NCBI GenBank assembly: GCA_902520885.1
Contig: CABYPW010000007.1
Coordinates: forward strand, 1-64,000
Direction: 5' to 3'
Source of the DNA: an uncultured SAR116 cluster alpha proteobacterium
GTDB lineage: Bacteria > Pseudomonadota > Alphaproteobacteria > Puniceispirillales > Puniceispirillaceae
Length of the DNA: 64,000 bases
Each line of letters starts with the position of its first letter. Position 1 is the stretch's first letter. A program made the translations under genes and the position numbers. Below the pieces are notes generated by a model, which saw only the letters and a list, made by a program, of their open reading frames with translations, was not told the DNA's origin and searched no databases. Shown in pieces: positions 1 to 64,000 of the stretch.

Positions 1-3000
1 AGCTCCCGAATCAACGATAACTTTTTCTGCATCGTCAAGGCTTCCAGCAGAACCATTTGTTCCATTAACTTGGTCAGCGATATTCTGAGCTGTATCTTCA
101 ACGGCGAAATCTATATCTGCTGTAAAGGCATTCAAAATCGCACCATCAGATGCACCAACATTGTTGGTAACCTCTACCTCGATTCCTCCATTAGTAAGCA
201 CCTCGTCCCCTGCAGATATGATGTTAGCCGAATTATCTTGGATATCGTAATCACTAGCTGCTGCATTGTAGTTTGTAATATCTTGAATAAGTTTTGCTTC
301 ATCAACAGAGACCGATTTGTCGTAGTCCGGAATTGAGCTCCATACTACATCTGCACTTCCCTCTGCCGCGCTAATCCCTGGCGCACCACTAGTAACAACC
401 CCTTGTTCATTTATTGTTTGATAGGCATTATGTATATCCTCAAAGACTACTGCAAAGCCCCCATTTTGGGTTGCGACAACTTCTGAAATTGTACCCACCT
501 GAGAATTCGAAGGTGAGTAATTTGTTAAATTCAGCTCCCCAGTGATGAATGAACCTGTTGAGGGATCAATTACACGTGCGTATATATCTTGCACCCCATC
601 TGTAATTCCTCCAGCAGTCTTGACAACCGATGCTACCCAAGCAACAGCAATATTTCCATCTGGTAGCTCTTTAAACTGAACCCCATTAATAGAAGTTGGG
701 TTCCCATAATTATCCGTCGGCTTCGTATCATTTATAACAACCGAATTCGATCCTGAGCTCCATACTACATCTGCACTTCCCTCTGCCGCGCTAATCCCTG
801 GCGCACCACTAGTAACAACCCCTTGTTCATTTATTGTTTGATAGGCATTATGTATATCCTCAAAGACTACTGCAAAGCCCCCATTTTGGGTTGCGACAAC
901 TTCTGAAATTGTACCCACCTGAGAATTCGAAGGTGAGTAATTTGTTAAATTCAGCTCCCCAGTGATGAATGAACCTGTTGAGGGATCAATTACACGTGCG
1001 TATATATCTTGCACCGCATCTGTAATTCCACCAGCAGTCTTGACAACCGATGCTACCCAAGCAACAGCAATATTTCCATCTGGTAGCTCTTTAAACTGAA
1101 CCCCATTAATAGAAGTTGGGTTCCCATAATTATCCGTCGGCTTCGTATCATTTATAACAACCGAATTGACCGAGGGCTGAAAAGCCACGCTATCTGTAGC
1201 TATCAGATCGTTTGCTTCATCCAATTCTGTGCCATCGCTACCGGAGTCATTTATTTCTTGCAAAATATTTACAGCATTATCAGTAACGTTAAATTCAATG
1301 TCAGCCGTGAAAGCATTTAACTGGGCACCAATATTAGCGTCTACGGTACTTTCATTTGTAGATACTTGATCGACACCAGCTTGATTAAGAACGGCATCAC
1401 CTGCAGAAATCAAATCAGCAGCATCGTCCTGAATATCTAAATCACCAGCACCAGTATATCCACTGATGGCTTGAATAGATACGGCGTCATCAACATCAAC
1501 TGCACTTCCTGACAAAACCTCTATGGAGGCTGCGTCATCTAATCTTCCATAGGAACCCATATATGGGTCTACCTCGGCTGCTAAATTAGTGGCTGTATCA
1601 GCAACATCAAAATCGATATTAGCTGTGAAAGCATTAAGAATAGCTCCATCAGAAGCATTAGCCACACCTGTAGCTGTAACGTTAATATTTCCATTTGTAA
1701 GAGTGCTGTCAGAGGAGCCTGTTAAATTGGAAACAGAGTCACTAATTTGATATGAAACGCCGCCCTGCTGGACCCCTTCATCATAACCAGATATTGCTTG
1801 AATGGCGTCGGCATCAGACACATTTACCGTTCCGCCTGTAACAAAAATTCGTCCTGCATCATCCAAGTCTGTGGAGAAGTTACCAGCCCCAGTAACTTCT
1901 GCTGCAATAGCCTGAGCTGTATCCATAACGTCAAAATCGATATCAGCACTAAAACTTGTTAAAACAGCACCATCAACCGCAGTCACTTCATCACCGCCGT
2001 TAACACCACTGATAACCTCAACATGACGAACGCCTGGGTCATTCAATACTGTGTCTTGAGCCGAAATCAACTCGGCAGCGGTATCTTCAATTTCATAACT
2101 ACTTCCGCTTGCGTCATACCCTGATATGTTTTGAATAGCTTCAGCTTCATCAGCACTAACATCGAATTCAACTTCAGCAGTAAATTCGTTTATCGCCTTA
2201 ACCACGCCTGCTTCGTCTAATTCTGTGCCAGATTTTTCAACTCCTGAAACCTCAGCTGCCACATTTTCGGCCTTGTCTGTTACATTAAATGAAATAGCAG
2301 GATTTAATGCATTTAGTGCAGCACCTTCAGATGCTGTCGCAGGACCATCATCAACGCTGATGGAAGACACACCACTAACATCTAACACATGATTTCCAGC
2401 AGAAATTAAATTCGCAGCGCTATCACTAATATCATAATCGCTTTGTGTGCCTACATATCCTGAAATATCTTGTATTGCGTGTGCTTCTTCAGCTGTTACA
2501 TCTGGCCCGCCACTTGCGACCACAACAGAGTTAGCTTCATCCAACTCATCCCCAACATTAGCACCAGCCACTTCCGCTGCTAATTCGGAGGCCGTTGCAT
2601 TAACATCAAATTCAACTTCGGCTGTAAATGCATTAATCGCGGCCCCATCAGCAGCGCTAACCGGTCCGTCAGATACAGTGACAATATCGATGCCTAGATT
2701 ATCTAAAACTTGGTCGCCACCAGATAGAATATTCACCGCACTATCCGATACATCCACATCGCTTGTTCCAGCAAAATTTCCAAGTGCGAGTATTACCTTA
2801 GTTTCTGCTACTGTAAGGTCAGGTCCGAGACCATTGGCTACAACCTCTGAAGCGTTAAAAATACCCGAACGAGCTTCACTACCGTTATTTTCACCATCTA
2901 CGATATTTTTAGCCGTGTCTTCAATGCTGTAGGTAGGACCATTATTAAGTGGCGTTGCAAAATCGCTATTTAAAGCTCCAAAATATAGAGTTGCCTGTTC

Positions 3001-6000
3001 AACAGTAAGCTTATCAGTAGCAATATCTAGGGCACCTGAGACAGTGGTCTTTGATACATCATAATTACTAATCTCATAACCGTTAGGTGCATTCACGACT
3101 AAAGAAATATTTGAGGCAAGCGCGGAAAAATTATCACTTATCGAAAAAGAATCAACGCCACTGGTCTCTGCTTTATTTCCGACAACAACGGAGGCTTCTT
3201 CGACACTCAAATTACTGAAGCTCGTTCCAGGTGCATATTTGATGGTATCTACGTCCGCCATTGCATCAAGCTGGACAGCCTGTGCATGAGACGCACCTGT
3301 TGCTGTAACGTCCCCTGAAGCGAAGATAGCAAAACCATCTGAATTTAAAATACTAGTTGCGGTATCTTGTATTGTCAGCTGAGACGAGCCAGGAAAATTA
3401 GTGGCATGAACGAATGCTTCCGCTTCTGCAATAGTTGCATTTGTCAAGTTTGCAGATGTGAACTGGTTTGCAACATTAGTACCGTCATCTAGTGAGTAGC
3501 TAAAATTCACATTTGGGTAATTAGTATTTAAATCAATGGCTTCTGAAAGAGTTACGTCGTTTACGTGCACATCTTTGAACGTAAATGACACTGGTGTTCC
3601 ATTGTATACAACATATGGGTTTTCCAAAATAGATGGGATAGATGAAGAGCCTAATCCTGCATTTACAGTTGATGCATCAGCTGCGGTTAAATTTGCATAT
3701 GTATCTGAAATAGAGATATTGGGTATTTGTGACGCATTAGCTGCTTTCAATACAGAGAGAGCTTGAGAGACGGTCAATCCCATAAAATTGGCTTCGGTGG
3801 ATAACACGCTGGTATCTATGGAAAATTTGTCAACCACACTGGGTAAATTTGAAGATGAAAAGGAGGTTGAAGATTGCTGTGTGCCAGATACAAAAGACTC
3901 TGCATCAGCTACATTTGATACGGTTGCATGAACCTCATGAACATCTCCTAGTATGTTTGAGTCCGTTAAATCTGAGATGTGTGTGTCTAAATTCGCTACG
4001 GTATCGACAATACTAATTACCGATTCGTCTGTTAAACCATTTGTTGCACCAGAAGTGCTTTGCAATAAAGCGAGTGCTTCATCCACCGAAGCTCCAGTAA
4101 TAGAGGCCGCACCAGTTAATGACGTATCAAGAGTAAAATTATCAACATTTCCGTCATTTTTAAGAGAAAGGGCGTCTTCTTTAGATGAAACATCGGTAGC
4201 AGTTACATCGCCAGATACCTGGAGTGTGGAGGAAGATGCGGTTTTAATTTTTTCAGCATCGTCTGTAATATCGTAATTTGAGGAGACAGAACTGTAACCA
4301 GAAATCGCTTGAATGGCGGAGGCTTCGTCAACGGTTACATCTCCACCCGAAACGAAAACAGAGTTTGCATCGTCTAGCTCATTCGCATTGCCAGTGCCGA
4401 CTACTTCAGCAGCAATTGCGTCAGCGGTATCTCTAATATCAAATGAGATATTGGCGCTATAATCAGTGAGTGTTTCACCTTCAGAAGCAGAAACAGGACC
4501 ATCTGAGACAGTAACTACATCAACACCTGCTTTGTCTAAAATTGCATCCGTTGAAGATAGGATATTTGCGGCTGTATCTGTGATATCATATTCACTATTC
4601 GCGCCATCATAAGCACTAATGGACTGTATCGACACCGCTTCATCGACTGTAACATCTCCCGATGTAACCGCAACTGAGTCAGCCTCATCAAACACAGATG
4701 AACCAGTGCCACCCATCTCAGAGAGAACATTATCTGCCGTGTCAGCCACATCAAACTCGACCACGGCTGATAAATCAGAAATAGCAATGCCTTCAGAAGC
4801 GCTTGTAGGGCCATCATTAACAGTAATTTCATCGATACCCGAAATATTTAAAATATTATCTCCTGCAGAGATTATGTTTGCCGCAGAATCAGCAACATCA
4901 AATTCACTTGCACTATCTATATAATTCGAAATTGCCTGTATTGCCTCTGCATCTGAGACACTAACTGGTGCATCAGTAGGCACAGATGGCTTAACGACAA
5001 CGCTATCTGCATCATCTAAATCGCCTGCGCCATTGGTTCCTGTAACCTCTGCCGCCACAGATGAAGCGTTATCTTCAACATCAAAATCAATATCAGCAGT
5101 AAAGGCATTTAAAATTGCACCATCTGAGGCACTTACATCCCCATCTGTAACATCAACATTTATATTTCCGTTTGTAAGAACAGAGTCTGTTGCCGAAATG
5201 ATATCTGCAGCATCATCATCTATGCTGTAAGAACTGGTGGAAGCATTATAACCTGACAAGTTTTGAATGACTTGTGCTTGAGACACATCTAAAGCTGGAC
5301 CGCCACTAGCCGTGATATTTGCTGCCTCTCCAAGTGAGTTAGCATTGTCATATATGTCTTTTGCTGTGCCCTCTACGTCAAACACAACTGCTTTTGTCAT
5401 TCCATTTAAAGAAATACCATCAGTTACTGAAGAGGCACCAGAATTAACCGTTACTGTTCCAACTTCCGCAGAACCCAAGACCGCGTCATTGGCCGCCAAA
5501 ATTTTTGTATCGCTATCTGCTATGTCTACGGTGCCAGAACCCAGCACAACATCGTCTAACCCTTTGAGAACACTTAATTGATCAACCGAAATAGGATTAC
5601 CTGAGATAACATTTATAACGTCCGCATCCGCAACGGCAAGGTTTTCAAGTGTGTTTGAACTGGTAGCAAAATCAACGATTTGTTTGGCTGAAGCATTAAC
5701 TTCAAGAGTAAATTCTGGGGAAAATGTGTTAACGACATCAGATAAAATCTTCATTTCATCCAATGAAATCGGAGAGGTTGTTCCAGATGTAACTTCTACA
5801 CTCTCTGCATTTTCTAAAACAGTTTGCGTATATGAACCGTCAAAGAATAGCAAATTATCAGGCGTATCTTTGAAACTCACAGAGGTAGCAAAACCTTCGA
5901 CGGCGCTTAAATCAGATACCGCAAGCTCAGTTATGGATACGTTACCAATTTTGGTAACTGTATCACCCTGCAAACTCGATAAAGTGAGGGTGCCTGAGGC

Positions 6001-8154
6001 AGAATTAAGGTCGGAAAAAGATGTTTCTAAGTTAATTGTAGTTACTAGCGACTCTGACGATAAATTCTCATATTGGGAAATTGTGGCATCCTCAACGCTC
6101 AAACTGCCTGGACCTGTAGAAAGACCATTCAATGCTGTGAGTTCTGCGCTAACCTCTGTTGCTGTATCAACGATACCATAGGATGCAGGGCTATTGACTA
6201 CCTTGGTATCTTGAGCCGCGATTGCCTCGCTAACCGCTATTTTTTCAGAACCACTCTCGACAGCGCTTAAAATACTACTTTCAATTGAAATGCTCTGAAC
6301 ATGTGCTGCGCCAACTAAGTCAGCCAATTCGTCCATATGGGCGTTACCAGCGGTGACAGATGACACACCGTTTAATGCTCCTCCAACGCCAAAAAGCGCC
6401 GCGGAATCTAATATTGTGCCGGCATTATCTGAAATGCTTATTGTGCCCGGCGAAGGAGAATTAGTCGCATTAGCGCTCAACGCAAGTTCGGCGCCATCTA
6501 CTATGATGTTGGTGAACGTTTCACCGGAGGCAAATGTGTAAGTAAGACCAACATCTGCATTTGCTCCATTATTCGCATTAACAAAATCTGTTGCGGCATC
6601 GAGTGCTATAATTTGGTCTACAGTGGCTTCTGTTGCCGAAAGACCTGTGATTTTTAACAATGGTGATGAGGTGTCAGGGTTTCCGTTCGCATCCACAATA
6701 GATTGTGGGTCCAACTGCATAAGATTGGCAGCCGTATCCGCAATCGAGGCCGAATTTATTATTCCACCTGTTATATCATCACTTGTGAGCGCCAAAAATT
6801 GCTCAACAGTGATGTCAGTTAAATCCTTCAAGGACCCTGTGACGAGTTCAGCATCAAGTGAGTACGAAGACACCGTACTGTCATTATAATTATTAAGCGC
6901 CTCTTGAATTTCTGCTGGTACAGGCGGAATCCAATAGCCAGCGTCTGTAGGTGAGGAAATATATTCTCCAGCATTACCACCTATCGTAAATCCACTGCTA
7001 TTTATGTTTGACTGCGAGTCATATAAAACATTTTCGAAGGAGTCTCCTCTTAGAGAAGAGTTAGATATAGCAGCTTGAAAGTTTGCGACAGTATCTATGT
7101 ATACCCCTTTATCTTGTCGGTCGGCAGAGGGGGATTGTGGACCCGCACCCGCCCCAGCCAAATAAGCTGAGCTGTTAACTTCATCAATAGATCCTGTTAC
7201 GAAATAACCACCCCTATCAGAGGCTGATGTATCAGACCTGTTAATGGGACCCGAGTAAGGCTCTTCACCAGGCTTTAGTAACTGAGTGAGAGGATCTTGA
7301 AACGAGAAATATGTTCCATTTGCATACGATGCTGATGAGTTTCCCATTGTGTATCCGACTGCGGAGGTGCCAGACATTATTCCACTAATGCTCTCTCCAT
7401 CATATGCCCTAATATTAGGCACAGTGTAGAAAGTTAAACCCGGGAACTCTTCAAATCGAACCTCATAAATATCGCTAATTCTAGCCCCTTCGTAATAAAA
7501 ATGGTTGTTGATTGATTCCTCCAAACGATGTTCATCAATCCACAAATATCCATAACTTTGCTTCACACCCAAAAATGCAGAACTCTTGCCCGCGTCACCA
7601 ATAAAGGTAGGCGTAGCGTCTCGAACCCATAAAGCGGTAGTGTAGCTAGACCATTCGTGAGAAAGCGAATGTTTCCAAGCACCTAAAAACTCGTCTTTAA
7701 AGGGGGGTGAAGGACGCTTTAAAACATCTAAACTCCAACTTGCGCCTTGAGATGCATGCCCCACTTTGTTCGAAGACATGTTGACTGCAGCGGCCGTTGT
7801 GATTGAAACAACCTCTGCAAAATTAGAGCCGCTATCTCCAGCTCCAGTCTCGCAAGACCAAAAGTTTATAACACGGGAATTTATATCTAAATCTTTAATC
7901 GCGCTTGATGATAATTGAGAAATGCCTTTGACCCACTGGCTCTCCCCAACAAATTCACCATTCACGTATATTCCGCCAGGCGCACCATGCGCTAGGATGT
8001 TTAATTCAAACGTCTCGTTTTCCGAAACAATGTTATTTATCGTCTCAAACAGCGTTTGTCGTTGAATGGGTATGGGTAGGTAGTTTTGATTTAGGCCCTC
8101 AAGAAGAGTGCTTACATCAGATATCGTAGGGTCAAATAATAGATAACTGTTCAT
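1..8154 (-). CDS. Giant repeat-rich surface protein with DUF4347-like N-terminus (partial, C-terminus outside window)
   Basis: The minus frame reads open in translation from an ATG at 8154 to base 1, giving 2718 codons with no stop, so the C-terminus lies beyond the left edge. The first ~130 residues (YLLFDPTISD, then ILAHGAPGG with His56, then NFWSCETGAGD with Cys101) match the DUF4347 module seen at the N-terminus of very large bacterial surface proteins. The hydrophobic-His-Gly and hydrophobic-Ser-Cys spacing resembles a clan CD (caspase-like) dyad; catalysis is unproven. Residues ~370 onward are degenerate repeats rich in Asp, Thr, Ala and Ser with no visible Cys, built around IQAISGY, DTAANIISA and LNAFTADIDF. 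Near residues ~2330-2610 there are two almost identical 140-residue units. Composition and size suggest an exported adhesin or S-layer-like protein. The secretion route cannot be seen because the C-terminus is missing. Confidence 0.85.
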   Translation of the reverse strand, partial: MNSYLLFDPTISDVSTLLEGLNQNYLPIPIQRQTLFETINNIVSENETFELNILAHGAPGGIYVNGEFVGESQWVKGISQLSSSAIKDLDINSRVINFWSCETGAGDSGSNFAEVVSITTAAAVNMSSNKVGHASQGASWSLDVLKRPSPPFKDEFLGAWKHSLSHEWSSYTTALWVRDATPTFIGDAGKSSAFLGVKQSYGYLWIDEHRLEESINNHFYYEGARISDIYEVRFEEFPGLTFYTVPNIRAYDGESISGIMSGTSAVGYTMGNSSASYANGTYFSFQDPLTQLLKPGEEPYSGPINRSDTSASDRGGYFVTGSIDEVNSSAYLAGAGAGPQSPSADRQDKGVYIDTVANFQAAISNSSLRGDSFENVLYDSQSNINSSGFTIGGNAGEYISSPTDAGYWIPPVPAEIQEALNNYNDSTVSSYSLDAELVTGSLKDLTDITVEQFLALTSDDITGGIINSASIADTAANLMQLDPQSIVDANGNPDTSSPLLKITGLSATEATVDQIIALDAATDFVNANNGANADVGLTYTFASGETFTNIIVDGAELALSANATNSPSPGTISISDNAGTILDSAALFGVGGALNGVSSVTAGNAHMDELADLVGAAHVQSISIESSILSAVESGSEKIAVSEAIAAQDTKVVNSPASYGIVDTATEVSAELTALNGLSTGPGSLSVEDATISQYENLSSESLVTTINLETSFSDLNSASGTLTLSSLQGDTVTKIGNVSITELAVSDLSAVEGFATSVSFKDTPDNLLFFDGSYTQTVLENAESVEVTSGTTSPISLDEMKILSDVVNTFSPEFTLEVNASAKQIVDFATSSNTLENLAVADADVINVISGNPISVDQLSVLKGLDDVVLGSGTVDIADSDTKILAANDAVLGSAEVGTVTVNSGASSVTDGISLNGMTKAVVFDVEGTAKDIYDNANSLGEAANITASGGPALDVSQAQVIQNLSGYNASTSSYSIDDDAADIISATDSVLTNGNINVDVTDGDVSASDGAILNAFTADIDFDVEDNASSVAAEVTGTNGAGDLDDADSVVVKPSVPTDAPVSVSDAEAIQAISNYIDSASEFDVADSAANIISAGDNILNISGIDEITVNDGPTSASEGIAISDLSAVVEFDVADTADNVLSEMGGTGSSVFDEADSVAVTSGDVTVDEAVSIQSISAYDGANSEYDITDTAANILSSTDAILDKAGVDVVTVSDGPVSASEGETLTDYSANISFDIRDTADAIAAEVVGTGNANELDDANSVFVSGGDVTVDEASAIQAISGYSSVSSNYDITDDAEKIKTASSSTLQVSGDVTATDVSSKEDALSLKNDGNVDNFTLDTSLTGAASITGASVDEALALLQSTSGATNGLTDESVISIVDTVANLDTHISDLTDSNILGDVHEVHATVSNVADAESFVSGTQQSSTSFSSSNLPSVVDKFSIDTSVLSTEANFMGLTVSQALSVLKAANASQIPNISISDTYANLTAADASTVNAGLGSSSIPSILENPYVVYNGTPVSFTFKDVHVNDVTLSEAIDLNTNYPNVNFSYSLDDGTNVANQFTSANLTNATIAEAEAFVHATNFPGSSQLTIQDTATSILNSDGFAIFASGDVTATGASHAQAVQLDAMADVDTIKYAPGTSFSNLSVEEASVVVGNKAETSGVDSFSISDNFSALASNISLVVNAPNGYEISNYDVSKTTVSGALDIATDKLTVEQATLYFGALNSDFATPLNNGPTYSIEDTAKNIVDGENNGSEARSGIFNASEVVANGLGPDLTVAETKVILALGNFAGTSDVDVSDSAVNILSGGDQVLDNLGIDIVTVSDGPVSAADGAAINAFTAEVEFDVNATASELAAEVAGANVGDELDEANSVVVASGGPDVTAEEAHAIQDISGYVGTQSDYDISDSAANLISAGNHVLDVSGVSSISVDDGPATASEGAALNALNPAISFNVTDKAENVAAEVSGVEKSGTELDEAGVVKAINEFTAEVEFDVSADEAEAIQNISGYDASGSSYEIEDTAAELISAQDTVLNDPGVRHVEVISGVNGGDEVTAVDGAVLTSFSADIDFDVMDTAQAIAAEVTGAGNFSTDLDDAGRIFVTGGTVNVSDADAIQAISGYDEGVQQGGVSYQISDSVSNLTGSSDSTLTNGNINVTATGVANASDGAILNAFTANIDFDVADTATNLAAEVDPYMGSYGRLDDAASIEVLSGSAVDVDDAVSIQAISGYTGAGDLDIQDDAADLISAGDAVLNQAGVDQVSTNESTVDANIGAQLNAFTADIEFNVTDNAVNILQEINDSGSDGTELDEANDLIATDSVAFQPSVNSVVINDTKPTDNYGNPTSINGVQFKELPDGNIAVAWVASVVKTAGGITDAVQDIYARVIDPSTGSFITGELNLTNYSPSNSQVGTISEVVATQNGGFAVVFEDIHNAYQTINEQGVVTSGAPGISAAEGSADVVWSSGSNSVVINDTKPTDNYGNPTSINGVQFKELPDGNIAVAWVASVVKTAGGITDGVQDIYARVIDPSTGSFITGELNLTNYSPSNSQVGTISEVVATQNGGFAVVFEDIHNAYQTINEQGVVTSGAPGISAAEGSADVVWSSIPDYDKSVSVDEAKLIQDITNYNAAASDYDIQDNSANIISAGDEVLTNGGIEVEVTNNVGASDGAILNAFTADIDFAVEDTAQNIADQVNGTNGSAGSLDDAEKVIVDSGA
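334..747 (-). repeat. 414-bp direct repeat, copy 1 (inside giant gene)
   Basis: This copy matches 754-1167 at an offset of 420 bp, which is exactly 140 codons, so the frame is kept. By reading the two copies against each other I find only two differences (596 c versus 1016 g, and 610 t versus 1030 a). The encoded unit contains ELPDGNIAVAWVAS and DIYARVIDPSTGSF, in the style of the VAxxDGGFVVxW repeats of RTX-type giant proteins. Confidence 0.95.
754..1167 (-). repeat. 414-bp direct repeat, copy 2 (inside giant gene)
   Basis: Second copy of the unit at 334-747, separated from it by 6 bp (748-753). The near identity contrasts with the strong divergence of all the other repeats of the same gene, which points to a recent duplication, gene conversion, or an assembly effect. 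Confidence 0.95.
1200..2935 (-). repeat. Degenerate ~100-residue protein repeats, block A
   Basis: About five units recur at roughly 300-330 bp. Each has two halves: one with IQxISGY, a YxIxDTAANLISA stretch and VLxxxGV, and one with ASEGAxLNAFTA, a F(D/N)VxDTA stretch and LDEAxxV. IQ-x-IS-GY landmarks lie near 1480, 1800, 2140 and 2470, with a weaker unit near 2790. Boundaries are approximate because the units grade into more divergent copies. Confidence 0.8.
4200..5300 (-). repeat. Degenerate ~100-residue protein repeats, block B
   Basis: Four better-preserved units of the same type as block A, with IQ-x-IS landmarks near 4310, 4630, 4950 and 5270. The stretches between the blocks (2940-4200 and 5300-6900) carry shorter and more divergent versions of the D-T-A-x-N-L motif. 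Confidence 0.8.
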
Positions 8155-8495
8155 TTTAATTACTCGCGATTCATAATTTAGATACACTACCCCCGTCGAG
8201 ATAGCCTTTTCACCATATACGTACTTTTACATATGTCAAACTTTTTTTATCATTTTTTTGAAATTTTTCTGAATTAATTTTAAACAAACAAAAACTCTAA
8301 AAGTTTATCGTATCAAATTTGGAAAAATAAAGTAGATAATTATATGTTTTTGTTTATTATTTTGTATTTTTGGCAAACAAAATATCTAACTTTTCTTTTT
8401 AAATAAATGCCTATATTTTATGCAGTAAAAGACAGCCGTTTTGTGTCAATACGAATCAATTAAATTTTTAAAAAAGATGTATTTTGATACAGATT
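8155..8495. other. AT-rich intergenic stretch (340 bp)
   Basis: It separates the giant gene from the GT41 gene upstream. Apart from the promoter at 8212-8239 it is a run of A/T-rich sequence with many T tracts. I see no ORF, RNA gene or GC-rich terminator hairpin in it. Confidence 0.6.
8212..8239 (-). promoter_or_regulatory. Sigma70-like promoter for the giant gene
   Basis: On the minus strand a perfect TTGACA (8239-8234) is followed after 16 bp by TATGGT (8217-8212). The predicted transcript start is about 50 nt before the ATG at 8154, in an otherwise gene-free region. Confidence 0.55.
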
Positions 8496-10589
8496 TTATT
8501 GATTTTTTAACACTGAAATGTAACATTTTTCTAAATCTTGAGTGAATTTTTTTGTATTAAAAAGAGGTTTTTTTGCCCTATTTTTGGTTAAATCAGCTCT
8601 GATTTTAGCTAGTTTTTTCGTATTTTTTGCAAGCTCTACTGCCAAATCTTCATAAGATTCGTTACTATGCGTTATTAATTCCTCCAACCCTACAGCTGAC
8701 AACAAACTCGCGCCGACCCGAGCGGGAAAACTTTTTCCGATTTTTGTTACAATGGGCACTCCACTCCAAAGGGAATCACTCCCTGTTGTATGCGCGTTAT
8801 AGTAAAACGTATCAAGCGTTAAATCGGCTAATTTGTGCCTCGCCAGATGCTCGGAAACAGGCTTTCGACTTGCAAACACCAGCCTTGAGGACGATACACC
8901 TCTTTTTTTTGCCTCCTTCTTCAAATTTGCCGATGCAAAATGATTACTTTCAAAGAGCCAGAGAACACTTTTAGGTACTCTTTTAAGTATTCTGCACCAT
9001 ACATCAAACTCCTCTGGCCCGATTTTATAATTATTGTTAAAACAGGAAAAGACGAAACCAGTTTTTGGTAATCCTTCGTCGATACGCGATACTTTCTTTC
9101 TAGAAATTATTTTCGTGCTATCATTAACTTGATAGGAATATGGCATCTGAATTATTTCTTCCGTGAAAAACGCTTTATCTTCAAGGGGCGTTACAAACTT
9201 ATCACCAATAATATAATCAAGATTTTTATCACCTAAGGTCCCTGGAAATCCAAGATAACTAATTTGTATGGGAGCAACACCGTAGGCAAATATCTTGGGT
9301 CTGCAATCTGTAGTGTGCCCTTTTAAATCAACGCCGATGTCTAATTCTAATTCGCGTGCTAAGTTTGATATATCTAGGTCTGATTTTTTAGACACATCAT
9401 AAAACGAGTGTACACACGCTCTTACTCGATTTTGAAAAGCGTCATCTTTTAATTCAGGACCAAAAGAAAAGGCTAAAATCTCAAATGTATTTTGATCATG
9501 AAGCTCTAGCATTTTTATCATCAAGTGCATAGTCGCGTGGTCGTGAAAGTCAGCTGAAAAATAACCAACTTTAATTTTCTTTTTTCCTTTTGGTTTTTTA
9601 TATCCAATAAATGGCGTTCTTAAGATTTCACCTACTTTTGCTCGGGTATAATTTTTCGTAGCCCTAAGCTGAAATTCTGGGTCATCAATAAGGTTCAGTA
9701 AATTAAACGTCGACGGCGCAGGACGCGAATGGTCTCTCTCACTTAATTCAATAATTTTTTGGGTAAGAATAACGGTTCTTTCAGGGTTTCTACTCCAATC
9801 ACATATTTGACGCTCGAGGCATAAAATCTTGCATAAAACATCAAAGGAGGTTGGCTCCAATTGAGCCACCCGTTTAAGAGCATTTAAGCTTTTTGAATAT
9901 TCTTTTTTTATTTCGAAGCATGAGGAAATATTTTTGAGTGCCGGTACATAGTTTGGATCTATTTTCAAAGCTAACTGATAATCAGCGATAGCAGCAGATG
10001 TCTTTCTCAGGTGTTTTTTTGCATTTGCCCTATTATTGAGAGCTGCCATGTAATTAGGATTGATATCAATTGCCTTAGTAAATGATGCGATTGCGGGTTC
10101 AAACCGCCTTATCTTGAGCAATGCAAGCCCAAAATTATACCAGGATTCCATGCTTTTTTCATTGATTTTAGCGCACCTCTCAAAATTTTTAGCAGCATCA
10201 AATTCTTCACCAGAATTGAGTTGCAAAACAGCAAGATTAAACGTTAATAAGAAATGCTCTGGTTCAAACTGCAACCCTTTTTCCAAATAAGCCTTTGCCT
10301 GCTCAGGATTGCCGAGTTTTTGGCTAATATCTGAACAATTAATATAGATTCTAACAAGAACATCTTTTCTTACTGAACCTATTTCTCCTGCTACCTTTAA
10401 TGCGCCTCTATAGTTTTGAAATGCTTCGTTAGTTTTGTTAGTGGCTAAGCATAATCTGCCCTTTGCTTCTAAAAGATAAAAATTTTTATCAAAATTTTTT
10501 TCAAGCACAGATAGTTCTGACTGTGCCTCAGAAAAATCTCTATTTAAAAATTTAGCTTCAAATGCTTCCAAGTTTATTTCTTCGGTCAT
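8496..10589 (-). CDS. TPR-containing GT41 glycosyltransferase (OGT/SPINDLY-type)
   Basis: A protein of about 697 residues. Residues ~15-270 are tandem TPRs (motifs such as YNFGLALLKIRRFEPAIASF and ALKIDPNY). Residues ~340-690 are the O-GlcNAc-transferase catalytic region: VGYFSADFHDHATMHLM with the His-rich loop, then GHTTDCRPKIFAYGVAPIQI, LGFPGTLG, and TFYYNAHTTGSDSLWSGVP near the nucleotide-sugar site. The family moves a sugar from a nucleotide donor to Ser/Thr (OGT) or Asn (HMW1C group) of cytoplasmic proteins. The open frame extends to a GTG at 10610, but the ATG at 10589 has AAGG about 8 nt upstream and is preferred. It lies directly upstream of the giant repeat protein on the same strand, which suggests that protein as substrate; this is inference. 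Confidence 0.88.
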   Translation of the reverse strand: MTEEINLEAFEAKFLNRDFSEAQSELSVLEKNFDKNFYLLEAKGRLCLATNKTNEAFQNYRGALKVAGEIGSVRKDVLVRIYINCSDISQKLGNPEQAKAYLEKGLQFEPEHFLLTFNLAVLQLNSGEEFDAAKNFERCAKINEKSMESWYNFGLALLKIRRFEPAIASFTKAIDINPNYMAALNNRANAKKHLRKTSAAIADYQLALKIDPNYVPALKNISSCFEIKKEYSKSLNALKRVAQLEPTSFDVLCKILCLERQICDWSRNPERTVILTQKIIELSERDHSRPAPSTFNLLNLIDDPEFQLRATKNYTRAKVGEILRTPFIGYKKPKGKKKIKVGYFSADFHDHATMHLMIKMLELHDQNTFEILAFSFGPELKDDAFQNRVRACVHSFYDVSKKSDLDISNLARELELDIGVDLKGHTTDCRPKIFAYGVAPIQISYLGFPGTLGDKNLDYIIGDKFVTPLEDKAFFTEEIIQMPYSYQVNDSTKIISRKKVSRIDEGLPKTGFVFSCFNNNYKIGPEEFDVWCRILKRVPKSVLWLFESNHFASANLKKEAKKRGVSSSRLVFASRKPVSEHLARHKLADLTLDTFYYNAHTTGSDSLWSGVPIVTKIGKSFPARVGASLLSAVGLEELITHSNESYEDLAVELAKNTKKLAKIRADLTKNRAKKPLFNTKKFTQDLEKCYISVLKNQ

Positions 10590-10621
10590 AACTAAGCCTT
10601 GAAAATTCACATTTTTTTTAT

Positions 10622-10635
10622 CGAAATTAATTTCG
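10622..10635. promoter_or_regulatory. Perfect 14-bp palindrome between divergent genes
   Basis: CGAAATTAATTTCG is fully self-complementary and lies between the GT41 gene (minus) and the secreted-protein/two-component group (plus). It is a candidate operator, for example for the FixJ-type regulator encoded downstream. Function is inferred from symmetry and position only. Confidence 0.4.
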
Positions 10636-10727
10636 TCTATTGATAATTATTAAGTCTATACAGTATGGTGTTGAGAAGCAACGGTACGATTTTCGTTTGG
10701 GTTTCAACGCAAAGTAAGGGATTGCTC

Positions 10728-11396
10728 TTGATTATGAACTGGGCAAAAGAAACACCTCATTTATCACTGAGGATACTCAAATTCTTTGCGGTTTTTGTGT
10801 TTATTTCAATACAAACCTCGCCTTCATTTTCTGACGAAAAACAATATTCAAGAATTTCAGACATTATTGAACAACATTTGATGATCAAAGAGGATGTAAT
10901 TCAATCTGTGAAAGCTGGAACAACTCAGCTTGAGAAGGCCTGTAGTTTCAATACAAATTTACCTCAATCAGATACAGCATTAAATCTAGATGAGGGCTTT
11001 CAAATAGTCCAAAAAGATCATGACGTTTCCCAACGCTTCTTTGCTGACCTAAACAATTCAATCCAGAAAATTCGGCGAGAAAAAACCTCAACCTACAGAA
11101 ATAATTGCAGCATAATTAGCAATCTCTTGGGTAATGCCAGAGAAAAAGAAAAATTGTGTGAAAGCACAAAAAATGTCCTTAGCTTTCTCGATAGATTAAA
11201 CATAAGCGTCGAGGCAGATAAAAAGTTAATTGATGAAAAATTAAGTGTGATGGAAAACCTATTCTCGATGAAAGCACAGGATTGTGTTTCTACAAATTTT
11301 CCTGATGAAATTTATGAAAACATGCAAACGATTGTTGAGCCCATTGACACTATTGTACGAAATGAATTCAGGCAGGCTACTGAAATTACAAATTAA
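10728..11396 (+). CDS. Secreted coiled-coil protein of unknown function
   Basis: I do not recognise a family. A Sec-type signal is visible: charged residues, then a hydrophobic core (LKFFAVFVFISIQ) and a likely cleavage near SFS-DEK. The mature part (~195 residues) is mainly helical and charged, with four Cys residues that could form two disulfides. The start is uncertain: TTG at 10728 has AAGGG 7 nt upstream, while the ATG two codons later (10734) is farther from it; the open frame begins at 10665. It is the first gene of a plus-strand group followed after 14 bp by a sensor kinase, so it may feed a periplasmic signal to that kinase (inference). Confidence 0.7.
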   Translation: MIMNWAKETPHLSLRILKFFAVFVFISIQTSPSFSDEKQYSRISDIIEQHLMIKEDVIQSVKAGTTQLEKACSFNTNLPQSDTALNLDEGFQIVQKDHDVSQRFFADLNNSIQKIRREKTSTYRNNCSIISNLLGNAREKEKLCESTKNVLSFLDRLNISVEADKKLIDEKLSVMENLFSMKAQDCVSTNFPDEIYENMQTIVEPIDTIVRNEFRQATEITN

Positions 11397-11410
11397 AAGA
11401 ATAAATCACT

Positions 11411-12961
11411 ATGAATGTTCCATTTATAAATCCAAGAAACGTATTAGCTAGTTTTGTTGTTTTAGTATTACTAGTTTCTTCAATCTCTTCTATTTATTTG
11501 AGTCATAGATTATCCTCTAATAACGATTTATCAAACATTCAAAATATCCAGTCAGGATATCGGCTGTTATTCAATCAAAAGCTGGATATATTAGAAGACG
11601 AATTATCATTTTTCACGTCCAGAAATTACCAGTTCAAAGAATTAGATGAAAGCCTTATTGCCGGCAAATTTGTTTTCAATATAAGCACACGAACTGAAAA
11701 TGGAATTGAAGTTAAAGATAAACTTTTATGGAGAAAAACAGAGGAAAATTTTAATTTACCTCCCAATCTATTCAAAAACTCTTTAATTGTTTTATTTGAA
11801 GCAAGCAAAAAATTTCTTGGGCGCCCACTTTACGGCCCCTCCTATCGCTTTGAGGAAAACAATAATGGGCTTCCAATTATTTATTCAGTAAAACTGGACG
11901 AAAACACCCACTCAACTTTTACTATTTGGCTGAATTTAGACGGATTTGTAGAGTACATAAACTCAGAATACAATAAAAATTTTAAAGATGGGGCAAAAAT
12001 TGAATTAGTTAAAAACAATGAGCCAAAACATATCTTTACAATTGATAGAATCCCAAGCATCACACTCAATCTTCTGAGCGAAAAGAGTAACCATTATTTC
12101 AACATTTTTAACAATCGAATATATTACAATACCGTATTAGTAGCGCTTCTCAATGTTGTGATATTAACTCTAGTATACTTCTCTATTAAACGGTCGTTTA
12201 ACCGTTTAAATTTAGAAAATTTTAAATATATTAGTTTTTGGAACCAGGAAATCCAAGACAAGATTTCTTCTGTCCGAGAATTATCATCTAGTTTGTCACA
12301 CGAACTAAATCAGCCATTAGCAGCATGTGAGATTCTCCTGTCGACTCTAAAATCAGAGGTCTCTAAAAGTGACCCTAATAGTGAAAAAATCAAGGATGTG
12401 TCAAATAAAATAGCTGACCAATTAGACCGTTGCACACGAATAATTCAGTCAATGAATACATCAGGACGAGGATTTGATTTACATCCTCAATCATATTATC
12501 TAGAGGATCTGTTTAAGGGGCTCATGCCGTTAATTGAATTACAAGCAGAAAAATATGGTTTTAAAATAAACCTGGAGATTAATAAAAAATTTAAGTTATC
12601 TGTTGATAAAACTGCTTTTGAGCAAATTTTATTAAATGTTTCTCGCAATGCCCTGGAAGCTATGAGTGAAAACCATGAATCAGACAATATATTAAGAATA
12701 TTTGCTGATTTAAAATCTTCACAAAAAGCTCCTTTGTTTAATGAAAAGTTAAAGATAGTTGTCTCTGACAGTGGTTTAGGCATTCCAAGGGAACTCAACG
12801 AACATATTTTCGAGCCATTTGTTTCAAATAAAAAGGATGGGGTCGGATTAGGATTAAATATTGTTAAATCATTAGTAGAGAGAAGTAAGGGAAAAATTTA
12901 TCATGCTGCTAACAGCAGAGGTGGTTGTGATTTTACCATAGAACTTCCTGTTATGAGTTAA
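11411..12961 (+). CDS. Membrane sensor histidine kinase
   Basis: 516 residues. TM1 is at ~10-30, a ~205-residue periplasmic sensor region follows, and TM2 is at ~238-258. The H-box SSLSHELNQPLAA carries the likely phospho-His297 and resembles the HELNQPL class (FixL/DctB-like). The N-box (LLNVSRNALEAM), G1 (VVSDSGLGIP), F (IFEPFVSNKK) and G2 (GVGLGLNIV) boxes of the HATPase domain are all present, so the kinase should be active. The gap to the regulator gene is 3 bp, which indicates co-transcription. The periplasmic part has no domain I recognise, so the signal is unknown; the secreted neighbours on both sides suggest an envelope signal. Confidence 0.92.
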   Translation: MNVPFINPRNVLASFVVLVLLVSSISSIYLSHRLSSNNDLSNIQNIQSGYRLLFNQKLDILEDELSFFTSRNYQFKELDESLIAGKFVFNISTRTENGIEVKDKLLWRKTEENFNLPPNLFKNSLIVLFEASKKFLGRPLYGPSYRFEENNNGLPIIYSVKLDENTHSTFTIWLNLDGFVEYINSEYNKNFKDGAKIELVKNNEPKHIFTIDRIPSITLNLLSEKSNHYFNIFNNRIYYNTVLVALLNVVILTLVYFSIKRSFNRLNLENFKYISFWNQEIQDKISSVRELSSSLSHELNQPLAACEILLSTLKSEVSKSDPNSEKIKDVSNKIADQLDRCTRIIQSMNTSGRGFDLHPQSYYLEDLFKGLMPLIELQAEKYGFKINLEINKKFKLSVDKTAFEQILLNVSRNALEAMSENHESDNILRIFADLKSSQKAPLFNEKLKIVVSDSGLGIPRELNEHIFEPFVSNKKDGVGLGLNIVKSLVERSKGKIYHAANSRGGCDFTIELPVMS

Positions 12962-12964
12962 ACG

Positions 12965-13624
12965 ATGATTACACTCATTGAAGATGATAAAGGTTTGTCA
13001 GATGCTCTAATAGGTCTTTTTGAGACAAATAATCTGAAAGCTGAACACTTTGTTTCAGGAGAAGCATTTCTTGAAAGTTTTGATATAACTACAAAGACAA
13101 ATAAAGAAGAAAATATTTCAGAGATATCGCCAGGAATTTATGTACTCGACATTAGATTACCTGGAATTTCCGGAATAGAAATATTCGACGAAATAAATAA
13201 TAGAGTAAAATTAAATCATCGACCCATTATTATGATGACTGGTCATGGTGATGTTGAGATTGCAGTATCTTTGTTAAAAAAAGGTGCCTTTGACTTTTTA
13301 ACCAAACCAGTGAAAACTGACAATCTAATGTCAACAATTAATAAAGCGTATTCCTCATCAAAAGATTTAGTAGATTCAAAAAATTTTATTATTAATTTTG
13401 AATTTTTTACGGCTAAATTGACTGCTAGGGAGAAGGAAACTGCTGATTTAATTGCAGCTAATTATACCAATCGTATTATAGCAGAAACACTAGGTATAAG
13501 TGTCCGCACGATAGAATTGCATAGAGCAAGGATTTTTGAAAAGATGGAAATTTCAACTGCGGGTGAATTATCTTCTAAATATGAAAAATATTCTTTTTCT
13601 AAAAAATTTTTTGAAAAAAAGTAA
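12965..13624 (+). CDS. FixJ-family response regulator (REC + LuxR-type HTH)
   Basis: 219 residues. The receiver domain (1-~125) has the acidic cluster IEDD, phospho-acceptor Asp62 in VLDIRLPG, Thr in MMTGHGD, and Lys in FLTKPV. The C-terminal HTH (~150-210) has LTAREKETADLIA, NRIIAETLGISVRTIELHR and KMEI, typical of FixJ/NarL DNA-binding domains. It pairs with the kinase immediately upstream. The target promoter is not known; the palindrome at 10622-10635 in front of the operon is one candidate site. Confidence 0.93.
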   Translation: MITLIEDDKGLSDALIGLFETNNLKAEHFVSGEAFLESFDITTKTNKEENISEISPGIYVLDIRLPGISGIEIFDEINNRVKLNHRPIIMMTGHGDVEIAVSLLKKGAFDFLTKPVKTDNLMSTINKAYSSSKDLVDSKNFIINFEFFTAKLTAREKETADLIAANYTNRIIAETLGISVRTIELHRARIFEKMEISTAGELSSKYEKYSFSKKFFEKK

Positions 13625-13645
13625 TACTCAAGTAAAGCAACCAAA

Positions 13646-14389
13646 ATGATCCAATCACGAATTTTAAAAATAGTATGTTTTATTTTTTTTGTGTGCACAT
13701 CATATGCTACTTTTGCAAATGATAATGCTCCTCGAAAAATTACTGTAAATGAAAAAACTTCTGTTGCTAGTGGTTTTTTTGTCACCGACGACGGCTATTT
13801 AGTTACAGCTTATCACGCTATTGCGAATTTTAATGAAATAATAGTTCTATTGGCCAAAAACCGAGCTATAGAAGCACAAGTCGTAAAATACGACGATAAG
13901 CTAGATTTAGCTTTGTTAAAAATCAATTCTATAACGCCTTTTGTTTATTTATCCCATTCCAAATCTGTTCCAGCAGGCATGGATGTAGTAACAATAGGAT
14001 ATCCACAAGTAGCATTTTTGGGAATTACACCAAAAATTACGCGAGGAATTGTTAATAGTAACACTGGACTTCAAGATGATAAAAATTCTTTTCAGTTTAG
14101 CGCTGAGGTCCAGCAGGGAAATTCAGGGGGTCCATTAGTAGCACCCGGGGGAACAATCGTCGGTGTTGTGCAATCAAAGTTAGATGCATTAAAACTATCT
14201 GAAAAAACGAATGATCTCACACAAAATGTGAACTTTGCAACAAAGAGTGCAATTTTAATTGATTTTTTGTCTTTCTTACCTAATTTGCCCTCAACACAAC
14301 CGCTAGATCCTGACCAACCTCTTAAGGCAATCCGAATTTATCAGGAATTGGAGAAGTCGGTTGTCCCAATTATCGCAAGGAACAAATAG
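13646..14389 (+). CDS. Secreted trypsin-like (S1C/HtrA-type) serine protease
   Basis: 247 residues with an N-terminal signal (IVCFIFFVCTSYATFA). The triad is visible: His57 in TAYHAI, Asp87 in KLDLALLKI, Ser160 in QQGNSGGPLV. GYPQ and GVVQSKLDA fit the HtrA-like chymotrypsin fold. There is no PDZ domain: the protein ends about 75 residues after the serine, so it is shorter than DegP or DegS. It is the last gene of the secreted protein - kinase - regulator group (22 bp after the regulator) and probably acts in the periplasm. Its substrate is unknown. Confidence 0.9.
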   Translation: MIQSRILKIVCFIFFVCTSYATFANDNAPRKITVNEKTSVASGFFVTDDGYLVTAYHAIANFNEIIVLLAKNRAIEAQVVKYDDKLDLALLKINSITPFVYLSHSKSVPAGMDVVTIGYPQVAFLGITPKITRGIVNSNTGLQDDKNSFQFSAEVQQGNSGGPLVAPGGTIVGVVQSKLDALKLSEKTNDLTQNVNFATKSAILIDFLSFLPNLPSTQPLDPDQPLKAIRIYQELEKSVVPIIARNK

Positions 14390-14413
14390 ATTAGGATACT
14401 GTCGGGTTGTAAT

Positions 14414-16375
14414 TTATTTTGTTTGGGCTGTGTAAACTCCATCCCAATCTTTTGGCACTGGTAATTCTAAAAGCTCATTAAGTCTCTCATCCATTAATTT
14501 TGAAAACTGAAATATAGAGCTATTCTCATCTTGAATATTTTGTTTGATCGCTTTCTTGGCGTCTTTAAATTTTCCTTCTCTGAACAACCGTAGATAGTCC
14601 TCCACAATTTTTAATTCCGTTTCAGACGCGTCTGCCTCTAAAAGTCCAAAAATAGTCTCAGGATCTTTTTTTCCCTTCACTCTTATTTTATCAATCTCTA
14701 ACACTATTTCTTTTTTATCCAGAACTGCCTCAGCCGTATTTTTACATAAAACAGTAGTAATTCCATAACCTTTGGTTTGTCCTTCTAGCCTTGATGCAAG
14801 ATTTACAACATCCCCTAATACTGTGTAGTCGAAACGCTGTTTAGAGCCCATATTGCCTACAACACACTCACCAGTCGCAACACCTATTCCAATTCTCAAG
14901 TCAAATGACACTTGTCCCTGCGCACTGATAATATCATTAACTTTATATATAGTTTTCATCATTTTTTGAGCTGCTTGAACTGCTAGTTCTGCATGTTTAG
15001 GGTTTTCAACGGGGGCATTCCAAAATGCCATGATGCAATCCCCCATATATTTATCAATTGTTCCACCACATTCTAAAATATCATTTGTCAACTCTGTTAA
15101 TAAAGTATTTATAACTTCTGCCAAAACTTCAGGTTTTTCCTTAAGAGCTTCAGAAATTGCAGTAAAACCTCTTACATCACAAAACATAATTGTCATTTTT
15201 CTCTTTTCACCACCCAGAGTTAATTTATCTGGGTCAGCAATCAAAGCATCAACCATGTCAGGAGCAAGATATTGTGCAAAGGCACCTTTAATCTGTCGTT
15301 TTTGTTTTCCTTCTGTAAGATAAGCGTGCGCCCCTGAAGCAACGAAGCTAAAAATAAATGACGGAAGAGCCGCGAATGAAGTGAGAAAATATCCTTGTTG
15401 CCATGTTATTATTGAGGCTCCAAAAGCCCCTGCTCCGGATACCAGCAAAATTCCTGCAGAAACAAAAGGGTTAAATGTTTGTGTGGCAAGAAACCCAATG
15501 ACTGCCATAAAAGCCAAAAATAGGATTTTTTGCTCTATTGATGGATTAACAATCCAACTTTCGTTTAACATGTTATGGAGCATGTTTGCGTGAACTTCTA
15601 CTCCTGGAGATAAGCGGGCATTAAACCGAGTATGTGGAGTAGGAAATGCGTCTACTTGACTCTGCTGAACATCTGGAGTGGCTTTTACGTCAAGTCCTAT
15701 TAACACATATTTATTTTCCACAGCACCTTGTTCTATGCCATCTTCCAAAAAGAATTGATAATAGGAAAGATAGTTAAAGGAATGATCCTCTCCTATATAG
15801 TTAATTATTCTTGAGCGTACTGATGGAACCTCATCCATCTGTGCTGCAACCGAAGAGAGTGTTCCTTCAAATGACGGAAAATATCTAATTACTCTGTCAT
15901 TATCTTGGTCAACTCCTGCAAGACCAACCCTTGCGCCAGCCTCTTCAAAATCAATAAAGGGCCGAGTTTCAATCACACCTGACATAAAACCATCATCAAC
16001 AGCAGTAAGGTCTGATGCCAAAATCACATTATCTGCCATTGAGATTGCCTCTGCAAAATACCCATCTGATTCTGGTTCAGAGGGCTCTGCAAATACCACA
16101 TCAAAAATAATATCACGGGCTCCTTCCTCAACTAAACGCTCTACTAGCATGCCATGGAGTTCTCGAGGCCAGGGCCATTGTGTTTCAAAAGCTGAAAATG
16201 AGCTCTCGTCTATCGCTACGACTACAATATCAGTTGCTGGCGCCGTGGATGGGCTTATTACATTTAAGACGTCTATATTAAGTCTCTCTGAAGGCCCGAG
16301 CAAAACAAAGTAGGAAAATATATTTCCTAGTAAAGCTGCAGCTAGGGCTATTTTCCATTGTTTGCCAAATTTCAC
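14414..16375 (-). CDS. CHASE2-domain class III adenylate/guanylate cyclase
   Basis: 653 residues. An N-terminal TM anchor is followed by a periplasmic CHASE2 domain (VVVAIDESSFSAF, WPWPRELHGMLVERL, DIIFDVVFAEPS), then three TM segments at ~285-350. The cytoplasmic class III catalytic domain has metal-binding Asp400 (MFCDVRGFTAIS) and a second Asp near 446 (KYMGDCIMAFW), plus GIGVATGECVVGNMGS and YTVLGDVVNLASRLE. The start is GTG at 16375 and overlaps the stop of the FecR gene by one base (TAGTG), so the two are translationally coupled. A cyclic-nucleotide-binding protein is encoded nearby at 20725-21123. Whether the product is cAMP or cGMP cannot be settled by eye. Confidence 0.93.
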   Translation of the reverse strand: MKFGKQWKIALAAALLGNIFSYFVLLGPSERLNIDVLNVISPSTAPATDIVVVAIDESSFSAFETQWPWPRELHGMLVERLVEEGARDIIFDVVFAEPSEPESDGYFAEAISMADNVILASDLTAVDDGFMSGVIETRPFIDFEEAGARVGLAGVDQDNDRVIRYFPSFEGTLSSVAAQMDEVPSVRSRIINYIGEDHSFNYLSYYQFFLEDGIEQGAVENKYVLIGLDVKATPDVQQSQVDAFPTPHTRFNARLSPGVEVHANMLHNMLNESWIVNPSIEQKILFLAFMAVIGFLATQTFNPFVSAGILLVSGAGAFGASIITWQQGYFLTSFAALPSFIFSFVASGAHAYLTEGKQKRQIKGAFAQYLAPDMVDALIADPDKLTLGGEKRKMTIMFCDVRGFTAISEALKEKPEVLAEVINTLLTELTNDILECGGTIDKYMGDCIMAFWNAPVENPKHAELAVQAAQKMMKTIYKVNDIISAQGQVSFDLRIGIGVATGECVVGNMGSKQRFDYTVLGDVVNLASRLEGQTKGYGITTVLCKNTAEAVLDKKEIVLEIDKIRVKGKKDPETIFGLLEADASETELKIVEDYLRLFREGKFKDAKKAIKQNIQDENSSIFQFSKLMDERLNELLELPVPKDWDGVYTAQTK

Positions 16376-19300
16376 TAAAAATAACTCCTGTAAGTAAGAG
16401 TTATTTTGTATTCATTAGGATCGGCATTTTCATAGGTGTAAGAATGTATTAAATCTGCAGCAAATTCCCCATTTCCTATTGCCCGTGTATAATTAACTTT
16501 CTGACCACTTTTATCGTAAGGAGTTCCATAAGCTGTGGATACAATACCCGTCATATGGTAGGCTAATCCCGCAATGAGAAAATCATCATAACGTTTAGTT
16601 ATACCAATATGTGCTAATGTTTCTGGTATATCAGTTACACGTCCAAAAGCCCCCTCTTCATCATATCCAGGATGGTTAATAACCTCGGCATCTAAAAATT
16701 CAATTCCCGAATACATACTTAGTGTATCTGACAGTAATGACTCTGCTTTTATGCTAGAGGTTTTAAATCTTGCTGCCGCAAAAGAATTAGTAGGAGTATA
16801 AATCCTATTTGCATTAGGATTATTAAATTTATTTAGGGTAAAATTCTCTAATAAATCAGCATTCCATTGTTCTCTAAATATGATGTATACGGGGTTATTT
16901 TTAATCTCAAAATCATCAAAATTGGCATATAATCTTGTTTGTTCAGACATTTGGTATCTAAAATGCGCAGATGCCTGATTTATGTGCCCGCCAGAATTCA
17001 TAAACTCATATCGTGTTGCAACTCCTGCGATATCATCTATATGCAGAGATGCTTGTTTTAGAGGATGATAGTCTTGTATTAGAGCGAATGAATAACCAAC
17101 CTTTTCATTTTCATTTGAAATGCCTATTGCAGGTCGAAGCTTAATCTCACTAATATTAGATGTAACTCCTGTCTGAGCCACTGAATCTAGACTAAGTGTT
17201 TGTTTGAAGTCTCGGTCATATAAAAGACCCCTCACTCTAAATTCACGTATGTAATCAGCCTTTGTTTCCTTCAAATTAAATGAAACAACCCAATCATATT
17301 CATCATTTTTAATATTTTCTATGCGTTCTGAATATGCTGTTGAAAGATCACTGCACGCAGTTGAGCTTGTGGGATCTGTAACTGTATAATCAGATTCTGC
17401 CTGCCTGTAGGCCCCTTCTGCTGCCCAGGATAATTCAGTATTATCAAGTTTAACCCCAACTTCGCCAACCCCAAATTCTCCTGCAACGGTCTTCATTTTA
17501 TCAACACCAGTGCAACCACCAGATACATTAATAGATATTTCTGCATCACCATTTTCTGCAGCTAAACTATTTAGGAAAATTGATTTATCTTTTCTAAAGG
17601 AAACACCAAAATCCACTCTGGAAGTTGTATCTTCAATCGGAAACGTACCATCGGTCTCGAAAGGAACAATATTCGCTGTAACGAAACGGTTTGTATCAAA
17701 TCCGTCACGCCATCCCAGACCAAAAAATCCTAATCCAAATGTCGATGTATCTGTATCATCACTTGCATAATACGCGTCCCTCTGAGTTTGAAATATACCG
17801 ATATCGGTAAGATAGCTAAATTCTTGGTTTCCATTTATTTTGCGTCCATTAGTTCCAAACTTAAGAGCTATGTCACTATTTTCTTCGCCAAAACCAACTT
17901 TTATTTCTCTATAACCATAATCACCAGGCCGAGCTATAACATCCGGACTGTCCCGCCTGGAACCAAACGTCTGACTATCTAGTGTGAAGCCCCTAATATA
18001 TTGTGAATTTCTCTCTAGCGCGCTTGGCGCTGTTGCAGCCCTAAAAAGATAGCTGCCAGCCCATTTTTGATCTTTTGTTTTCTGAGCAGATTCTCTCGCA
18101 TGATTTGGAAGTCCAACCTCCAAAAAACGTCTTCCAACGTTAGCACCACCTTGCTGATCGTTGGCTAATTGTCCCCAACTAGTTTCATTGGTGGTTCGTT
18201 CTATCGCTTGTCTGGCATGATAAATAGCCTTCCCTGATTCAAGCTGTGCTGAATATATTTGAGATGCAACAATGTGCGGCAACGGGTCTTTCTCATCAAG
18301 TTTAATCGCTCTTTCTAATTGAGTTACAGCTTGAGAGACTTCGTTTGCGTGGAGGTGCGCAATGGCCATAAAAACGTATGATTTTGCATAATTTGGTTCT
18401 AACGCTGATGCCTGCACAAAATAGTCAATAGCTTCTTGGTGCTTTCCATCTTTAAGCTCAACAATTCCAAGAGCAACCAACATATCTATCTGATTTGGGT
18501 CAGATTCTAATACTATTTCAACTTCTTTTCTTGCTTCTTCTAATTGATACCTATAACTAAAATATTGTGCCTTTCCTGCTGCTAGAGAGTTAGTCTTGCC
18601 TCCTAATTTTTCGGCAAGCTTTAACACACCTAAAGCATAATCATAATTACCATTAACTATTTCAATCTGAGAAATTTTAATTAGTGGTTTTTGCCAATAG
18701 GGGTCATATTTGTTAGCTAGTTTATAATAGCCCAATGCAGTTGACGCATTCCCTTTAGCTTGCTCTATCTCAGCCAAAAGTGAATAAAAACTGGCTTTGC
18801 TTTGTGCATCCTCTACGCCCTGCAACAGCATTTTTGTTGCTAAATCATAGTCTCCATTTGAAAAGTTAAATTTTCCTTCAAGGTATAATCTACCAGATGA
18901 GGCTGGTATCTCGTTCAGGATTTGCTGACCGGTTTTAACATCTCCCAAAGCAAAATTAGCGTCTGCTTTAATCAGTCTAGCCCATATATTCCACTTACCA
19001 TCTGGCAAAATATTAGGGTCTATTTTTACAAGACAACTTGGGTCTCTGTTTTCAATACTTTCCAGAAAGCGTTCTGGTGTGACCATCTCGTTTAGCTCAC
19101 AAGCTGTTGTTTTTTCCGATGGGTCAACAACAGAAAGTCTGCTTGTTTTCTCAAGTTTATCTCCAACATTCTCAGGAGCATAGGCAAATGGTTCTACCTC
19201 GTATTTAAATATGAACTGAAGATAATCAGCAGGATTAAGAAGTTTATTAACGGAGATTAAACCACTACTAGTAACGTTTGCGATTTGTCCATTTTTTATT

Positions 19301-19782
19301 TCTTTAGTTACACCTTCATTCCCAGCAAGCTTTATCTCGCCTTCTAAAACCGCCAAACTTGAGCTTGAATCCTCAAGTACTTCAATTACCCATTCGGTAC
19401 CTCTAATAGACGCAACCGCATTTGGAGCTTTAACCGTTATTTTTGCAGGCTTTTTATTTGTTTTGGACCAAATTTTACCTAATTTTAGGTTCACCTGCGT
19501 TTGCTCTTCCTTTGCTTGATAATTAAGTTGAAATTCAGCATTCCGTGAAATTTTAGTTTGCGTTCTATTAGGTAATAAAATAATTGCTGAAGCTTTAGGG
19601 CCAGTTCTAATCCAAGAACCGGTTTTCACTAACTGCCCCTCTTCCACAATATTCCATAATTTTTGGTCGACTGAGGTTTCAACTGCGCCTTTAAAAGATA
19701 AGATTTTAAAGTCCTCAGATAAAGCAACACTGCTAATCAATGCAAAAATGATACTTATAAGAGTAATGCGAATATAATTCAT
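16375..19782 (-). CDS. FecR domain - TPR - predicted outer-membrane beta-barrel protein
   Basis: About 1135 residues from the ATG at 19782; the open frame extends to 19842, but only this Met gives a clean signal peptide (MNYIRITLISIIFALISSVA). A FecR-like domain follows (SWIRTGPKASAIILLPN, APNAVASIRGTEWVIEV), then TPR/Sel1-like helical repeats at ~250-530. The long C-terminal half is rich in alternating Tyr/Phe strands and ends in YRSYF; a terminal Phe is typical of Bam-assembled outer-membrane barrels. The overlap with the CHASE2 cyclase gene suggests the two work together, perhaps passing envelope status to the cyclase. Domain calls are from motifs; the barrel is inferred from pattern. Confidence 0.82.
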   Translation of the reverse strand: MNYIRITLISIIFALISSVALSEDFKILSFKGAVETSVDQKLWNIVEEGQLVKTGSWIRTGPKASAIILLPNRTQTKISRNAEFQLNYQAKEEQTQVNLKLGKIWSKTNKKPAKITVKAPNAVASIRGTEWVIEVLEDSSSSLAVLEGEIKLAGNEGVTKEIKNGQIANVTSSGLISVNKLLNPADYLQFIFKYEVEPFAYAPENVGDKLEKTSRLSVVDPSEKTTACELNEMVTPERFLESIENRDPSCLVKIDPNILPDGKWNIWARLIKADANFALGDVKTGQQILNEIPASSGRLYLEGKFNFSNGDYDLATKMLLQGVEDAQSKASFYSLLAEIEQAKGNASTALGYYKLANKYDPYWQKPLIKISQIEIVNGNYDYALGVLKLAEKLGGKTNSLAAGKAQYFSYRYQLEEARKEVEIVLESDPNQIDMLVALGIVELKDGKHQEAIDYFVQASALEPNYAKSYVFMAIAHLHANEVSQAVTQLERAIKLDEKDPLPHIVASQIYSAQLESGKAIYHARQAIERTTNETSWGQLANDQQGGANVGRRFLEVGLPNHARESAQKTKDQKWAGSYLFRAATAPSALERNSQYIRGFTLDSQTFGSRRDSPDVIARPGDYGYREIKVGFGEENSDIALKFGTNGRKINGNQEFSYLTDIGIFQTQRDAYYASDDTDTSTFGLGFFGLGWRDGFDTNRFVTANIVPFETDGTFPIEDTTSRVDFGVSFRKDKSIFLNSLAAENGDAEISINVSGGCTGVDKMKTVAGEFGVGEVGVKLDNTELSWAAEGAYRQAESDYTVTDPTSSTACSDLSTAYSERIENIKNDEYDWVVSFNLKETKADYIREFRVRGLLYDRDFKQTLSLDSVAQTGVTSNISEIKLRPAIGISNENEKVGYSFALIQDYHPLKQASLHIDDIAGVATRYEFMNSGGHINQASAHFRYQMSEQTRLYANFDDFEIKNNPVYIIFREQWNADLLENFTLNKFNNPNANRIYTPTNSFAAARFKTSSIKAESLLSDTLSMYSGIEFLDAEVINHPGYDEEGAFGRVTDIPETLAHIGITKRYDDFLIAGLAYHMTGIVSTAYGTPYDKSGQKVNYTRAIGNGEFAADLIHSYTYENADPNEYKITLTYRSYF

Positions 19783-19861
19783 AACATAATACTTTTTTAA
19801 ACTTAAACAACGAGAAGATAACAGAAATGTACCATGCCACATAGAGTTATTTTTTATCTAT

Positions 19862-19890
19862 TTGCATGTTATTTGAGATACAACTATTAT
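19862..19890 (+). promoter_or_regulatory. Sigma70-like promoter for the lipoprotein hydrolase gene
   Basis: TTGCAT (19862-19867), a 17-bp spacer and TATTAT (19885-19890). The predicted start of transcription is about 28 nt before the GTG start at 19925. Confidence 0.5.
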
Positions 19891-19924
19891 AAAGCCCTAT
19901 TTCGACTTACTAATTGGTGAAACT

Positions 19925-20743
19925 GTGTCTAAACTAGCGGGTTATTTTCCATATATCTTTGTGATTATTTTACTACTTTCATCCTGCTCATCTGCAAATA
20001 AAATTGCTAATAAACCTGGTTCCTCTCGGTTTCTTTCAGTTGAGGAAAATTTTGCACACTATCCTCCAAAAACCCGAAACATCTCCTCCCTACCTTTTAG
20101 TCATGAAAGTAAAATTATTATCTGGATGCATGGGACGAAAAGACCAGCAATTCCAAGCAATCAAAAATGTAATGATGATTTACCGCCAAAGAGTTTAATG
20201 CTCGCTGCTAATAAACTTGATTTTTCTGTGTATTATCTTTGTTCGACGGCTACTGATGGTGTGGAAAAGGGATCGTTTATATACAAACGAGTTTCTGAAT
20301 TGGAAAAATTATTAAGCCAGTTGAACGAAGTGGGAATTCATAATGAAAATATTTTCCTTGCTGGTTTTTCTGCAGGTGGATGGACGGCATTGATGGCCGC
20401 TAGGGCTTTGCCAAACCGTTTTAATAGAGGTGTTTTATTTGCTCCAGCTTTTGCAGGCCCTCGTTATGAGACTAACATTTTCCCAATTTGGCGCAAAGTT
20501 TTAAGACCTAAACAAATCAATGAGATTTTAGAAGCTGACAGACTAGATTTCCTTATTTTTGCATATAGTGATGACCCGTTTAATAGACCTGAAGATTTAA
20601 ATGTTTTTCTCAAATTGAATAAATTATACCCAAAAATAATTGGGTATACATGTAAAAAAGGTCACTTTACTTATAGGAAAGATTGCAAAAGTAAGAAAAC
20701 TTATGAAGAAATTCTAAATTTCTTTCAAGAATCAGGTTCTTGA
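19925..20743 (+). CDS. Lipoprotein with alpha/beta-hydrolase fold
   Basis: 272 residues from a GTG start. The N-terminus has a signal with a lipobox (VIILLLSSCSS, lipidated Cys ~21). IIWMHGTKRP supplies a typical oxyanion strand, and FLAGFSAGGWTALMAA is a G-x-S-x-G-G nucleophile elbow. ILLEADRL-type and FAYSDDPF segments fit the later acid-residue region, and GHFTYRKDC near the end may hold the catalytic His. It may be an outer-membrane or periplasmic esterase, but the substrate is unknown. The 3' end overlaps the convergent cyclic-nucleotide-binding gene by 19 bp. Confidence 0.82.
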   Translation: MSKLAGYFPYIFVIILLLSSCSSANKIANKPGSSRFLSVEENFAHYPPKTRNISSLPFSHESKIIIWMHGTKRPAIPSNQKCNDDLPPKSLMLAANKLDFSVYYLCSTATDGVEKGSFIYKRVSELEKLLSQLNEVGIHNENIFLAGFSAGGWTALMAARALPNRFNRGVLFAPAFAGPRYETNIFPIWRKVLRPKQINEILEADRLDFLIFAYSDDPFNRPEDLNVFLKLNKLYPKIIGYTCKKGHFTYRKDCKSKKTYEEILNFFQESGS

Positions 20744-21123
20744 TTGGCCGTTTCAATGTCTGATTTTGTTACATTTTTTTGTGTGGTGGTTTTCTTCAAC
20801 AACCCACGAATTCGTGTGACCAAAACTCTGGTTAGACCAGTTATAAAAGGATCGGATTTGGACAATTTATCATTAAACTCATATTGGCTGATTTTAATCA
20901 AATTTGCATCGCTTAAAGCGTCTGCCCTTCCTGCGCGCAAGGATTTATCAATGACGCCCATTTCTCCAAATATTTCGTTTTCACCAAGAATAAAATCTGG
21001 TTTATCTGAATTATTGGTTGGAAGGAAAATTCCTATTTCTCCAGAAACAATTAGATAAACCGAATCAGCTTTAGCTCCAGATTCAAAAATTGTCTCATTT
21101 TTTTTTACAACAATTTTTTTCAT
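20725..21123 (-). CDS. Stand-alone cyclic-nucleotide-binding (CRP-like) domain protein
   Basis: 132 residues that are almost entirely one cNMP-binding beta-roll: SVYLIVSGEIGIFL, then the phosphate-binding cassette FGEMGVIDKSLRAGRADA, which keeps the Gly-Glu and Arg of ligand-binding family members. A C-terminal helix (TRVLVTRIRGLLKK) follows, and there is no HTH, so it is not a CRP transcription factor. It is convergent with the lipoprotein gene. With the CHASE2 cyclase encoded about 4.4 kb away it is a plausible effector of that enzyme; this is inference. Confidence 0.87.
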   Translation of the reverse strand: MKKIVVKKNETIFESGAKADSVYLIVSGEIGIFLPTNNSDKPDFILGENEIFGEMGVIDKSLRAGRADALSDANLIKISQYEFNDKLSKSDPFITGLTRVLVTRIRGLLKKTTTQKNVTKSDIETANQEPDS

Positions 21124-21188
21124 AAAAAATCGTCCATTCTTGCACCAGTATTTTAATAATGCTTTTTAAATGATGCGCGACAATAAAT

Positions 21189-21479
21189 TTAAACTGTAGA
21201 CCGCGCTATTGGATTTGACATGTAGACCACACCACTTTTTTTGGTATGGAGTTCACATAGCATAAAAAGCTGATCAAATACATCGTCTTTACAAGCTTCT
21301 TCTGCTATTATCGTAATAATAGATGCTTCACCAAAGCTCCCAAATTGTTTTTGATCAAATAAATCGTTAGATCGACCTGTTGCAAAAAAAACATACTCTA
21401 CACCTTTAACCTGAGAAATTTCATCTTTTACCAATTGGCCATATTCTTTTTCAACTAGCGCACCAATTTCTACTTTCAT
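21189..21479 (-). CDS. PII-like small signalling protein (second paralogue)
   Basis: 96 residues. The ATG at 21479 has GGAG 8 nt upstream; a TTG at 21491 also opens the frame but lacks a site. Size and the pattern of a GALVEKEYGQLV start, a central VFFATGRSND loop and IITIIAEEACKDDVFDQLF match the ferredoxin-like fold of PII-family proteins. The classical T-loop tyrosine motif is not visible. It lies 17 bp after another PII-like gene and the DUF1538 membrane-protein gene, as in PII-regulated transporters. Confidence 0.7.
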   Translation of the reverse strand: MKVEIGALVEKEYGQLVKDEISQVKGVEYVFFATGRSNDLFDQKQFGSFGEASIITIIAEEACKDDVFDQLFMLCELHTKKSGVVYMSNPIARSTV

Positions 21480-21496
21480 GATGTTCTCCAAGCAAT

Positions 21497-21853
21497 CTAT
21501 TCTATTGAATTTAAAACAGCATCGGGGATGTAGGTAGCAACTCTATCTAATTTGGTCATAAACATGATACCCTTGCCAGGTGTATCAAGTTTACCTGCTA
21601 GAAACATCGCTTCAAATATCAAATCAGCCTGATCATCTGATACGATAATTCGAATCACTTCCTTTTGCTCGTCAATAGTAACACCAAGTAATCCGAGCCG
21701 TTCACGCACTCCGGTACCTCTTGCATAATTAATAGTAGCACCCTGTGCACCACTGTTCTTAGCGGCTTCCAAAACTGTTTCTGCAAGATTATTTTGAACG
21801 ACACATGTGATCATACATGCATTAGAAAGGTAAGTTATTGTTCGATTGCTCAT
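21497..21853 (-). CDS. PII-like small signalling protein (first paralogue)
   Basis: 118 residues. ARGTGVRERLGLLGVTIDEQKEVIRIIVSDDQADLIFEAMF follows the PII layout: a loop with RGTG, a B-loop-like strand, then an amphipathic helix; KGIMFMTKLDRVATY closes the sheet (motif cut here into short parts). It starts 2 bp after the DUF1538 stop, so the three genes form one operon. It probably binds a small effector and regulates the membrane partner. The bound ligand is unknown. Confidence 0.75.
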   Translation of the reverse strand: MSNRTITYLSNACMITCVVQNNLAETVLEAAKNSGAQGATINYARGTGVRERLGLLGVTIDEQKEVIRIIVSDDQADLIFEAMFLAGKLDTPGKGIMFMTKLDRVATYIPDAVLNSIE

Positions 21854-21855
21854 GA

Positions 21856-23610
21856 TTAGTCCTTTACAAGATCGTCTGACACAATTTCATCTTCTGTTGA
21901 GCTATCCTGGCTTTTACTCATTATTCTAATTACTACCCCCATTGTTAATACTGCTATAATGGGACAAATACTAGCAAGGGACAATATTCCAAAACCTTCT
22001 ACAGCAGAAACAGCATTTCCTAACCCTAATCCCATTGCTAATACCAGCGGAACAGTAACAGGCCCTGTTGTAACTCCCGCGCTATCCCAAGCCACATTGA
22101 CAAACTCCTCTGAAGATATAATTGTGAGCAGGATACCCACACCATAAAGCGGCAAAAGCAACATCATCAAGTCAAATCCTAAAACGAGTTTTGATATACC
22201 CAATGCTATTCCGATGGCAACACCACTCGCAACACTATACATCAACATTTCTTTTTTAAAGGCACCATTAGTTAAGTTTTGTACAGTTATGCCAAGTGCA
22301 TTTAAAGCAGGTTCTGCTAAAGTAGCACCGAAACCCAGCAGAAAAGCAAATCCAATCACTATCGCAAGGCCAACCAACTCCGGATAAATTGGTGAGAATT
22401 GACTAACGGGCAACTCCATGAAAGCGGCAGGCAACACACTTCCTGTTTGAGCGCCAATAGCGCCAAGCCCATAAGTCAAACCAATGTTAAAAATACACAT
22501 TCCTATTATGGAAAGTGCAAGACCATAAATTGTAATCATTCTGTTAGGTAATGAAGATTTAAGAACGAGAAATAAAACCGCCATCAAGAAAAGTACCAGC
22601 GGTAAAATAGCTCGCACACCAAGTACAATTTCAACAAGAGGCGTCTTTTCCCAAATTGATGGTTCAGTTTGTATGGTAACGGCTGACATTTTTGCTGCAG
22701 CTATTATCTCCTCCGGAGATATAGTCAGCGAAACAAATATAGCTAAAACTAGAACCGCTAAAATAGGGAAAAGGGAGGCCATAGTTACCACACCAAAACC
22801 AGAGAGAGATGAATTGCCTTTTCCAGCAGCGTTAGCAATACCTATACCCAAGGAAAGAACTAAGGGTACGGTAACTGGACCTGTTGTAACAGCTCCACAA
22901 TCCCACGCTAACCCTAGAATGCTCTTCAGATTTGGATCCAACCATGCATAAATAGTCAATAAAACAACGGGGAACAAAGCCCCATAAATCATTGGTTTAA
23001 GCGACCATCCCCGTACAAAACGAATTGTCCCAAGGATAGCTGCAATACCTACTCCACCTCCAACCATAAGAACAAGCGGCATTGTCCAGTTGTTAAGGAT
23101 TTCATATAAATAAGGAGCAGCGTTAACATCAACCGATGAGCCAAATGCTTGCAGAGCACCAATAGCAGGTTCTGCAAATGTTACACCAACCCCCAATATA
23201 CCAATAATACAAAGAACCACTGGCATTGAAGCTTTCTTTGGCAAATTATCTCCAATAATTGTGCCAAATGGCATCAAACCGGTACTCAAGCCCTCCATGA
23301 ATACGGCAAGACCTATGATTACTGCAATTAATCCAAGACACAAAATTAAAGCTGCATCGATAGGATGACGCAAAACTAAGATTTGAAAAATCATCAAATA
23401 GGCGGCTAGCGGTACAACAGCCTTTACTTGTTCCATAATTCGGGATGAACAATATGGAGCGAGCAAATCAAAAGCTTGCTTAGCAGAAAGCTCTATTTTT
23501 GGTGGGGCAAGCGAACCTTTGTCTTTAGACTTATTTTTTGATGTGAGTAAATTATAATTCACTGTTCTATGGCGAACATTCACTTGGTTCAAATAGTCTG
23601 AGTAGCGCAT
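21856..23610 (-). CDS. DUF1538 family integral membrane protein (duplicated, putative transporter)
   Basis: 584 residues with about twelve or more hydrophobic segments. Two halves repeat the same signature: FGTIIGDNLPKK ... GVTFAEPAIGALQAFGS ... WDCGAVTTGPVTVPLVLSLG in the first, and GFGATLAEPALNALG ... WDSAGVTTGPVTVPLVLAMG in the second. This is the DUF1538 layout. The duplicated A-E-P-A and T-T-G-P-V-T-V-P motifs probably line a transport path. It is the first gene of an operon with two PII-like genes, which argues for regulated transport; the substrate is unknown. An intergenic region of 257 bp precedes it and holds no ORF. Confidence 0.87.
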   Translation of the reverse strand: MRYSDYLNQVNVRHRTVNYNLLTSKNKSKDKGSLAPPKIELSAKQAFDLLAPYCSSRIMEQVKAVVPLAAYLMIFQILVLRHPIDAALILCLGLIAVIIGLAVFMEGLSTGLMPFGTIIGDNLPKKASMPVVLCIIGILGVGVTFAEPAIGALQAFGSSVDVNAAPYLYEILNNWTMPLVLMVGGGVGIAAILGTIRFVRGWSLKPMIYGALFPVVLLTIYAWLDPNLKSILGLAWDCGAVTTGPVTVPLVLSLGIGIANAAGKGNSSLSGFGVVTMASLFPILAVLVLAIFVSLTISPEEIIAAAKMSAVTIQTEPSIWEKTPLVEIVLGVRAILPLVLFLMAVLFLVLKSSLPNRMITIYGLALSIIGMCIFNIGLTYGLGAIGAQTGSVLPAAFMELPVSQFSPIYPELVGLAIVIGFAFLLGFGATLAEPALNALGITVQNLTNGAFKKEMLMYSVASGVAIGIALGISKLVLGFDLMMLLLPLYGVGILLTIISSEEFVNVAWDSAGVTTGPVTVPLVLAMGLGLGNAVSAVEGFGILSLASICPIIAVLTMGVVIRIMSKSQDSSTEDEIVSDDLVKD

Positions 23611-23867
23611 CTGTTTTGCCCTAACAATACATTTTTTTAAGTATTCGTCAAATTTTTAATAAAAGTCAATGCCTTACTTATTACCCAAAATCACGTTATT
23701 AGCTAAATACTGTTTCTCCTCACCAATATAAAACGTAAAAAGAAACATGATAGCGCATGAAACTTCAAATTTACATCAATTCAGTTTATTATTTTAATGA
23801 AAAAATAGTTTTAGGTATTAGCAACGTGCTGGCAATTACAAAACATTAAATTCAGGTAACAGACTAA

Positions 23868-24551
23868 ATGAACAAATCAGTCGCAACAAATTTTCTCGCT
23901 TTCGTAGCTATTCTTGCTGGATATCTAATATTAGACTCAACACAAATCCTGTTTATGACTGGACTATTTGCGCTTTCAGGCAGCATTACCAACTGGCTTG
24001 CTATTCATATGCTTTTCGAAAAAGTGCCTTTGCTATATGGTTCTGGAATCATACCTAACAAATTTGAAGAATTCAAAATGGGTATAAAATCACTTGTGAT
24101 GGAAGAATTTTTTAATAAAGAAAACATTTCCCTCTTTTTAAAACAAACAGAGGAAAAGTCGAGGGAGTCTATCTATTCAAAAATCGACTATGATGTGATC
24201 TTTGAGAACCTATCGGATGCGATAATGACCTCTCAATTTAGCAGTATGCTTGGAATGTTTGGGGGCAAAAAAGCACTTGAGCCACTGAGGAAACCGGTTA
24301 TTAATAAATTATCTGAAATTACCCAACAAATTATCGAGGCACCGAATAATAATTTAACTTCATCTAACATTGAAGAATTTAAAAACCAAATAGAAACAAT
24401 ACTTAATAATCGTTTAAAAGATTTAACGCCAGTGCAAGTAAAAAAAATTATTCAAGATATTATTCAATCTCACCTTGGATGGCTTGTTGTATGGGGTGGA
24501 TTACTTGGTGGAGTTATAGGTTTTTCCTTATCATTGATTCAAAGCCTTTAA
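23868..24551 (+). CDS. DUF445-family membrane protein
   Basis: 227 residues: TM segments at ~6-25 and ~28-48, then GSITNWLAIHMLFEKVPLLYG, which carries the N-W-L-A-I-x-M-L-F signature of DUF445 (YheB/YjiN-like) proteins. A long soluble helical region follows and a C-terminal TM pair ends it (WLVVWGGLLGGVIGFSLSL). The role is unknown. It stands alone between the DUF1538 operon, which diverges from it, and the cobalt-uptake genes. Confidence 0.85.
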   Translation: MNKSVATNFLAFVAILAGYLILDSTQILFMTGLFALSGSITNWLAIHMLFEKVPLLYGSGIIPNKFEEFKMGIKSLVMEEFFNKENISLFLKQTEEKSRESIYSKIDYDVIFENLSDAIMTSQFSSMLGMFGGKKALEPLRKPVINKLSEITQQIIEAPNNNLTSSNIEEFKNQIETILNNRLKDLTPVQVKKIIQDIIQSHLGWLVVWGGLLGGVIGFSLSLIQSL

Positions 24552-24628
24552 AAAATTATTTGCTAACAAATTATATTAGTCCCCATTTATAAGCTTATTT
24601 CCTCGACAAATTAGCAAAACTTTTAAAT

Positions 24629-24647
24629 TAATTAGTTAAACTAATTA
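24629..24647. promoter_or_regulatory. Perfect 9-bp inverted repeat upstream of cbtB
   Basis: TAATTAGTT - A - AACTAATTA lies about 155 bp before cbtB. It is a candidate binding site for a dimeric regulator. The region is very AT-rich, which raises the chance of accidental symmetry. Confidence 0.35.
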
Positions 24648-24673
24648 TGACAAAAATGTATAAACTTGATTTC

Positions 24674-24693
24674 TTTTGAAAAGAATTTCAAAA
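24674..24693. promoter_or_regulatory. 8-bp inverted repeat followed by a T-run upstream of cbtB
   Basis: TTTTGAAA - AGAA - TTTCAAAA is followed about 14 nt later by a run of eleven T (24708-24718). It could be a weak terminator of the DUF445 gene or an operator. The stem is mostly A-U, so the terminator reading is weak. Confidence 0.3.
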
Positions 24694-24802
24694 TCGTACT
24701 TGCATAATTTTTTTTTTTCCCTGTAATACAGTTAATATTGATATAAAAATTTTAAAATGTTTTTTTGTCAAATTTAACTAGAAAACGAAAGAAAGGAAAG
24801 CA

Positions 24803-24973
24803 ATGGTTGCCCTCGTTCAGTCATTAAGCCATTCGAGACCCCAAATACTGTCCATTATTCTTGCTGCTTTGCTTGGTTTGCTGGTTATTTACGTAGCTGG
24901 TCATTCACAATACCATATATTGCATGACGCTGCTCATGATGTGCGCCACGCAACAGGGTTTCCCTGCCACTAA
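24803..24973 (+). CDS. cbtB: CbtB, small subunit of predicted cobalt transporter
   Basis: 56 residues. AAAGGAAAG precedes the ATG. There is one TM helix (LSIIL to VIYVA, ~15-32) and a C-terminal His-rich motif ILHDAAHDVRHATGFPCH, which is the CbtB signature. Family knowledge: CbtB/CbtA pairs are found beside cobalamin genes and are predicted cobalt importers. It is followed after 30 bp by cbtA. I see no cobalamin riboswitch in the 250-bp leader region upstream. Confidence 0.93.
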   Translation: MVALVQSLSHSRPQILSIILAALLGLLVIYVAGHSQYHILHDAAHDVRHATGFPCH

Positions 24974-25003
24974 TTTAGTAAGCTAGGTAAGGGTTGTTTC
25001 TGC

Positions 25004-25693
25004 GTGTTTTTTCGAATTCTTGTTAGTGGTTTATTTGCGGGTTCGCTCGGTGGCTTGATGGCCGGTTTGCTACAATGGTATTTTGTACAACCCGTACTTC
25101 TTCACTCAGAGCTTTATGAAACCGGCATTTTAAAGCATTTTGGTGAATTTACTAATAGTGCACAACAGAGCCTAGACACACTACAACCAATTCGAGATAG
25201 TCTATCCCTCCTGTTCAGTATGATTATTTACATTGGCTATGCATTTTTACTTATTTCCGCGATGGCACTGCGGTTGCAAATATCAGGTGATAGGATTACA
25301 TTTCATCAAGGTATAGTTTGGGGTATAATTGGATATATCGCTGTTCATCTTGCGCCAGCCATTTCACTTCCACCAGAAGTTCCAGGAGTAGCAGCCGCAG
25401 AGGTTCTACCTCGTCAAATTTGGTGGTTTACAACAGTTTTTCTAACCGTAATCGGGATTTGGCTAATTGCCTTCAAACCAAAAATCAAATACTTTTTTAT
25501 TGGGAGCGCTTTGATTATTGCCCCTCATATTTTTGGAGCTCCTGAACCAAACGTGTTTACGGGCCCCGCACCAACAGAAATTGGTGCCCTTTTTGCCAGC
25601 CGTGCTTTGGGAATAGGTCTAGTTTCATGGGCTATTCTAGGAGGCTTATCTGCTTTTTTTCTTCATAAAGAAACTATGCGTGCTGTTAGCTAA
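25004..25693 (+). CDS. cbtA: CbtA, membrane subunit of predicted cobalt transporter
   Basis: 229 residues from GTG, with AGGTAAGGG upstream. Five TM helices are visible. Typical features are SGLFAGSLGGLMAGLLQW at the N-terminus, the WGIIGYIAVHLAPAISLPPE loop, ALIIAPHIFGAPEP and the C-terminal RALGIGLVSWAILG. These match the CbtA family, which works with CbtB. It is placed at the start of the B12 locus, consistent with cobalt supply for cobalamin. Confidence 0.92.
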   Translation: MFFRILVSGLFAGSLGGLMAGLLQWYFVQPVLLHSELYETGILKHFGEFTNSAQQSLDTLQPIRDSLSLLFSMIIYIGYAFLLISAMALRLQISGDRITFHQGIVWGIIGYIAVHLAPAISLPPEVPGVAAAEVLPRQIWWFTTVFLTVIGIWLIAFKPKIKYFFIGSALIIAPHIFGAPEPNVFTGPAPTEIGALFASRALGIGLVSWAILGGLSAFFLHKETMRAVS

Positions 25694-25732
25694 TTTAGTC
25701 CTACAAAAATTAAATAAAGGCTTTTATTACTA

Positions 25733-26248
25733 ATGAGAAAAATAGACTTCCGTTTACTTGGCCTATGCGCGATTGGCTTTATTTTCAGTGGGCTTTTTGG
25801 CTTTATGATTGCTGGTGCGAACAATGTTACATTTGATGGTCATAAGCATAATATGAACCATTTAAACACTGCATACCATGGAGGCAAAACTAGTCACTCA
25901 GAAACCCATGCAGAGCCTATTGCGATCCCTAAAAATGGGTTGGAACCATCAATAAGAGCAGAACTCCTAATTGACCCTGTATCTGGATTTAATCTACATC
26001 TCATTACCAGTAATTTTACATTTGCGCCAGAATCTGCTGGGCTCAAACATAAAGATGGGAAAGGGCATGCTCATTTGTATATTGATGAACATAAAATTGC
26101 TCGACTTTATAATAACTGGTTTCATATCGACACAATCCCTGAAGATGCAAAGCAAATGCGAATAGCATTATACAGTAACGATCATAGACCATTTATGGCG
26201 GATAATATGATTATTTCAGCTGTTATTGAATTAAATACAAAACCCTAG
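25733..26248 (+). CDS. Membrane-anchored His-rich periplasmic protein of the cobalt locus
   Basis: 171 residues. One N-terminal TM segment or uncleaved signal (~8-27) precedes a periplasmic region with many His residues (GHKHNMNH, HGGKTSHSETHAE) and a domain with ESAGLKHKDGKGHAHLYIDE and YSNDHRPF. I cannot name the family with confidence, but GHAHLYxD domains occur in metal-related periplasmic proteins. It is encoded 39 bp after cbtA on the same strand, so a role in capturing Co2+ or another divalent metal for CbtBA is plausible. It is convergent with the ferredoxin-like gene, overlapping it by 4 bp. Confidence 0.65.
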   Translation: MRKIDFRLLGLCAIGFIFSGLFGFMIAGANNVTFDGHKHNMNHLNTAYHGGKTSHSETHAEPIAIPKNGLEPSIRAELLIDPVSGFNLHLITSNFTFAPESAGLKHKDGKGHAHLYIDEHKIARLYNNWFHIDTIPEDAKQMRIALYSNDHRPFMADNMIISAVIELNTKP

Positions 26249-26595
26249 ATAGGAGGAATTTTTGCATGCAATAAGTGACGAAAAGTTCCGCAGTCTGTTG
26301 CATCTTCAATCCATCCGTCATCAGCAGCTAGATAAAGCTTACATGTTGCTATCAAATCTTCTTGGTCTTTTTTTAAATCAACGTTTTTGAAAACATAAGT
26401 TGTTCTATTAGGCGATTGAAGTGTCAAACTAACGGGTGATGTGCAAACACCTAAACAAGGTGAGCTAATTATATTGGCATTTAGTCCTGCTTTCAACAAA
26501 ACAGCTTGAAGATTTTTACAATCGTAATCATCAGGAATACTTTTATGAGCCACAGGTAGACAAGACCGACATATTTGCAGATACAAATCAATCAT
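26245..26595 (-). CDS. DUF1636-type thioredoxin-like 2Fe-2S protein
   Basis: About 116 residues from the ATG at 26595, which overlaps the cobS stop (ATGA); the longer frame to 26628 lies inside cobS and is less likely. Four Cys in the pattern C-x2-C (ICRSCLP) and C-x3-C (PCLGVCTSP) match the thioredoxin-like 2Fe-2S ferredoxin fold of DUF1636. Family members often occur in B12 loci. Its role is not established; it could supply electrons to the cobalamin pathway, for example for corrinoid cobalt reduction (inference). Confidence 0.78.
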   Translation of the reverse strand: MIDLYLQICRSCLPVAHKSIPDDYDCKNLQAVLLKAGLNANIISSPCLGVCTSPVSLTLQSPNRTTYVFKNVDLKKDQEDLIATCKLYLAADDGWIEDATDCGTFRHLLHAKIPPI

Positions 26596-27353
26596 TGAAC
26601 AGCATATATTGATGCTAATATTACCCAACCCATTGTCTCACTAAGTAATTGACCAGCTCCACAGACATCACCTGTCTGACCTCCTATTTGATATTTTGCA
26701 ATAATTCCCCAAAAAAGAGCAATTACTAACATTGAAATAATTACATATACAAAACTAAAAACACCAAAATAAAAAGCAGGTAATGCAACGATGGCTGCAA
26801 AAAAAAGGGAAGTTATATTATCTGCAGAGGCTTGATTGCCAAGCCCTTCTTGTTTTGCTGCTGGTAAAAAACATAAATATCCAACCATGGAGAATCTACT
26901 TATAACAGCACAGATAGTTATGCCAGCAGCAATTTCAGTTGTTGGGGGAAGAGATGACAATATTAAGATGCGTAATCCCATTACCAAAATTAGCGCAAGC
27001 ATTCCAAAGCTTCCAATGGCACTGTCTGTCATAATCGTAATTTTTTTTTCTTTATTTTGACCACCACCAAAACCATCCGCACAGTCTGCAAGCCCATCCT
27101 CGTGAATGGCGCCTGTGCATAAAATCCCGAAAATTAATGCAAAAATAGCTGAGGCAAAGGAAGGTAGCATGAATTGTGATGTAGTTATGTAAATACCTGC
27201 GATAATTCCACCAACAACAAATCCAACTGCTGGAAAGGCCCATGCCGCATCTGTCAATTTAGGGACATTAGTATTGAGTTTGCCTACAGGAAAGCGGGTT
27301 AGAAGCAAAAAGGCTGTTTGCACCTCTGCTAAGCGTCTGACAGTCCATTTCAT
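26592..27353 (-). CDS. cobS: Adenosylcobinamide-GDP ribazoletransferase (CobS; CobV in Pseudomonas naming)
   Basis: 253 residues from the ATG at 27353, which overlaps the cobT stop (TGATG). It is a polytopic membrane enzyme that joins adenosylcobinamide-GDP and alpha-ribazole(-phosphate), the last joining step of B12 assembly. Diagnostic motifs are TRFPVGKLN, the D-A-A-W-A-F-P segment, and the metal-binding GAIHEDGLADCADGFGGG followed by IMTDSAIGSFG. About six TM helices are visible. Length is normal for the family. It forms a minus-strand operon with cobU and cobT. Confidence 0.96.
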   Translation of the reverse strand: MKWTVRRLAEVQTAFLLLTRFPVGKLNTNVPKLTDAAWAFPAVGFVVGGIIAGIYITTSQFMLPSFASAIFALIFGILCTGAIHEDGLADCADGFGGGQNKEKKITIMTDSAIGSFGMLALILVMGLRILILSSLPPTTEIAAGITICAVISRFSMVGYLCFLPAAKQEGLGNQASADNITSLFFAAIVALPAFYFGVFSFVYVIISMLVIALFWGIIAKYQIGGQTGDVCGAGQLLSETMGWVILASIYAVQ

Positions 27354-28357
27354 CAATTATTTATTCCTAATTCTTCAAAGGTGGTCATATGATTATGGCA
27401 TGCTACAGCAGCTTTAAGAATATTTAAGGCGAGCGCTGCACCGGTACCCTCACCTAACCGCATATTTAGGTCAAGAATTGGTTTTTTGTTCATTGATTGA
27501 AGTAACTTTTGATGGCCTGGTTCAGCTGATTTGTGCCCAACAAGACAATGGTCTAATAAACTGGGAGAAAGTGCATATAATGGTGCTGCAGCTGCTGTGC
27601 ATATGTATCCATCAAGTAATACTGGAATAGAAGCCGATCTTGCGGCTAATATTGCCCCACAAATAGCAGCTTGTTCCCTACCACCAAAAGCTAGAATCGC
27701 AGTTAAATCAGGGCATAGACCATGTTTTGCAATGCCTTCTTCAATAATATATATTTTATGAGCAATCCCTTTTTCATCAGAACCTGTTCCCGCTCCAACC
27801 CAATCAGCGACTCTCCCTCCGAAAACGCTCGCAGCAAGGGCAGATGAAACCGTTGAGTTACCAATCCCCATTTCACCAAGAAGAATAATATTTGCACTTC
27901 TATTAACAGATTTTATCCCTGCCGACATCGCATCGATTAATTCTGTCATGCTCATTGCCTTTGTTTGGGTAAAGTCCTGGGTTGGAGATTCCAGTGACAA
28001 AGGTTTTACGGTTAGCTCGGCACCACTCAAAGTACATAACTGGTTCATTGCAGCACCACCATTTTCAAAATTTGAAACCATAAGTTGAGTTACTTCCTGC
28101 GGGTATGGGTTTACTCCTTGCTCACATATTCCATGATTTCCAGCAAAAATAATAGCTTGTGCAGTTTCAATAACTGGCCTCTCACTATTCTGCCAACCTG
28201 CCATAAACACAGCCAATTCCTCTAGCATCCCCAGCGAGCCGGACGGCTTGGTTAATCGGTCTTGATAGACCGATGCAGCCGCTTCAGCTTGTATATTTTT
28301 GTTTGGCATAGTGTAAATAAAATCATCTACCATTTGTAAATTGGAAATATTATCCAA
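27353..28357 (-). CDS. cobT: Nicotinate-nucleotide:dimethylbenzimidazole phosphoribosyltransferase (CobT; CobU in Pseudomonas naming)
   Basis: 334 residues. It makes alpha-ribazole phosphate from NaMN and the lower-ligand base. RLTKPSGSLGMLEELA, FAGNHGICEQGVNPYP, GEMGIGNSTVSSALAA and LDLNMRLGEGTGAALA near the C-terminus (catalytic Glu region) are all typical. The start is TTG at 28357 with a strong GGAGG 7 nt upstream; an ATG eight codons in is the alternative. BluB, which would make the base DMB, is not in the window. Confidence 0.96.
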   Translation of the reverse strand: MDNISNLQMVDDFIYTMPNKNIQAEAAASVYQDRLTKPSGSLGMLEELAVFMAGWQNSERPVIETAQAIIFAGNHGICEQGVNPYPQEVTQLMVSNFENGGAAMNQLCTLSGAELTVKPLSLESPTQDFTQTKAMSMTELIDAMSAGIKSVNRSANIILLGEMGIGNSTVSSALAASVFGGRVADWVGAGTGSDEKGIAHKIYIIEEGIAKHGLCPDLTAILAFGGREQAAICGAILAARSASIPVLLDGYICTAAAAPLYALSPSLLDHCLVGHKSAEPGHQKLLQSMNKKPILDLNMRLGEGTGAALALNILKAAVACHNHMTTFEELGINN

Positions 28358-28378
28358 AAATTATCCTCCCTTAAATCA

Positions 28379-28888
28379 CTAGGGCTTTAGTTTTAACGGT
28401 ATACCAGAGATACATGTATAGACTTCATTAACAGCCTCAGCTACAACCTGATTAAGACGGCCAGCTTCATCACGAAACCGTCTCGCTAACTCATTTTCAG
28501 GTATTATTCCACTTCCCACTTCATTGGTAACTAAAATCACAGGATCATGACGAGCATTGATGGCTTCAATCAAAGAAGAAGTTGCTGAGGATACATCCTT
28601 ATCTGCAAACATAAGATTTGAAAGCCATAATGTTAAACATTCAACAAGGCATGCTCCCTGCCCATCTAAGGCAAACAATTTATCTGCAATTTCTATGGGT
28701 TCGTTTATAGTAAGCCACTCATCTCCTCGCCTTTGTTTATGAATTTGAATTCGTTTTTCCATTTCTTGATCGTAGGCCTTTGCTGTTGCAATATAAATTA
28801 CGGATGTACCATAGCTAAGAGTCTGTTTTTCAGCAAAACTACTCTTTCCAGAACGAGCGCCACCGGTTATTAATAATGAAAAAGCCAT
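28379..28888 (-). CDS. cobU: Bifunctional adenosylcobinamide kinase / guanylyltransferase (CobU; CobP)
   Basis: 169 residues, normal length. The P-loop ITGGARSGKSSFAE is at the N-terminus; YIATAKAYDQEM, HKQRRGDEW (GTP/GMP-transfer His) and LVTNEVGSGIIPE follow in family order. It phosphorylates adenosylcobinamide and then attaches GMP. It lies 21 bp upstream of cobT and diverges from the phosphatase gene across only 43 bp, so both promoters must lie in or beside that short gap. Confidence 0.96.
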   Translation of the reverse strand: MAFSLLITGGARSGKSSFAEKQTLSYGTSVIYIATAKAYDQEMEKRIQIHKQRRGDEWLTINEPIEIADKLFALDGQGACLVECLTLWLSNLMFADKDVSSATSSLIEAINARHDPVILVTNEVGSGIIPENELARRFRDEAGRLNQVVAEAVNEVYTCISGIPLKLKP

Positions 28889-28931
28889 GACTTCACTCGT
28901 AGCCTAATCAAGCTCAAAAAGGAACATATTT

Positions 28932-29525
28932 TTGACTTTATCACCTAGTTCTAAGCTACTTACTTTTGTCAGACACGCCCCAAGCCAACCTAGTGGTTTT
29001 CTTTATGGTCGTTATGATGCAGATATAGGTGATATTTTACCAAATGATATTTTATTCCTTCGCACGCAAATATCAGAAAATAGCCTTATTGTATGCAGCC
29101 CAGCAAAAAGATGCCAAAAAACATGCGATGCAATATTATCTGAATGTCATCCTCGCCGAGCACATGATAACCTTTGGGAACAATCTTTTGGCGCATGGGA
29201 AGGAAAGGCCTTTTCGCAGATTCCAGATAAAGGAACGCTTACTGGAGAAGCGCTTGTAAACTTCAAACCTCCTGGAGGTGAGAGTTTTAAAGAACTTTGT
29301 GAGCGTGTGCACCCTGTAATAAAACAATTCTGCGTGAGTTCAAAAACTCAGAAGATTACATTTTTTGTTCATGCCGGAGTTATTCGTGCAGCTCTTGCAC
29401 TCGCCTTTGGAAGCCATATATCAGCGCTCAAATGCGAAATTGATACTTTGTCTGCAACAAGTCTACGCCATTTAGGCAAAAATAATTTCTCTGTTGTATC
29501 AATCAATAAAAGTGCCATTGCATGA
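28932..29525 (+). CDS. Histidine phosphatase, probably alpha-ribazole-5'-phosphate phosphatase
   Basis: 197 residues from TTG at 28932, with AAGGA 8 nt upstream. The phosphoglycerate-mutase-like motif is TFVRHAPSQ (R-H-A instead of the commoner R-H-G), with YGRYDADIGD, WEQSFGAWEGKAF and the second His in FFVHAGVIRAAL. It overlaps cbiB by 4 bp (ATGA), and the setting among nucleotide-loop genes makes CobC-type (Salmonella naming) alpha-ribazole phosphatase the best guess. Broad histidine-phosphatase specificity prevents certainty. Confidence 0.82.
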   Translation: MTLSPSSKLLTFVRHAPSQPSGFLYGRYDADIGDILPNDILFLRTQISENSLIVCSPAKRCQKTCDAILSECHPRRAHDNLWEQSFGAWEGKAFSQIPDKGTLTGEALVNFKPPGGESFKELCERVHPVIKQFCVSSKTQKITFFVHAGVIRAALALAFGSHISALKCEIDTLSATSLRHLGKNNFSVVSINKSAIA

Positions 29526-30487
29526 ACATGCTTGCTTGCATAATTATTGCTTTAACAATAGACCGCATTATTGGATGGCCTAATTGGTTATTCAGGCGCA
29601 TTTCTCACCCAGTTGTGCTAATCGGGAATTTAATTAGCGTTTGTGAGAAAACATTTAATAATGCAAACACAACTGCAAACATTAGGCGTTTTTGGGGTAT
29701 CATTACTGTTTTAATTGTAACTGGAGTCTTTCTTTTAGCTGCCTTGTTTATATCTTCACTTATTCCTGATAACCGACTTGGGACCATTCTAACTTCATTA
29801 CTTATTTGGCCTTGGATTGCCGCAAAATCTTTGAGTGAGCACGTGGAAAAAGTAGCCCTTTCCTTGAGCAAAGCGGACTCTGAATCCGCACGTGCTGCGG
29901 TTTCTATGATTGTGGGACGAAATGCAAAGACTCTTGATGATTACGGAATCGCACGTGCTAGTCTTGAAAGCCTCTCTGAGAATACTTCAGATGGGGTAAT
30001 TGCTCCATTATTTTGGGCCGTAATATTCGGACTCCCAGGCTTGTTTGTGTATAAAGCGATTAACACTTTAGATTCTATGATTGGATATCGAACCCATACC
30101 CATGAAGCATTTGGTTGGGCAGCTGCAAAATTAGATGATTTTGTAAATTATCTGCCTGCAAGGTTAACGGGGACAATCTACGTTCTAACAGCAAAAAACC
30201 CTATCTATTCGTTTAGTGTTATGTGGCGTGATGCTAAAAAACATCGCTCACCCAATGCGGGTTGGCCTGAGTCAGGTTTTGCAGCTGCGCTTAATGTTCG
30301 ATTATCAGGTCCGCGTTATTATGACGGTAAATTAACCGATGACGAGTGGTTGCACGAAGAAGGAGAAGAACCTACGTTAGAAGACATATTTCTTGGGCTA
30401 AAACACTATAACCGCTTACTAAATTGGGTTACTTTGTTATCTATAATTTTACTGTTATTTTTTTGGATAAATAAGGCTGGGTTTTAA
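29522..30487 (+). CDS. cbiB: Adenosylcobinamide-phosphate synthase (CbiB; CobD in Pseudomonas naming)
   Basis: 321 residues, with TM helices at the N-terminus, ~60-80 and at the C-terminus. DRIIGWPNWLFRRISHPVVL, SARAAVSMIVGRN, LSENTSDGVIAPLFWA and FGWAAAKLDDFVNYLPARLT are the signatures. It attaches aminopropanol or its phosphate to adenosylcobyric acid. The next gene starts directly after its stop (TAAATG), so it is coupled to cobD. Confidence 0.96.
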   Translation: MNMLACIIIALTIDRIIGWPNWLFRRISHPVVLIGNLISVCEKTFNNANTTANIRRFWGIITVLIVTGVFLLAALFISSLIPDNRLGTILTSLLIWPWIAAKSLSEHVEKVALSLSKADSESARAAVSMIVGRNAKTLDDYGIARASLESLSENTSDGVIAPLFWAVIFGLPGLFVYKAINTLDSMIGYRTHTHEAFGWAAAKLDDFVNYLPARLTGTIYVLTAKNPIYSFSVMWRDAKKHRSPNAGWPESGFAAALNVRLSGPRYYDGKLTDDEWLHEEGEEPTLEDIFLGLKHYNRLLNWVTLLSIILLLFFWINKAGF

Positions 30488-31468
30488 ATGCTAAGATGTG
30501 AACATGGCGGTAATTTAGATAGAGCAATCTCTAAGTTTGGAGGTAATCGCAAAGAATGGATTGATTTATCAACGGGAATAAATCCCTATACTTATAATGT
30601 TTTTGATCTCTCATCAGACATATGGAGAGAGTTGCCAGATCAGCAACTTATAGAATCAACAATTCATTCTGCCAAAATTGCCTATAAAGCAAAGTCTAGT
30701 TGCTTGCCATTAGCAGGCGTCCAGCAAGCGATTCAGCATCTTCCTTTTATAATTAAGAAAAAAACAAAAAATGTATGTATTTTATACCCAAGTTATAATG
30801 AATATGAAGTTCAATTCCAAAGAGCCAATTGGAATATAACCCGTTGTCAAGACGTTGATGAGATGAAAGATGCTAATTGCGCTATAATCGTAAATCCCAA
30901 TAATCCAGATGGAAAGAAATTTTTGCCAAATGAATTGCTTGAGCTTTCAAACACTGTTGGTACGCTTATTATTGATGAGAGTTTTTGTGACTTATATCCT
31001 CATCTTTCAGTTTTACCGCATTTAACAGAACATCACAAAAACATTATTATTTTTCGTTCTTTTGGAAAATTTTATGGACTGGCGGGATTGCGACTGGGTT
31101 TCGTCTTTTCGTGTGAAGAAACTATAAATGAATTTTCATATGCTTTGGGTAAATGGGCTGTATCAGGTCCTGCTCTTGCGTTCGGAGTATGCGCTCTGAC
31201 AGATGACAGTTGGCGCCAACAGACATTAGAAAAGTTAGAAGCTGATACTCTACGTCTTGATAAAATAGCCCAACAAAATGGTCTTGAATCTGTAGGTGGA
31301 ACAAATTTATTTCGTTTATATCAATGTAATAATGCCAAAGATATACAGCATAAACTAGCTAAACAAAGAATATGGACACGTACTTTTAGCTATTCTGAAT
31401 ATTGGATAAGGCTTGGACTTCCAAAAGAGGATGGCTGGGATCGCCTTGATAGAGCCTTTAGAAGTTAA
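30488..31468 (+). CDS. cobD: Threonine-phosphate decarboxylase (CobD; CobC in Pseudomonas naming)
   Basis: 326 residues of the class I/II PLP aminotransferase fold. [38 protein letters not shown], then the PLP-lysine segment [16 protein letters not shown] and the WIRLGLP end. It produces (R)-1-amino-2-propanol phosphate for CbiB, encoded just upstream. It is at the short end for the family (usually ~330-360). It converges with cobQ with a 4-bp overlap of the stop codons. Confidence 0.93.
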
Positions 31469-32916
31469 GTTGCTAAAGAAAAAATTTTATCAACATCAAG
31501 ATATGTCTCTATATGTTCAGCCAGCCCGTCGAGTGTGTCTTCTATTTGTTTGTCATAGGCAAACCCTTCTACAGATATCCCCAATTTATCTAAAAACGCG
31601 CTTCTAAAACTATCTTGAGAAAAAAGTCCATGCACATAACTTCCTTGCACGCGACCGTCTACTGAGGATGCACCTTCTTTCCTACCTCCAATCATTGCAA
31701 AGGGGCGTTGGCAGTCAACTCCACTGGTCTCTCCAAGGTGTATTTCATAGCCTTTAATTTGAAGAGAAGTTCCAAGATGAATAGCACTTACTTCATTAAG
31801 CCTTTTTTTTGTCCTCATAATTGTTTCTATTTGCAAAAATCCTAATCCCTCAGTTTCCTTTGCTTCTCCTTCAAGCCCATCAGGATCATAAATTTTAGTG
31901 CCAAGCATTTGATATCCGCCACATATACCTAAGATATATCCTCCACGGCGATGATGTGCCTTAAGATCTATATCCCAACCCTGCTCTCGCAAAAATTGTA
32001 AATCGAAAATAGTTGATTTACTGCCAGGAATCAAAACAACATGAGCATCAGCTGGTATTACTTGGCCTGCATGTATCATAACAAGCTCTACTTCCTTTTC
32101 TTGTGATAATGGATCCAAATCATCAAAATTTGCCATTCGAGAAAGACATAAGCAGGCAATTTTATATCGCGAAGGTTTTCTAGGTTTTTGAGATCCGATA
32201 TCAAGAGCATCTTCTGCTGGCAGACGCCAAGCATCCATAAAAAAGGGTAATACCCCAAAACCATGCCATTTAGTCTGCTTCTTAATAAACTCGTACCCCT
32301 CGTCAAATAAACTTACATCCCCGCGAAATTTATTTACGATAAAGCCTTTTATCATCTCAAGATCACCATTTGGTAATACAGCCTTGGTTCCCACAAGCTG
32401 TGCAATAACACCGCCCCTATCAATGTCTGCAACCAACACTACAGGAACACAGGCAGCGTTAGCAAATCCCATGTTAGCGATGTCATTTTGACGCAAATTA
32501 ACTTCAGCTGGACTGCCTGCGCCCTCAATAATAACTAAATCAGATTGTGATCTAAGACTTTCAAAACTACTTAAAACTGGTTCTAGTAGCGTCTTTTTAA
32601 TTTTAGCGTATTCATGTGCTTTGAATGAGCTTTGATATTTGCCACGTATGATTAGCTGCGAGCCCTTTTCTGTTTCTGGCTTTAGCAAAATGGGATTCAT
32701 ATCAGTATGGGGTTGCTTCTTACTTGCACGTGCCTGCAATGCCTGTGCCCTACCAATTTCGCCGCCATCAGAGGTTACAGCTGCATTATTAGACATATTT
32801 TGGGGTTTAAATGGTGAGACATTCAATCCACGATTGCTTGCAGCTCTACATAAACCTGCAACCAACATAGTCTTACCAACATTAGAACCTGTTCCTTGTA
32901 TCATTATGGCAGGCAT
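31465..32916 (-). CDS. cobQ: Cobyric acid synthase CobQ
   Basis: 483 residues. The N-terminal ATPase/amidoligase domain has [20 protein letters not shown] and the [13 protein letters not shown] signature; the C-terminal triad glutaminase has Cys in [13 protein letters not shown] and His in SYVHGLF. It amidates the b, d, e and g side chains of adenosylcobyrinic a,c-diamide. It is transcribed with cobO (16 bp gap), away from the main cobW operon. Confidence 0.97.
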
Positions 32917-32932
32917 ATCGTTAGAACCTTTT

Positions 32933-33571
32933 TTAAAACTCTATGCCTTTTTGGGCTTTGATTCCATCACGAAACGGGTGCTTAATGAGTGACATTTCAG
33001 TAACCAGGTCAGCTGCTTCTATCAATTCATCCTTGGCGTTGCGGCCAGTTAAAACAACATGTGTCATAAATGGTTTTTCATGAAGAAGAAAATCAACTAC
33101 TTCATTTATATCCAAATAATCATAACGAAGCGCAATATTGATCTCATCCAACAATATAAATTTAATTTCTGAATTTCGAATCAGCTCTTTTGATTTTTCC
33201 CAACCTGACTTTGCAGCTGAAATATCAAGCTCTCTATTTTGCGTTTCCCAAGTAAAACCTTCGCCTGATACAATAAAAATACATTCTTTTTGAAATCTTT
33301 TTTCCAAAAATTCGCGCTCGCCTGTTTGCCAAGTTCCTTTTATAAATTGAACAACTGCGCATGGTATATTATGGGCAATACATCTCATTATCATTCCAAA
33401 ACCTGAAGAGGATTTTCCCTTTCCTGACCCAGTATGAACAATAATAAGGCCTTTTTCCTCTGTTTTAGTGGCCATAAGCTTATCTCGGGCAGCTTTAATT
33501 TTTTGCATTTTTTTATTATGAATCTTATTAAGCTCAATATCTTTTTGTCTTTTTTCCTGATGTCCGTTCAT
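32933..33571 (-). CDS. cobO: Cob(I)yrinic acid a,c-diamide adenosyltransferase CobO (CobA/BtuR type)
   Basis: 212 residues from the ATG at 33571, which has AGGA 8 nt upstream; the frame also opens at a TTG at 33601 without support. A basic N-terminal helix precedes the P-loop [36 protein letters not shown] and [14 protein letters not shown] follow, then [19 protein letters not shown]. It adenosylates the corrin cobalt, the step before CobQ, whose gene is next in the operon. Confidence 0.96.
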
Positions 33572-33670
33572 TAGGCATATCCTTTTGCAAAAAATAATCA
33601 AAACTAGAATGGCATGAATTGACTAATTAAAGTATGAACCAGTTAATTGTTAATTGTAAATAAGGGTAGA

Positions 33671-33723
33671 GGAGTCCGTTTATTCGAAATCAGAAAATTT
33701 CATAAAAAGAAAGGTCGGATTCT
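33671..33723. other. Two-part hairpin in the cobO / cobW intergenic region
   Basis: GGAGTCCG (33671-33678) can pair with CGGATTCT (33716-33723) using two G-U pairs, and inside it GAAAT (33686-33690) pairs with ATTTC (33697-33701). It lies upstream of the predicted cobW promoter and so more likely belongs to a cobO-side leader or operator. It does not match the cobalamin riboswitch consensus. Confidence 0.25.
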
Positions 33724-33738
33724 GAGCAATACCGTTGT

Positions 33739-33768
33739 TTGATTCAAGATTATATTTTGGCCTATAAT
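33739..33768 (+). promoter_or_regulatory. Sigma70-like promoter for the main cob operon
   Basis: TTGATT (33739-33744), an 18-bp spacer and a perfect TATAAT (33763-33768). The predicted 5' UTR to the cobW ATG is about 55 nt and contains AAAGGGG near the start codon. A leader this short has no room for a cobalamin riboswitch. Confidence 0.55.
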
Positions 33769-33830
33769 AATAGATTATGAATTGTGGATAAACTTAACAG
33801 AACTAAAATTAAAGGGGAATTAAAGAGTTT

Positions 33831-34868
33831 ATGCAAAATATCACAAAAATACCAGTCACTATAATCACCGGTTTTCTAGGCTCAGGAAAAACTACACTAA
33901 TTTCTCAACTAATGAAAAATCCTCTTGGTAAAAGATTAGCTGTAATCGTCAATGAGTTTGGTGATATTGGCGTTGATGGAGAAATTCTCAAGGGATGTGC
34001 AGTTCCTAATTGCCCAGAAGAAAATATTATGGAGTTGGCTAATGGCTGTATTTGCTGCACCGTAGCAGATGATTTTATTCCAACGATCGAAAAATTGATG
34101 TCACTTTCACCTAAACCAGAGCATATTTTAATTGAAACCTCGGGCCTCGCATTACCAAAGCCACTGCTTAAGGCTTTCGAATGGCCAGCCATTCGCTCTA
34201 AAATTACAGTTGATGGCGTTATTGCACTTGCAGATGCCGAAGCTGTTTCTTCGGGTCAATTTGCGCCTAATATTGCAGGCGTAAAAGTACAACGAGAATT
34301 AGATGAATCCATTGATCATGAAACACCTTTATCTGAAGTATTCGAGGATCAAATTGCATGTGCTGATCTCATCTTACTCACAAAAGCTGACCTTGCCAGC
34401 AGTTCTGATAAGAAAAAAGCAAAATGGGTTATTGCAAATAACACAATCCGCCACCCCCCCATTATCGAGGTGGTGGAAGGGCAAATCGACCCTAGACTCA
34501 TTCTGGGATTAGAGGCTGAAGCGGAAAATGATATTGATCAGCGCCCCTCACATCATGATAATGAGCCGGAGCATGACCATCAAGACTTCGAAAGTGCCAT
34601 TTTTAATATAGCAGAGTTAGATTCGCCAGAAATTCTTCTAAATAAAATAAAGATACTGGCAAACGAACAACACATTCTAAGAGTAAAGGGGTTTGTCTCT
34701 ATTACCGGTAAGCCTATGCGGCTTCTTGTTCAGGCAGTAGGCTTACGTGTGCGCTCACAATTTGATAAACTGTGGCATCCAGATGACATTCGTCGAGGTC
34801 AAATTGTTGTAATTGCCGAACATAATCACATCAATATACCTGCGATTAAAGAAATTTTAGAAAGCTAA
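33831..34868 (+). CDS. cobW: CobW, cobalt-related GTPase
   Basis: 345 residues. The P-loop IITGFLGSGKTTLISQL, then VNEFGDIGVDGE, the metal-binding ELANGCICCTVADD and IETSGLALP are hallmark G3E GTPase motifs; LLTKADLA is the guanine-specific segment. A His-rich stretch (HHDNEPEHDHQD) is near residue 240. Family knowledge: CobW is a nucleotide-dependent Co2+ chaperone for the B12 pathway, probably feeding the cobaltochelatase. It is the first gene of the operon, directly before cobN. Confidence 0.96.
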   Translation: MQNITKIPVTIITGFLGSGKTTLISQLMKNPLGKRLAVIVNEFGDIGVDGEILKGCAVPNCPEENIMELANGCICCTVADDFIPTIEKLMSLSPKPEHILIETSGLALPKPLLKAFEWPAIRSKITVDGVIALADAEAVSSGQFAPNIAGVKVQRELDESIDHETPLSEVFEDQIACADLILLTKADLASSSDKKKAKWVIANNTIRHPPIIEVVEGQIDPRLILGLEAEAENDIDQRPSHHDNEPEHDHQDFESAIFNIAELDSPEILLNKIKILANEQHILRVKGFVSITGKPMRLLVQAVGLRVRSQFDKLWHPDDIRRGQIVVIAEHNHINIPAIKEILES

Positions 34869-34876
34869 ACTGAAAA

Positions 34877-37800
34877 ATGCACGTCCTTTTCGTAGAAAGA
34901 CATGGATTAGAAGAAACAGAAATACCAGTAGACCTAGATCACAGATCCGCAGACCTTGTGATTCTCTCTTTTTCAGACAGTGATCTAAGTAGTTTTGCAG
35001 CTGGCTGGCATCGCGCTAAAAAGCTAAATAATGAGGTGTTTCCAAGCGTTAGAATTGCTAATCTTTCCCTTCTCAAACATCCTATTTCGGTTGATACCTA
35101 TATTGAAAAAACCTTATGCCACGCCAAAGGTATTCTCGTTCGGCTCATCGGTGGTGTGCCATACTGGTCCTATGGGCTCAGTCAAGTAGCCCAAATTGCA
35201 AAAAAAAATAATATAGCCTTTGCTGCTATATCAGCAGATGGCCGTACTGACTTGCAACTTGATGAGATATCAACAGTACCAATCTCAACTTTGCGACGCA
35301 TACAATATTATTGTGAAATGGGGGGCGAAATTGCAGCACATTCTGCTTTAGCTCAATTAGCGTTGGCGGCGGGACTTTACGTAAGTCCTGTTAGTGGAAG
35401 TAAGATGATAGGCAATGTTGGCGCTTGGACACCAGAATATAATATATGTTGTCCGTTTATAGCACGCGGCTATGAAAGTAAACCTGTCATTCTTATCACC
35501 TTTTATCGCTCATATATTACATCAGCTGACCTTAAACCAATTGCAGCTTTATTCCATAAATTACGTAACTATGGATTTGCTGTAATGAGTTTATTTGTAC
35601 CATCCTTGAAAGCACCTGAAGCAGCTGCTTGGTTAGAAAAACAAATATTATATTTTTCACCCTCACTCATAGTAAATGCTACATCATTTTCAGGGAAAGG
35701 TAAGGATGGAAACTCCCCGCTTGATAAGGCCAATGTTCCAGTTTTCCAGATAGCACTCTCAACATCAAACCGCACCGCATGGGCAGAAGCTGCCAAGGGT
35801 CTCTCACCGGCTGATATGGCAATGCATGTTGTATTACCAGAAGTGGATGGCAGAATATTTGCTGGGGTGGCGTCTTTTAAAGAACCAGAAGAAATGGATG
35901 AGGCTTTGCAATTCGCACCTGTCGGTCATCAACCTGATGAGGAACGAATTAACGCCATATGCGCTAAAATTTTTAAATGGTATACATTACAAAAAACCCC
36001 TATTCCAAAGCAAAAACTAACACTTATCCTATCCACTTACCCCGGTCGGCCTTGGCAAATGGCGCATGCTGTTGGACTTGATGCCATTGCATCCGCTCAA
36101 GCGATATTAGAGGATTTAGGTTATAATATAGAAACAAAGGAAGAATCTTTTGAGAGGCTTCTTACTCATAAAACCATGTCTTGGGATATTGCATCCTATA
36201 AAACCGCTTTAACCGAAGTGCCTTTGAGTCTTCAAGAAGAGTTGTATTCTGTATGGGGGGCACCCGAAGCTGATTTGCTCGCTGTGGATGGTAGTTTCAA
36301 GTTTACCAGTTTGTCATTTGGAAATGCTTTGGTTGCATTGCAACCAGAGCGCGGAATTAAACAAAATAGAGAAGGTGAATACCATGATATTTCACGAACT
36401 CCATGTCATAGTTATGTTGCTTTTTATTTATGGCTCCAAAAAGTAATGAAAGTGGATGCCATTATTCATGTTGGGGCACATGGAACCTTAGAATGGCTTC
36501 CGGGAAAAGCTGTAGCATTATCAGATAATTGCTGGCCAGAAGTATTGGCAGGAAATATGCCGATCATTTATCCGTTCATAATTAATGACCCTGGTGAAGC
36601 AGCGCAGGCAAAGAGAAGGATTAGTGCAGTAACGTTAGGTCATATACCGCCACCTCTCAAGAAAGCTAACACTCCAGAACAATTCAGTCAGTTGGAATCA
36701 TTACTTGATGAGTTCTCCATCGCAGATGGTCTAGATCCAAAAAGACGCGATAGGCTTAAGAGTGACATTATCTGTGAAGCAGAGTCACTTGGAATAGCAA
36801 AAGATTTGAAAGTAAATTTTAATAAAAATCCTACAGATATACTTACAAGAATTGACGCATTTGTCTGTGATATTAAGGAAAGCCAATTTGCAGATGGTTT
36901 ACACATTTTTGGTAGAGGCGGACAAAGGCAAACAGTCTTCGACACCACTTTATCAGTTTCCAATGAACGTCAATCCATCATTGACGCCCTATCTGGAAAA
37001 ATGATTGCTGCAGGACCATCCGGTTCGCCTTATAGAGGAAGGCAAGATGTACTTCCATCTGGAAGAAATTTATTCTCAACTGACCCGCTTTCAGTTCCAA
37101 CTAAAGCTGCCTTTAAACAGGGTATTAAACTAGCTGAAGAATTTCTGAGACGTATTTTACAGGATACAGGTGAATGGCCATCTGGAGTAATTGTAGACTT
37201 ATGGGGCTCGGCAACAATGAGAACAGCTGGCGAAGAATTTGCTATGGCGCTTCACTTGATAGGTGTAAAACCAAATTGGTCAGAAGGTTCTAATAGAGTT
37301 ATAGGTTTTGAAGTTTTGCCCCTGGCTATATTAGACAGGCCAAGAATCGATACAACTTTGCGTGTATCAGGTCTATTCAGAGATGTGTTTCCAACTTTAT
37401 CATCATTATTTCAGCAAGCGATTGATGCATTGTGTAAACGAGATGAACGTAAGGATTTTAATCCTTACGTTGGATCAAAAGAGGAAGATTCAGCACGTAT
37501 ATTTAGTTCAGCACCAAACTCCTATGGTCTTGGTATGGGTGATGCTGCTGAACAATTTAATGCAACAGGCAGAAACAAGGCTGCAAATGCCTGGATTAAT
37601 GCTAGCCAATTTGCGGTAAATGGCTCTAAAGTAATTCAAAATAAGCAGGCTCTTATATCTCGCATTCAGAAAGCAGATAGCTTTATTCATATGCAAGATT
37701 TAAGAGAGACGGATATCCTAATATCCTCAGATTATGCGGCTCATGAAGGCGGATTTGCTGCTGCAAAAGCAGAACTTGGTGGGAAGGTAAACCTCTATCA

Positions 37801-38176
37801 TTTAGATAATACAAATCCAGAAAATCCTATCACAAGAAGCCTTTCTGAGGAAATTGCAAGGGTTGTATATGCAAGAGCTTCTAATCCTAAATGGATTGAT
37901 AGCATGATGCGTCATAGGCATCGAGGAGCTGCAGAGATTGCTGCCACGTTATTACATATGGCAGCTTTTGCAAATTTAGCGAATGCCGTTGGGAGTCATC
38001 TTTTTGATAGTTTCCACGATGCTACTCTTGGAAATCAGGAAATTGTTTGTTTTATGCAGGAAGCTAATCCAGAAGCACTTAAAGCCATGCAAGACTGTTT
38101 TGAAAAATTATATAAATCTGGTTTGTGGCAAACTAGGCGCAATTCTATTCATGCTAATCTCGAGACCGTAGAATGA
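34877..38176 (+). CDS. cobN: CobN, large subunit of aerobic cobaltochelatase
   Basis: 1099 residues, shorter than the ~1275 of the Pseudomonas denitrificans protein. Diagnostic stretches are LSTYPGRPWQMAHAVGLDA, IIHVGAHGTLEWLPGKAVAL, YPFIINDPGEAAQAKRR, FDTTLSVSNERQ and LHLIGVKPNWSEGSNRVIG. It inserts Co2+ into hydrogenobyrinic a,c-diamide together with the AAA+ subunits CobS and CobT, which are not encoded in the window. It overlaps cobG by 4 bp (ATGA). Confidence 0.96.
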   Translation: MHVLFVERHGLEETEIPVDLDHRSADLVILSFSDSDLSSFAAGWHRAKKLNNEVFPSVRIANLSLLKHPISVDTYIEKTLCHAKGILVRLIGGVPYWSYGLSQVAQIAKKNNIAFAAISADGRTDLQLDEISTVPISTLRRIQYYCEMGGEIAAHSALAQLALAAGLYVSPVSGSKMIGNVGAWTPEYNICCPFIARGYESKPVILITFYRSYITSADLKPIAALFHKLRNYGFAVMSLFVPSLKAPEAAAWLEKQILYFSPSLIVNATSFSGKGKDGNSPLDKANVPVFQIALSTSNRTAWAEAAKGLSPADMAMHVVLPEVDGRIFAGVASFKEPEEMDEALQFAPVGHQPDEERINAICAKIFKWYTLQKTPIPKQKLTLILSTYPGRPWQMAHAVGLDAIASAQAILEDLGYNIETKEESFERLLTHKTMSWDIASYKTALTEVPLSLQEELYSVWGAPEADLLAVDGSFKFTSLSFGNALVALQPERGIKQNREGEYHDISRTPCHSYVAFYLWLQKVMKVDAIIHVGAHGTLEWLPGKAVALSDNCWPEVLAGNMPIIYPFIINDPGEAAQAKRRISAVTLGHIPPPLKKANTPEQFSQLESLLDEFSIADGLDPKRRDRLKSDIICEAESLGIAKDLKVNFNKNPTDILTRIDAFVCDIKESQFADGLHIFGRGGQRQTVFDTTLSVSNERQSIIDALSGKMIAAGPSGSPYRGRQDVLPSGRNLFSTDPLSVPTKAAFKQGIKLAEEFLRRILQDTGEWPSGVIVDLWGSATMRTAGEEFAMALHLIGVKPNWSEGSNRVIGFEVLPLAILDRPRIDTTLRVSGLFRDVFPTLSSLFQQAIDALCKRDERKDFNPYVGSKEEDSARIFSSAPNSYGLGMGDAAEQFNATGRNKAANAWINASQFAVNGSKVIQNKQALISRIQKADSFIHMQDLRETDILISSDYAAHEGGFAAAKAELGGKVNLYHLDNTNPENPITRSLSEEIARVVYARASNPKWIDSMMRHRHRGAAEIAATLLHMAAFANLANAVGSHLFDSFHDATLGNQEIVCFMQEANPEALKAMQDCFEKLYKSGLWQTRRNSIHANLETVE

Positions 38177-39306
38177 ATAAACCAAGTGCTAAAGGATGGT
38201 GCCCATCAACCCTTATGCCAATGAAATCTGGAGATGGATTGCTTATTAGAATAAAACCTCCTTTTAGTAGACTAACGAGCAGGCAAGCACAAAAGATCGC
38301 AATTCTATCAGAGCGTTATGGAAATAGTTTTTTGGATATTACTAATAGAGCAAACCTTCAGATTAGAGGTCTGAGTCAAAATACTTATCCTCTTATGCTC
38401 AAAGGCTTGCAAGATATTGGCATTTTAGGAAAAAATGAAGTGCCTGATGGGATCAATCTTGTGCTGTGCCCTTTTATACCCTACCAATCAGTTGGCTGGC
38501 GCTGTGCTAAAATGCTATATGATGCCGCTGGCGACTTTCCTAGTCTGCCAGTAAAATTTGGGTTTGCCATTGACTGTGGCAGAAAGCGCTATCTTAGTGA
38601 TATCTCTGCTGATATTAGAATCGAGAAAGATAATTCCAATAAATTACTTATTAGATTCGATGGGTGCGAGAAGGGATATGTTTCATCGGAAAAAACATTC
38701 ATAAGCGATATTCTGGAGGCCCTTAACTGGTTTAGCTCCTCACAAAACAAAAAGCTACCTAACGAAAGAATGCATCAGCTTTTAATGAATATTGATGTTC
38801 CAGATATTTACGCGAAAACAAAACCACAAGAAAACAAAAAATCACTTAACCCAGGTTTTGAGGAAGATAGACAAGTTATTTCGATACCATTTGGTCAATT
38901 AAAAGCAAATCAGCTTCTTCAATTAGCAGACAACTCGCAAGAAATCATATTCTCTATAAATCGATGCCTAATTATAGATAAAATTCCAAAGCTCAGTGAA
39001 GAATTTATTAAAACAAAGAATGACCTAAGATATAATGTTACAGCTTGTACAGGAATGCCTGGCTGCGCATCTGCAAGCATAAACACAAAACGATTAGCAT
39101 TAAAATTAAGTGAAAGCAAATTAATACAGTTTGATAAGTCATATCATTTATCTGGATGCAAAAAAGGATGTGCGCTGCAAACAAAGAGTGATATTTGCAT
39201 TGTGGGAGAGAATGGCTCATATAATTTGTTGGAAAATGGATTTGCGTGGGATGAGCCTAAACATGCATCGCTATCGGAAGTAGCTCTGTTTAATAAGTTG
39301 GTTTAA
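38173..39306 (+). CDS. cobG: CobG, precorrin-3B synthase
   Basis: 377 residues of the nitrite/sulfite reductase ferredoxin-like family. The 4Fe-4S/siroheme-type Cys pattern is visible in TACTGMPGCASASI and HLSGCKKGCALQTKSD. RGWCPSTLMPMKSGDGLLIR-like opening and the DITNRANLQIRGL segment fit CobG. It performs the O2-dependent hydroxylation and lactone formation of precorrin-3A, which marks the aerobic route. Confidence 0.93.
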   Translation: MNKPSAKGWCPSTLMPMKSGDGLLIRIKPPFSRLTSRQAQKIAILSERYGNSFLDITNRANLQIRGLSQNTYPLMLKGLQDIGILGKNEVPDGINLVLCPFIPYQSVGWRCAKMLYDAAGDFPSLPVKFGFAIDCGRKRYLSDISADIRIEKDNSNKLLIRFDGCEKGYVSSEKTFISDILEALNWFSSSQNKKLPNERMHQLLMNIDVPDIYAKTKPQENKKSLNPGFEEDRQVISIPFGQLKANQLLQLADNSQEIIFSINRCLIIDKIPKLSEEFIKTKNDLRYNVTACTGMPGCASASINTKRLALKLSESKLIQFDKSYHLSGCKKGCALQTKSDICIVGENGSYNLLENGFAWDEPKHASLSEVALFNKLV

Positions 39307-39325
39307 CTAAAGAAGACATGGAAAA

Positions 39326-39955
39326 ATGCCCTTTAATTATGAAAAAAATGGAGAAGCAATTTACAAGGAATCATTTTCTATTATTCGATCTGAAGCTGAT
39401 TTATCTGCTTTTACCCCCGAAGAAGAAATCATTGTAGTTCGTATGATACATGCCTCAGGAATGGTGGAGCTTGCACAATCGATCAAATTTACTCCCGATT
39501 TCGCCAACGTAGCCCGAGCTGCTATAGAAAATGGTGCACCGATATTATGTGATACCAAAATGGTTAGCGAAGGTATAACACGCAAAAGGCTGCCAAAGAA
39601 TAATAAGATAATTTGCACCATTCGAGAACCTAACGTAAGAGAAATGGCAGTTGAGGCTAAAAACACCAGATCTGCTGTAGCAATTGAATTGTGGCGTCCA
39701 TACCTAGAAGGAGCTGTTATTGCAATTGGGAACGCACCTACTGCCTTATTTCATCTATTAAATTTACTTGAAAACCCTCATTATCCTCGCCCAGCTGCTA
39801 TCATTGGATGTCCTGTTGGATTTGTAGGCGCACGAGAGAGCAAAGATGCATTAATGTTATCAGCACCCGCACCTTGTTGTATTACCGCTGGAAGGCTTGG
39901 AGGAAGTGCTGTAACGGTAGCTGCTGTAAATGCTCTTGCAGGTAGTTTTGAATAA
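39326..39955 (+). CDS. cobH: CobH, precorrin-8X methylmutase
   Basis: 209 residues, normal length. The catalytic His is in VVRMIHASGMVEL; PILCDTKMVSEGITRKRLP, ALFHLLNLLENPHYPRPAAI and GCPVGFVGARESKDAL are family signatures. It moves the C11 methyl to C12 to give hydrogenobyrinate. It follows cobG by 19 bp and precedes cobI by 23 bp. Confidence 0.97.
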   Translation: MPFNYEKNGEAIYKESFSIIRSEADLSAFTPEEEIIVVRMIHASGMVELAQSIKFTPDFANVARAAIENGAPILCDTKMVSEGITRKRLPKNNKIICTIREPNVREMAVEAKNTRSAVAIELWRPYLEGAVIAIGNAPTALFHLLNLLENPHYPRPAAIIGCPVGFVGARESKDALMLSAPAPCCITAGRLGGSAVTVAAVNALAGSFE

Positions 39956-39978
39956 AATAAAGAGATCAAAAAGCTCAA

Positions 39979-40710
39979 ATGAAAAAGATGGGTAAAATTT
40001 ATGGTGTTGGAGTTGGTCCTGGCGCAGTTGACTTATTAAGTGTGCGAGCAGAAAAGCTCGTGCGAGAAGCAAAATACATTGCCTTTTTTAGAAAGGCGGG
40101 ACGTGCTGGCCACGCACGCCAAATCGCATCCACCTTATTGTCCAAGGATGTAATAGAATTAGCAATGGAGTATCCTATTACAACTGAAATTCCTTTATCA
40201 GACCAGCGCTACAGTGAGATGTTATCTGAATTTTATAAAAAATATTCTAATAAGATTATATCATTATCACAAACTGGAATAGATCTGGTTATATTATGTG
40301 AAGGAGATCCATTTTTTTATGGTTCTTTCATGCATATTTACAGCCGTGTTAAAGATAAATGTCCAGTTGAAGTTGTGCCTGCTATTACTGGTATGTCAGC
40401 TGCTTGGACTGCAACTGACATTCCCATAACTTGGGGAGATGACATTCTAACTATTTTAATGGGAACATTAGATAAAACCACTCTTGAAAACCAACTGCAA
40501 AATACAAATGCTGCTATCATTATGAAAATTGGGCGCAATTTGCCCAAAATCAAAAAAGCACTTAAAAGAACAGGACGGTTTTATGACGCATTCATCGTAG
40601 AATATGCAGCCATGGACAAGCAGACAGTGCAGCGATTATCTGACTACAATACGGAAAATGCACCTTATTTTTCTATTATCATTTTACATGGACAAGGAAG
40701 AAGACCATGA
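39979..40710 (+). CDS. cobI: CobI, precorrin-2 C20-methyltransferase
   Basis: 243 residues of the SAM-dependent tetrapyrrole methylase fold. GVGVGPGAVDLLSVRAEKL at the N-terminus and LCEGDPFFYGSFMHIY with the SAM-binding GDP motif, then VPAITGMSAAW. This pattern identifies the C20 enzyme. It overlaps cobJ by 4 bp. Confidence 0.95.
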   Translation: MKKMGKIYGVGVGPGAVDLLSVRAEKLVREAKYIAFFRKAGRAGHARQIASTLLSKDVIELAMEYPITTEIPLSDQRYSEMLSEFYKKYSNKIISLSQTGIDLVILCEGDPFFYGSFMHIYSRVKDKCPVEVVPAITGMSAAWTATDIPITWGDDILTILMGTLDKTTLENQLQNTNAAIIMKIGRNLPKIKKALKRTGRFYDAFIVEYAAMDKQTVQRLSDYNTENAPYFSIIILHGQGRRP

Positions 40711-41471
40711 ATGGTAAAATCTTTGTTGTTGGACTCGGTCCAGGTGACCCGTCCCAAATAACCCCTCAGGTATCGAATGCTATTGATTTGGCTACAGACG
40801 TAATCGGATATTTCTCATACGTAGACAGAATCGCTCCCAAAAAAGGTTTGAAGTTACACCCATCAGACAATAGAGTTGAGGCAGAGCGCGCAAAACATGC
40901 TTTGACTTTAGCAGAAGCAGGCAGTGTTGTTTTGGTAGTGTGCTCTGGTGACCCAGGCGTTTTTGCTATGGCCTCTGCTATATTCGAGGTTTTAGAAAAC
41001 AATGCTCCAAACTGGAATAATATAGACATTGAAATACTTCCAGGAATTACAGCAATGATTGCGTCTGCTGCAAGAGTTGGTGCTCCTCTTGGACACGATT
41101 TCTGTGCAATAAATTTAAGTGATAATCTAAAACCCTGGTCAATTATTGATAAGAGAATTCGATTGGCAGTTGAAGCAGATTTTGCAATTGCATTTTATAA
41201 TCCACGCTCAAAATCGCGCCCAAAAGGTTTTGAAAAAACGCTAAGGTTACTTAAATCACATTGTGAAGGTGATAGACCAATTATTTTTGCAAGAGCTGTT
41301 TCAACTGAGGAAGAAACAATAAAGTATGTATCAATTTCAAAAGCAAAAGCTGATATGGCTGATATGCGTACTTTGGTTATAGTTGGTTCAAGCCAGACCA
41401 GAATTATCCATCAAAATAACAGAGAATGGATGTATACGCCTCGCCATTATCCTGGAAAAGATAGCCAATGA
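40707..41471 (+). CDS. cobJ: CobJ, precorrin-3B C17-methyltransferase
   Basis: 254 residues. GLGPGDPSQITPQVSNAI, VCSGDPGVFAMASAIFE and LGHDFCAINLSDNLKPW are characteristic of CobJ/CbiH ring-contraction methyltransferases; FYNPRSKSRPKGFEKT confirms it. It acts right after CobG. Its 3' end overlaps the convergent cobK gene by 25 bp. Confidence 0.96.
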   Translation: MNGKIFVVGLGPGDPSQITPQVSNAIDLATDVIGYFSYVDRIAPKKGLKLHPSDNRVEAERAKHALTLAEAGSVVLVVCSGDPGVFAMASAIFEVLENNAPNWNNIDIEILPGITAMIASAARVGAPLGHDFCAINLSDNLKPWSIIDKRIRLAVEADFAIAFYNPRSKSRPKGFEKTLRLLKSHCEGDRPIIFARAVSTEEETIKYVSISKAKADMADMRTLVIVGSSQTRIIHQNNREWMYTPRHYPGKDSQ

Positions 41472-42187
41472 ACAACTGCCTCAGGGCTAAAAAATGTGCG
41501 CCTTTCTGGAATTTTAGGTCTATCAATCATTATAATTTCAATCCCTAATTGCCTTGCCGCTTCTACTTTTGAATATGTAGCATTGCCACCTGCATTTTTT
41601 GCAACGATCAAATTTATTCTATGTTTAGTCAAAAGTAATTTATCTTTGCCAGTTGTGAATGGCCCGCGGGAAATTTCTATTACGTGATTTGGAAATAATG
41701 GAGTTGCCTTGGGTTCATCTACAAGCCGTAAAAGATAAAAATGTTGCAGATTTTCATAAAATCTAGCTAATTGCATACGTCCAATAGCTAACATGACACG
41801 CTTTGGACTTTGGTTGAGCGCATCAGAAGCTGCATCAATATCAGGCACCAAACACCATTTATCCCCCTCTTGTTTCTCCCATTTTGGGCGCGTCAGAGCA
41901 GCAAGCGGTATTCCTGTTTTTTGGCATGCTAAAATAGCATTGTGACTAATCTGCGTTGCAAATGGGTGTGTTGCATCTACGAGATGGGTGATCCCCTCAG
42001 AAATAATGTAAGAGGAAAGACCATCTACTCCGCCAAAACCGCCAATTCTTTTTTGAATAGGTTGTTGACGGACACGTCCAACACGCCCAGCGTAGGAAAT
42101 AGTAGCATTAAATTTGGTTTTAGAGATAAGATAAGCCAAGGAAGATGCTTCAGTTGTACCCCCTAGTATTAAGAGATTTCGCAGCAT
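41447..42187 (-). CDS. cobK: CobK, precorrin-6A reductase (antisense within the cob operon)
   Basis: 246 residues from the ATG at 42187; the open frame extends to 42370 across the cobL start, but family N-termini begin like LLILGGTTEA, and AGGGG lies 9 nt upstream of this ATG. YAGRVGRVRQQP, RIGGFGGVDGLSSYI, VDATHPFATQIS and VAKNAGGNATYSKVEAARQL are CobK/CbiJ signatures. It reduces precorrin-6A with NADPH. It is on the minus strand between cobJ and cobL: it overlaps cobJ tail to tail and shares a CATG with the cobL start. Confidence 0.94.
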   Translation of the reverse strand: MLRNLLILGGTTEASSLAYLISKTKFNATISYAGRVGRVRQQPIQKRIGGFGGVDGLSSYIISEGITHLVDATHPFATQISHNAILACQKTGIPLAALTRPKWEKQEGDKWCLVPDIDAASDALNQSPKRVMLAIGRMQLARFYENLQHFYLLRLVDEPKATPLFPNHVIEISRGPFTTGKDKLLLTKHRINLIVAKNAGGNATYSKVEAARQLGIEIIMIDRPKIPERRTFFSPEAVVHWLSFPG

Positions 42188-43391
42188 GAAAAGTGACCCC
42201 TGGTTAATCATTATTGGCATGGATGGTGGCGGTTTTGACAAGCTGGCACAAATCGCTAAACAACACATTACTTCTGCCCAATATATTATAGGACCTAAAC
42301 GACACTTGTCTATGCTACCTAGCTGCGACGCTAGTCTTATCGAGTGGCCCTCACCGTTCTCCAAAGGCATAGAAATATTACTCTCAAGGCGGGGTCAGCA
42401 ATGTGTCATGTTAACCTCTGGCGACCCGTTCTGGTTTGGAGCAGGCTCTAACATTACGTCAAATCTTACTCCAGGAGAATGGAGGGCCATCCCAAACCAT
42501 AGTTGCTTTTCACTATGTGCAGCTGAGCTGGGATGGGCATTAGACCAAACTCTCTGCATTGGTTTGCATGCAGCACCATTTTCAAGGCTGCGGCCTTATC
42601 TTGCTCCAAATCGTAAAATTATGGCAACAATGCGAGATGGGGCATCTGTAAATGAGCTTGCTAATTATCTTTGCCGTATAGGTTTTGGGAATACACAAAT
42701 TACAATCCTAGAATCACTTGGCAGCACAAATCAAAAAATAACTAAAAGTTGCGCAAGTGACTTGGAAGAAGAGTTCATGCATCCAGTCATGGTTGCCTTA
42801 GATATTTCAGGATACGGTGAGACAATACAATCTAGTTCAGGCATACCTGACAGCTGGTTTAAACATGATGGCCAAATTACTAAGCAGGCTGTGAGAGCCT
42901 TTACCTTGTCGTCACTAGCACCTAGGTCAGGAGAACACCTCTGGGATTTGGGCGCTGGCTCTGGTTCGATTGGAATAGAATGGCTGTTATCTGGTCCTTT
43001 CATGAGAGCAACTGCGGTTGAAAAAAATTCAGAGCGTGTCAATACAATTAAAAAAAATGCTCTCAATCTGGGCGTTGACCAACTAATCGTTGTAGAATCA
43101 AACATAAATGACGCAATATATGACCTTGAAAAACCTGATTGCATCTTTATCGGAGGAGGGTTAAATGAAGATTTAATTCAATTATTATGGTCGCATATTG
43201 GTGATGGCACTCGGGTGGTTGCAAATGGTGTAACAATTGAAACAGATAGACTTCTTACCTCATTACAAGGAAAATTTGGTGGTAGAGTTCAACGGCTAGA
43301 AATTTCACATCTCGAGAAAATAGGTAACATGCATGGGTGGAAGGCCAGTTTTCCTATTACGCAGTGGGTTACAATAAAAGGGAACTATTAA
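42186..43391 (+). CDS. cobL: CobL, precorrin-6B C5,15-methyltransferase (decarboxylating)
   Basis: 401 residues, a CbiE-CbiT fusion. N-terminal CbiE (~1-200): IIGMDGGGFDKLAQIAKQ, LTSGDPFWFGAGSNI and LGSTNQKI. C-terminal CbiT (~205-400): LRAFTLSSLAPRSGE-type entry with HLWDLGAGSGSIGIEWLL, a SAM-binding motif. It methylates C5 and C15 and decarboxylates the C12 acetate. The ATG at 42186 overlaps the cobK ATG on the other strand, so its ribosome site lies inside cobK. Confidence 0.96.
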   Translation: MKSDPWLIIIGMDGGGFDKLAQIAKQHITSAQYIIGPKRHLSMLPSCDASLIEWPSPFSKGIEILLSRRGQQCVMLTSGDPFWFGAGSNITSNLTPGEWRAIPNHSCFSLCAAELGWALDQTLCIGLHAAPFSRLRPYLAPNRKIMATMRDGASVNELANYLCRIGFGNTQITILESLGSTNQKITKSCASDLEEEFMHPVMVALDISGYGETIQSSSGIPDSWFKHDGQITKQAVRAFTLSSLAPRSGEHLWDLGAGSGSIGIEWLLSGPFMRATAVEKNSERVNTIKKNALNLGVDQLIVVESNINDAIYDLEKPDCIFIGGGLNEDLIQLLWSHIGDGTRVVANGVTIETDRLLTSLQGKFGGRVQRLEISHLEKIGNMHGWKASFPITQWVTIKGNY

Positions 43392-43394
43392 CAA

Positions 43395-43772
43395 ATGAGA
43401 AAGCATTTCATTATAGGATGTGGATTTCGGCAGCATGCATCTATAGAAAGCTTTGAGTCTGCATTATCCAAAACTCCTAAAACGGAATATTATTCTGGGA
43501 TTTGCGTTCCTGAGGACAAGATGTCCCACAAAGCATTATGTGCGTTTGCAAAAAAACTACACCTTCCCATTTATGGAGTTAAAAGTGACGCAATATCGGG
43601 TACAGACACACCTACAAAATCTTCAAAAATCATGAATATAAGACACACAGGAAGTGTTGCTGAAGCAGCTGCTCTTTCTATTTTCAAAACACCGGCAAGG
43701 TTAATATCCACACGCGCCATTTCAGATGATAGACACGCTGTTTGCGCAATTGCAATGGGGGTTGATTTATGA
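43395..43772 (+). CDS. cobE: CobE, CbiG-C-like cobalamin biosynthesis protein
   Basis: 125 residues. [19 protein letters not shown], then [15 protein letters not shown] and the [23 protein letters not shown] end match the CbiG C-terminal domain. It lacks the CbiG N-terminal lactonase part, as is normal for CobE of the aerobic route. Its exact role is unsettled. It overlaps cobM by 4 bp. Confidence 0.9.
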
Positions 43773-44533
43773 CAGTACATTTCATAGGAGCAGGCCCCGG
43801 TGCAGCTGATCTTATAACAATTAGAGGTCAGAAAATTATCTCCGAATGTCCAATTTGTCTCTATGCTGGTTCCCTTATTCCAGAGGAGATACTTGCCTTC
43901 TGTCCAAGTAACGCAACTATCATTAACACTGCATTACTTGACCTTGATAGTATCATAGATGAATGCGTTAAAGCATCAAATGCTGGACTTGACGTAGCAC
44001 GTCTTCACTCTGGAGACCTATCAATTTGGTCAGCAATGGGAGAGCAAATCAGAAAATTAAAAGAAGCTAATATTGATATATCAGTAACACCTGGAGTTCC
44101 AAGTTTTGCTGCAGCCGCTGCTAGTATTGACAGAGAACTTACCCTTCCTGGATTAGCCCAATCTGTAGTACTCACAAGAACACAGGGGCGTGCCTCTGCC
44201 ATGCCAGATGATGAAAGCCTTGAAAATTTTGCCAGAACAGGGTCAACCTTGGCAATTCACTTGTCCATACACAATCTAGGCTATATTGTAGAAAAACTTA
44301 TCCCATTTTACGGAGCTAATTGTCCTATTGTAGTGATTTTTCGTGCCAGTTGGCCAGACCAACAGATTATCAAAGGCGAATTATATACAATCGAAAATAG
44401 AATGCCCAAAGAAATAGAAAGAACTGCTATTATTTTTGTTGGTAGTTGCTTAGATAACGATCAATTTAATAACAGCCGGCTATATGCAACTGATTATTCT
44501 CGCCGCTTTAGACCTGGAACAGCACAAGAATGA
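43769..44533 (+). CDS. cobM: CobM, precorrin-4 C11-methyltransferase
   Basis: 254 residues. [49 protein letters not shown] and [16 protein letters not shown] are the C11 methyltransferase signatures, with the SAM-binding region at SGDLS. It overlaps cobB by 4 bp. Confidence 0.96.
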
Positions 44534-45861
44534 CCAAAGACATAAACTTGCCACCAGGCTTACTTATCTCTGCCCCTAATTCTGGTTCTGGCAAGACAAC
44601 AATCATGCTTGGCCTTTTACGTGCTCTTCGTAACCGAAATTTTTTAGTTCAGCCCTTTAAAAGTGGCCCTGACTATATTGATCCAGCATTTCATTTGGCA
44701 GCTGCTAGCAGGCCTTCATATAATCTGGACACATGGGCAATGCCAGAATTGCTAATGCAAAAAATTGCCTTTAGTGCCGAGGGAGCTGATATTATTTTAA
44801 CTGAAGGATCAATGGGCTTGTTTGACGGTGTTGCTCAAAAGGGTGCCTCAGGCTATGGCTCAACAGCTGAAACAGCTCGTTTTTTTAACTGGCCTATTAT
44901 ACTAGTGTTGGATATAAGAGGACAGGCCCAATCGGCTGCAGCTACCGCACTTGGATTTGCAAGCTTTGAGAAAAAATTACCCTTTGCAGGTGTAATTTTA
45001 AATCATGTTTCAAGCGAGCGCCATGAGCGACTCACAAGAATCGGTATGGAACAGGCAGGTATTGAGGTGTTAGGTGCATTACCACGCAGAGAAGACCTAA
45101 AATTTCCGGAGCGGCATTTAGGATTAATTCAGGCTATTGAGCATCCAGATTTAAATAAGGCTATAGATGAATATGCATGCTTTATAACTCAGAATGTAAA
45201 TTTAGACCGAATTGTGGAACTCGCGCAGACAAAAAACTTTGATAATTCGTCATCTTTCATGTTCACCACCCCGCCAGGCCAACATATCGCACTTGCCCAT
45301 GATAAGGCTTTTTCCTTTACCTATCCGCATCTAGTATCATTTTGGCGAGAACAAGGTGCCAAAATCTCTTATTTTTCTCCATTAGCAAATGAACCTCCAG
45401 AAAATGATGCAGACGTAGTCTGGTTGCCAGGTGGTTATCCTGAACTTTACGCAGGTAAATTAGCAAGCGCTGATAAATGTTTTAAAGCAATTAGGAAACA
45501 CGCCAAAACACGTCCTGTACATGGCGAATGCGGAGGATACATGGTACTAGGTAAGTCCTTGATTGATAAAAGTGGTAGTGCACATGATATGCTTGGCTTG
45601 CTCGGACTTGTAACAAGTTTTGAAAAACGAAAATTTCACTTGGGTTATCGTAAAGCAACTTCTGTATACAACACAAAACTATTTGGCAGAAATACTTCGT
45701 GGAGAGGCCATGAATTTCATTATAGCCAGATATTATCTCAACCAGATGACGTATTGTTTTCCGTCGTTGATGCTTCAGATAATGCCGTACAAGAAACAGG
45801 TTCTGTTCGAGGCAACGTGACAGGAACGTTTTTTCACTTGATTGCTGAGGCAAATTTATGA
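44530..45861 (+). CDS. cobB: CobB, cobyrinate / hydrogenobyrinate a,c-diamide synthase
   Basis: 443 residues. The ATP-binding [31 protein letters not shown] and EGSMGLFDG motifs are followed by the glutaminase domain with [13 protein letters not shown], catalytic Cys in [12 protein letters not shown] and His in WRGHEFHYS. It amidates hydrogenobyrinate before cobalt insertion. It overlaps cobA by 4 bp. Confidence 0.97.
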
Positions 45862-46595
45862 CTGGTTTTGTTAGTTTTATCGGTTCAGGTCCAGGTGACC
45901 CACAATTATTAACGCTCAAAGCTGTTGATAGATTAAAAAAAGCAGATGCAGTTTTATTTGATGATTTATCATCAGGCCCTATTTTGCAGTTTGCTCGCAA
46001 AGGTGCTGACCTTGTGGGAGTTGGAAAGCGTGCAAATCGCCCATCACCAAAACAAGATGCCGTTAGCCAACTCTTGGTTGAGTATGCTCGAAATGGTGGA
46101 CATATTGTGCGCCTTAAATCAGGCGATCCAGGAATATTTGGGAGATTAGAGGAAGAAATAATCGAATTAAAGAAGGCGGGTATTGCTTATGAAATTATAC
46201 CCGGCATTTCTTCAGCCTTCGCAGCAGCGGCAGAGGCAGGTATTCCTTTGACAAGAAGGCTTAGTGCAAGGCGCATCCAATTTATTACAGGAAGAGATAT
46301 AACAGGTGAGTTACCCGATGATTTTAACCTTACTGCGCTTTCAGACCCATCGGCTATCACCATCGTTTTTATGGGAAAACAAACATTTGCTAAAATGCAA
46401 AAACTACTTGAGGAGAATGGCTTGCCTAGAGATACTCCAGCTCTTCTCGCTGAAGCTGTCGCAACACCAAGTCAACAATTGATTAAAACGACAATTAGCA
46501 AACTTGCAAAATCACTAAAAAAAGATACTTCCCAACACCCCGCTTTAATATTTTATGGACCACTGTCTCATATGGATTTTCCTGATGACAATTGA
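45858..46595 (+). CDS. cobA: CobA, uroporphyrinogen-III C-methyltransferase
   Basis: 245 residues. VSFIGSGPGDPQLLTLKAV, VLFDDLSSGPIL, GKRANRPSPKQ, LKSGDPGIFGRLEEEI and IPGISSAFAAAAEAGIPLTR are canonical. It makes precorrin-2 by two methylations, the entry into B12. There is no fused oxidase or chelatase domain, so it is a stand-alone CobA and not siroheme synthase CysG. It overlaps cobF by 11 bp. Confidence 0.95.
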   Translation: MTGFVSFIGSGPGDPQLLTLKAVDRLKKADAVLFDDLSSGPILQFARKGADLVGVGKRANRPSPKQDAVSQLLVEYARNGGHIVRLKSGDPGIFGRLEEEIIELKKAGIAYEIIPGISSAFAAAAEAGIPLTRRLSARRIQFITGRDITGELPDDFNLTALSDPSAITIVFMGKQTFAKMQKLLEENGLPRDTPALLAEAVATPSQQLIKTTISKLAKSLKKDTSQHPALIFYGPLSHMDFPDDN

Positions 46596-47370
46596 AATAT
46601 ACCTCGTGGGGGTCGGTACAGGAAACCCCGCTCATATTACTCTGCAAGCAATTGAACAATTAAAATCTGCAGATATCATAATCATTCCAAGAAAAGGGAA
46701 TAGTAAAAGCGACTTAGCTGATTTGCGATATCAGATATGCAATAAAATACTAGGAGAGGAATGTCCCCAACTATTTGAATTTGACTTACCTACTAGAAAC
46801 AATAAAAAGATTTACCCTAAAGCAGTTGAGGAGTGGCATGAAACTATTGCAAAAATTTGGATTGATTGTATTGAAAAAGCTCAACAAGATTTAAAAAAAT
46901 CTGTTAATTCAGTTGGACTTCTTATCTGGGGTGATCCTTCTTTATATGATAGTTCACTAAGGATTGCCAAACGCCTTAAACCTACTCCACAGATTACTAT
47001 AATTCCTGGTATAACCTCGGTACAGGCTTTAACAGCAGCACATAAAATAACAATAAACCAAATAGGCAAACCTTTCATGATAACAACTGGACGCCAGCTA
47101 ACTAATTTTGGATTTCCAGATGATATAGATACAGCTATCATAATGCTTGATGGAAATTGTTCTTTCAGAACGTTAGAGCAAGAAAGGTTCTACATTTGGT
47201 GGGGTGCCTATCTGGGTATGGAACAGGAGCTGTTGATCGAAGGCAAACTAAATGAAATGTCAGATGTAATAGTGGAAACAAGAAAAGATGCCCGAGAAAT
47301 GCATGGCTGGATTATGGATAGCTATATGCTTAGGCGAGAAAAGATAGTTGGTAAAATTGACCAAAAGTAA
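46585..47370 (+). CDS. cobF: CobF, precorrin-6A synthase (deacetylating)
   Basis: 261 residues from the ATG at 46585; the frame also opens at 46555 inside cobA. IYLVGVGTGNPAHITLQAI, LLIWGDPSLYDSSLRIA, IPGITSVQALTAAHKI and the FYIWWGAYLGMEQEL end are typical of CobF. It methylates C1 and removes the acetyl from precorrin-5. It is specific to the aerobic pathway, in agreement with cobG. Confidence 0.95.
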   Translation: MTIEIYLVGVGTGNPAHITLQAIEQLKSADIIIIPRKGNSKSDLADLRYQICNKILGEECPQLFEFDLPTRNNKKIYPKAVEEWHETIAKIWIDCIEKAQQDLKKSVNSVGLLIWGDPSLYDSSLRIAKRLKPTPQITIIPGITSVQALTAAHKITINQIGKPFMITTGRQLTNFGFPDDIDTAIIMLDGNCSFRTLEQERFYIWWGAYLGMEQELLIEGKLNEMSDVIVETRKDAREMHGWIMDSYMLRREKIVGKIDQK

Positions 47371-48217
47371 TCATTTATTCATTTTTGGTCTAGGGTATGT
47401 TGGACAACATCTGGCAACTGAGCTTCATAAAAGAGGCTGGCAAATCACAGGTACAACCAGAAATCCGGAAAAACTAAAACCTAATTTGCCAAATAATTGG
47501 CAAATTCTAAAATTCGAGAATGGGAGCAAAATACCAGGTTTAAGCACTTATCTTTCTAAAGCAAGTCATGTAATAACAACAATTTCAGCGCTGGCTGGTT
47601 ATGACCCCGTTTTGCGCTCTCATTCGAAAGAACTTCGTGAATTTTCAGGATGGATTGGTTACGTTTCTGCGACATCTGTATACCCAAACCAAGAAAACAG
47701 TTTTATTGATGAGACCATTCCTGCAGCCCCAAATACAAAAAGAGGCGTTGCTAGATTAAAAGCAGAGCAAGAATGGCAGAAGTTATGTAAAGCGGAAATA
47801 TTTCGGGTAGCAGGAATTTATGGGCCAAGACGAAACGCCATTTGTTCTTTATTAGAAGGACGCGCACGAATTATAGAAAAAAAAGGACAATTATCAAATC
47901 GAATTCATCAAGAGGATATTACAAATATTATAATTGCAGCTATCAGTAAACCTCGTGCTCTTCGCATCGTAAATTTATGTGACCAAGAACCAGCCCCACA
48001 AGGTGATGTTGTGCGCTATGCAGCTAAACTTCTTGGAATGCCCCCTCCAGAACCAATTTTATTTGAAACAGCTGATTTAACACCAATGGCACGTTCTTTT
48101 TATACATCTAACCGAAAATTAAAATCTGTTATTGTTGGTCCAGAACTTGGTGTAACACTTAAATATCCAAACTATCGAGTTGGATTAAAGGCTTTGATTG
48201 GAAGTGAAAAATTTTAA
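47348..48217 (+). CDS. Extended-SDR / YeeZ-like NAD(P)-binding epimerase-family protein
   Basis: 289 residues. The Rossmann motif FIFGLGYVGQHLATEL is near the N-terminus; IGYVSATSVYPN and SFIDETIPAAPNTKRG replace the usual active-site region. It begins inside cobF (23-bp overlap) at TTG 47348 or TTG 47357, neither with a good ribosome site. It is the last gene of the cob operon but no known B12 step needs it; a role in nucleotide-sugar or cofactor metabolism is possible. Function is not assigned. Confidence 0.72.
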   Translation: MVKLTKSNHLFIFGLGYVGQHLATELHKRGWQITGTTRNPEKLKPNLPNNWQILKFENGSKIPGLSTYLSKASHVITTISALAGYDPVLRSHSKELREFSGWIGYVSATSVYPNQENSFIDETIPAAPNTKRGVARLKAEQEWQKLCKAEIFRVAGIYGPRRNAICSLLEGRARIIEKKGQLSNRIHQEDITNIIIAAISKPRALRIVNLCDQEPAPQGDVVRYAAKLLGMPPPEPILFETADLTPMARSFYTSNRKLKSVIVGPELGVTLKYPNYRVGLKALIGSEKF

Positions 48218-48331
48218 AAAATTTTAATTCCCATATAAATATGACAAAATAAAAAGGTATAAAAAAATTTATTATTCTTTTTGTTTTAGAAAATCTTGGA
48301 GAGATAAATTAATAACAATATTCGAGCTATC

Positions 48332-49195
48332 TTGATTTGTCTGTGTGCTTATTTTTGCTTTGACTTAATGGCAGTCCACGTTCGTTTCTTATCCTCCCAT
48401 TATAATCCACAAGAACTCTCTTTATATAGAAATGTTTTAGGGGTTATTCCAGCTATTCTCTATCTTGCCTATGAACGACAGTTGACTTTAAGGTTAGCCG
48501 AATATCGACTTATTAAGTGGCGTTTAGCAGTTGGTCGTGGCCTACTAATAGCTGTAGCACAGCTTATGCTATACAGTGCTTTAATGCAGCTAGAGTTAGC
48601 CACGGTCTCAGCTTTGGGACAAACAATTGCAATTTTCGTAGTTTTACTTGCAATAGTTATTTATGCTGAAAAAATTGGAATATGGCGCTGGGGCGCAATA
48701 ATTGTTGGACTTTTTGGGGCGATCATGATTATTCGCCCCGGTTCTGACGTATTCACATGGCATGCTCTATTACCAATAGGGGCAGCTTTTTGTTACGCTG
48801 CGTCCACCGTAACGCTGCGGAGTTTTGATAAAAATGTATCTAGTGCAGTCTTGTTTTTATACTCAGCTTTGGCATCAGCTTTTGGAGCATTAATTCTTGC
48901 TGTAGGAACCACTACATTTTCTCCAATACATAGTTTTACTGATATTTTAATCATCCTCAGCATGTCCTTTTTTGGAGGTTTTGGAGTAGTTTTATTAATG
49001 TACGCATTTCGGAATGCACCCTCCTCTGTCTTAGCCCCATTTAGCTATTTTGGTTTAATTAATGCTTTCTTGTTGGGATGGATATTTTTTGGAGAATTTC
49101 CAATACAAAAACTTTTCCCTGGAGTGATATTAATTGTAGTCGCTGGGCTTATAATTATTTGGAGGGAAAGAAAAATATACGTAAATAAAGAATAA
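48332..49195 (+). CDS. EamA-type DMT-superfamily permease
   Basis: 287 residues, with about ten TM helices in two EamA halves. FDLMAVHVRFLSSHYNPQEL, SALMQLELATVSALGQ, WRWGAIIVGLFGAIMIIRP and the YFGLINAFLLGWIFFGEFP end are characteristic. The start is uncertain: TTG at 48332, or ATT at 48320 four codons earlier with GGAG farther upstream; an ATG occurs 12 codons in. It may export a metabolite; the substrate is unknown. It follows the cob operon after a 114-bp AT-rich gap. Confidence 0.85.
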   Translation: MICLCAYFCFDLMAVHVRFLSSHYNPQELSLYRNVLGVIPAILYLAYERQLTLRLAEYRLIKWRLAVGRGLLIAVAQLMLYSALMQLELATVSALGQTIAIFVVLLAIVIYAEKIGIWRWGAIIVGLFGAIMIIRPGSDVFTWHALLPIGAAFCYAASTVTLRSFDKNVSSAVLFLYSALASAFGALILAVGTTTFSPIHSFTDILIILSMSFFGGFGVVLLMYAFRNAPSSVLAPFSYFGLINAFLLGWIFFGEFPIQKLFPGVILIVVAGLIIIWRERKIYVNKE

Positions 49196-49243
49196 ATTTA
49201 AGAGGTTTCAAAAAACAACTCTTTGCTATTAAGGAAGTTGGAG

Positions 49244-49320
49244 TGGTAGCGGAGGAGGGACTTGAACCCCCGACACGCGGATTATGATTCCGCTGCTCTA
49301 ACCAGCTGAGCTACTCCGCC
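49244..49320 (-). tRNA. tRNA-Met (anticodon CAU), elongator type
   Basis: 77 nt with encoded CCA. The acceptor stem GGCGGAG pairs with CTCCGCT, the anticodon stem is GCGGA/TCCGC around loop ATCATAA (anticodon CAT), and GGTTCAAGTCC is the T-arm. The G1-U72 pair and the overall sequence fit an elongator tRNA-Met of alphaproteobacteria. It is read on the minus strand. Confidence 0.97.
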
Positions 49321-49344
49321 GTAAAAGTATCTTAATTTTTAATG

Positions 49345-49373
49345 TTTAAAAACCATTCAAGGCTTTGGGTCAA
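49345..49373 (-). promoter_or_regulatory. Promoter for tRNA-Met
   Basis: On the minus strand TTGACC (49373-49368), a 17-bp spacer, and TTTAAA (49350-49345). The predicted start of transcription is roughly 18 nt before the mature 5' end of the tRNA. Confidence 0.45.
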
Positions 49374-49396
49374 GGCAAAAAGTTGTTGTTTGTTCT

Positions 49397-49413
49397 AGAA
49401 ACCAGTGGTTTCT
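49397..49413. other. Small perfect hairpin between mnmA and tRNA-Met
   Basis: AGAAACC - AGT - GGTTTCT is a 7-bp stem with a 3-nt loop, located downstream of the mnmA stop. No T-run follows it on the minus strand, so it is not a classical terminator. Confidence 0.3.
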
Positions 49414-49480
49414 GTAATTATTCTTATCCCAATTAAATTCATAAAAAGAGCAATAAAAAAGCTAAAATCAATACTTAAGT

Positions 49481-50659
49481 TTAAAAAACAGAACTTGGTG
49501 CAGAACTTATCCAACCTCCACCCAACATAAGTTCAGCGTCATTTCCGTCGTAAATAACTCCCGCTTGTCCTTTTGCTATACCATATTCCGGGTTTTCCAA
49601 AACAAGATGAGCAGAGCGTTTAGTATTAAAAAATAACTTTGCTGAGCTTGGAGATGCTGTGTTTCTTAACTTCACAAACACCTCTATTCCTTCGGTATTC
49701 TCCTTTTTATCATCCAAAATGCTCGGTAATAGCCAATTAACTTCATCAAGATAAACATCCCTACACGCCAGAGCTGATTTAGGCCCCACAATAACCTCGT
49801 GAACTTCTGGATTTATATCCACAACGTACAAAGGTGAATTTTCTTCAACATCCTCTTTTCGACCACCAATACCAAGTCCACGCCTTTGGCCTATTGTATA
49901 GTCTATCACCCCCTGATGTTCACCCAAAATACGGCCGTCTATATGACGGATATTGCCTGGAGTAATTGCACCTGGTCGTAATCTACGTACTACATCTCCA
50001 TAACGCCCATTTGGAACAAAACAGATATCTTGACTATCTGGTTTATTAGTTACACTAAGCTCAAATCTCTCTGCGAGTTGACGTGTATCATCCTTAGTCA
50101 TAGAACCCAGAGGAAATCGCAAAAAATCAAGCTGTTCTGGTGTTGTCGCAAAAAGAAAGTAAGATTGGTCTTTTTGTGTGTCAATTCCCCGTCTTAAACA
50201 GGCATATCCATTACGAAGCTCTCTTTGAACATAATGTCCAGTTGCAAGACAGTCGGCTCCAAGTTCTTTTGCCATTGAGAGCAAATCTTTGAATTTTACA
50301 GTTTGATTACATTTAACACATGGTATTGGTGTATGTCCTGCAAGATATGAATCTGCGAAATCATCCATTACCTGTTGTTTAAATAATGTTTCATAATCCA
50401 ATACGTAGTGAGGTATATATATACGGGCGGCCACCTGTCTTGCATCATGAATATCTGCCCCTGCGCAGCAAGCCCCCTTTACTTGCACCGCTTCACCGTG
50501 GTCATAGAGTTGAAGCGTAATTCCGATTACCTCGTATCCTTCATGTTTTAACAAAGCCGCTACAACAGAACTATCAACACCACCCGACATAGCTACAACC
50601 ACTCGAGTTTTTTCAACTGGTTTCAGAATTCCCAGAGAATTGGGTTTATTTACAGACAT
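49481..50659 (-). CDS. mnmA: tRNA-specific 2-thiouridylase MnmA
   Basis: 392 residues. The PP-loop VVAMSGGVDSSVVAALL, ITLQLYDHG, Cys pair KGACCAGADIHDAR and HYVLDYE are at the N-terminus; the catalytic Cys of SQDICFVPNGRY and ACLRRGIDTQKDQSYFLF follow. It thiolates U34 of Lys, Glu and Gln tRNAs using sulfur from cysteine desulfurase, encoded two genes upstream. It lies 25 bp after the ferredoxin gene on the minus strand. Confidence 0.96.
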   Translation of the reverse strand: MSVNKPNSLGILKPVEKTRVVVAMSGGVDSSVVAALLKHEGYEVIGITLQLYDHGEAVQVKGACCAGADIHDARQVAARIYIPHYVLDYETLFKQQVMDDFADSYLAGHTPIPCVKCNQTVKFKDLLSMAKELGADCLATGHYVQRELRNGYACLRRGIDTQKDQSYFLFATTPEQLDFLRFPLGSMTKDDTRQLAERFELSVTNKPDSQDICFVPNGRYGDVVRRLRPGAITPGNIRHIDGRILGEHQGVIDYTIGQRRGLGIGGRKEDVEENSPLYVVDINPEVHEVIVGPKSALACRDVYLDEVNWLLPSILDDKKENTEGIEVFVKLRNTASPSSAKLFFNTKRSAHLVLENPEYGIAKGQAGVIYDGNDAELMLGGGWISSAPSSVF

Positions 50660-50684
50660 TAAAAAGACCTAATCTAAGATTTTA

Positions 50685-50999
50685 TTAAAAGTCATCGGGA
50701 ATATGCACTCGCAAACCAGATAATGCGTCACTTATTCTTATCTGACAACCAAGTCTTGAGGTAGGTGTTAGGTTAAAAGATAAGTCTAACATATCTAATT
50801 CATCTTCTGACGGTTTGCCTACTTTCTCATAGTCGTCAGCGTCAAAATATACATGACAAGAGGCACAGGATAAGCTTCCACCACAAGTCCCCTCGATACC
50901 CATATTCGAATCCCGTCCCACCTCCATTAATGAAGCATCTTGCCTTGTCTCTATTTGATGCTCACTACCATCAGGTTTAATAAAAGTTATAACTGGCAT
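50685..50999 (-). CDS. 2Fe-2S ferredoxin (ISC/adrenodoxin type)
   Basis: About 104 residues from the ATG at 50999; earlier starts at 51011 (ATG) and 51023 (TTG) are possible. Cys ligands are in GTCGGSLSCASCHVYF and RLGCQIRIS, and EDELDMLDLSF with the C-terminal VHIPDDF is typical of adrenodoxin-type ferredoxins. It sits between iscS-type desulfurase and mnmA and may donate electrons in Fe-S cluster or tRNA modification chemistry. Confidence 0.93.
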   Translation of the reverse strand: MPVITFIKPDGSEHQIETRQDASLMEVGRDSNMGIEGTCGGSLSCASCHVYFDADDYEKVGKPSEDELDMLDLSFNLTPTSRLGCQIRISDALSGLRVHIPDDF

Positions 51000-51028
51000 A
51001 TTTTTAACCATTCTAAATTTCAAAAAAT

Positions 51029-52144
51029 TTATTTTTCTTTAAAGCGTTTGTATAGCGCTATGATTGCATCTGCAAGCGCTGAAATATCATCTTCTGTATT
51101 TTCCCAACCAAAAGAAATTCGGACCACGTGACTACTTTGCACACCGAAACCCATTGCTCTAATAACATGGCTATCTTGAACTTTACCAGAAGAACAAGCA
51201 GCACCTGAGCTAATGGCAAAACCTTCCATATCTAAAGACATCACGGCAATTTGAGCGGGAATAGCAGGCAATAAAAGGCTAATTGTATTACTTACGCACT
51301 GAGCATCTCGCGTAGTAACCTGAATTTCGGGATAGGCCCGCTGTAATTTTGAAACAAAATTAGAGCGCCAATCAGTCCATTTTTTTGCATGACTTTGCCA
51401 ATTAGCAACTGATTTTGCAGCTGCTCCAAAACCGGCAATACCATATATATTTTCGGTGCCAGAACGTCGCCCTTTTTCTTGTCCACCGCCTTTAATTAGT
51501 TTTTTCACCTGTCTTCCCGCAGTTACCCATAAAGCACCAACGCCAGGTGGACCACCAATTTTATGAGCAGAAAAACTAGCCATTGAAAGTCCAGACTCTG
51601 ACCATTTTTCAAGGTGAATAGCTATTTTCCCGAGTGCTTGCACCATATCACTATGAAATACCACTTTATAAAATTGGCAAATTTCTAGCAATTTTTCTAT
51701 TGGCTGAATCCTGCCTGTCTCATTATTTACAAGCATTACGGATACAACTATTTCACCGCCACCATTTTTAGCCTTTTGTATCTGTGTTTCCAACTCTACT
51801 AAATTTATTTCACCATCAGCGCCGACACCTATTTTTTCTGCATCAGGCCGTGCAGCTAACACAGCATCATGTTCAGTAATGCAGGTTATTACTTTTTCAA
51901 ATCCCAGTAACGCCGTGTTATTTGCCTCTGTGCCACCACTTGTAAACATAAACCCATTTGGGTCACCATATGTTAACTCTGCAAGCTGAGTGCGCGCTTT
52001 TTCAACAATTTGCTTTGCATTTCTTCCAAAAGAATGAATGGATGATGGATTGCGAGCTGGCCCCATTACCGCACGTATGCATTCGGCTGCCTCAGGCCTC
52101 AGTGGTGCTGAAGCATTATAATCAAGGTAAATTGGCTGACGCAT
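51029..52144 (-). CDS. Cysteine desulfurase (NifS/IscS family)
   Basis: 371 residues of a class V aminotransferase. YLDYNASAPLRPEA, FTSGGTEANNTALLGF, MVQALGKI, the PLP-Lys in FSAHKIGGPPGVGALWV, RRSGTENI and the persulfide Cys loop SSGAACSSGKVQDSHV are all present. It takes sulfur from cysteine for Fe-S clusters and for MnmA. There is no iscR, iscU or iscA beside it. The downstream genes fdx and mnmA fit a sulfur-transfer group. Confidence 0.93.
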   Translation of the reverse strand: MRQPIYLDYNASAPLRPEAAECIRAVMGPARNPSSIHSFGRNAKQIVEKARTQLAELTYGDPNGFMFTSGGTEANNTALLGFEKVITCITEHDAVLAARPDAEKIGVGADGEINLVELETQIQKAKNGGGEIVVSVMLVNNETGRIQPIEKLLEICQFYKVVFHSDMVQALGKIAIHLEKWSESGLSMASFSAHKIGGPPGVGALWVTAGRQVKKLIKGGGQEKGRRSGTENIYGIAGFGAAAKSVANWQSHAKKWTDWRSNFVSKLQRAYPEIQVTTRDAQCVSNTISLLLPAIPAQIAVMSLDMEGFAISSGAACSSGKVQDSHVIRAMGFGVQSSHVVRISFGWENTEDDISALADAIIALYKRFKEK

Positions 52145-52263
52145 TTTTATTTGAGTATACCTAATTTGAAAACTTTATCATATATTAAAAATCGACTTTC
52201 ATTATATGTTCCAGAATAATCAATAATAATTTCAGGCATCTTATTGGTAGACAAAATTTTACG

Positions 52264-53010
52264 TTATTTGTTTTCGTGTTCACTAGTTACTATTTTTTTA
52301 TGGATTTTAGCATCTGGAAGTTTTGATATGGTATCATCAGAACGATGCTCTTGTAATATCATGATTTGTTGTTGCAACTCAGAAATCTGTTGTGATAACC
52401 ACTCCAATGTTTTTTCTGTTTGATCTGTTGCTGTCATATCCGAAATTGCGTAAGGAGTAAAACTCTCATCAGCTCGTCTTTTTGCAATGGGCTTCGCAGG
52501 CACCCCTACCACTGTAATACCCTGTCCAATATCTTTTGTAACAACAGAGTTACCCCCCACACGTGCACATTTATCAACAGTTATCGGTCCCAATATTTGT
52601 GCCCCTGCACCTATTATAACATTATCACCAATTGTTGGGTGACGTTTTTGGTTTCTCTGCTCACTAGAATTTTCGGCAGGATTAACACCACCTAAAGTGA
52701 CTCCATGATACAGTGTTACGTTCTCACCAATTGTGGAAGTCTGACCTATAACGACACCCATACCATGATCGATAAATAAACCTGCTCCTATTTTTGCTTG
52801 TGGATGAATATCTATTCCAGTAAGCCAACGCGCGAATAACATTAGAGTCCGTGATAAAAATTTAAAATTCCATTTCCATAATGGATGTGCGATTCTATAA
52901 AATAATAACACATGAAAACTTGGATACAGGAACATGGCTGCAAACATGCCCTGTGCAGCTGGATCACGCTCTAATATTGCTTTTAAGTCTCTATGAAGTT
53001 TATTTATCAT
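52264..53010 (-). CDS. cysE: Serine O-acetyltransferase CysE
   Basis: 248 residues. The N-terminal helical part includes AILERDPAAQGMFAAMFLYP and HVLLFYRIAHPLWK; the left-handed beta-helix contains IHPQAKIGAGLFIDHGMGVV, TLYHGVTLGG and KRHPTIGDNVIIGAGAQILG. It makes O-acetylserine, the cysteine precursor, matching the desulfurase gene next to it. A C-terminal extension (~200-248) with a heptad-like LQQQIMILQEH stretch is longer than in E. coli CysE. Confidence 0.94.
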   Translation of the reverse strand: MINKLHRDLKAILERDPAAQGMFAAMFLYPSFHVLLFYRIAHPLWKWNFKFLSRTLMLFARWLTGIDIHPQAKIGAGLFIDHGMGVVIGQTSTIGENVTLYHGVTLGGVNPAENSSEQRNQKRHPTIGDNVIIGAGAQILGPITVDKCARVGGNSVVTKDIGQGITVVGVPAKPIAKRRADESFTPYAISDMTATDQTEKTLEWLSQQISELQQQIMILQEHRSDDTISKLPDAKIHKKIVTSEHENK

Positions 53011-53112
53011 AAATTTCCATTAGTATAATTTATTAAATATTAACCTGACATAACATAAATGTTTCTCTTTCTACATCGTTATTTAAGATTATTCAAAAAT
53101 TTATCAACATAC

Positions 53113-53163
53113 TTGGTATTTATTTTCACTTCGTATATAAACTTTTGAGCATATTGCTCAAAA
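53113..53163 (+). promoter_or_regulatory. Promoter and palindrome before the alpha/beta hydrolase gene
   Basis: TTGGTA (53113-53118) and TATAAA (53136-53141) with a 17-bp spacer put the start of transcription near 53148. Around it is a perfect 8-bp inverted repeat, TTTTGAGC (53143-53150) and GCTCAAAA (53156-53163), with a 5-bp ATATT spacer. An operator at +1 or an mRNA hairpin next to the ribosome site is possible. Confidence 0.4.
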
Positions 53164-53179
53164 CTTATATGGATCTTAA

Positions 53180-53851
53180 ATGCCTGAAATAATAATTAAT
53201 GGGCCTGAAGGCCGACTAGAATGCCGTTATATGCCAGGAAATCAACCTGATGCGCCAACCGCGATTATTTTACACCCCGAGCCCAATAAGCGAGGAACGA
53301 TGAATAATCGTGTTACCTTTGCTTTATATAAATTGTTTCAAGCGCGTGGATTTTCTGTCTTACGTTTTAACTTTAGAGGAGTTGGAAAAAGTCAGGGTTC
53401 GTATGATAACGGGGAGGGTGAACTTGCTGACGCTGCAACTGCAATGGACTGGTTACAAAACCAACATCCCGCTTCAACAGAGTGTTGGATAGCTGGTTTT
53501 TCATTTGGGTCTTGGATAGGAATGCAACTTATGATGCGTCGCCCTGAAATAACTGGTTTTATATCTATATCACCTCCCGCGAGCACACATGATTTTACTT
53601 TCCTTGCTCCTTGCCCTGTTTCTGGCCTGATTGTTCAAGGTGGAGAAAATTCACAGGTATCAAGCGACCGAATTCTCCAACTTGTTGATAAAATATCCAA
53701 ACAGAAAGGAGTAACAATCGATGTTGGTATCATTGAAGAGGCAAATCAATTCTTCAGCGCGCACCTAAATGAAGCAATCGAAGCAGTTTCAAAATATATT
53801 GATGGACGAACGACAAAGATGAACGATTCAACTGAAAAATTGATTGGTTAG
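53180..53851 (+). CDS. Alpha/beta hydrolase (dienelactone-hydrolase-like)
   Basis: 223 residues. [20 protein letters not shown] at the N-terminus, [19 protein letters not shown] and the elbow [15 protein letters not shown] (Ser nucleophile) fit a small cytoplasmic alpha/beta hydrolase. [13 protein letters not shown] and [11 protein letters not shown] supply the acid and His regions. The physiological substrate is unknown. It overlaps the tyrS region by a few bases if tyrS starts upstream, so the two are close neighbours on the plus strand. Confidence 0.85.
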
Positions 53852-53861
53852 GGATATACTC

Positions 53862-55122
53862 GTGGGCCAGAACTCCTATCTTTCTGAGTTTATTAATCTA
53901 ATAACAAATAGAGGTTATATCCATCAGGCAACTAATCTTGAAGGATTAGATAAAAGATGTGAATCAAGACCAATAACAGCATATATTGGTTTTGATTGCA
54001 CTGCAGATAGTTTGCACGTAGGTTCTCTTGTTCAAATTATGATGCTCCGGCAATTGCAGAATACCGGACATAAACCTATTGTACTGATGGGCGGTGGTAC
54101 AACAAAAATTGGAGACCCCTCCGGTAAAGATGAGGCAAGACCTTTATTATCAGACCAAGATATTGCAAATAACAAGGCAGGCATATTAAAAATATTCGAA
54201 AAAATACCTAAGATTCGGTGACAATCCATCTGATGCAATTATGATTGATAATGTAGATTGGCTTGAACCATTATCCTACATACGATTTTTACGCGACTAT
54301 GGAAGTCATTTTTCTATAAATCGCATGCTAAGCATGGATTCTGTTAAATCACGGTTAGACAGAGAACAAAACTTATCTTTTCTAGAATTTAATTACGCAA
54401 TTTTACAGGCATATGATTTTATGGAATTACGAAGGCGCTATGGATGCGAATTGCAGATGGGGGGGTCTGACCAATGGGGAAATATTGTTACTGGGATAGA
54501 TTTAACTCGCAGGGTAGATAACCAGGAGATATTTGGAATAACGTCTCCGCTCATTACGACAGCCTCCGGTGCAAAAATGGGTAAATCCGCCAATGGTGCA
54601 ATCTGGCTAAATAAAGAAAGATTGTCTACCTTTGATTTCTGGCAATTTTGGAGAAACACAGAAGATGCTGATGTAGAGAAATTTCTAAAACTTTTTACAG
54701 AACTTCCATTGGAGGAAATTAAACGCCTTTCCAACCTTAGAGGTTCCGATGTAAATGATGCAAAAATCATATTAGCAAATGAGGTGACAAAATTATGCCA
54801 CGGTGCAGAAAATGCTGCTGCTGCTGCAAAAACAGCCTCTGACACATTTAATAGTAAAATAATGTCAGAAGGTTTACCCCAATTAAATGTATCAGCTGAA
54901 CAATTAGATACATTTTCGGTGTTTGATGCATTTGTCCAACTTGGGCTAGCCGATAGTAAAGGTGCTGTAAGACGTCTAATTAAAGGTGGCGGTGCAAAAC
55001 TTAACAATCAGCCAATTGTTGACGAGGAAATCATATTAAATGTTGATGATTTTGGTGAATTTAAAAAAATACAATTATCGGCAGGCAAAAAAAGACATGC
55101 AATATTAAATTTGATAAAATGA
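53862..55122 (+). CDS. tyrS: Tyrosyl-tRNA synthetase TyrS, reading frame broken by one extra base
   Basis: Removing one A from the run at 54199-54204 gives one 419-residue protein, the normal length. The first segment carries [13 protein letters not shown] (HIGH-like HVGS), YIGFDCTA and [13 protein letters not shown]; the second has [24 protein letters not shown] (KMSKS-like KMGKS) and a C-terminal S4 domain. GTG at 53862 with AGGG 8 nt upstream is the likely start; the frame also opens at TTG 53844. It loads tyrosine on tRNA and is normally essential, so the break is more likely an error in the sequence than a true loss. No second tyrS is visible in the window. Confidence 0.9.
54198..54205 (+). 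other. tyrS: Frameshift site in tyrS (A6 run)
   Basis: The sequence reads G followed by six A and then TACC. In the intact frame it should be GAA AAA TAC, which needs five A. In the present form the first frame ends in a TGA at 54219-54221, and the downstream frame (from ATG 54241) is +1. Confidence 0.9.
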
Positions 55123-55138
55123 CGGTTCTATTTTCTCA

Positions 55139-58100
55139 TCATTTTTGAGAATCTATCCGAATGCCTGACTCTCGTGTAAGCCAGCCCGGGGAAAGTATAT
55201 TTCTTATAACGCCCGGCGCTAATACTGAAGCAGGATTAATAGTGATTACAGGATCAGCTAACTTGCCTGACATTTCAAATTGAGTGGCCAGTAAACCTTT
55301 TTTGTCTTGGCCCGTAATAATATTACTTACGAGCGGGATCACACCTATAATGTCAGAAATTAAGCTTAGAGGTGCTAACAATCCCCTAACCTGTAATTCG
55401 TCAGTTTCCCTGTCATATTCTCCTGCTAATTCAAATTTTACAGCTTCTCCACTTGCCCTCACATTTTTCAATATCCGCCGGTTCCCAGTAGTTTCTATAT
55501 TTGCTAGTCCAACATCAAACTTTGTTCCATCTCCCTCTATCAAAGAATACAAGCCTGTGAGTGAGAGAACCGATAATACTCTTATAGACTTAGGTGCTTC
55601 AACAACACTGAAGTCAGTAACTTTAATTTCTGTTTCAAAATTATCAAAATTATTATTTCGATAAACGTTTCTTAATATAAGTTCACCACCACGTATTGTA
55701 TCTAAAATATCAAGGCCGATTAAGGTTCTTCCTGCATTCTGGCTTCTGATCAATAACTGTGAGGTTGCATCAGAAAGGCTTTCGTAAGATAAATTTGCTT
55801 CCACACCGCCTATAAGACCAGTGCCAAAGAGCGTTTCAAAATATTCGTTAAATGAAGCCTCTATTGTCGCTTCTTCAATCAAGGGTGATTGTTCAAGCAA
55901 TAGAGTACCGTTAAGAATAGCCGTTCCTGAGCCGAGCTTATTAATGTTTCCTATTAATTTACCTTGTAGAGTTATATCCTTGGCAAGTTGTAATCTAGCT
56001 GATGTAAAATCAAATGAGATTTCTCTATTCTCGGTAACACCTTTTGTCCGACGCAAAAATGTCGTATCAATTAAACCACCCTCTGCTGTAACTTCTATGG
56101 TTTTATCGTCATTTGTATTAATTACCAATTTATCTATATCATATCCTGGAGACTTAAAATCTGTGACCATTGCATTGGAGATAGATAGATCAGACGCAAC
56201 TTCAAAAACGCCCCTACCTTGCAAGGTCCCAATAATGGCTTCTTTAATTTCAATTTTCTGGACTGAGCTAGATTTGAAATTAAATGAAGCGTCCACCTCT
56301 CCATTCTCACCAGGAATTTTAGCCCAGTTAAACATTGGCAAATCGATAGCTGCATCCGTTAAATCTACTTTAGCGCTCCCTGCTCCTATTTTATTTATCG
56401 AATCATAATCAAGACGCAACCTCATAGCCGTATTTCCAGAAATATCGATTTTTGTAAACTCTCCAATCTGCTCTGACAAATATTTGGAAGGGGTAGTTTT
56501 AATTACTACGTTCATTTTTTTATCTGCTGTTTGTTTCCCGTTAAAGGAAGACTCAACACCCGAAATTTTTCCTATTCCGTCAAAAAGAAGTTTTCCATCT
56601 TCTTCAAGTGTAAGCTCAATATTTCCATCAGAGAGCGTTTCATCTAAGGGTAAATTTCCAAAAGAGGCAGACGATAAACTCGCTACAGCGGAAATAGTAT
56701 TTAAATTTAACTTACCTTGTTGAAGCCCTGATCTCGTGGTTATTTTCGTAACAATCGTTCCGCTCGGATTAGTAAGTTTTTTAAGGTAAATTGGTAACCT
56801 ATTTACCGTTGGATCATCTAAAAGCTCTCCAAAAGCAGAAATTGTACCCTCAATTGTAGCTTCAATTTCGACATCACGCTTGATTGAAGCCCTTCCATAT
56901 CCAAAAACAGGGGAGAGTTCAATTTGTCCATTTTTCATTTTGAGTTCAGGCATGCTTGCACTCAAAATCTCTATGGATAGTCGATTCTCAATTATACGCG
57001 CTTCAAGGTCGACAGACCTAACTATTGGGCTCTTATCCTTCCATGTAAAATTCATATTATGCCAACCCCAATTTCCAGATAATCCAGCAAAAAAAGGTTT
57101 TCCGAGTGTTTGAGAGTATACTAAACTTGATTCAATTTTAGGAAACCCAACAAATGCTCTTAACTTCACATTTCTAAATTCTCCTCCAGATCCCCTCTTA
57201 AGCAGCCATTTGCGTGCACTCATTGCAATTTGTTCTGGCCAGAGTTGTAAAAGTAGATCCGCGTTGAATTTTTCTGTTTCCAAGGCAAGTATAACAGGAA
57301 CAGAGTCTTTCGTTTTACTTGCGTATTGTTTAAATTGCTTATTTGATGTTTTACCAAACTGCGAAATTGAATCATCAGTTGAAGGCATTTTAGCAGCAAA
57401 AAGTAACTCACCAATTTGGGGTTGCAAAAATTTAATTGAAGCGTTTTGAATAGTTTCTCCATCAAAGGAAAAATCTAATTTTCCAGAGATATTTTCAATA
57501 ACTTTACCTGAGTCTTTTAACTCTATAAGTCCATCAGAGATTGTTGAACTTAAAAATAACTTATTTTTTTGTTCATCTTTATTTAAATTTGCTGAAAAAA
57601 CATTTTTTGTTTCAGCCTTCAATAGTTTATATTGACCATTTGTAGCTGCAATACCTAAATCAGAAACTTGTCCATCTACGTGGAGTTCCTGCCAATCTAT
57701 TTTATCGGCGCTAGCTTTTTTTATTCCCATTATCTTAAAAGAGGCAAAATCGAAAACACCGCCTGATGTGTGACCAGAAAAAATATTATTTATTGGCAAA
57801 AGTGGCTTAGTTGAAAGAAAAGGCAATACATTTTTCAGAGGTGTATCCCTTGTTTCTGCATTTGCAGTAATTAACGTATCTGTGCCGCCAATATTTTCTA
57901 ATTGAATTGCTGCCTTTAATTTAAATTCAGGTGCAAAATCCAAAACAAGATTTGTAAATTCAGCTCTTTTTTTAGATGCATCATAGTCAAACCATCCAGA
58001 AAATTGGTTCACATTGAGATGCTCTTCAAACCTTGAATTAAGTATAATTTTTTCAGAATCAAAATGTCCATCTATAGAAATTAACTTAGACGCCTTAAAT

Positions 58101-58912
58101 TCTGTATTTATTTCGCCAGAAAAAATACACTCTGTCAGTATTTCTTGAAAATATTTTGGTAAATAATCTCGAAATGGCCTCGTATTTATAGACTGCAGAT
58201 TAGCAGTTGCCTTCCAACTCAGGTCAGAAATATCTGCCTGTAGACTTGCATCCAATCTTCCATTAGCAAAAGTTTTAAGTGATAGTAAAGCCTCTAAATT
58301 ATTCTGTCCTGACTGAGATATGTTTAGATTTAGATCTTTGATAAGAATTTTATTAAGCTTTGGATTCTTTAGTTCAAACACACTCAACTCATCCAAAATA
58401 ATGTCTATTTTTTGAGGAAGGCCTAATATGGGTTTGATTCTTGGTGTTTGTGCGAATATCTCAGATAATAATTCACTATTATCTACTATGTCTAAATATG
58501 TATTTTTTGAATTTTTTGATATACTATTTAACGTTACTTTTGCTCCCTTTAAACTCATACTTCGTGGTAATCCTGATGAGAAAACACTCTTTAGAGCAAA
58601 CTTAAATCTGCTTTCAGTTATGTTAATTTGCGCCTTAGGTCCAATTAATTTCAAATTATGGATTTTAATTTCGAGAGGTGTATTGGAAAGAAAAGGAGTT
58701 AATTCAATTTTTTCAACTTCAACTGAATATTGTGGAAGATATTCAGATATTTGAGTTTTAATTATTGTCTCAAGGAAGTTATCTTTATTCTGAAAAACAG
58801 TGTCATTAACTGATGTAATAATAGGACCCAAAACAATAAAAGACACCAACAGACTGGCTAAATCAAATAAAACATTCTTATTAAAAACTTTGGCTTTTTT
58901 CATAAACAGCAT
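55139..58912 (-). CDS. AsmA/YhdP-like large membrane-anchored protein
   Basis: 1257 residues. A TM segment at ~18-36 (SLLVSFIVLGPIITSV) anchors a very long beta-rich periplasmic region, with a C-terminal AsmA-2-like region containing GLYSLIEGDGTKFDVG, KFELAGEYDRETDELQVRG, LLATQFEMSGKLADPVITI and ILSPGWLTRESG. This is the layout of the YhdP/AsmA-like group, thought to bridge lipids between inner and outer membrane. It is convergent with tyrS with a 16-bp gap. An ATG at codon 4 is an alternative start. Confidence 0.87.
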   Translation of the reverse strand: MLFMKKAKVFNKNVLFDLASLLVSFIVLGPIITSVNDTVFQNKDNFLETIIKTQISEYLPQYSVEVEKIELTPFLSNTPLEIKIHNLKLIGPKAQINITESRFKFALKSVFSSGLPRSMSLKGAKVTLNSISKNSKNTYLDIVDNSELLSEIFAQTPRIKPILGLPQKIDIILDELSVFELKNPKLNKILIKDLNLNISQSGQNNLEALLSLKTFANGRLDASLQADISDLSWKATANLQSINTRPFRDYLPKYFQEILTECIFSGEINTEFKASKLISIDGHFDSEKIILNSRFEEHLNVNQFSGWFDYDASKKRAEFTNLVLDFAPEFKLKAAIQLENIGGTDTLITANAETRDTPLKNVLPFLSTKPLLPINNIFSGHTSGGVFDFASFKIMGIKKASADKIDWQELHVDGQVSDLGIAATNGQYKLLKAETKNVFSANLNKDEQKNKLFLSSTISDGLIELKDSGKVIENISGKLDFSFDGETIQNASIKFLQPQIGELLFAAKMPSTDDSISQFGKTSNKQFKQYASKTKDSVPVILALETEKFNADLLLQLWPEQIAMSARKWLLKRGSGGEFRNVKLRAFVGFPKIESSLVYSQTLGKPFFAGLSGNWGWHNMNFTWKDKSPIVRSVDLEARIIENRLSIEILSASMPELKMKNGQIELSPVFGYGRASIKRDVEIEATIEGTISAFGELLDDPTVNRLPIYLKKLTNPSGTIVTKITTRSGLQQGKLNLNTISAVASLSSASFGNLPLDETLSDGNIELTLEEDGKLLFDGIGKISGVESSFNGKQTADKKMNVVIKTTPSKYLSEQIGEFTKIDISGNTAMRLRLDYDSINKIGAGSAKVDLTDAAIDLPMFNWAKIPGENGEVDASFNFKSSSVQKIEIKEAIIGTLQGRGVFEVASDLSISNAMVTDFKSPGYDIDKLVINTNDDKTIEVTAEGGLIDTTFLRRTKGVTENREISFDFTSARLQLAKDITLQGKLIGNINKLGSGTAILNGTLLLEQSPLIEEATIEASFNEYFETLFGTGLIGGVEANLSYESLSDATSQLLIRSQNAGRTLIGLDILDTIRGGELILRNVYRNNNFDNFETEIKVTDFSVVEAPKSIRVLSVLSLTGLYSLIEGDGTKFDVGLANIETTGNRRILKNVRASGEAVKFELAGEYDRETDELQVRGLLAPLSLISDIIGVIPLVSNIITGQDKKGLLATQFEMSGKLADPVITINPASVLAPGVIRNILSPGWLTRESGIRIDSQK

Positions 58913-59010
58913 TGGGTGCCTATTAGCTCACGAATATAATATAAAATATTAATATTGATATAATACAAAGTGATTATTTCTGCCATAGCTTGAATTAATC
59001 TGCTAGATAT

Positions 59011-59039
59011 TTGATTGAGTCTGCGATAATCACTATATT
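59011..59039 (+). promoter_or_regulatory. Sigma70-like promoter for the peroxiredoxin gene
   Basis: TTGATT (59011-59016), a 17-bp spacer and TATATT (59034-59039), about 30 nt upstream of the ATG at 59075. A GGAG site precedes that ATG. Confidence 0.5.
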
Positions 59040-59074
59040 AGTAAAACAACATTACTGTCACGGAGCAAGTACCG

Positions 59075-59536
59075 ATGCTGGAAACTGGATCTAAAGTACA
59101 AGAATTTACCATAGCAACTGATCGTGGACATTTTACACTATCTGATTATCGGGGTAAAAATGTGGTTATATTCTTTTTCCCGAGAGCAGACACATCTGGT
59201 TGCACAAAAGAGGCTGTCTCTTTCACAAACTTGTTAGCCGAGTTTGATGCTGCGAACACAGTTGTAATCGGAATATCTAAGGATACACCAGCGAAACAAG
59301 CAAAATTTCGTGCTAAACACTCCCTAGAGTGTATATTAGGCGCAGATAATGAAACAAATGTTTGTGAGCAATTCGGTGTTTGGGTTGAAAAATCAATGTA
59401 TGGAAAATCGTACATGGGTATTGAGCGCTCAACTTTTCTAATTGACCCTGATGGTAAAATTACAAAAGTTTGGCGAAAAGTTAAAATACCAGGTCATGCC
59501 GAAGATGTTTTAACGCAAGTGCAAGCGGGCGGATAA
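59075..59536 (+). CDS. bcp: Thiol peroxidase of the Bcp/PrxQ family
   Basis: 153 residues. The peroxidatic Cys43 is in FFPRADTSGCTKEAVSF, and FLIDPDGKITKVWRKV closes the fold. The resolving Cys that usually follows five residues later is replaced (Val48), so either another Cys (in ECILGAD or NVCEQF) takes that part or it acts as a 1-Cys enzyme. It reduces H2O2 and alkyl hydroperoxides in the cytoplasm. It is a single-gene unit. Confidence 0.93.
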   Translation: MLETGSKVQEFTIATDRGHFTLSDYRGKNVVIFFFPRADTSGCTKEAVSFTNLLAEFDAANTVVIGISKDTPAKQAKFRAKHSLECILGADNETNVCEQFGVWVEKSMYGKSYMGIERSTFLIDPDGKITKVWRKVKIPGHAEDVLTQVQAGG

Positions 59537-59824
59537 AACAAGAAAGTGATATATGCAACAATCTTTTTTTCATATACTCAAAATATGCCAAAAAGACTTA
59601 TCCAGTTCTAACTATCAGAGCAGATTACGAAAAACTAAGGTTTGGAAATATAAGTTTGATTATTAATTTGGTTGAAAGCTTAAAGAACCAATCTTTTCAA
59701 AATAAAAAGCCATGTAGGCTAATTTCGTTATTCTGTCTAACAACCTCTTTAAAATGAAGCTTTGGACGACAGATAATTTTTTCCAGATTTTTCCAAGCAA
59801 TTGTAATATCAAGAGTTGTAGACA
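59537..59824. other. Intergenic stretch between bcp and prfB (288 bp)
   Basis: The region lies between two converging genes. It contains a short imperfect hairpin (TTGGTT ... AACCAA followed by TCTTTT, near 59670-59700), which may act as a weak terminator for bcp. I see no ORF or RNA gene. Confidence 0.4.
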
Positions 59825-60931
59825 TTATCTTGTCATTCCAACCTTTGCAGCAAGGCCAGCCTCAATGAATTCGTCAATATCTCCATCTAAAACTGCTTGT
59901 GTGTTTCCAGTCTCAACTTGTGTTCTAAGATCTTTTACCATTTGATAGGGATGCAAAACATATGACCTAATCTGACTCCCCCAACCATTATCTGCTTTTT
60001 CAGAATTTCCTTCGGTTGCTTCATTTTCTCTTTTCTGAAGTTCAGCTTCATATAACCTAGCTCTCAACATTTTCATCGCGGTAGCTTTATTACGATGTTG
60101 AGACCTATCTGATTGGCATTGAACGATTATGTTCGTTGGAATATGTGTAATTCGGATCGCTGAGTCTGTAGTGTTTACATGTTGCCCACCTGCTCCAGAC
60201 GCCCTAAAGGTGTCTATTCTCAAATCCTTTTCTTCTATGTCTATTTCAATATTATCATCAATTTCTGGATACACCCAAATGCTAGAGAAGCTTGTATGTC
60301 TTCGTGCAGAACTATCAAATGGAGATATCCTTACCAGTCTATGAACTCCAGATTCTGTTTTCATCCAACCATAGCTGCAATCCCCAATAATTCTTATTGT
60401 TGCTGATTTTATCCCAGCTTCCTCTCCATCTGTTTCATCTATAACCTCTACTTTAAACCCTCTCTGCTCGGCCCACCTATTATACATTCGAAAAAGCATT
60501 GCAGCCCAGTCTTGTGCTTCAGTACCACCTGCACCGGAGTGAATTTCAACAAAACAATTATTTTTATCCGCTTCGCCTGACAAAAGAGTTTCAATTTGCT
60601 TTTTCCCTGCAACTACAGAAAGATTTTTAATCGCCTTTTCTATTTCACTAATTAATTCTTGATCCTGCTCATCATTTGCGAGTTGAAGCATTTCCAGTTG
60701 GTCATTTAAACCATTTTCTAAATCGTTTATACTCTGAATTTTATTTTCAAGTGTGGTTTTTTCCCGCATTAAATTTTGAGCATTTTTTTGGTCATTCCAA
60801 AAATCTACTGCTGAACTAGTTTCTTCAATCTTCAAGATTCTAGTTTGCGCTTCTTCTAAATTTAAGTGTCTTTTTAGAAGTTCAATGGATTGTTTTATGT
60901 TATCTACAGCGTGCTGTGTTTCTGTTTGCAT
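59825..60931 (-). CDS. prfB: Peptide chain release factor 2 (PrfB)
   Basis: 368 residues. The SPF codon-recognition tripeptide (RISPFDSSARRHTSF) marks RF2 (UGA/UAA), and RASGAGGQHVNTTDSAI holds the GGQ that triggers hydrolysis. The N-terminal coiled-coil region is complete and the frame is continuous: the programmed frameshift (CTTTGA) near codon 25 found in E. coli is absent. It follows the PBP1A gene on the minus strand, a common alphaproteobacterial order. Confidence 0.96.
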   Translation of the reverse strand: MQTETQHAVDNIKQSIELLKRHLNLEEAQTRILKIEETSSAVDFWNDQKNAQNLMREKTTLENKIQSINDLENGLNDQLEMLQLANDEQDQELISEIEKAIKNLSVVAGKKQIETLLSGEADKNNCFVEIHSGAGGTEAQDWAAMLFRMYNRWAEQRGFKVEVIDETDGEEAGIKSATIRIIGDCSYGWMKTESGVHRLVRISPFDSSARRHTSFSSIWVYPEIDDNIEIDIEEKDLRIDTFRASGAGGQHVNTTDSAIRITHIPTNIIVQCQSDRSQHRNKATAMKMLRARLYEAELQKRENEATEGNSEKADNGWGSQIRSYVLHPYQMVKDLRTQVETGNTQAVLDGDIDEFIEAGLAAKVGMTR

Positions 60932-61015
60932 AATATATTCTTAACAAATCTTTCTGATTAAAAGTAATAGATAATTAAAAAAAATTAACGTGCAATAGTC
61001 TTAAGCTTGAAATTA

Positions 61016-63436
61016 CTAATACAAATCAGGCGTAACGATTGTTTTCTTGGTTACACTATCTTCTGGAAGGTCAATAAAATTTGATGTTGAGGGAGACTGT
61101 CCAGGTTTAAAAACCTCCATTACTACATTCGGGTCAGAAAGTTTAACTTGATAACCCTTCTCTGCGTGAACAGGGTATAAATTCACACCATCAGGCCGTC
61201 TAAAGGGAATTTGAGGTGCCCTTGATAACGCCTTTGTCATGAAGGATTTGAAAATTGGAACCGCAACAGAGGAACCCGTTTCCCGCTTTCCAAGAGGCCG
61301 TGGTGTATCAAATCCAACAAAAACACCTGCAACTAAATCTGGGGAAAAACCCACAAACCACGCATTCGTGTTATCATTAGTTGTACCAGTTTTTCCAGCA
61401 AGAACTAATCCAGTTTCTTGCAATTTTCTTCCAGTGCCTCTCTTGATTACTCCCTCAAGCATTGAAATAATTTGATAGGCAGATGCAGGATCCGTTAGTT
61501 GTTCTCTATCATCAGGCAATATAGGAACATTTTGTTTTTTCCAACCTGAACTCACAACACAATCCTTACATCTTCGATTGTCGTGTCGCATAATAGTTTT
61601 ACCATACCTATCTTGAACTCTGTCAATTAAGCTTGGACTCACTTTTAATCCACCATTAACCAATTGACCATAGGCTGCTGTAATCTTAACCAAAGTAGTT
61701 TCACCAGCTCCTAGAGCCATCGATAAATAGGGAGGTAGATCAGCATCTAAATTAAATTTTTTTGCATAATCTTGCACTACTGGCATACCAATAGCCATAG
61801 CTAGTCTAGCAGTCATCAAATTACGAGATTTTTCGATTCCAACCCTCATAATTGATGGCCCATAAAATCGTTTTGTATAATTAGATGGCTTCCATTTTGG
61901 TAGTCCTGGACCTTGGTCGACAGCTAATGGGGCATCAAGAATTTGGGTAGTTGGACTATAGCCTTCGTCTAGTGCAGCGAGATAAATAAAGGGCTTAAAC
62001 GCCGAGCCTGGCTGACGATATGCTTGACTAGCTCTGTTAAATTCTGAATCATTGAAATTATACCCACCTGACATTGCAAGTAATCTTCCTGTGTGAGGGT
62101 CCATCACCACAATGGCCCCCTCCACGAGTGGGCGCTGACCCAATGCCCAATACTCTGGATTCCATAGAAAATCCTTAGGTATCAAATCTGATGCATCTTC
62201 AGGTCGCTGAACAATAACGACATCTCCTGCTTTAAGCACCTCCTCCAATGATTTTACCTTTGGGGGACGTATGCCAGCTTCATTACGTGGAGGATACGCC
62301 CATTTTGCGAGCGCAAATGGAATAATGCCCTTTATACCCTCAACATAAATTTCTGCTTCAAATGGTTTAACTTTTAAAACTAAAGCGGCATGTCGCCCTT
62401 TCGGCATAGACATCGTAATCTTTGAAAGTTGGTCATCTATATTTTCTGACCGGTTGATCTGTGTAACTGCACCTCGCCAACCTTGTCGCCTATCTAGTGC
62501 TTCCAGACCACCTATCAAAGCATTTTGTGCAAAACCTTGTAAAATTGGGTCTAATGTTGTTCTAACTGACAAGCCTCCGCCATAAACCATGTCAGAGCCA
62601 AATAAAAATATAAGTTCACGCCTTACATCTTCCGTAAAATAAGGTGCTTCAGCAAGGTCAGAACCTGTTTGTTCCCTCACTCCCAAATCGTAAGATTGTG
62701 CGAAAACTTTCTCATCTTGCGTAATAAATCCATTTAAAAACATTTGCTGTAATACCCAATTTCTCCTAGCAATTGCATCTTTTGTTTTATTGACCGGGTG
62801 ATAGTTATTTGGTGCCTTAGGAAGAGCCGCTAAATATGCGATTTCGTGTAATTGAAGTTGATCAAGAGGCTTATCAAAATAATTTAATGCAGCTGCTGCA
62901 ACCCCATAACTGGATAGCCCCAAATAGATATCATTTAAATAAAGAGCTAATATATCATCTTTCTCTAAGGCACGTTCTATACGTATAGCAAGGATTGCTT
63001 CTTTTATTTTACGTTCGACTGACACCTCATTAGTGAGCAAAAAGTTTTTTGCGACCTGTTGAGTTATTGTAGAGGCACCAATTGGTCTCCTGCCAGAGCC
63101 AATGTTGGAAATATTTGTTATAATAGCGCGGCTTAATGCTTTTAAGTCCACACCAAAATGTTGATAGAATGACTTATCTTCCGCAGAGAGAAAAGCAGCT
63201 ATAAGATCAGGTGGCATTGCTTGTGTTGGCATAAATAAACGTTTTTCCGTTGCATATTCTGCTAATAATGCGCCATCTCCAGCATGTATACGTGTGACAA
63301 CAGGCGGCTCATAATCAGCGAGTTTTGCGTAATCAGGTAAATCCTGCCCAAAAGACCAAAATACCCATAAAATTCCTCCTATACCTGCAAGCGTGCAAAT
63401 TATGAAAAACGTAAATATTCCAAAAAATAATTTCAT
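61016..63436 (-). CDS. mrcA: Penicillin-binding protein 1A (bifunctional class A)
   Basis: 806 residues. A TM anchor (FFGIFTFFIICTLAGIGGIL) is followed by the GT51 glycosyltransferase with AAFLSAEDKSFYQHFGVD (catalytic Glu), RRPIGASTITQQVAKNF and RKIKEAILAIRIE. The transpeptidase has SxxK in GSAFKPFIYL, SxN in SRNLMTAR and KTGT in LAGKTGTTNDN. It builds and crosslinks peptidoglycan in the periplasm. A central insertion (~310-420, with EIYVEGIKG) matches the OB-like domain of alphaproteobacterial PBP1A. Confidence 0.97.
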   Translation of the reverse strand: MKLFFGIFTFFIICTLAGIGGILWVFWSFGQDLPDYAKLADYEPPVVTRIHAGDGALLAEYATEKRLFMPTQAMPPDLIAAFLSAEDKSFYQHFGVDLKALSRAIITNISNIGSGRRPIGASTITQQVAKNFLLTNEVSVERKIKEAILAIRIERALEKDDILALYLNDIYLGLSSYGVAAAALNYFDKPLDQLQLHEIAYLAALPKAPNNYHPVNKTKDAIARRNWVLQQMFLNGFITQDEKVFAQSYDLGVREQTGSDLAEAPYFTEDVRRELIFLFGSDMVYGGGLSVRTTLDPILQGFAQNALIGGLEALDRRQGWRGAVTQINRSENIDDQLSKITMSMPKGRHAALVLKVKPFEAEIYVEGIKGIIPFALAKWAYPPRNEAGIRPPKVKSLEEVLKAGDVVIVQRPEDASDLIPKDFLWNPEYWALGQRPLVEGAIVVMDPHTGRLLAMSGGYNFNDSEFNRASQAYRQPGSAFKPFIYLAALDEGYSPTTQILDAPLAVDQGPGLPKWKPSNYTKRFYGPSIMRVGIEKSRNLMTARLAMAIGMPVVQDYAKKFNLDADLPPYLSMALGAGETTLVKITAAYGQLVNGGLKVSPSLIDRVQDRYGKTIMRHDNRRCKDCVVSSGWKKQNVPILPDDREQLTDPASAYQIISMLEGVIKRGTGRKLQETGLVLAGKTGTTNDNTNAWFVGFSPDLVAGVFVGFDTPRPLGKRETGSSVAVPIFKSFMTKALSRAPQIPFRRPDGVNLYPVHAEKGYQVKLSDPNVVMEVFKPGQSPSTSNFIDLPEDSVTKKTIVTPDLY

Positions 63437-63501
63437 TTTAATTTTACTAATTTCTTTTTAGGGCAATTTTATGACAACTTATAAATTTACTATTCAAATT
63501 A

Positions 63502-64000
63502 TTATAGTTGAGACGAATTTAGATATTTCAAAATAGCATCTGCAATTTTTTTTGTTAACTTATCAATATACTTATTTTTGTTTAAATTGGCTTCATCTTG
63601 CTTATTTGTTAGAAAACCCATTTCTATTAAAACAGAGGGAATATCAGGTGACTTTAATACTGCAAAACCAGCAAATCGATGTCCACGCTTATCACCTCCT
63701 GGAAAAGAGCGAACTTGTTCTAATATAGCTTTTGCTAGATAGGTAGATTCATTCATCGACTCCCTTTGAAACATTCCTAGTAAGGCGTTAGCAGCTTGTG
63801 GATCTTGAGCAGCCAAATCAAGTCCCCCAAGCAAATCAGCCTTATTTTCACGCTCTGCTATTAATTCTGCCTCCTTATCTGAGGCTTTGTCTGATAAAGA
63901 GAACACAGAAATCCCGTATGCATTCGCATTTGGGGCAGCGTCTGCATGTATAGAAACAAATAAATCCGCTTGATGTTTACGTGCAATTGCAATTCTGTCT
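63502..64000 (-). CDS. N-acetylmuramoyl-L-alanine amidase (AmiC-type), N-terminus cut by window edge
   Basis: The frame is open to the right edge, so the start of the gene lies beyond 64000; the GTG at 63906 is internal. The visible 166 or so residues are the C-terminal part of Amidase_3: LFVSIHADAAPN (zinc-binding His), VFSLSDKASDKEAELIAERE, then GFAVLKSPDIPSVLIEMGFL with the catalytic Glu. It cleaves the amide bond in peptidoglycan to separate daughter cells. The neighbouring PBP1A and prfB genes are its usual companions. Confidence 0.93.
   Translation of the reverse strand, partial: DRIAIARKHQADLFVSIHADAAPNANAYGISVFSLSDKASDKEAELIAERENKADLLGGLDLAAQDPQAANALLGMFQRESMNESTYLAKAILEQVRSFPGGDKRGHRFAGFAVLKSPDIPSVLIEMGFLTNKQDEANLNKNKYIDKLTKKIADAILKYLNSSQL

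Follow-up and report, generated by a model that had tools for sequence, protein, structure and literature searches.

A conserved secreted protein, kinase, regulator and protease operon beside a giant surface-type gene in one SAR116 genus: a possible dedicated envelope-signalling circuit

The window, a stretch of 64,000 nucleotides of contig CABYPW010000007.1 from an uncultured SAR116 alphaproteobacterium (G000 in our genome set), carries four closely spaced genes on the + strand, in the order given by the initial annotation. The first encodes a secreted helical protein with four cysteines (SP; 10734..11396), a candidate accessory sensor, and it is followed by genes for a membrane sensor histidine kinase (HK; 11411..12961), a FixJ/TtrR-like response regulator (RR; 12965..13624) and an exported trypsin-like serine protease with an HtrA-type catalytic domain (13646..14389). 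The gaps between them are 14, 3 and 21 nt. It had been asked at the outset whether the flanking genes are conserved together with the kinase pair, and they are: order and strand are kept in all three uncut loci of the genus (those of the window and of the sister genomes G001 and G004), with overlaps or gaps of no more than 21 bases. In both sister genomes adjacent genes of the module overlap by 4 to 11 nt, which, together with the kept order and strand, fits a single operon. The four genes are a real, conserved unit. Three further genomes of the genus retain the part of the locus that is present on their contigs, the contig end cutting it in each case, and four of the ten genus genomes lack it. 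The putative promoter region of the operon (10611..10733) is AT-rich and lies upstream of the SP gene; no significant sigma-70 or FixJ-type match was found in it, and a sigma-70 scan of 10400-14500 was uninformative (13 sites versus 16.3 expected).

On the left, a giant surface-type gene with an N-terminal DUF4347 (1..8187, - strand) runs open into the contig end. It is preceded by an intergenic region (8188..8495) and separated from the module by a gene for a TPR-glycosyltransferase of family 41 (8496..10610, - strand), which occurs in the window's genome only (1/10). In G000, G001 and G004 the giant gene and the module point away from each other, and the four of 61 relatives with DUF4347 all carry the module as well. 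On the right lie a CHASE2 adenylate/guanylate cyclase gene (14414..16375, - strand), convergent with the module and kept in all six genomes that have the locus, and a conserved gene for a FecR-TPR protein (16375..19842, - strand), whose aromatic C-terminal residue suggests that it is possibly an outer-membrane protein. Both the giant DUF4347 gene and the cyclase/FecR pair (14414-19842) had been overlooked by the initial annotation.

Translation of SP most likely starts at the ATG at 10734; a second in-frame ATG lies upstream at 10665. The protein has a single N-terminal hydrophobic segment (residues 8-28) and four cysteines (Cys70, Cys125, Cys142 and Cys184) that recur in both full-length homologues, in agreement with its original description as a secreted helical protein. 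The helices are also present in the AlphaFold2 model, but the best of five models (mean pLDDT 73.8; the other four reach 37-46) is a bundle of long helices, and on this model "helical bundle" describes SP better than the "coiled coil" first proposed. No Pfam family matched SP at or above its cut-off. LTXXQ in particular gave no match at E<=1 for the three SP homologues, and the LTXXQ motif is missing from the SP of the window. Foldseek with the SP model returned no match at E<=0.001, while VIA-align gave Z up to 9.2 (rmsd 4.6, 140 aligned) against unrelated, generic long-helix proteins. Profile matches to SP are limited to G000, G001 and G004 among the 61 family genomes and to G000 among 385 class genomes, and in the latter set neither SP nor the sensor domain of the kinase has a credible relative elsewhere. 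A PDB sequence search with the SP, sensor and DUF4347 profiles gave nothing better than E 0.07. A hit to SP in G124 (E 6e-4) was rejected, as it sits among ATP-synthase and other housekeeping genes.

The kinase has two hydrophobic segments (residues 3-34 and 236-261) and, between them, about 200 periplasmic residues without a Pfam match, which bears out the unrecognised periplasmic domain of ~205 residues reported earlier. The AlphaFold2 model of this domain was unusable (pLDDT 36.7), and its matches in G622 and G844 were discarded as weak (E 0.004) and lying in frames that hold stops. Only HisKA, with His297, and the HATPase_c that follows it reach the Pfam cut-off, and neither a HAMP nor a PAS domain was found with Pfam. 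The kinase of G004 fell below our search threshold (E<=1e-30) and was recognised from the list of open reading frames. In the regulator, Response_reg and GerE both score above the Pfam cut-off, and Asp62, Lys114 and helix-turn-helix residues 181-187 are invariant in all five sequences; its best NCBIfam matches are TtrR (135.7 bits, cut-off 290) and FixJ (128.2 bits, cut-off 255), both below cut-off.

Since the kinase core scores best with the ZraS, FixL and AtoS models of NCBIfam and the regulator is FixJ/TtrR-like, classes that often sense small molecules, it could be assumed that the pair responds to a small molecule and that both flanking genes are unrelated passengers of the operon. However, gene order and the close or overlapping starts have been kept even though the first genes are only 21-28% identical, and we consider this explanation improbable. 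With FixLJ, TtrSR and ThsSR, as described in PMC4999443 and PMC5408782, the module shares the regulator type and, in the two sister genomes, a match to the FixJ SELEX box, and FixL is among the best kinase matches. On the other hand, the module scores below the family cut-offs, no PAS domain was found in its kinase (and hence not the PAS haem domain of the FixL oxygen sensor), its sensor domain is a different one and its presumed target is a giant gene.

The protease (247 residues) has a Trypsin_2 domain with the triad His57, Asp87 and Ser160 invariant in all five sequences. HtrA-family matches stop by residue 200, the C-terminal tail is conserved, and no PDZ model of Pfam matched at E<=1, just as the initial annotation had it. 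The protein thus carries the triad of the HtrA (DegP/DegS) family but not its PDZ domain.

A helical periplasmic accessory protein, a kinase, a regulator and a trypsin-like protease are also combined in CpxP-CpxA-CpxR plus DegP of E. coli, and CpxP is an alpha-helical inhibitor that works with DegP (PMC4160245). MprAB-PepD of Mycobacterium likewise has the gene of an HtrA-like protease, PepD, directly downstream of the kinase/regulator pair (PMC3062566). It is therefore conceivable that the operon, with the same four roles, serves a similar envelope-stress response: SP would restrain the kinase, misfolded envelope proteins would pull SP away and the protease would remove both, the giant gene being just a neighbour. 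Yet the module, alike in logic, does not belong to either system: it differs from Cpx in its FixJ/LuxR-type regulator (that of Cpx being OmpR-type), in the missing LTXXQ match and PDZ domain, in having its protease in the same operon and in being tied to a giant surface gene, and it differs from MprAB-PepD in the missing PDZ domain. The regulator family of MprAB-PepD is also another one, and to our knowledge that pairing comes without an accessory protein. We regard the stress-response explanation as possible, though clearly not the probable one. AioXSR and its relatives are, according to PMC5908839, also co-transcribed sets of a periplasmic protein, a kinase and a regulator, with a putative FixJ-like site in the ArrR branch. 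Their first protein is a substrate-binding protein, whereas SP, with its all-helical model and no Pfam match, is a helical bundle without a recognisable relative, and the module adds a protease. The parts of the module are familiar, but their arrangement, present in one SAR116 genus, is new.

Between the giant gene and the operon, seven near-identical boxes were found in the two sister genomes. Six of them are in G004 (0.09 expected), four spaced 46-47 nt apart upstream of the giant gene, in the counterpart of the intergenic region 8188..8495, and two before the operon; the single box of G001 lies ~50 nt from the ATG of the giant gene and ~240 nt from that of the operon. Of the SELEX FixJ class GTAGTTTCCC the box holds 9 of 10 bases, and of GTAMGTAG it holds 7 of 8, both sequences being given in PMC4999443. 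Across the ten genus genomes there are seven perfect matches, all at this locus, and one match with one mismatch elsewhere. This confinement argues for a dedicated system and against a broad stress regulon. As boxes stand upstream of the operon as well as of the giant gene, it is more likely that the transcriptional output consists of both the giant surface protein and the operon, of which the protease would be one member. The most likely targets of the regulator are the operon that encodes it and the giant gene, a conclusion which for the window's genome is drawn from the sister genomes.

Several observations weaken this picture. The boxes could belong to another regulator, and G001 has only one. 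In the window, a box of the sister-genome type was not found even at 3 mismatches, and no significant motif is common to its two promoter regions, whose best shared 17-mer pair (14/17) was equalled in 45 of 100 shuffles. These AT-rich regions do contain four 18-mers with 7 of 9 palindromic pairs, against ~0.8 at the window-wide rate, which is uncorrected for their AT-richness. A repeat search and PWM scan for an operator of the window's own type gave nothing convincing. We also considered a general link between DUF4347 and the module, but rejected it: in 40 DUF4347 upstream regions, drawn singly from 40 of the 87 matching genomes and in two cases short (5.7 and 9 kb), nothing matched HK, RR, protease, cyclase, FecR or SP at E<=1e-5, and only 2 of the 40 contain boxes (versus 6 boxes in the remaining 485 kb). 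The pairing is therefore local to this genus.

Taking these results together, we put at about even the chance that the operon is a lineage-specific three-component envelope system plus protease, dedicated to the neighbouring giant surface protein. In this dedicated circuit, periplasmic SP would bind or screen something in the envelope and set the activity of the kinase through its orphan periplasmic domain, and the kinase, judging from the protein families, would phosphorylate the FixJ-type regulator. In G001 and G004 the regulator would then bind the boxes before its own operon and the giant gene and control both. The co-produced protease may trim, clear or quality-control envelope proteins, among them possibly SP, or intermediates in the export of the giant protein. 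The window's genome would have the same circuit with divergent regulatory genes and presumably with another operator. SAR116 is a common bacterial group of the surface ocean, and the control of very large surface proteins in such bacteria seems little studied; a literature search on SAR116 two-component systems with adhesins, giant or surface proteins found nothing relevant, and one for DUF4347 gave four papers that each mention it a single time. If our reading is true, a compact circuit specific to this lineage couples a giant surface gene to an accessory protein of the periplasm and a sensor domain, both orphans, and the DNA box makes the link between regulator and target directly testable in vitro.

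The operon is also a case of signal-facing genes that are far more divergent than their neighbours. Identity drops steadily toward the signal end, from 78-85% in the cyclase and 65-85% in the protease to 38-51% in RR, 31-39% in the kinase core, 22-30% in the sensor domain and 21-28% in SP (the first two genes share 21-34% across the uncut loci); in the FecR comparison the frames of G001 and G009 extend upstream past a stop, so that identities include a few extra residues. Such divergence of SP and sensor would be unlike a housekeeping stress sensor, which further argues against the envelope-stress response. It might instead suggest that SP is a secreted signal, and that SP and the kinase form a diversified ligand-receptor set for self-recognition governing display of the giant protein. 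However, kinase core and regulator diverge as well, and thus the divergence is not limited to the ligand-receptor interface; moreover, with ~190 residues after its signal peptide, SP is unlike any peptide signal known to us. We therefore find this proposal very doubtful. Somewhat less doubtful, but still unlikely, is an extension of the dedicated circuit in which hypervariable SP and its matching sensor are co-diversifying, swappable alleles with their own operator type, and the circuit watches over how the giant protein is exported or displayed, feeding back on its gene through the array of FixJ-type boxes, while protease and cyclase stay constant. Between G000 and G009, dN/dS of 0.05-0.09 for kinase, regulator and protease indicates purifying selection. 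Recent transfer of the regulatory genes is not favoured, as the GC3 values of SP and HK resemble those of neighbouring genes in G000, G001 and G004; GC3 of the G000 and G009 regulators is lower (0.19-0.20).

The four plus-strand genes found within 10665-14389 of the window, which encode in this order an accessory protein, a histidine kinase with two transmembrane segments, a regulator combining a receiver with a LuxR-type domain, and an exported trypsin-like protease, are a real conserved unit. The accessory protein is exported and carries four cysteines, and its most likely start is the ATG at 10734, which appears to open a signal-peptide-like stretch. Domain searches agreed with the initial annotation, where a four-Cys exported protein, an unrecognised sensor domain and a PDZ-less protease had been described: a Pfam search for PDZ in the protease gave nothing at E<=1, and neither the accessory protein nor the periplasmic domain of the kinase (~200 residues) gave a Pfam match reaching the cut-off. 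The protease triad (His57, Asp87, Ser160) was invariant in 5/5 homologues.

We compared the window's own genome (G000; 2.17 Mb in 39 contigs) with nine genus relatives (G001-G009). The complete gene order was present in all three loci uncut by a contig end (G000, G001 and G004), and loci lying at contig ends retained kinase-regulator-protease (G009), regulator-protease (G003) or a fragment of the protease (G008). In G002, G005, G006 and G007, both the close protease and the neighbouring cyclase were absent at the thresholds used. With overlaps of 4 to 11 nt among its first three genes in G001 and G004, and intergenic gaps of only 14, 3 and 21 nt in G000, the operon is compact. The flanking genes, whose lack of conservation with the kinase pair had been proposed as grounds for rejecting the module, thus accompany it in every uncut locus. 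The accessory-protein profile matched G000, G001 and G004 only among 61 family genomes, and G000 only among 385 class genomes drawn evenly. Among the latter, the sensor-domain profile matched G000 and nothing else, except for two matches dismissed as chance, their frames being full of stops.

Divergence along the locus is quite unequal. Pairwise among G000, G001, G003 and G004, to the extent that the gene is available, identity is 21-28% for the accessory protein, 22-30% for the sensor domain, 31-39% for the kinase core and 38-51% for the regulator, while it reaches 65-85% for the protease, 78-85% for the CHASE2-cyclase and 73-89% for the FecR-TPR protein. G000 and G009 form a close pair, sharing 98% identity in kinase, regulator and protease alike at dN/dS of 0.05-0.09, which indicates purifying selection and genes that are not decaying. 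Old, exchanged alleles seem a better account of the unequal divergence than a continuing loss of constraint; in GC3, nothing pointed clearly to a recent foreign origin.

A giant surface-type gene with DUF4347 at its N-terminus, absent from the initial account, runs divergently from the operon (window 1-8187, minus strand, truncated by the contig end; L012 of G001, 7778 onward; L058 of G004, 2688 onward; at a contig end in G003). DUF4347 occurs in 4/61 relatives, all four of which hold the module, and is widespread elsewhere in the phylum (87/397 genomes). The His-Gly and Ser-Cys pairs of the giant gene product, invariant in 4/4 homologues, suggest a possible resemblance to caspase-like peptidases. 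Identity of the G003 copy is 83% over the head of the gene, while that of its regulator is only 51%. The slot separating giant gene and operon varies in content: in G000 it holds a TPR and glycosyltransferase family 41 gene (8496-10610, minus strand; 1/10 genus genomes), in G004 a gene whose sulfotransferase match stays below threshold (16.6 of 22 bits), and in G001 no gene. We also observed a 420-base tandem repeat inside the giant gene (334-1167; two copies, 99% match) and, in a further comparison genome, a DUF4347 match (G156:C1:2731072-2731572) within an open frame 14,920 codons long.

Inspection of the intergenic DNA in G001 and G004 revealed a 17-base box, TACGTAGTTTCCGCAAA. In G004, four boxes stand immediately upstream of the giant gene (spacing 47, 47 and 46 nt) and two more upstream of the operon; these six compare with 0.09 expected at <=3 mismatches, and 0/200 shuffles reached six. 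G001 has one perfect box, in the sole intergenic region separating the two divergent genes; one match at <=3 mismatches arises in 12/200 shuffles, but the actual copy has none. In the ten genus genomes the degenerate pattern is matched perfectly 7 times, always at this locus, and once more with 1 mismatch, in G006; the reversed control pattern gave 4 matches in total. The box agrees with 9/10 bases of GTAGTTTCCC and 7/8 of GTAMGTAG, the SELEX-defined FixJ motifs as quoted in PMC4999443. The sole linked regulator, being FixJ-like, is the obvious candidate owner of this putative operator. No box was found in the window, even allowing 3 mismatches, or in the whole G000 genome at <=1 mismatch, and no motif common to the two G000 promoter regions emerged from a search. 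The G000 regulator shares only 38-40% identity with its G001 and G004 counterparts, so it may plausibly use a different operator.

Operon and giant neighbour are both conserved, and FixJ-type boxes precede both in two genomes. The module idea stands, but the protease alone, proposed earlier as the output, is a less likely one than the giant surface gene, given these boxes. By family knowledge, the kinase would pass phosphate to the regulator, which might raise (or lower) expression of both its own operon and the giant gene. The accessory protein may modulate the kinase in the periplasm, and the protease may clear or process envelope proteins belonging to this circuit. Among working systems, the closest parallels are CpxP-CpxAR together with DegP, as presented in PMC4160245, and MprAB-PepD (PMC3062566), with AioXSR (PMC5908839) as a parallel for gene order. 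The accessory protein lacks an LTXXQ match, unlike CpxP, and is not a substrate-binding protein, unlike AioX; the protease has no PDZ, in contrast to HtrA proper, and the kinase no PAS, in contrast to FixL. We regard the module as a new variant, restricted to the genus, of systems that combine an accessory protein with a two-component pair.

Four genomes of the same order (G096, G098, G124 and G135; family f4) each hold 5-7 protease matches at E<=1e-12, mostly in open frames of 300-960 codons, some grouped on one contig. On the minus strand of the window, a cyclic-nucleotide-binding protein is encoded close to the CHASE2-cyclase and the FecR-TPR protein (14414-21123), and the three may form a local cyclic-nucleotide circuit adjoining the module; a DUF1538 membrane protein is directly adjoined by a P-II-like protein (21497-23610).
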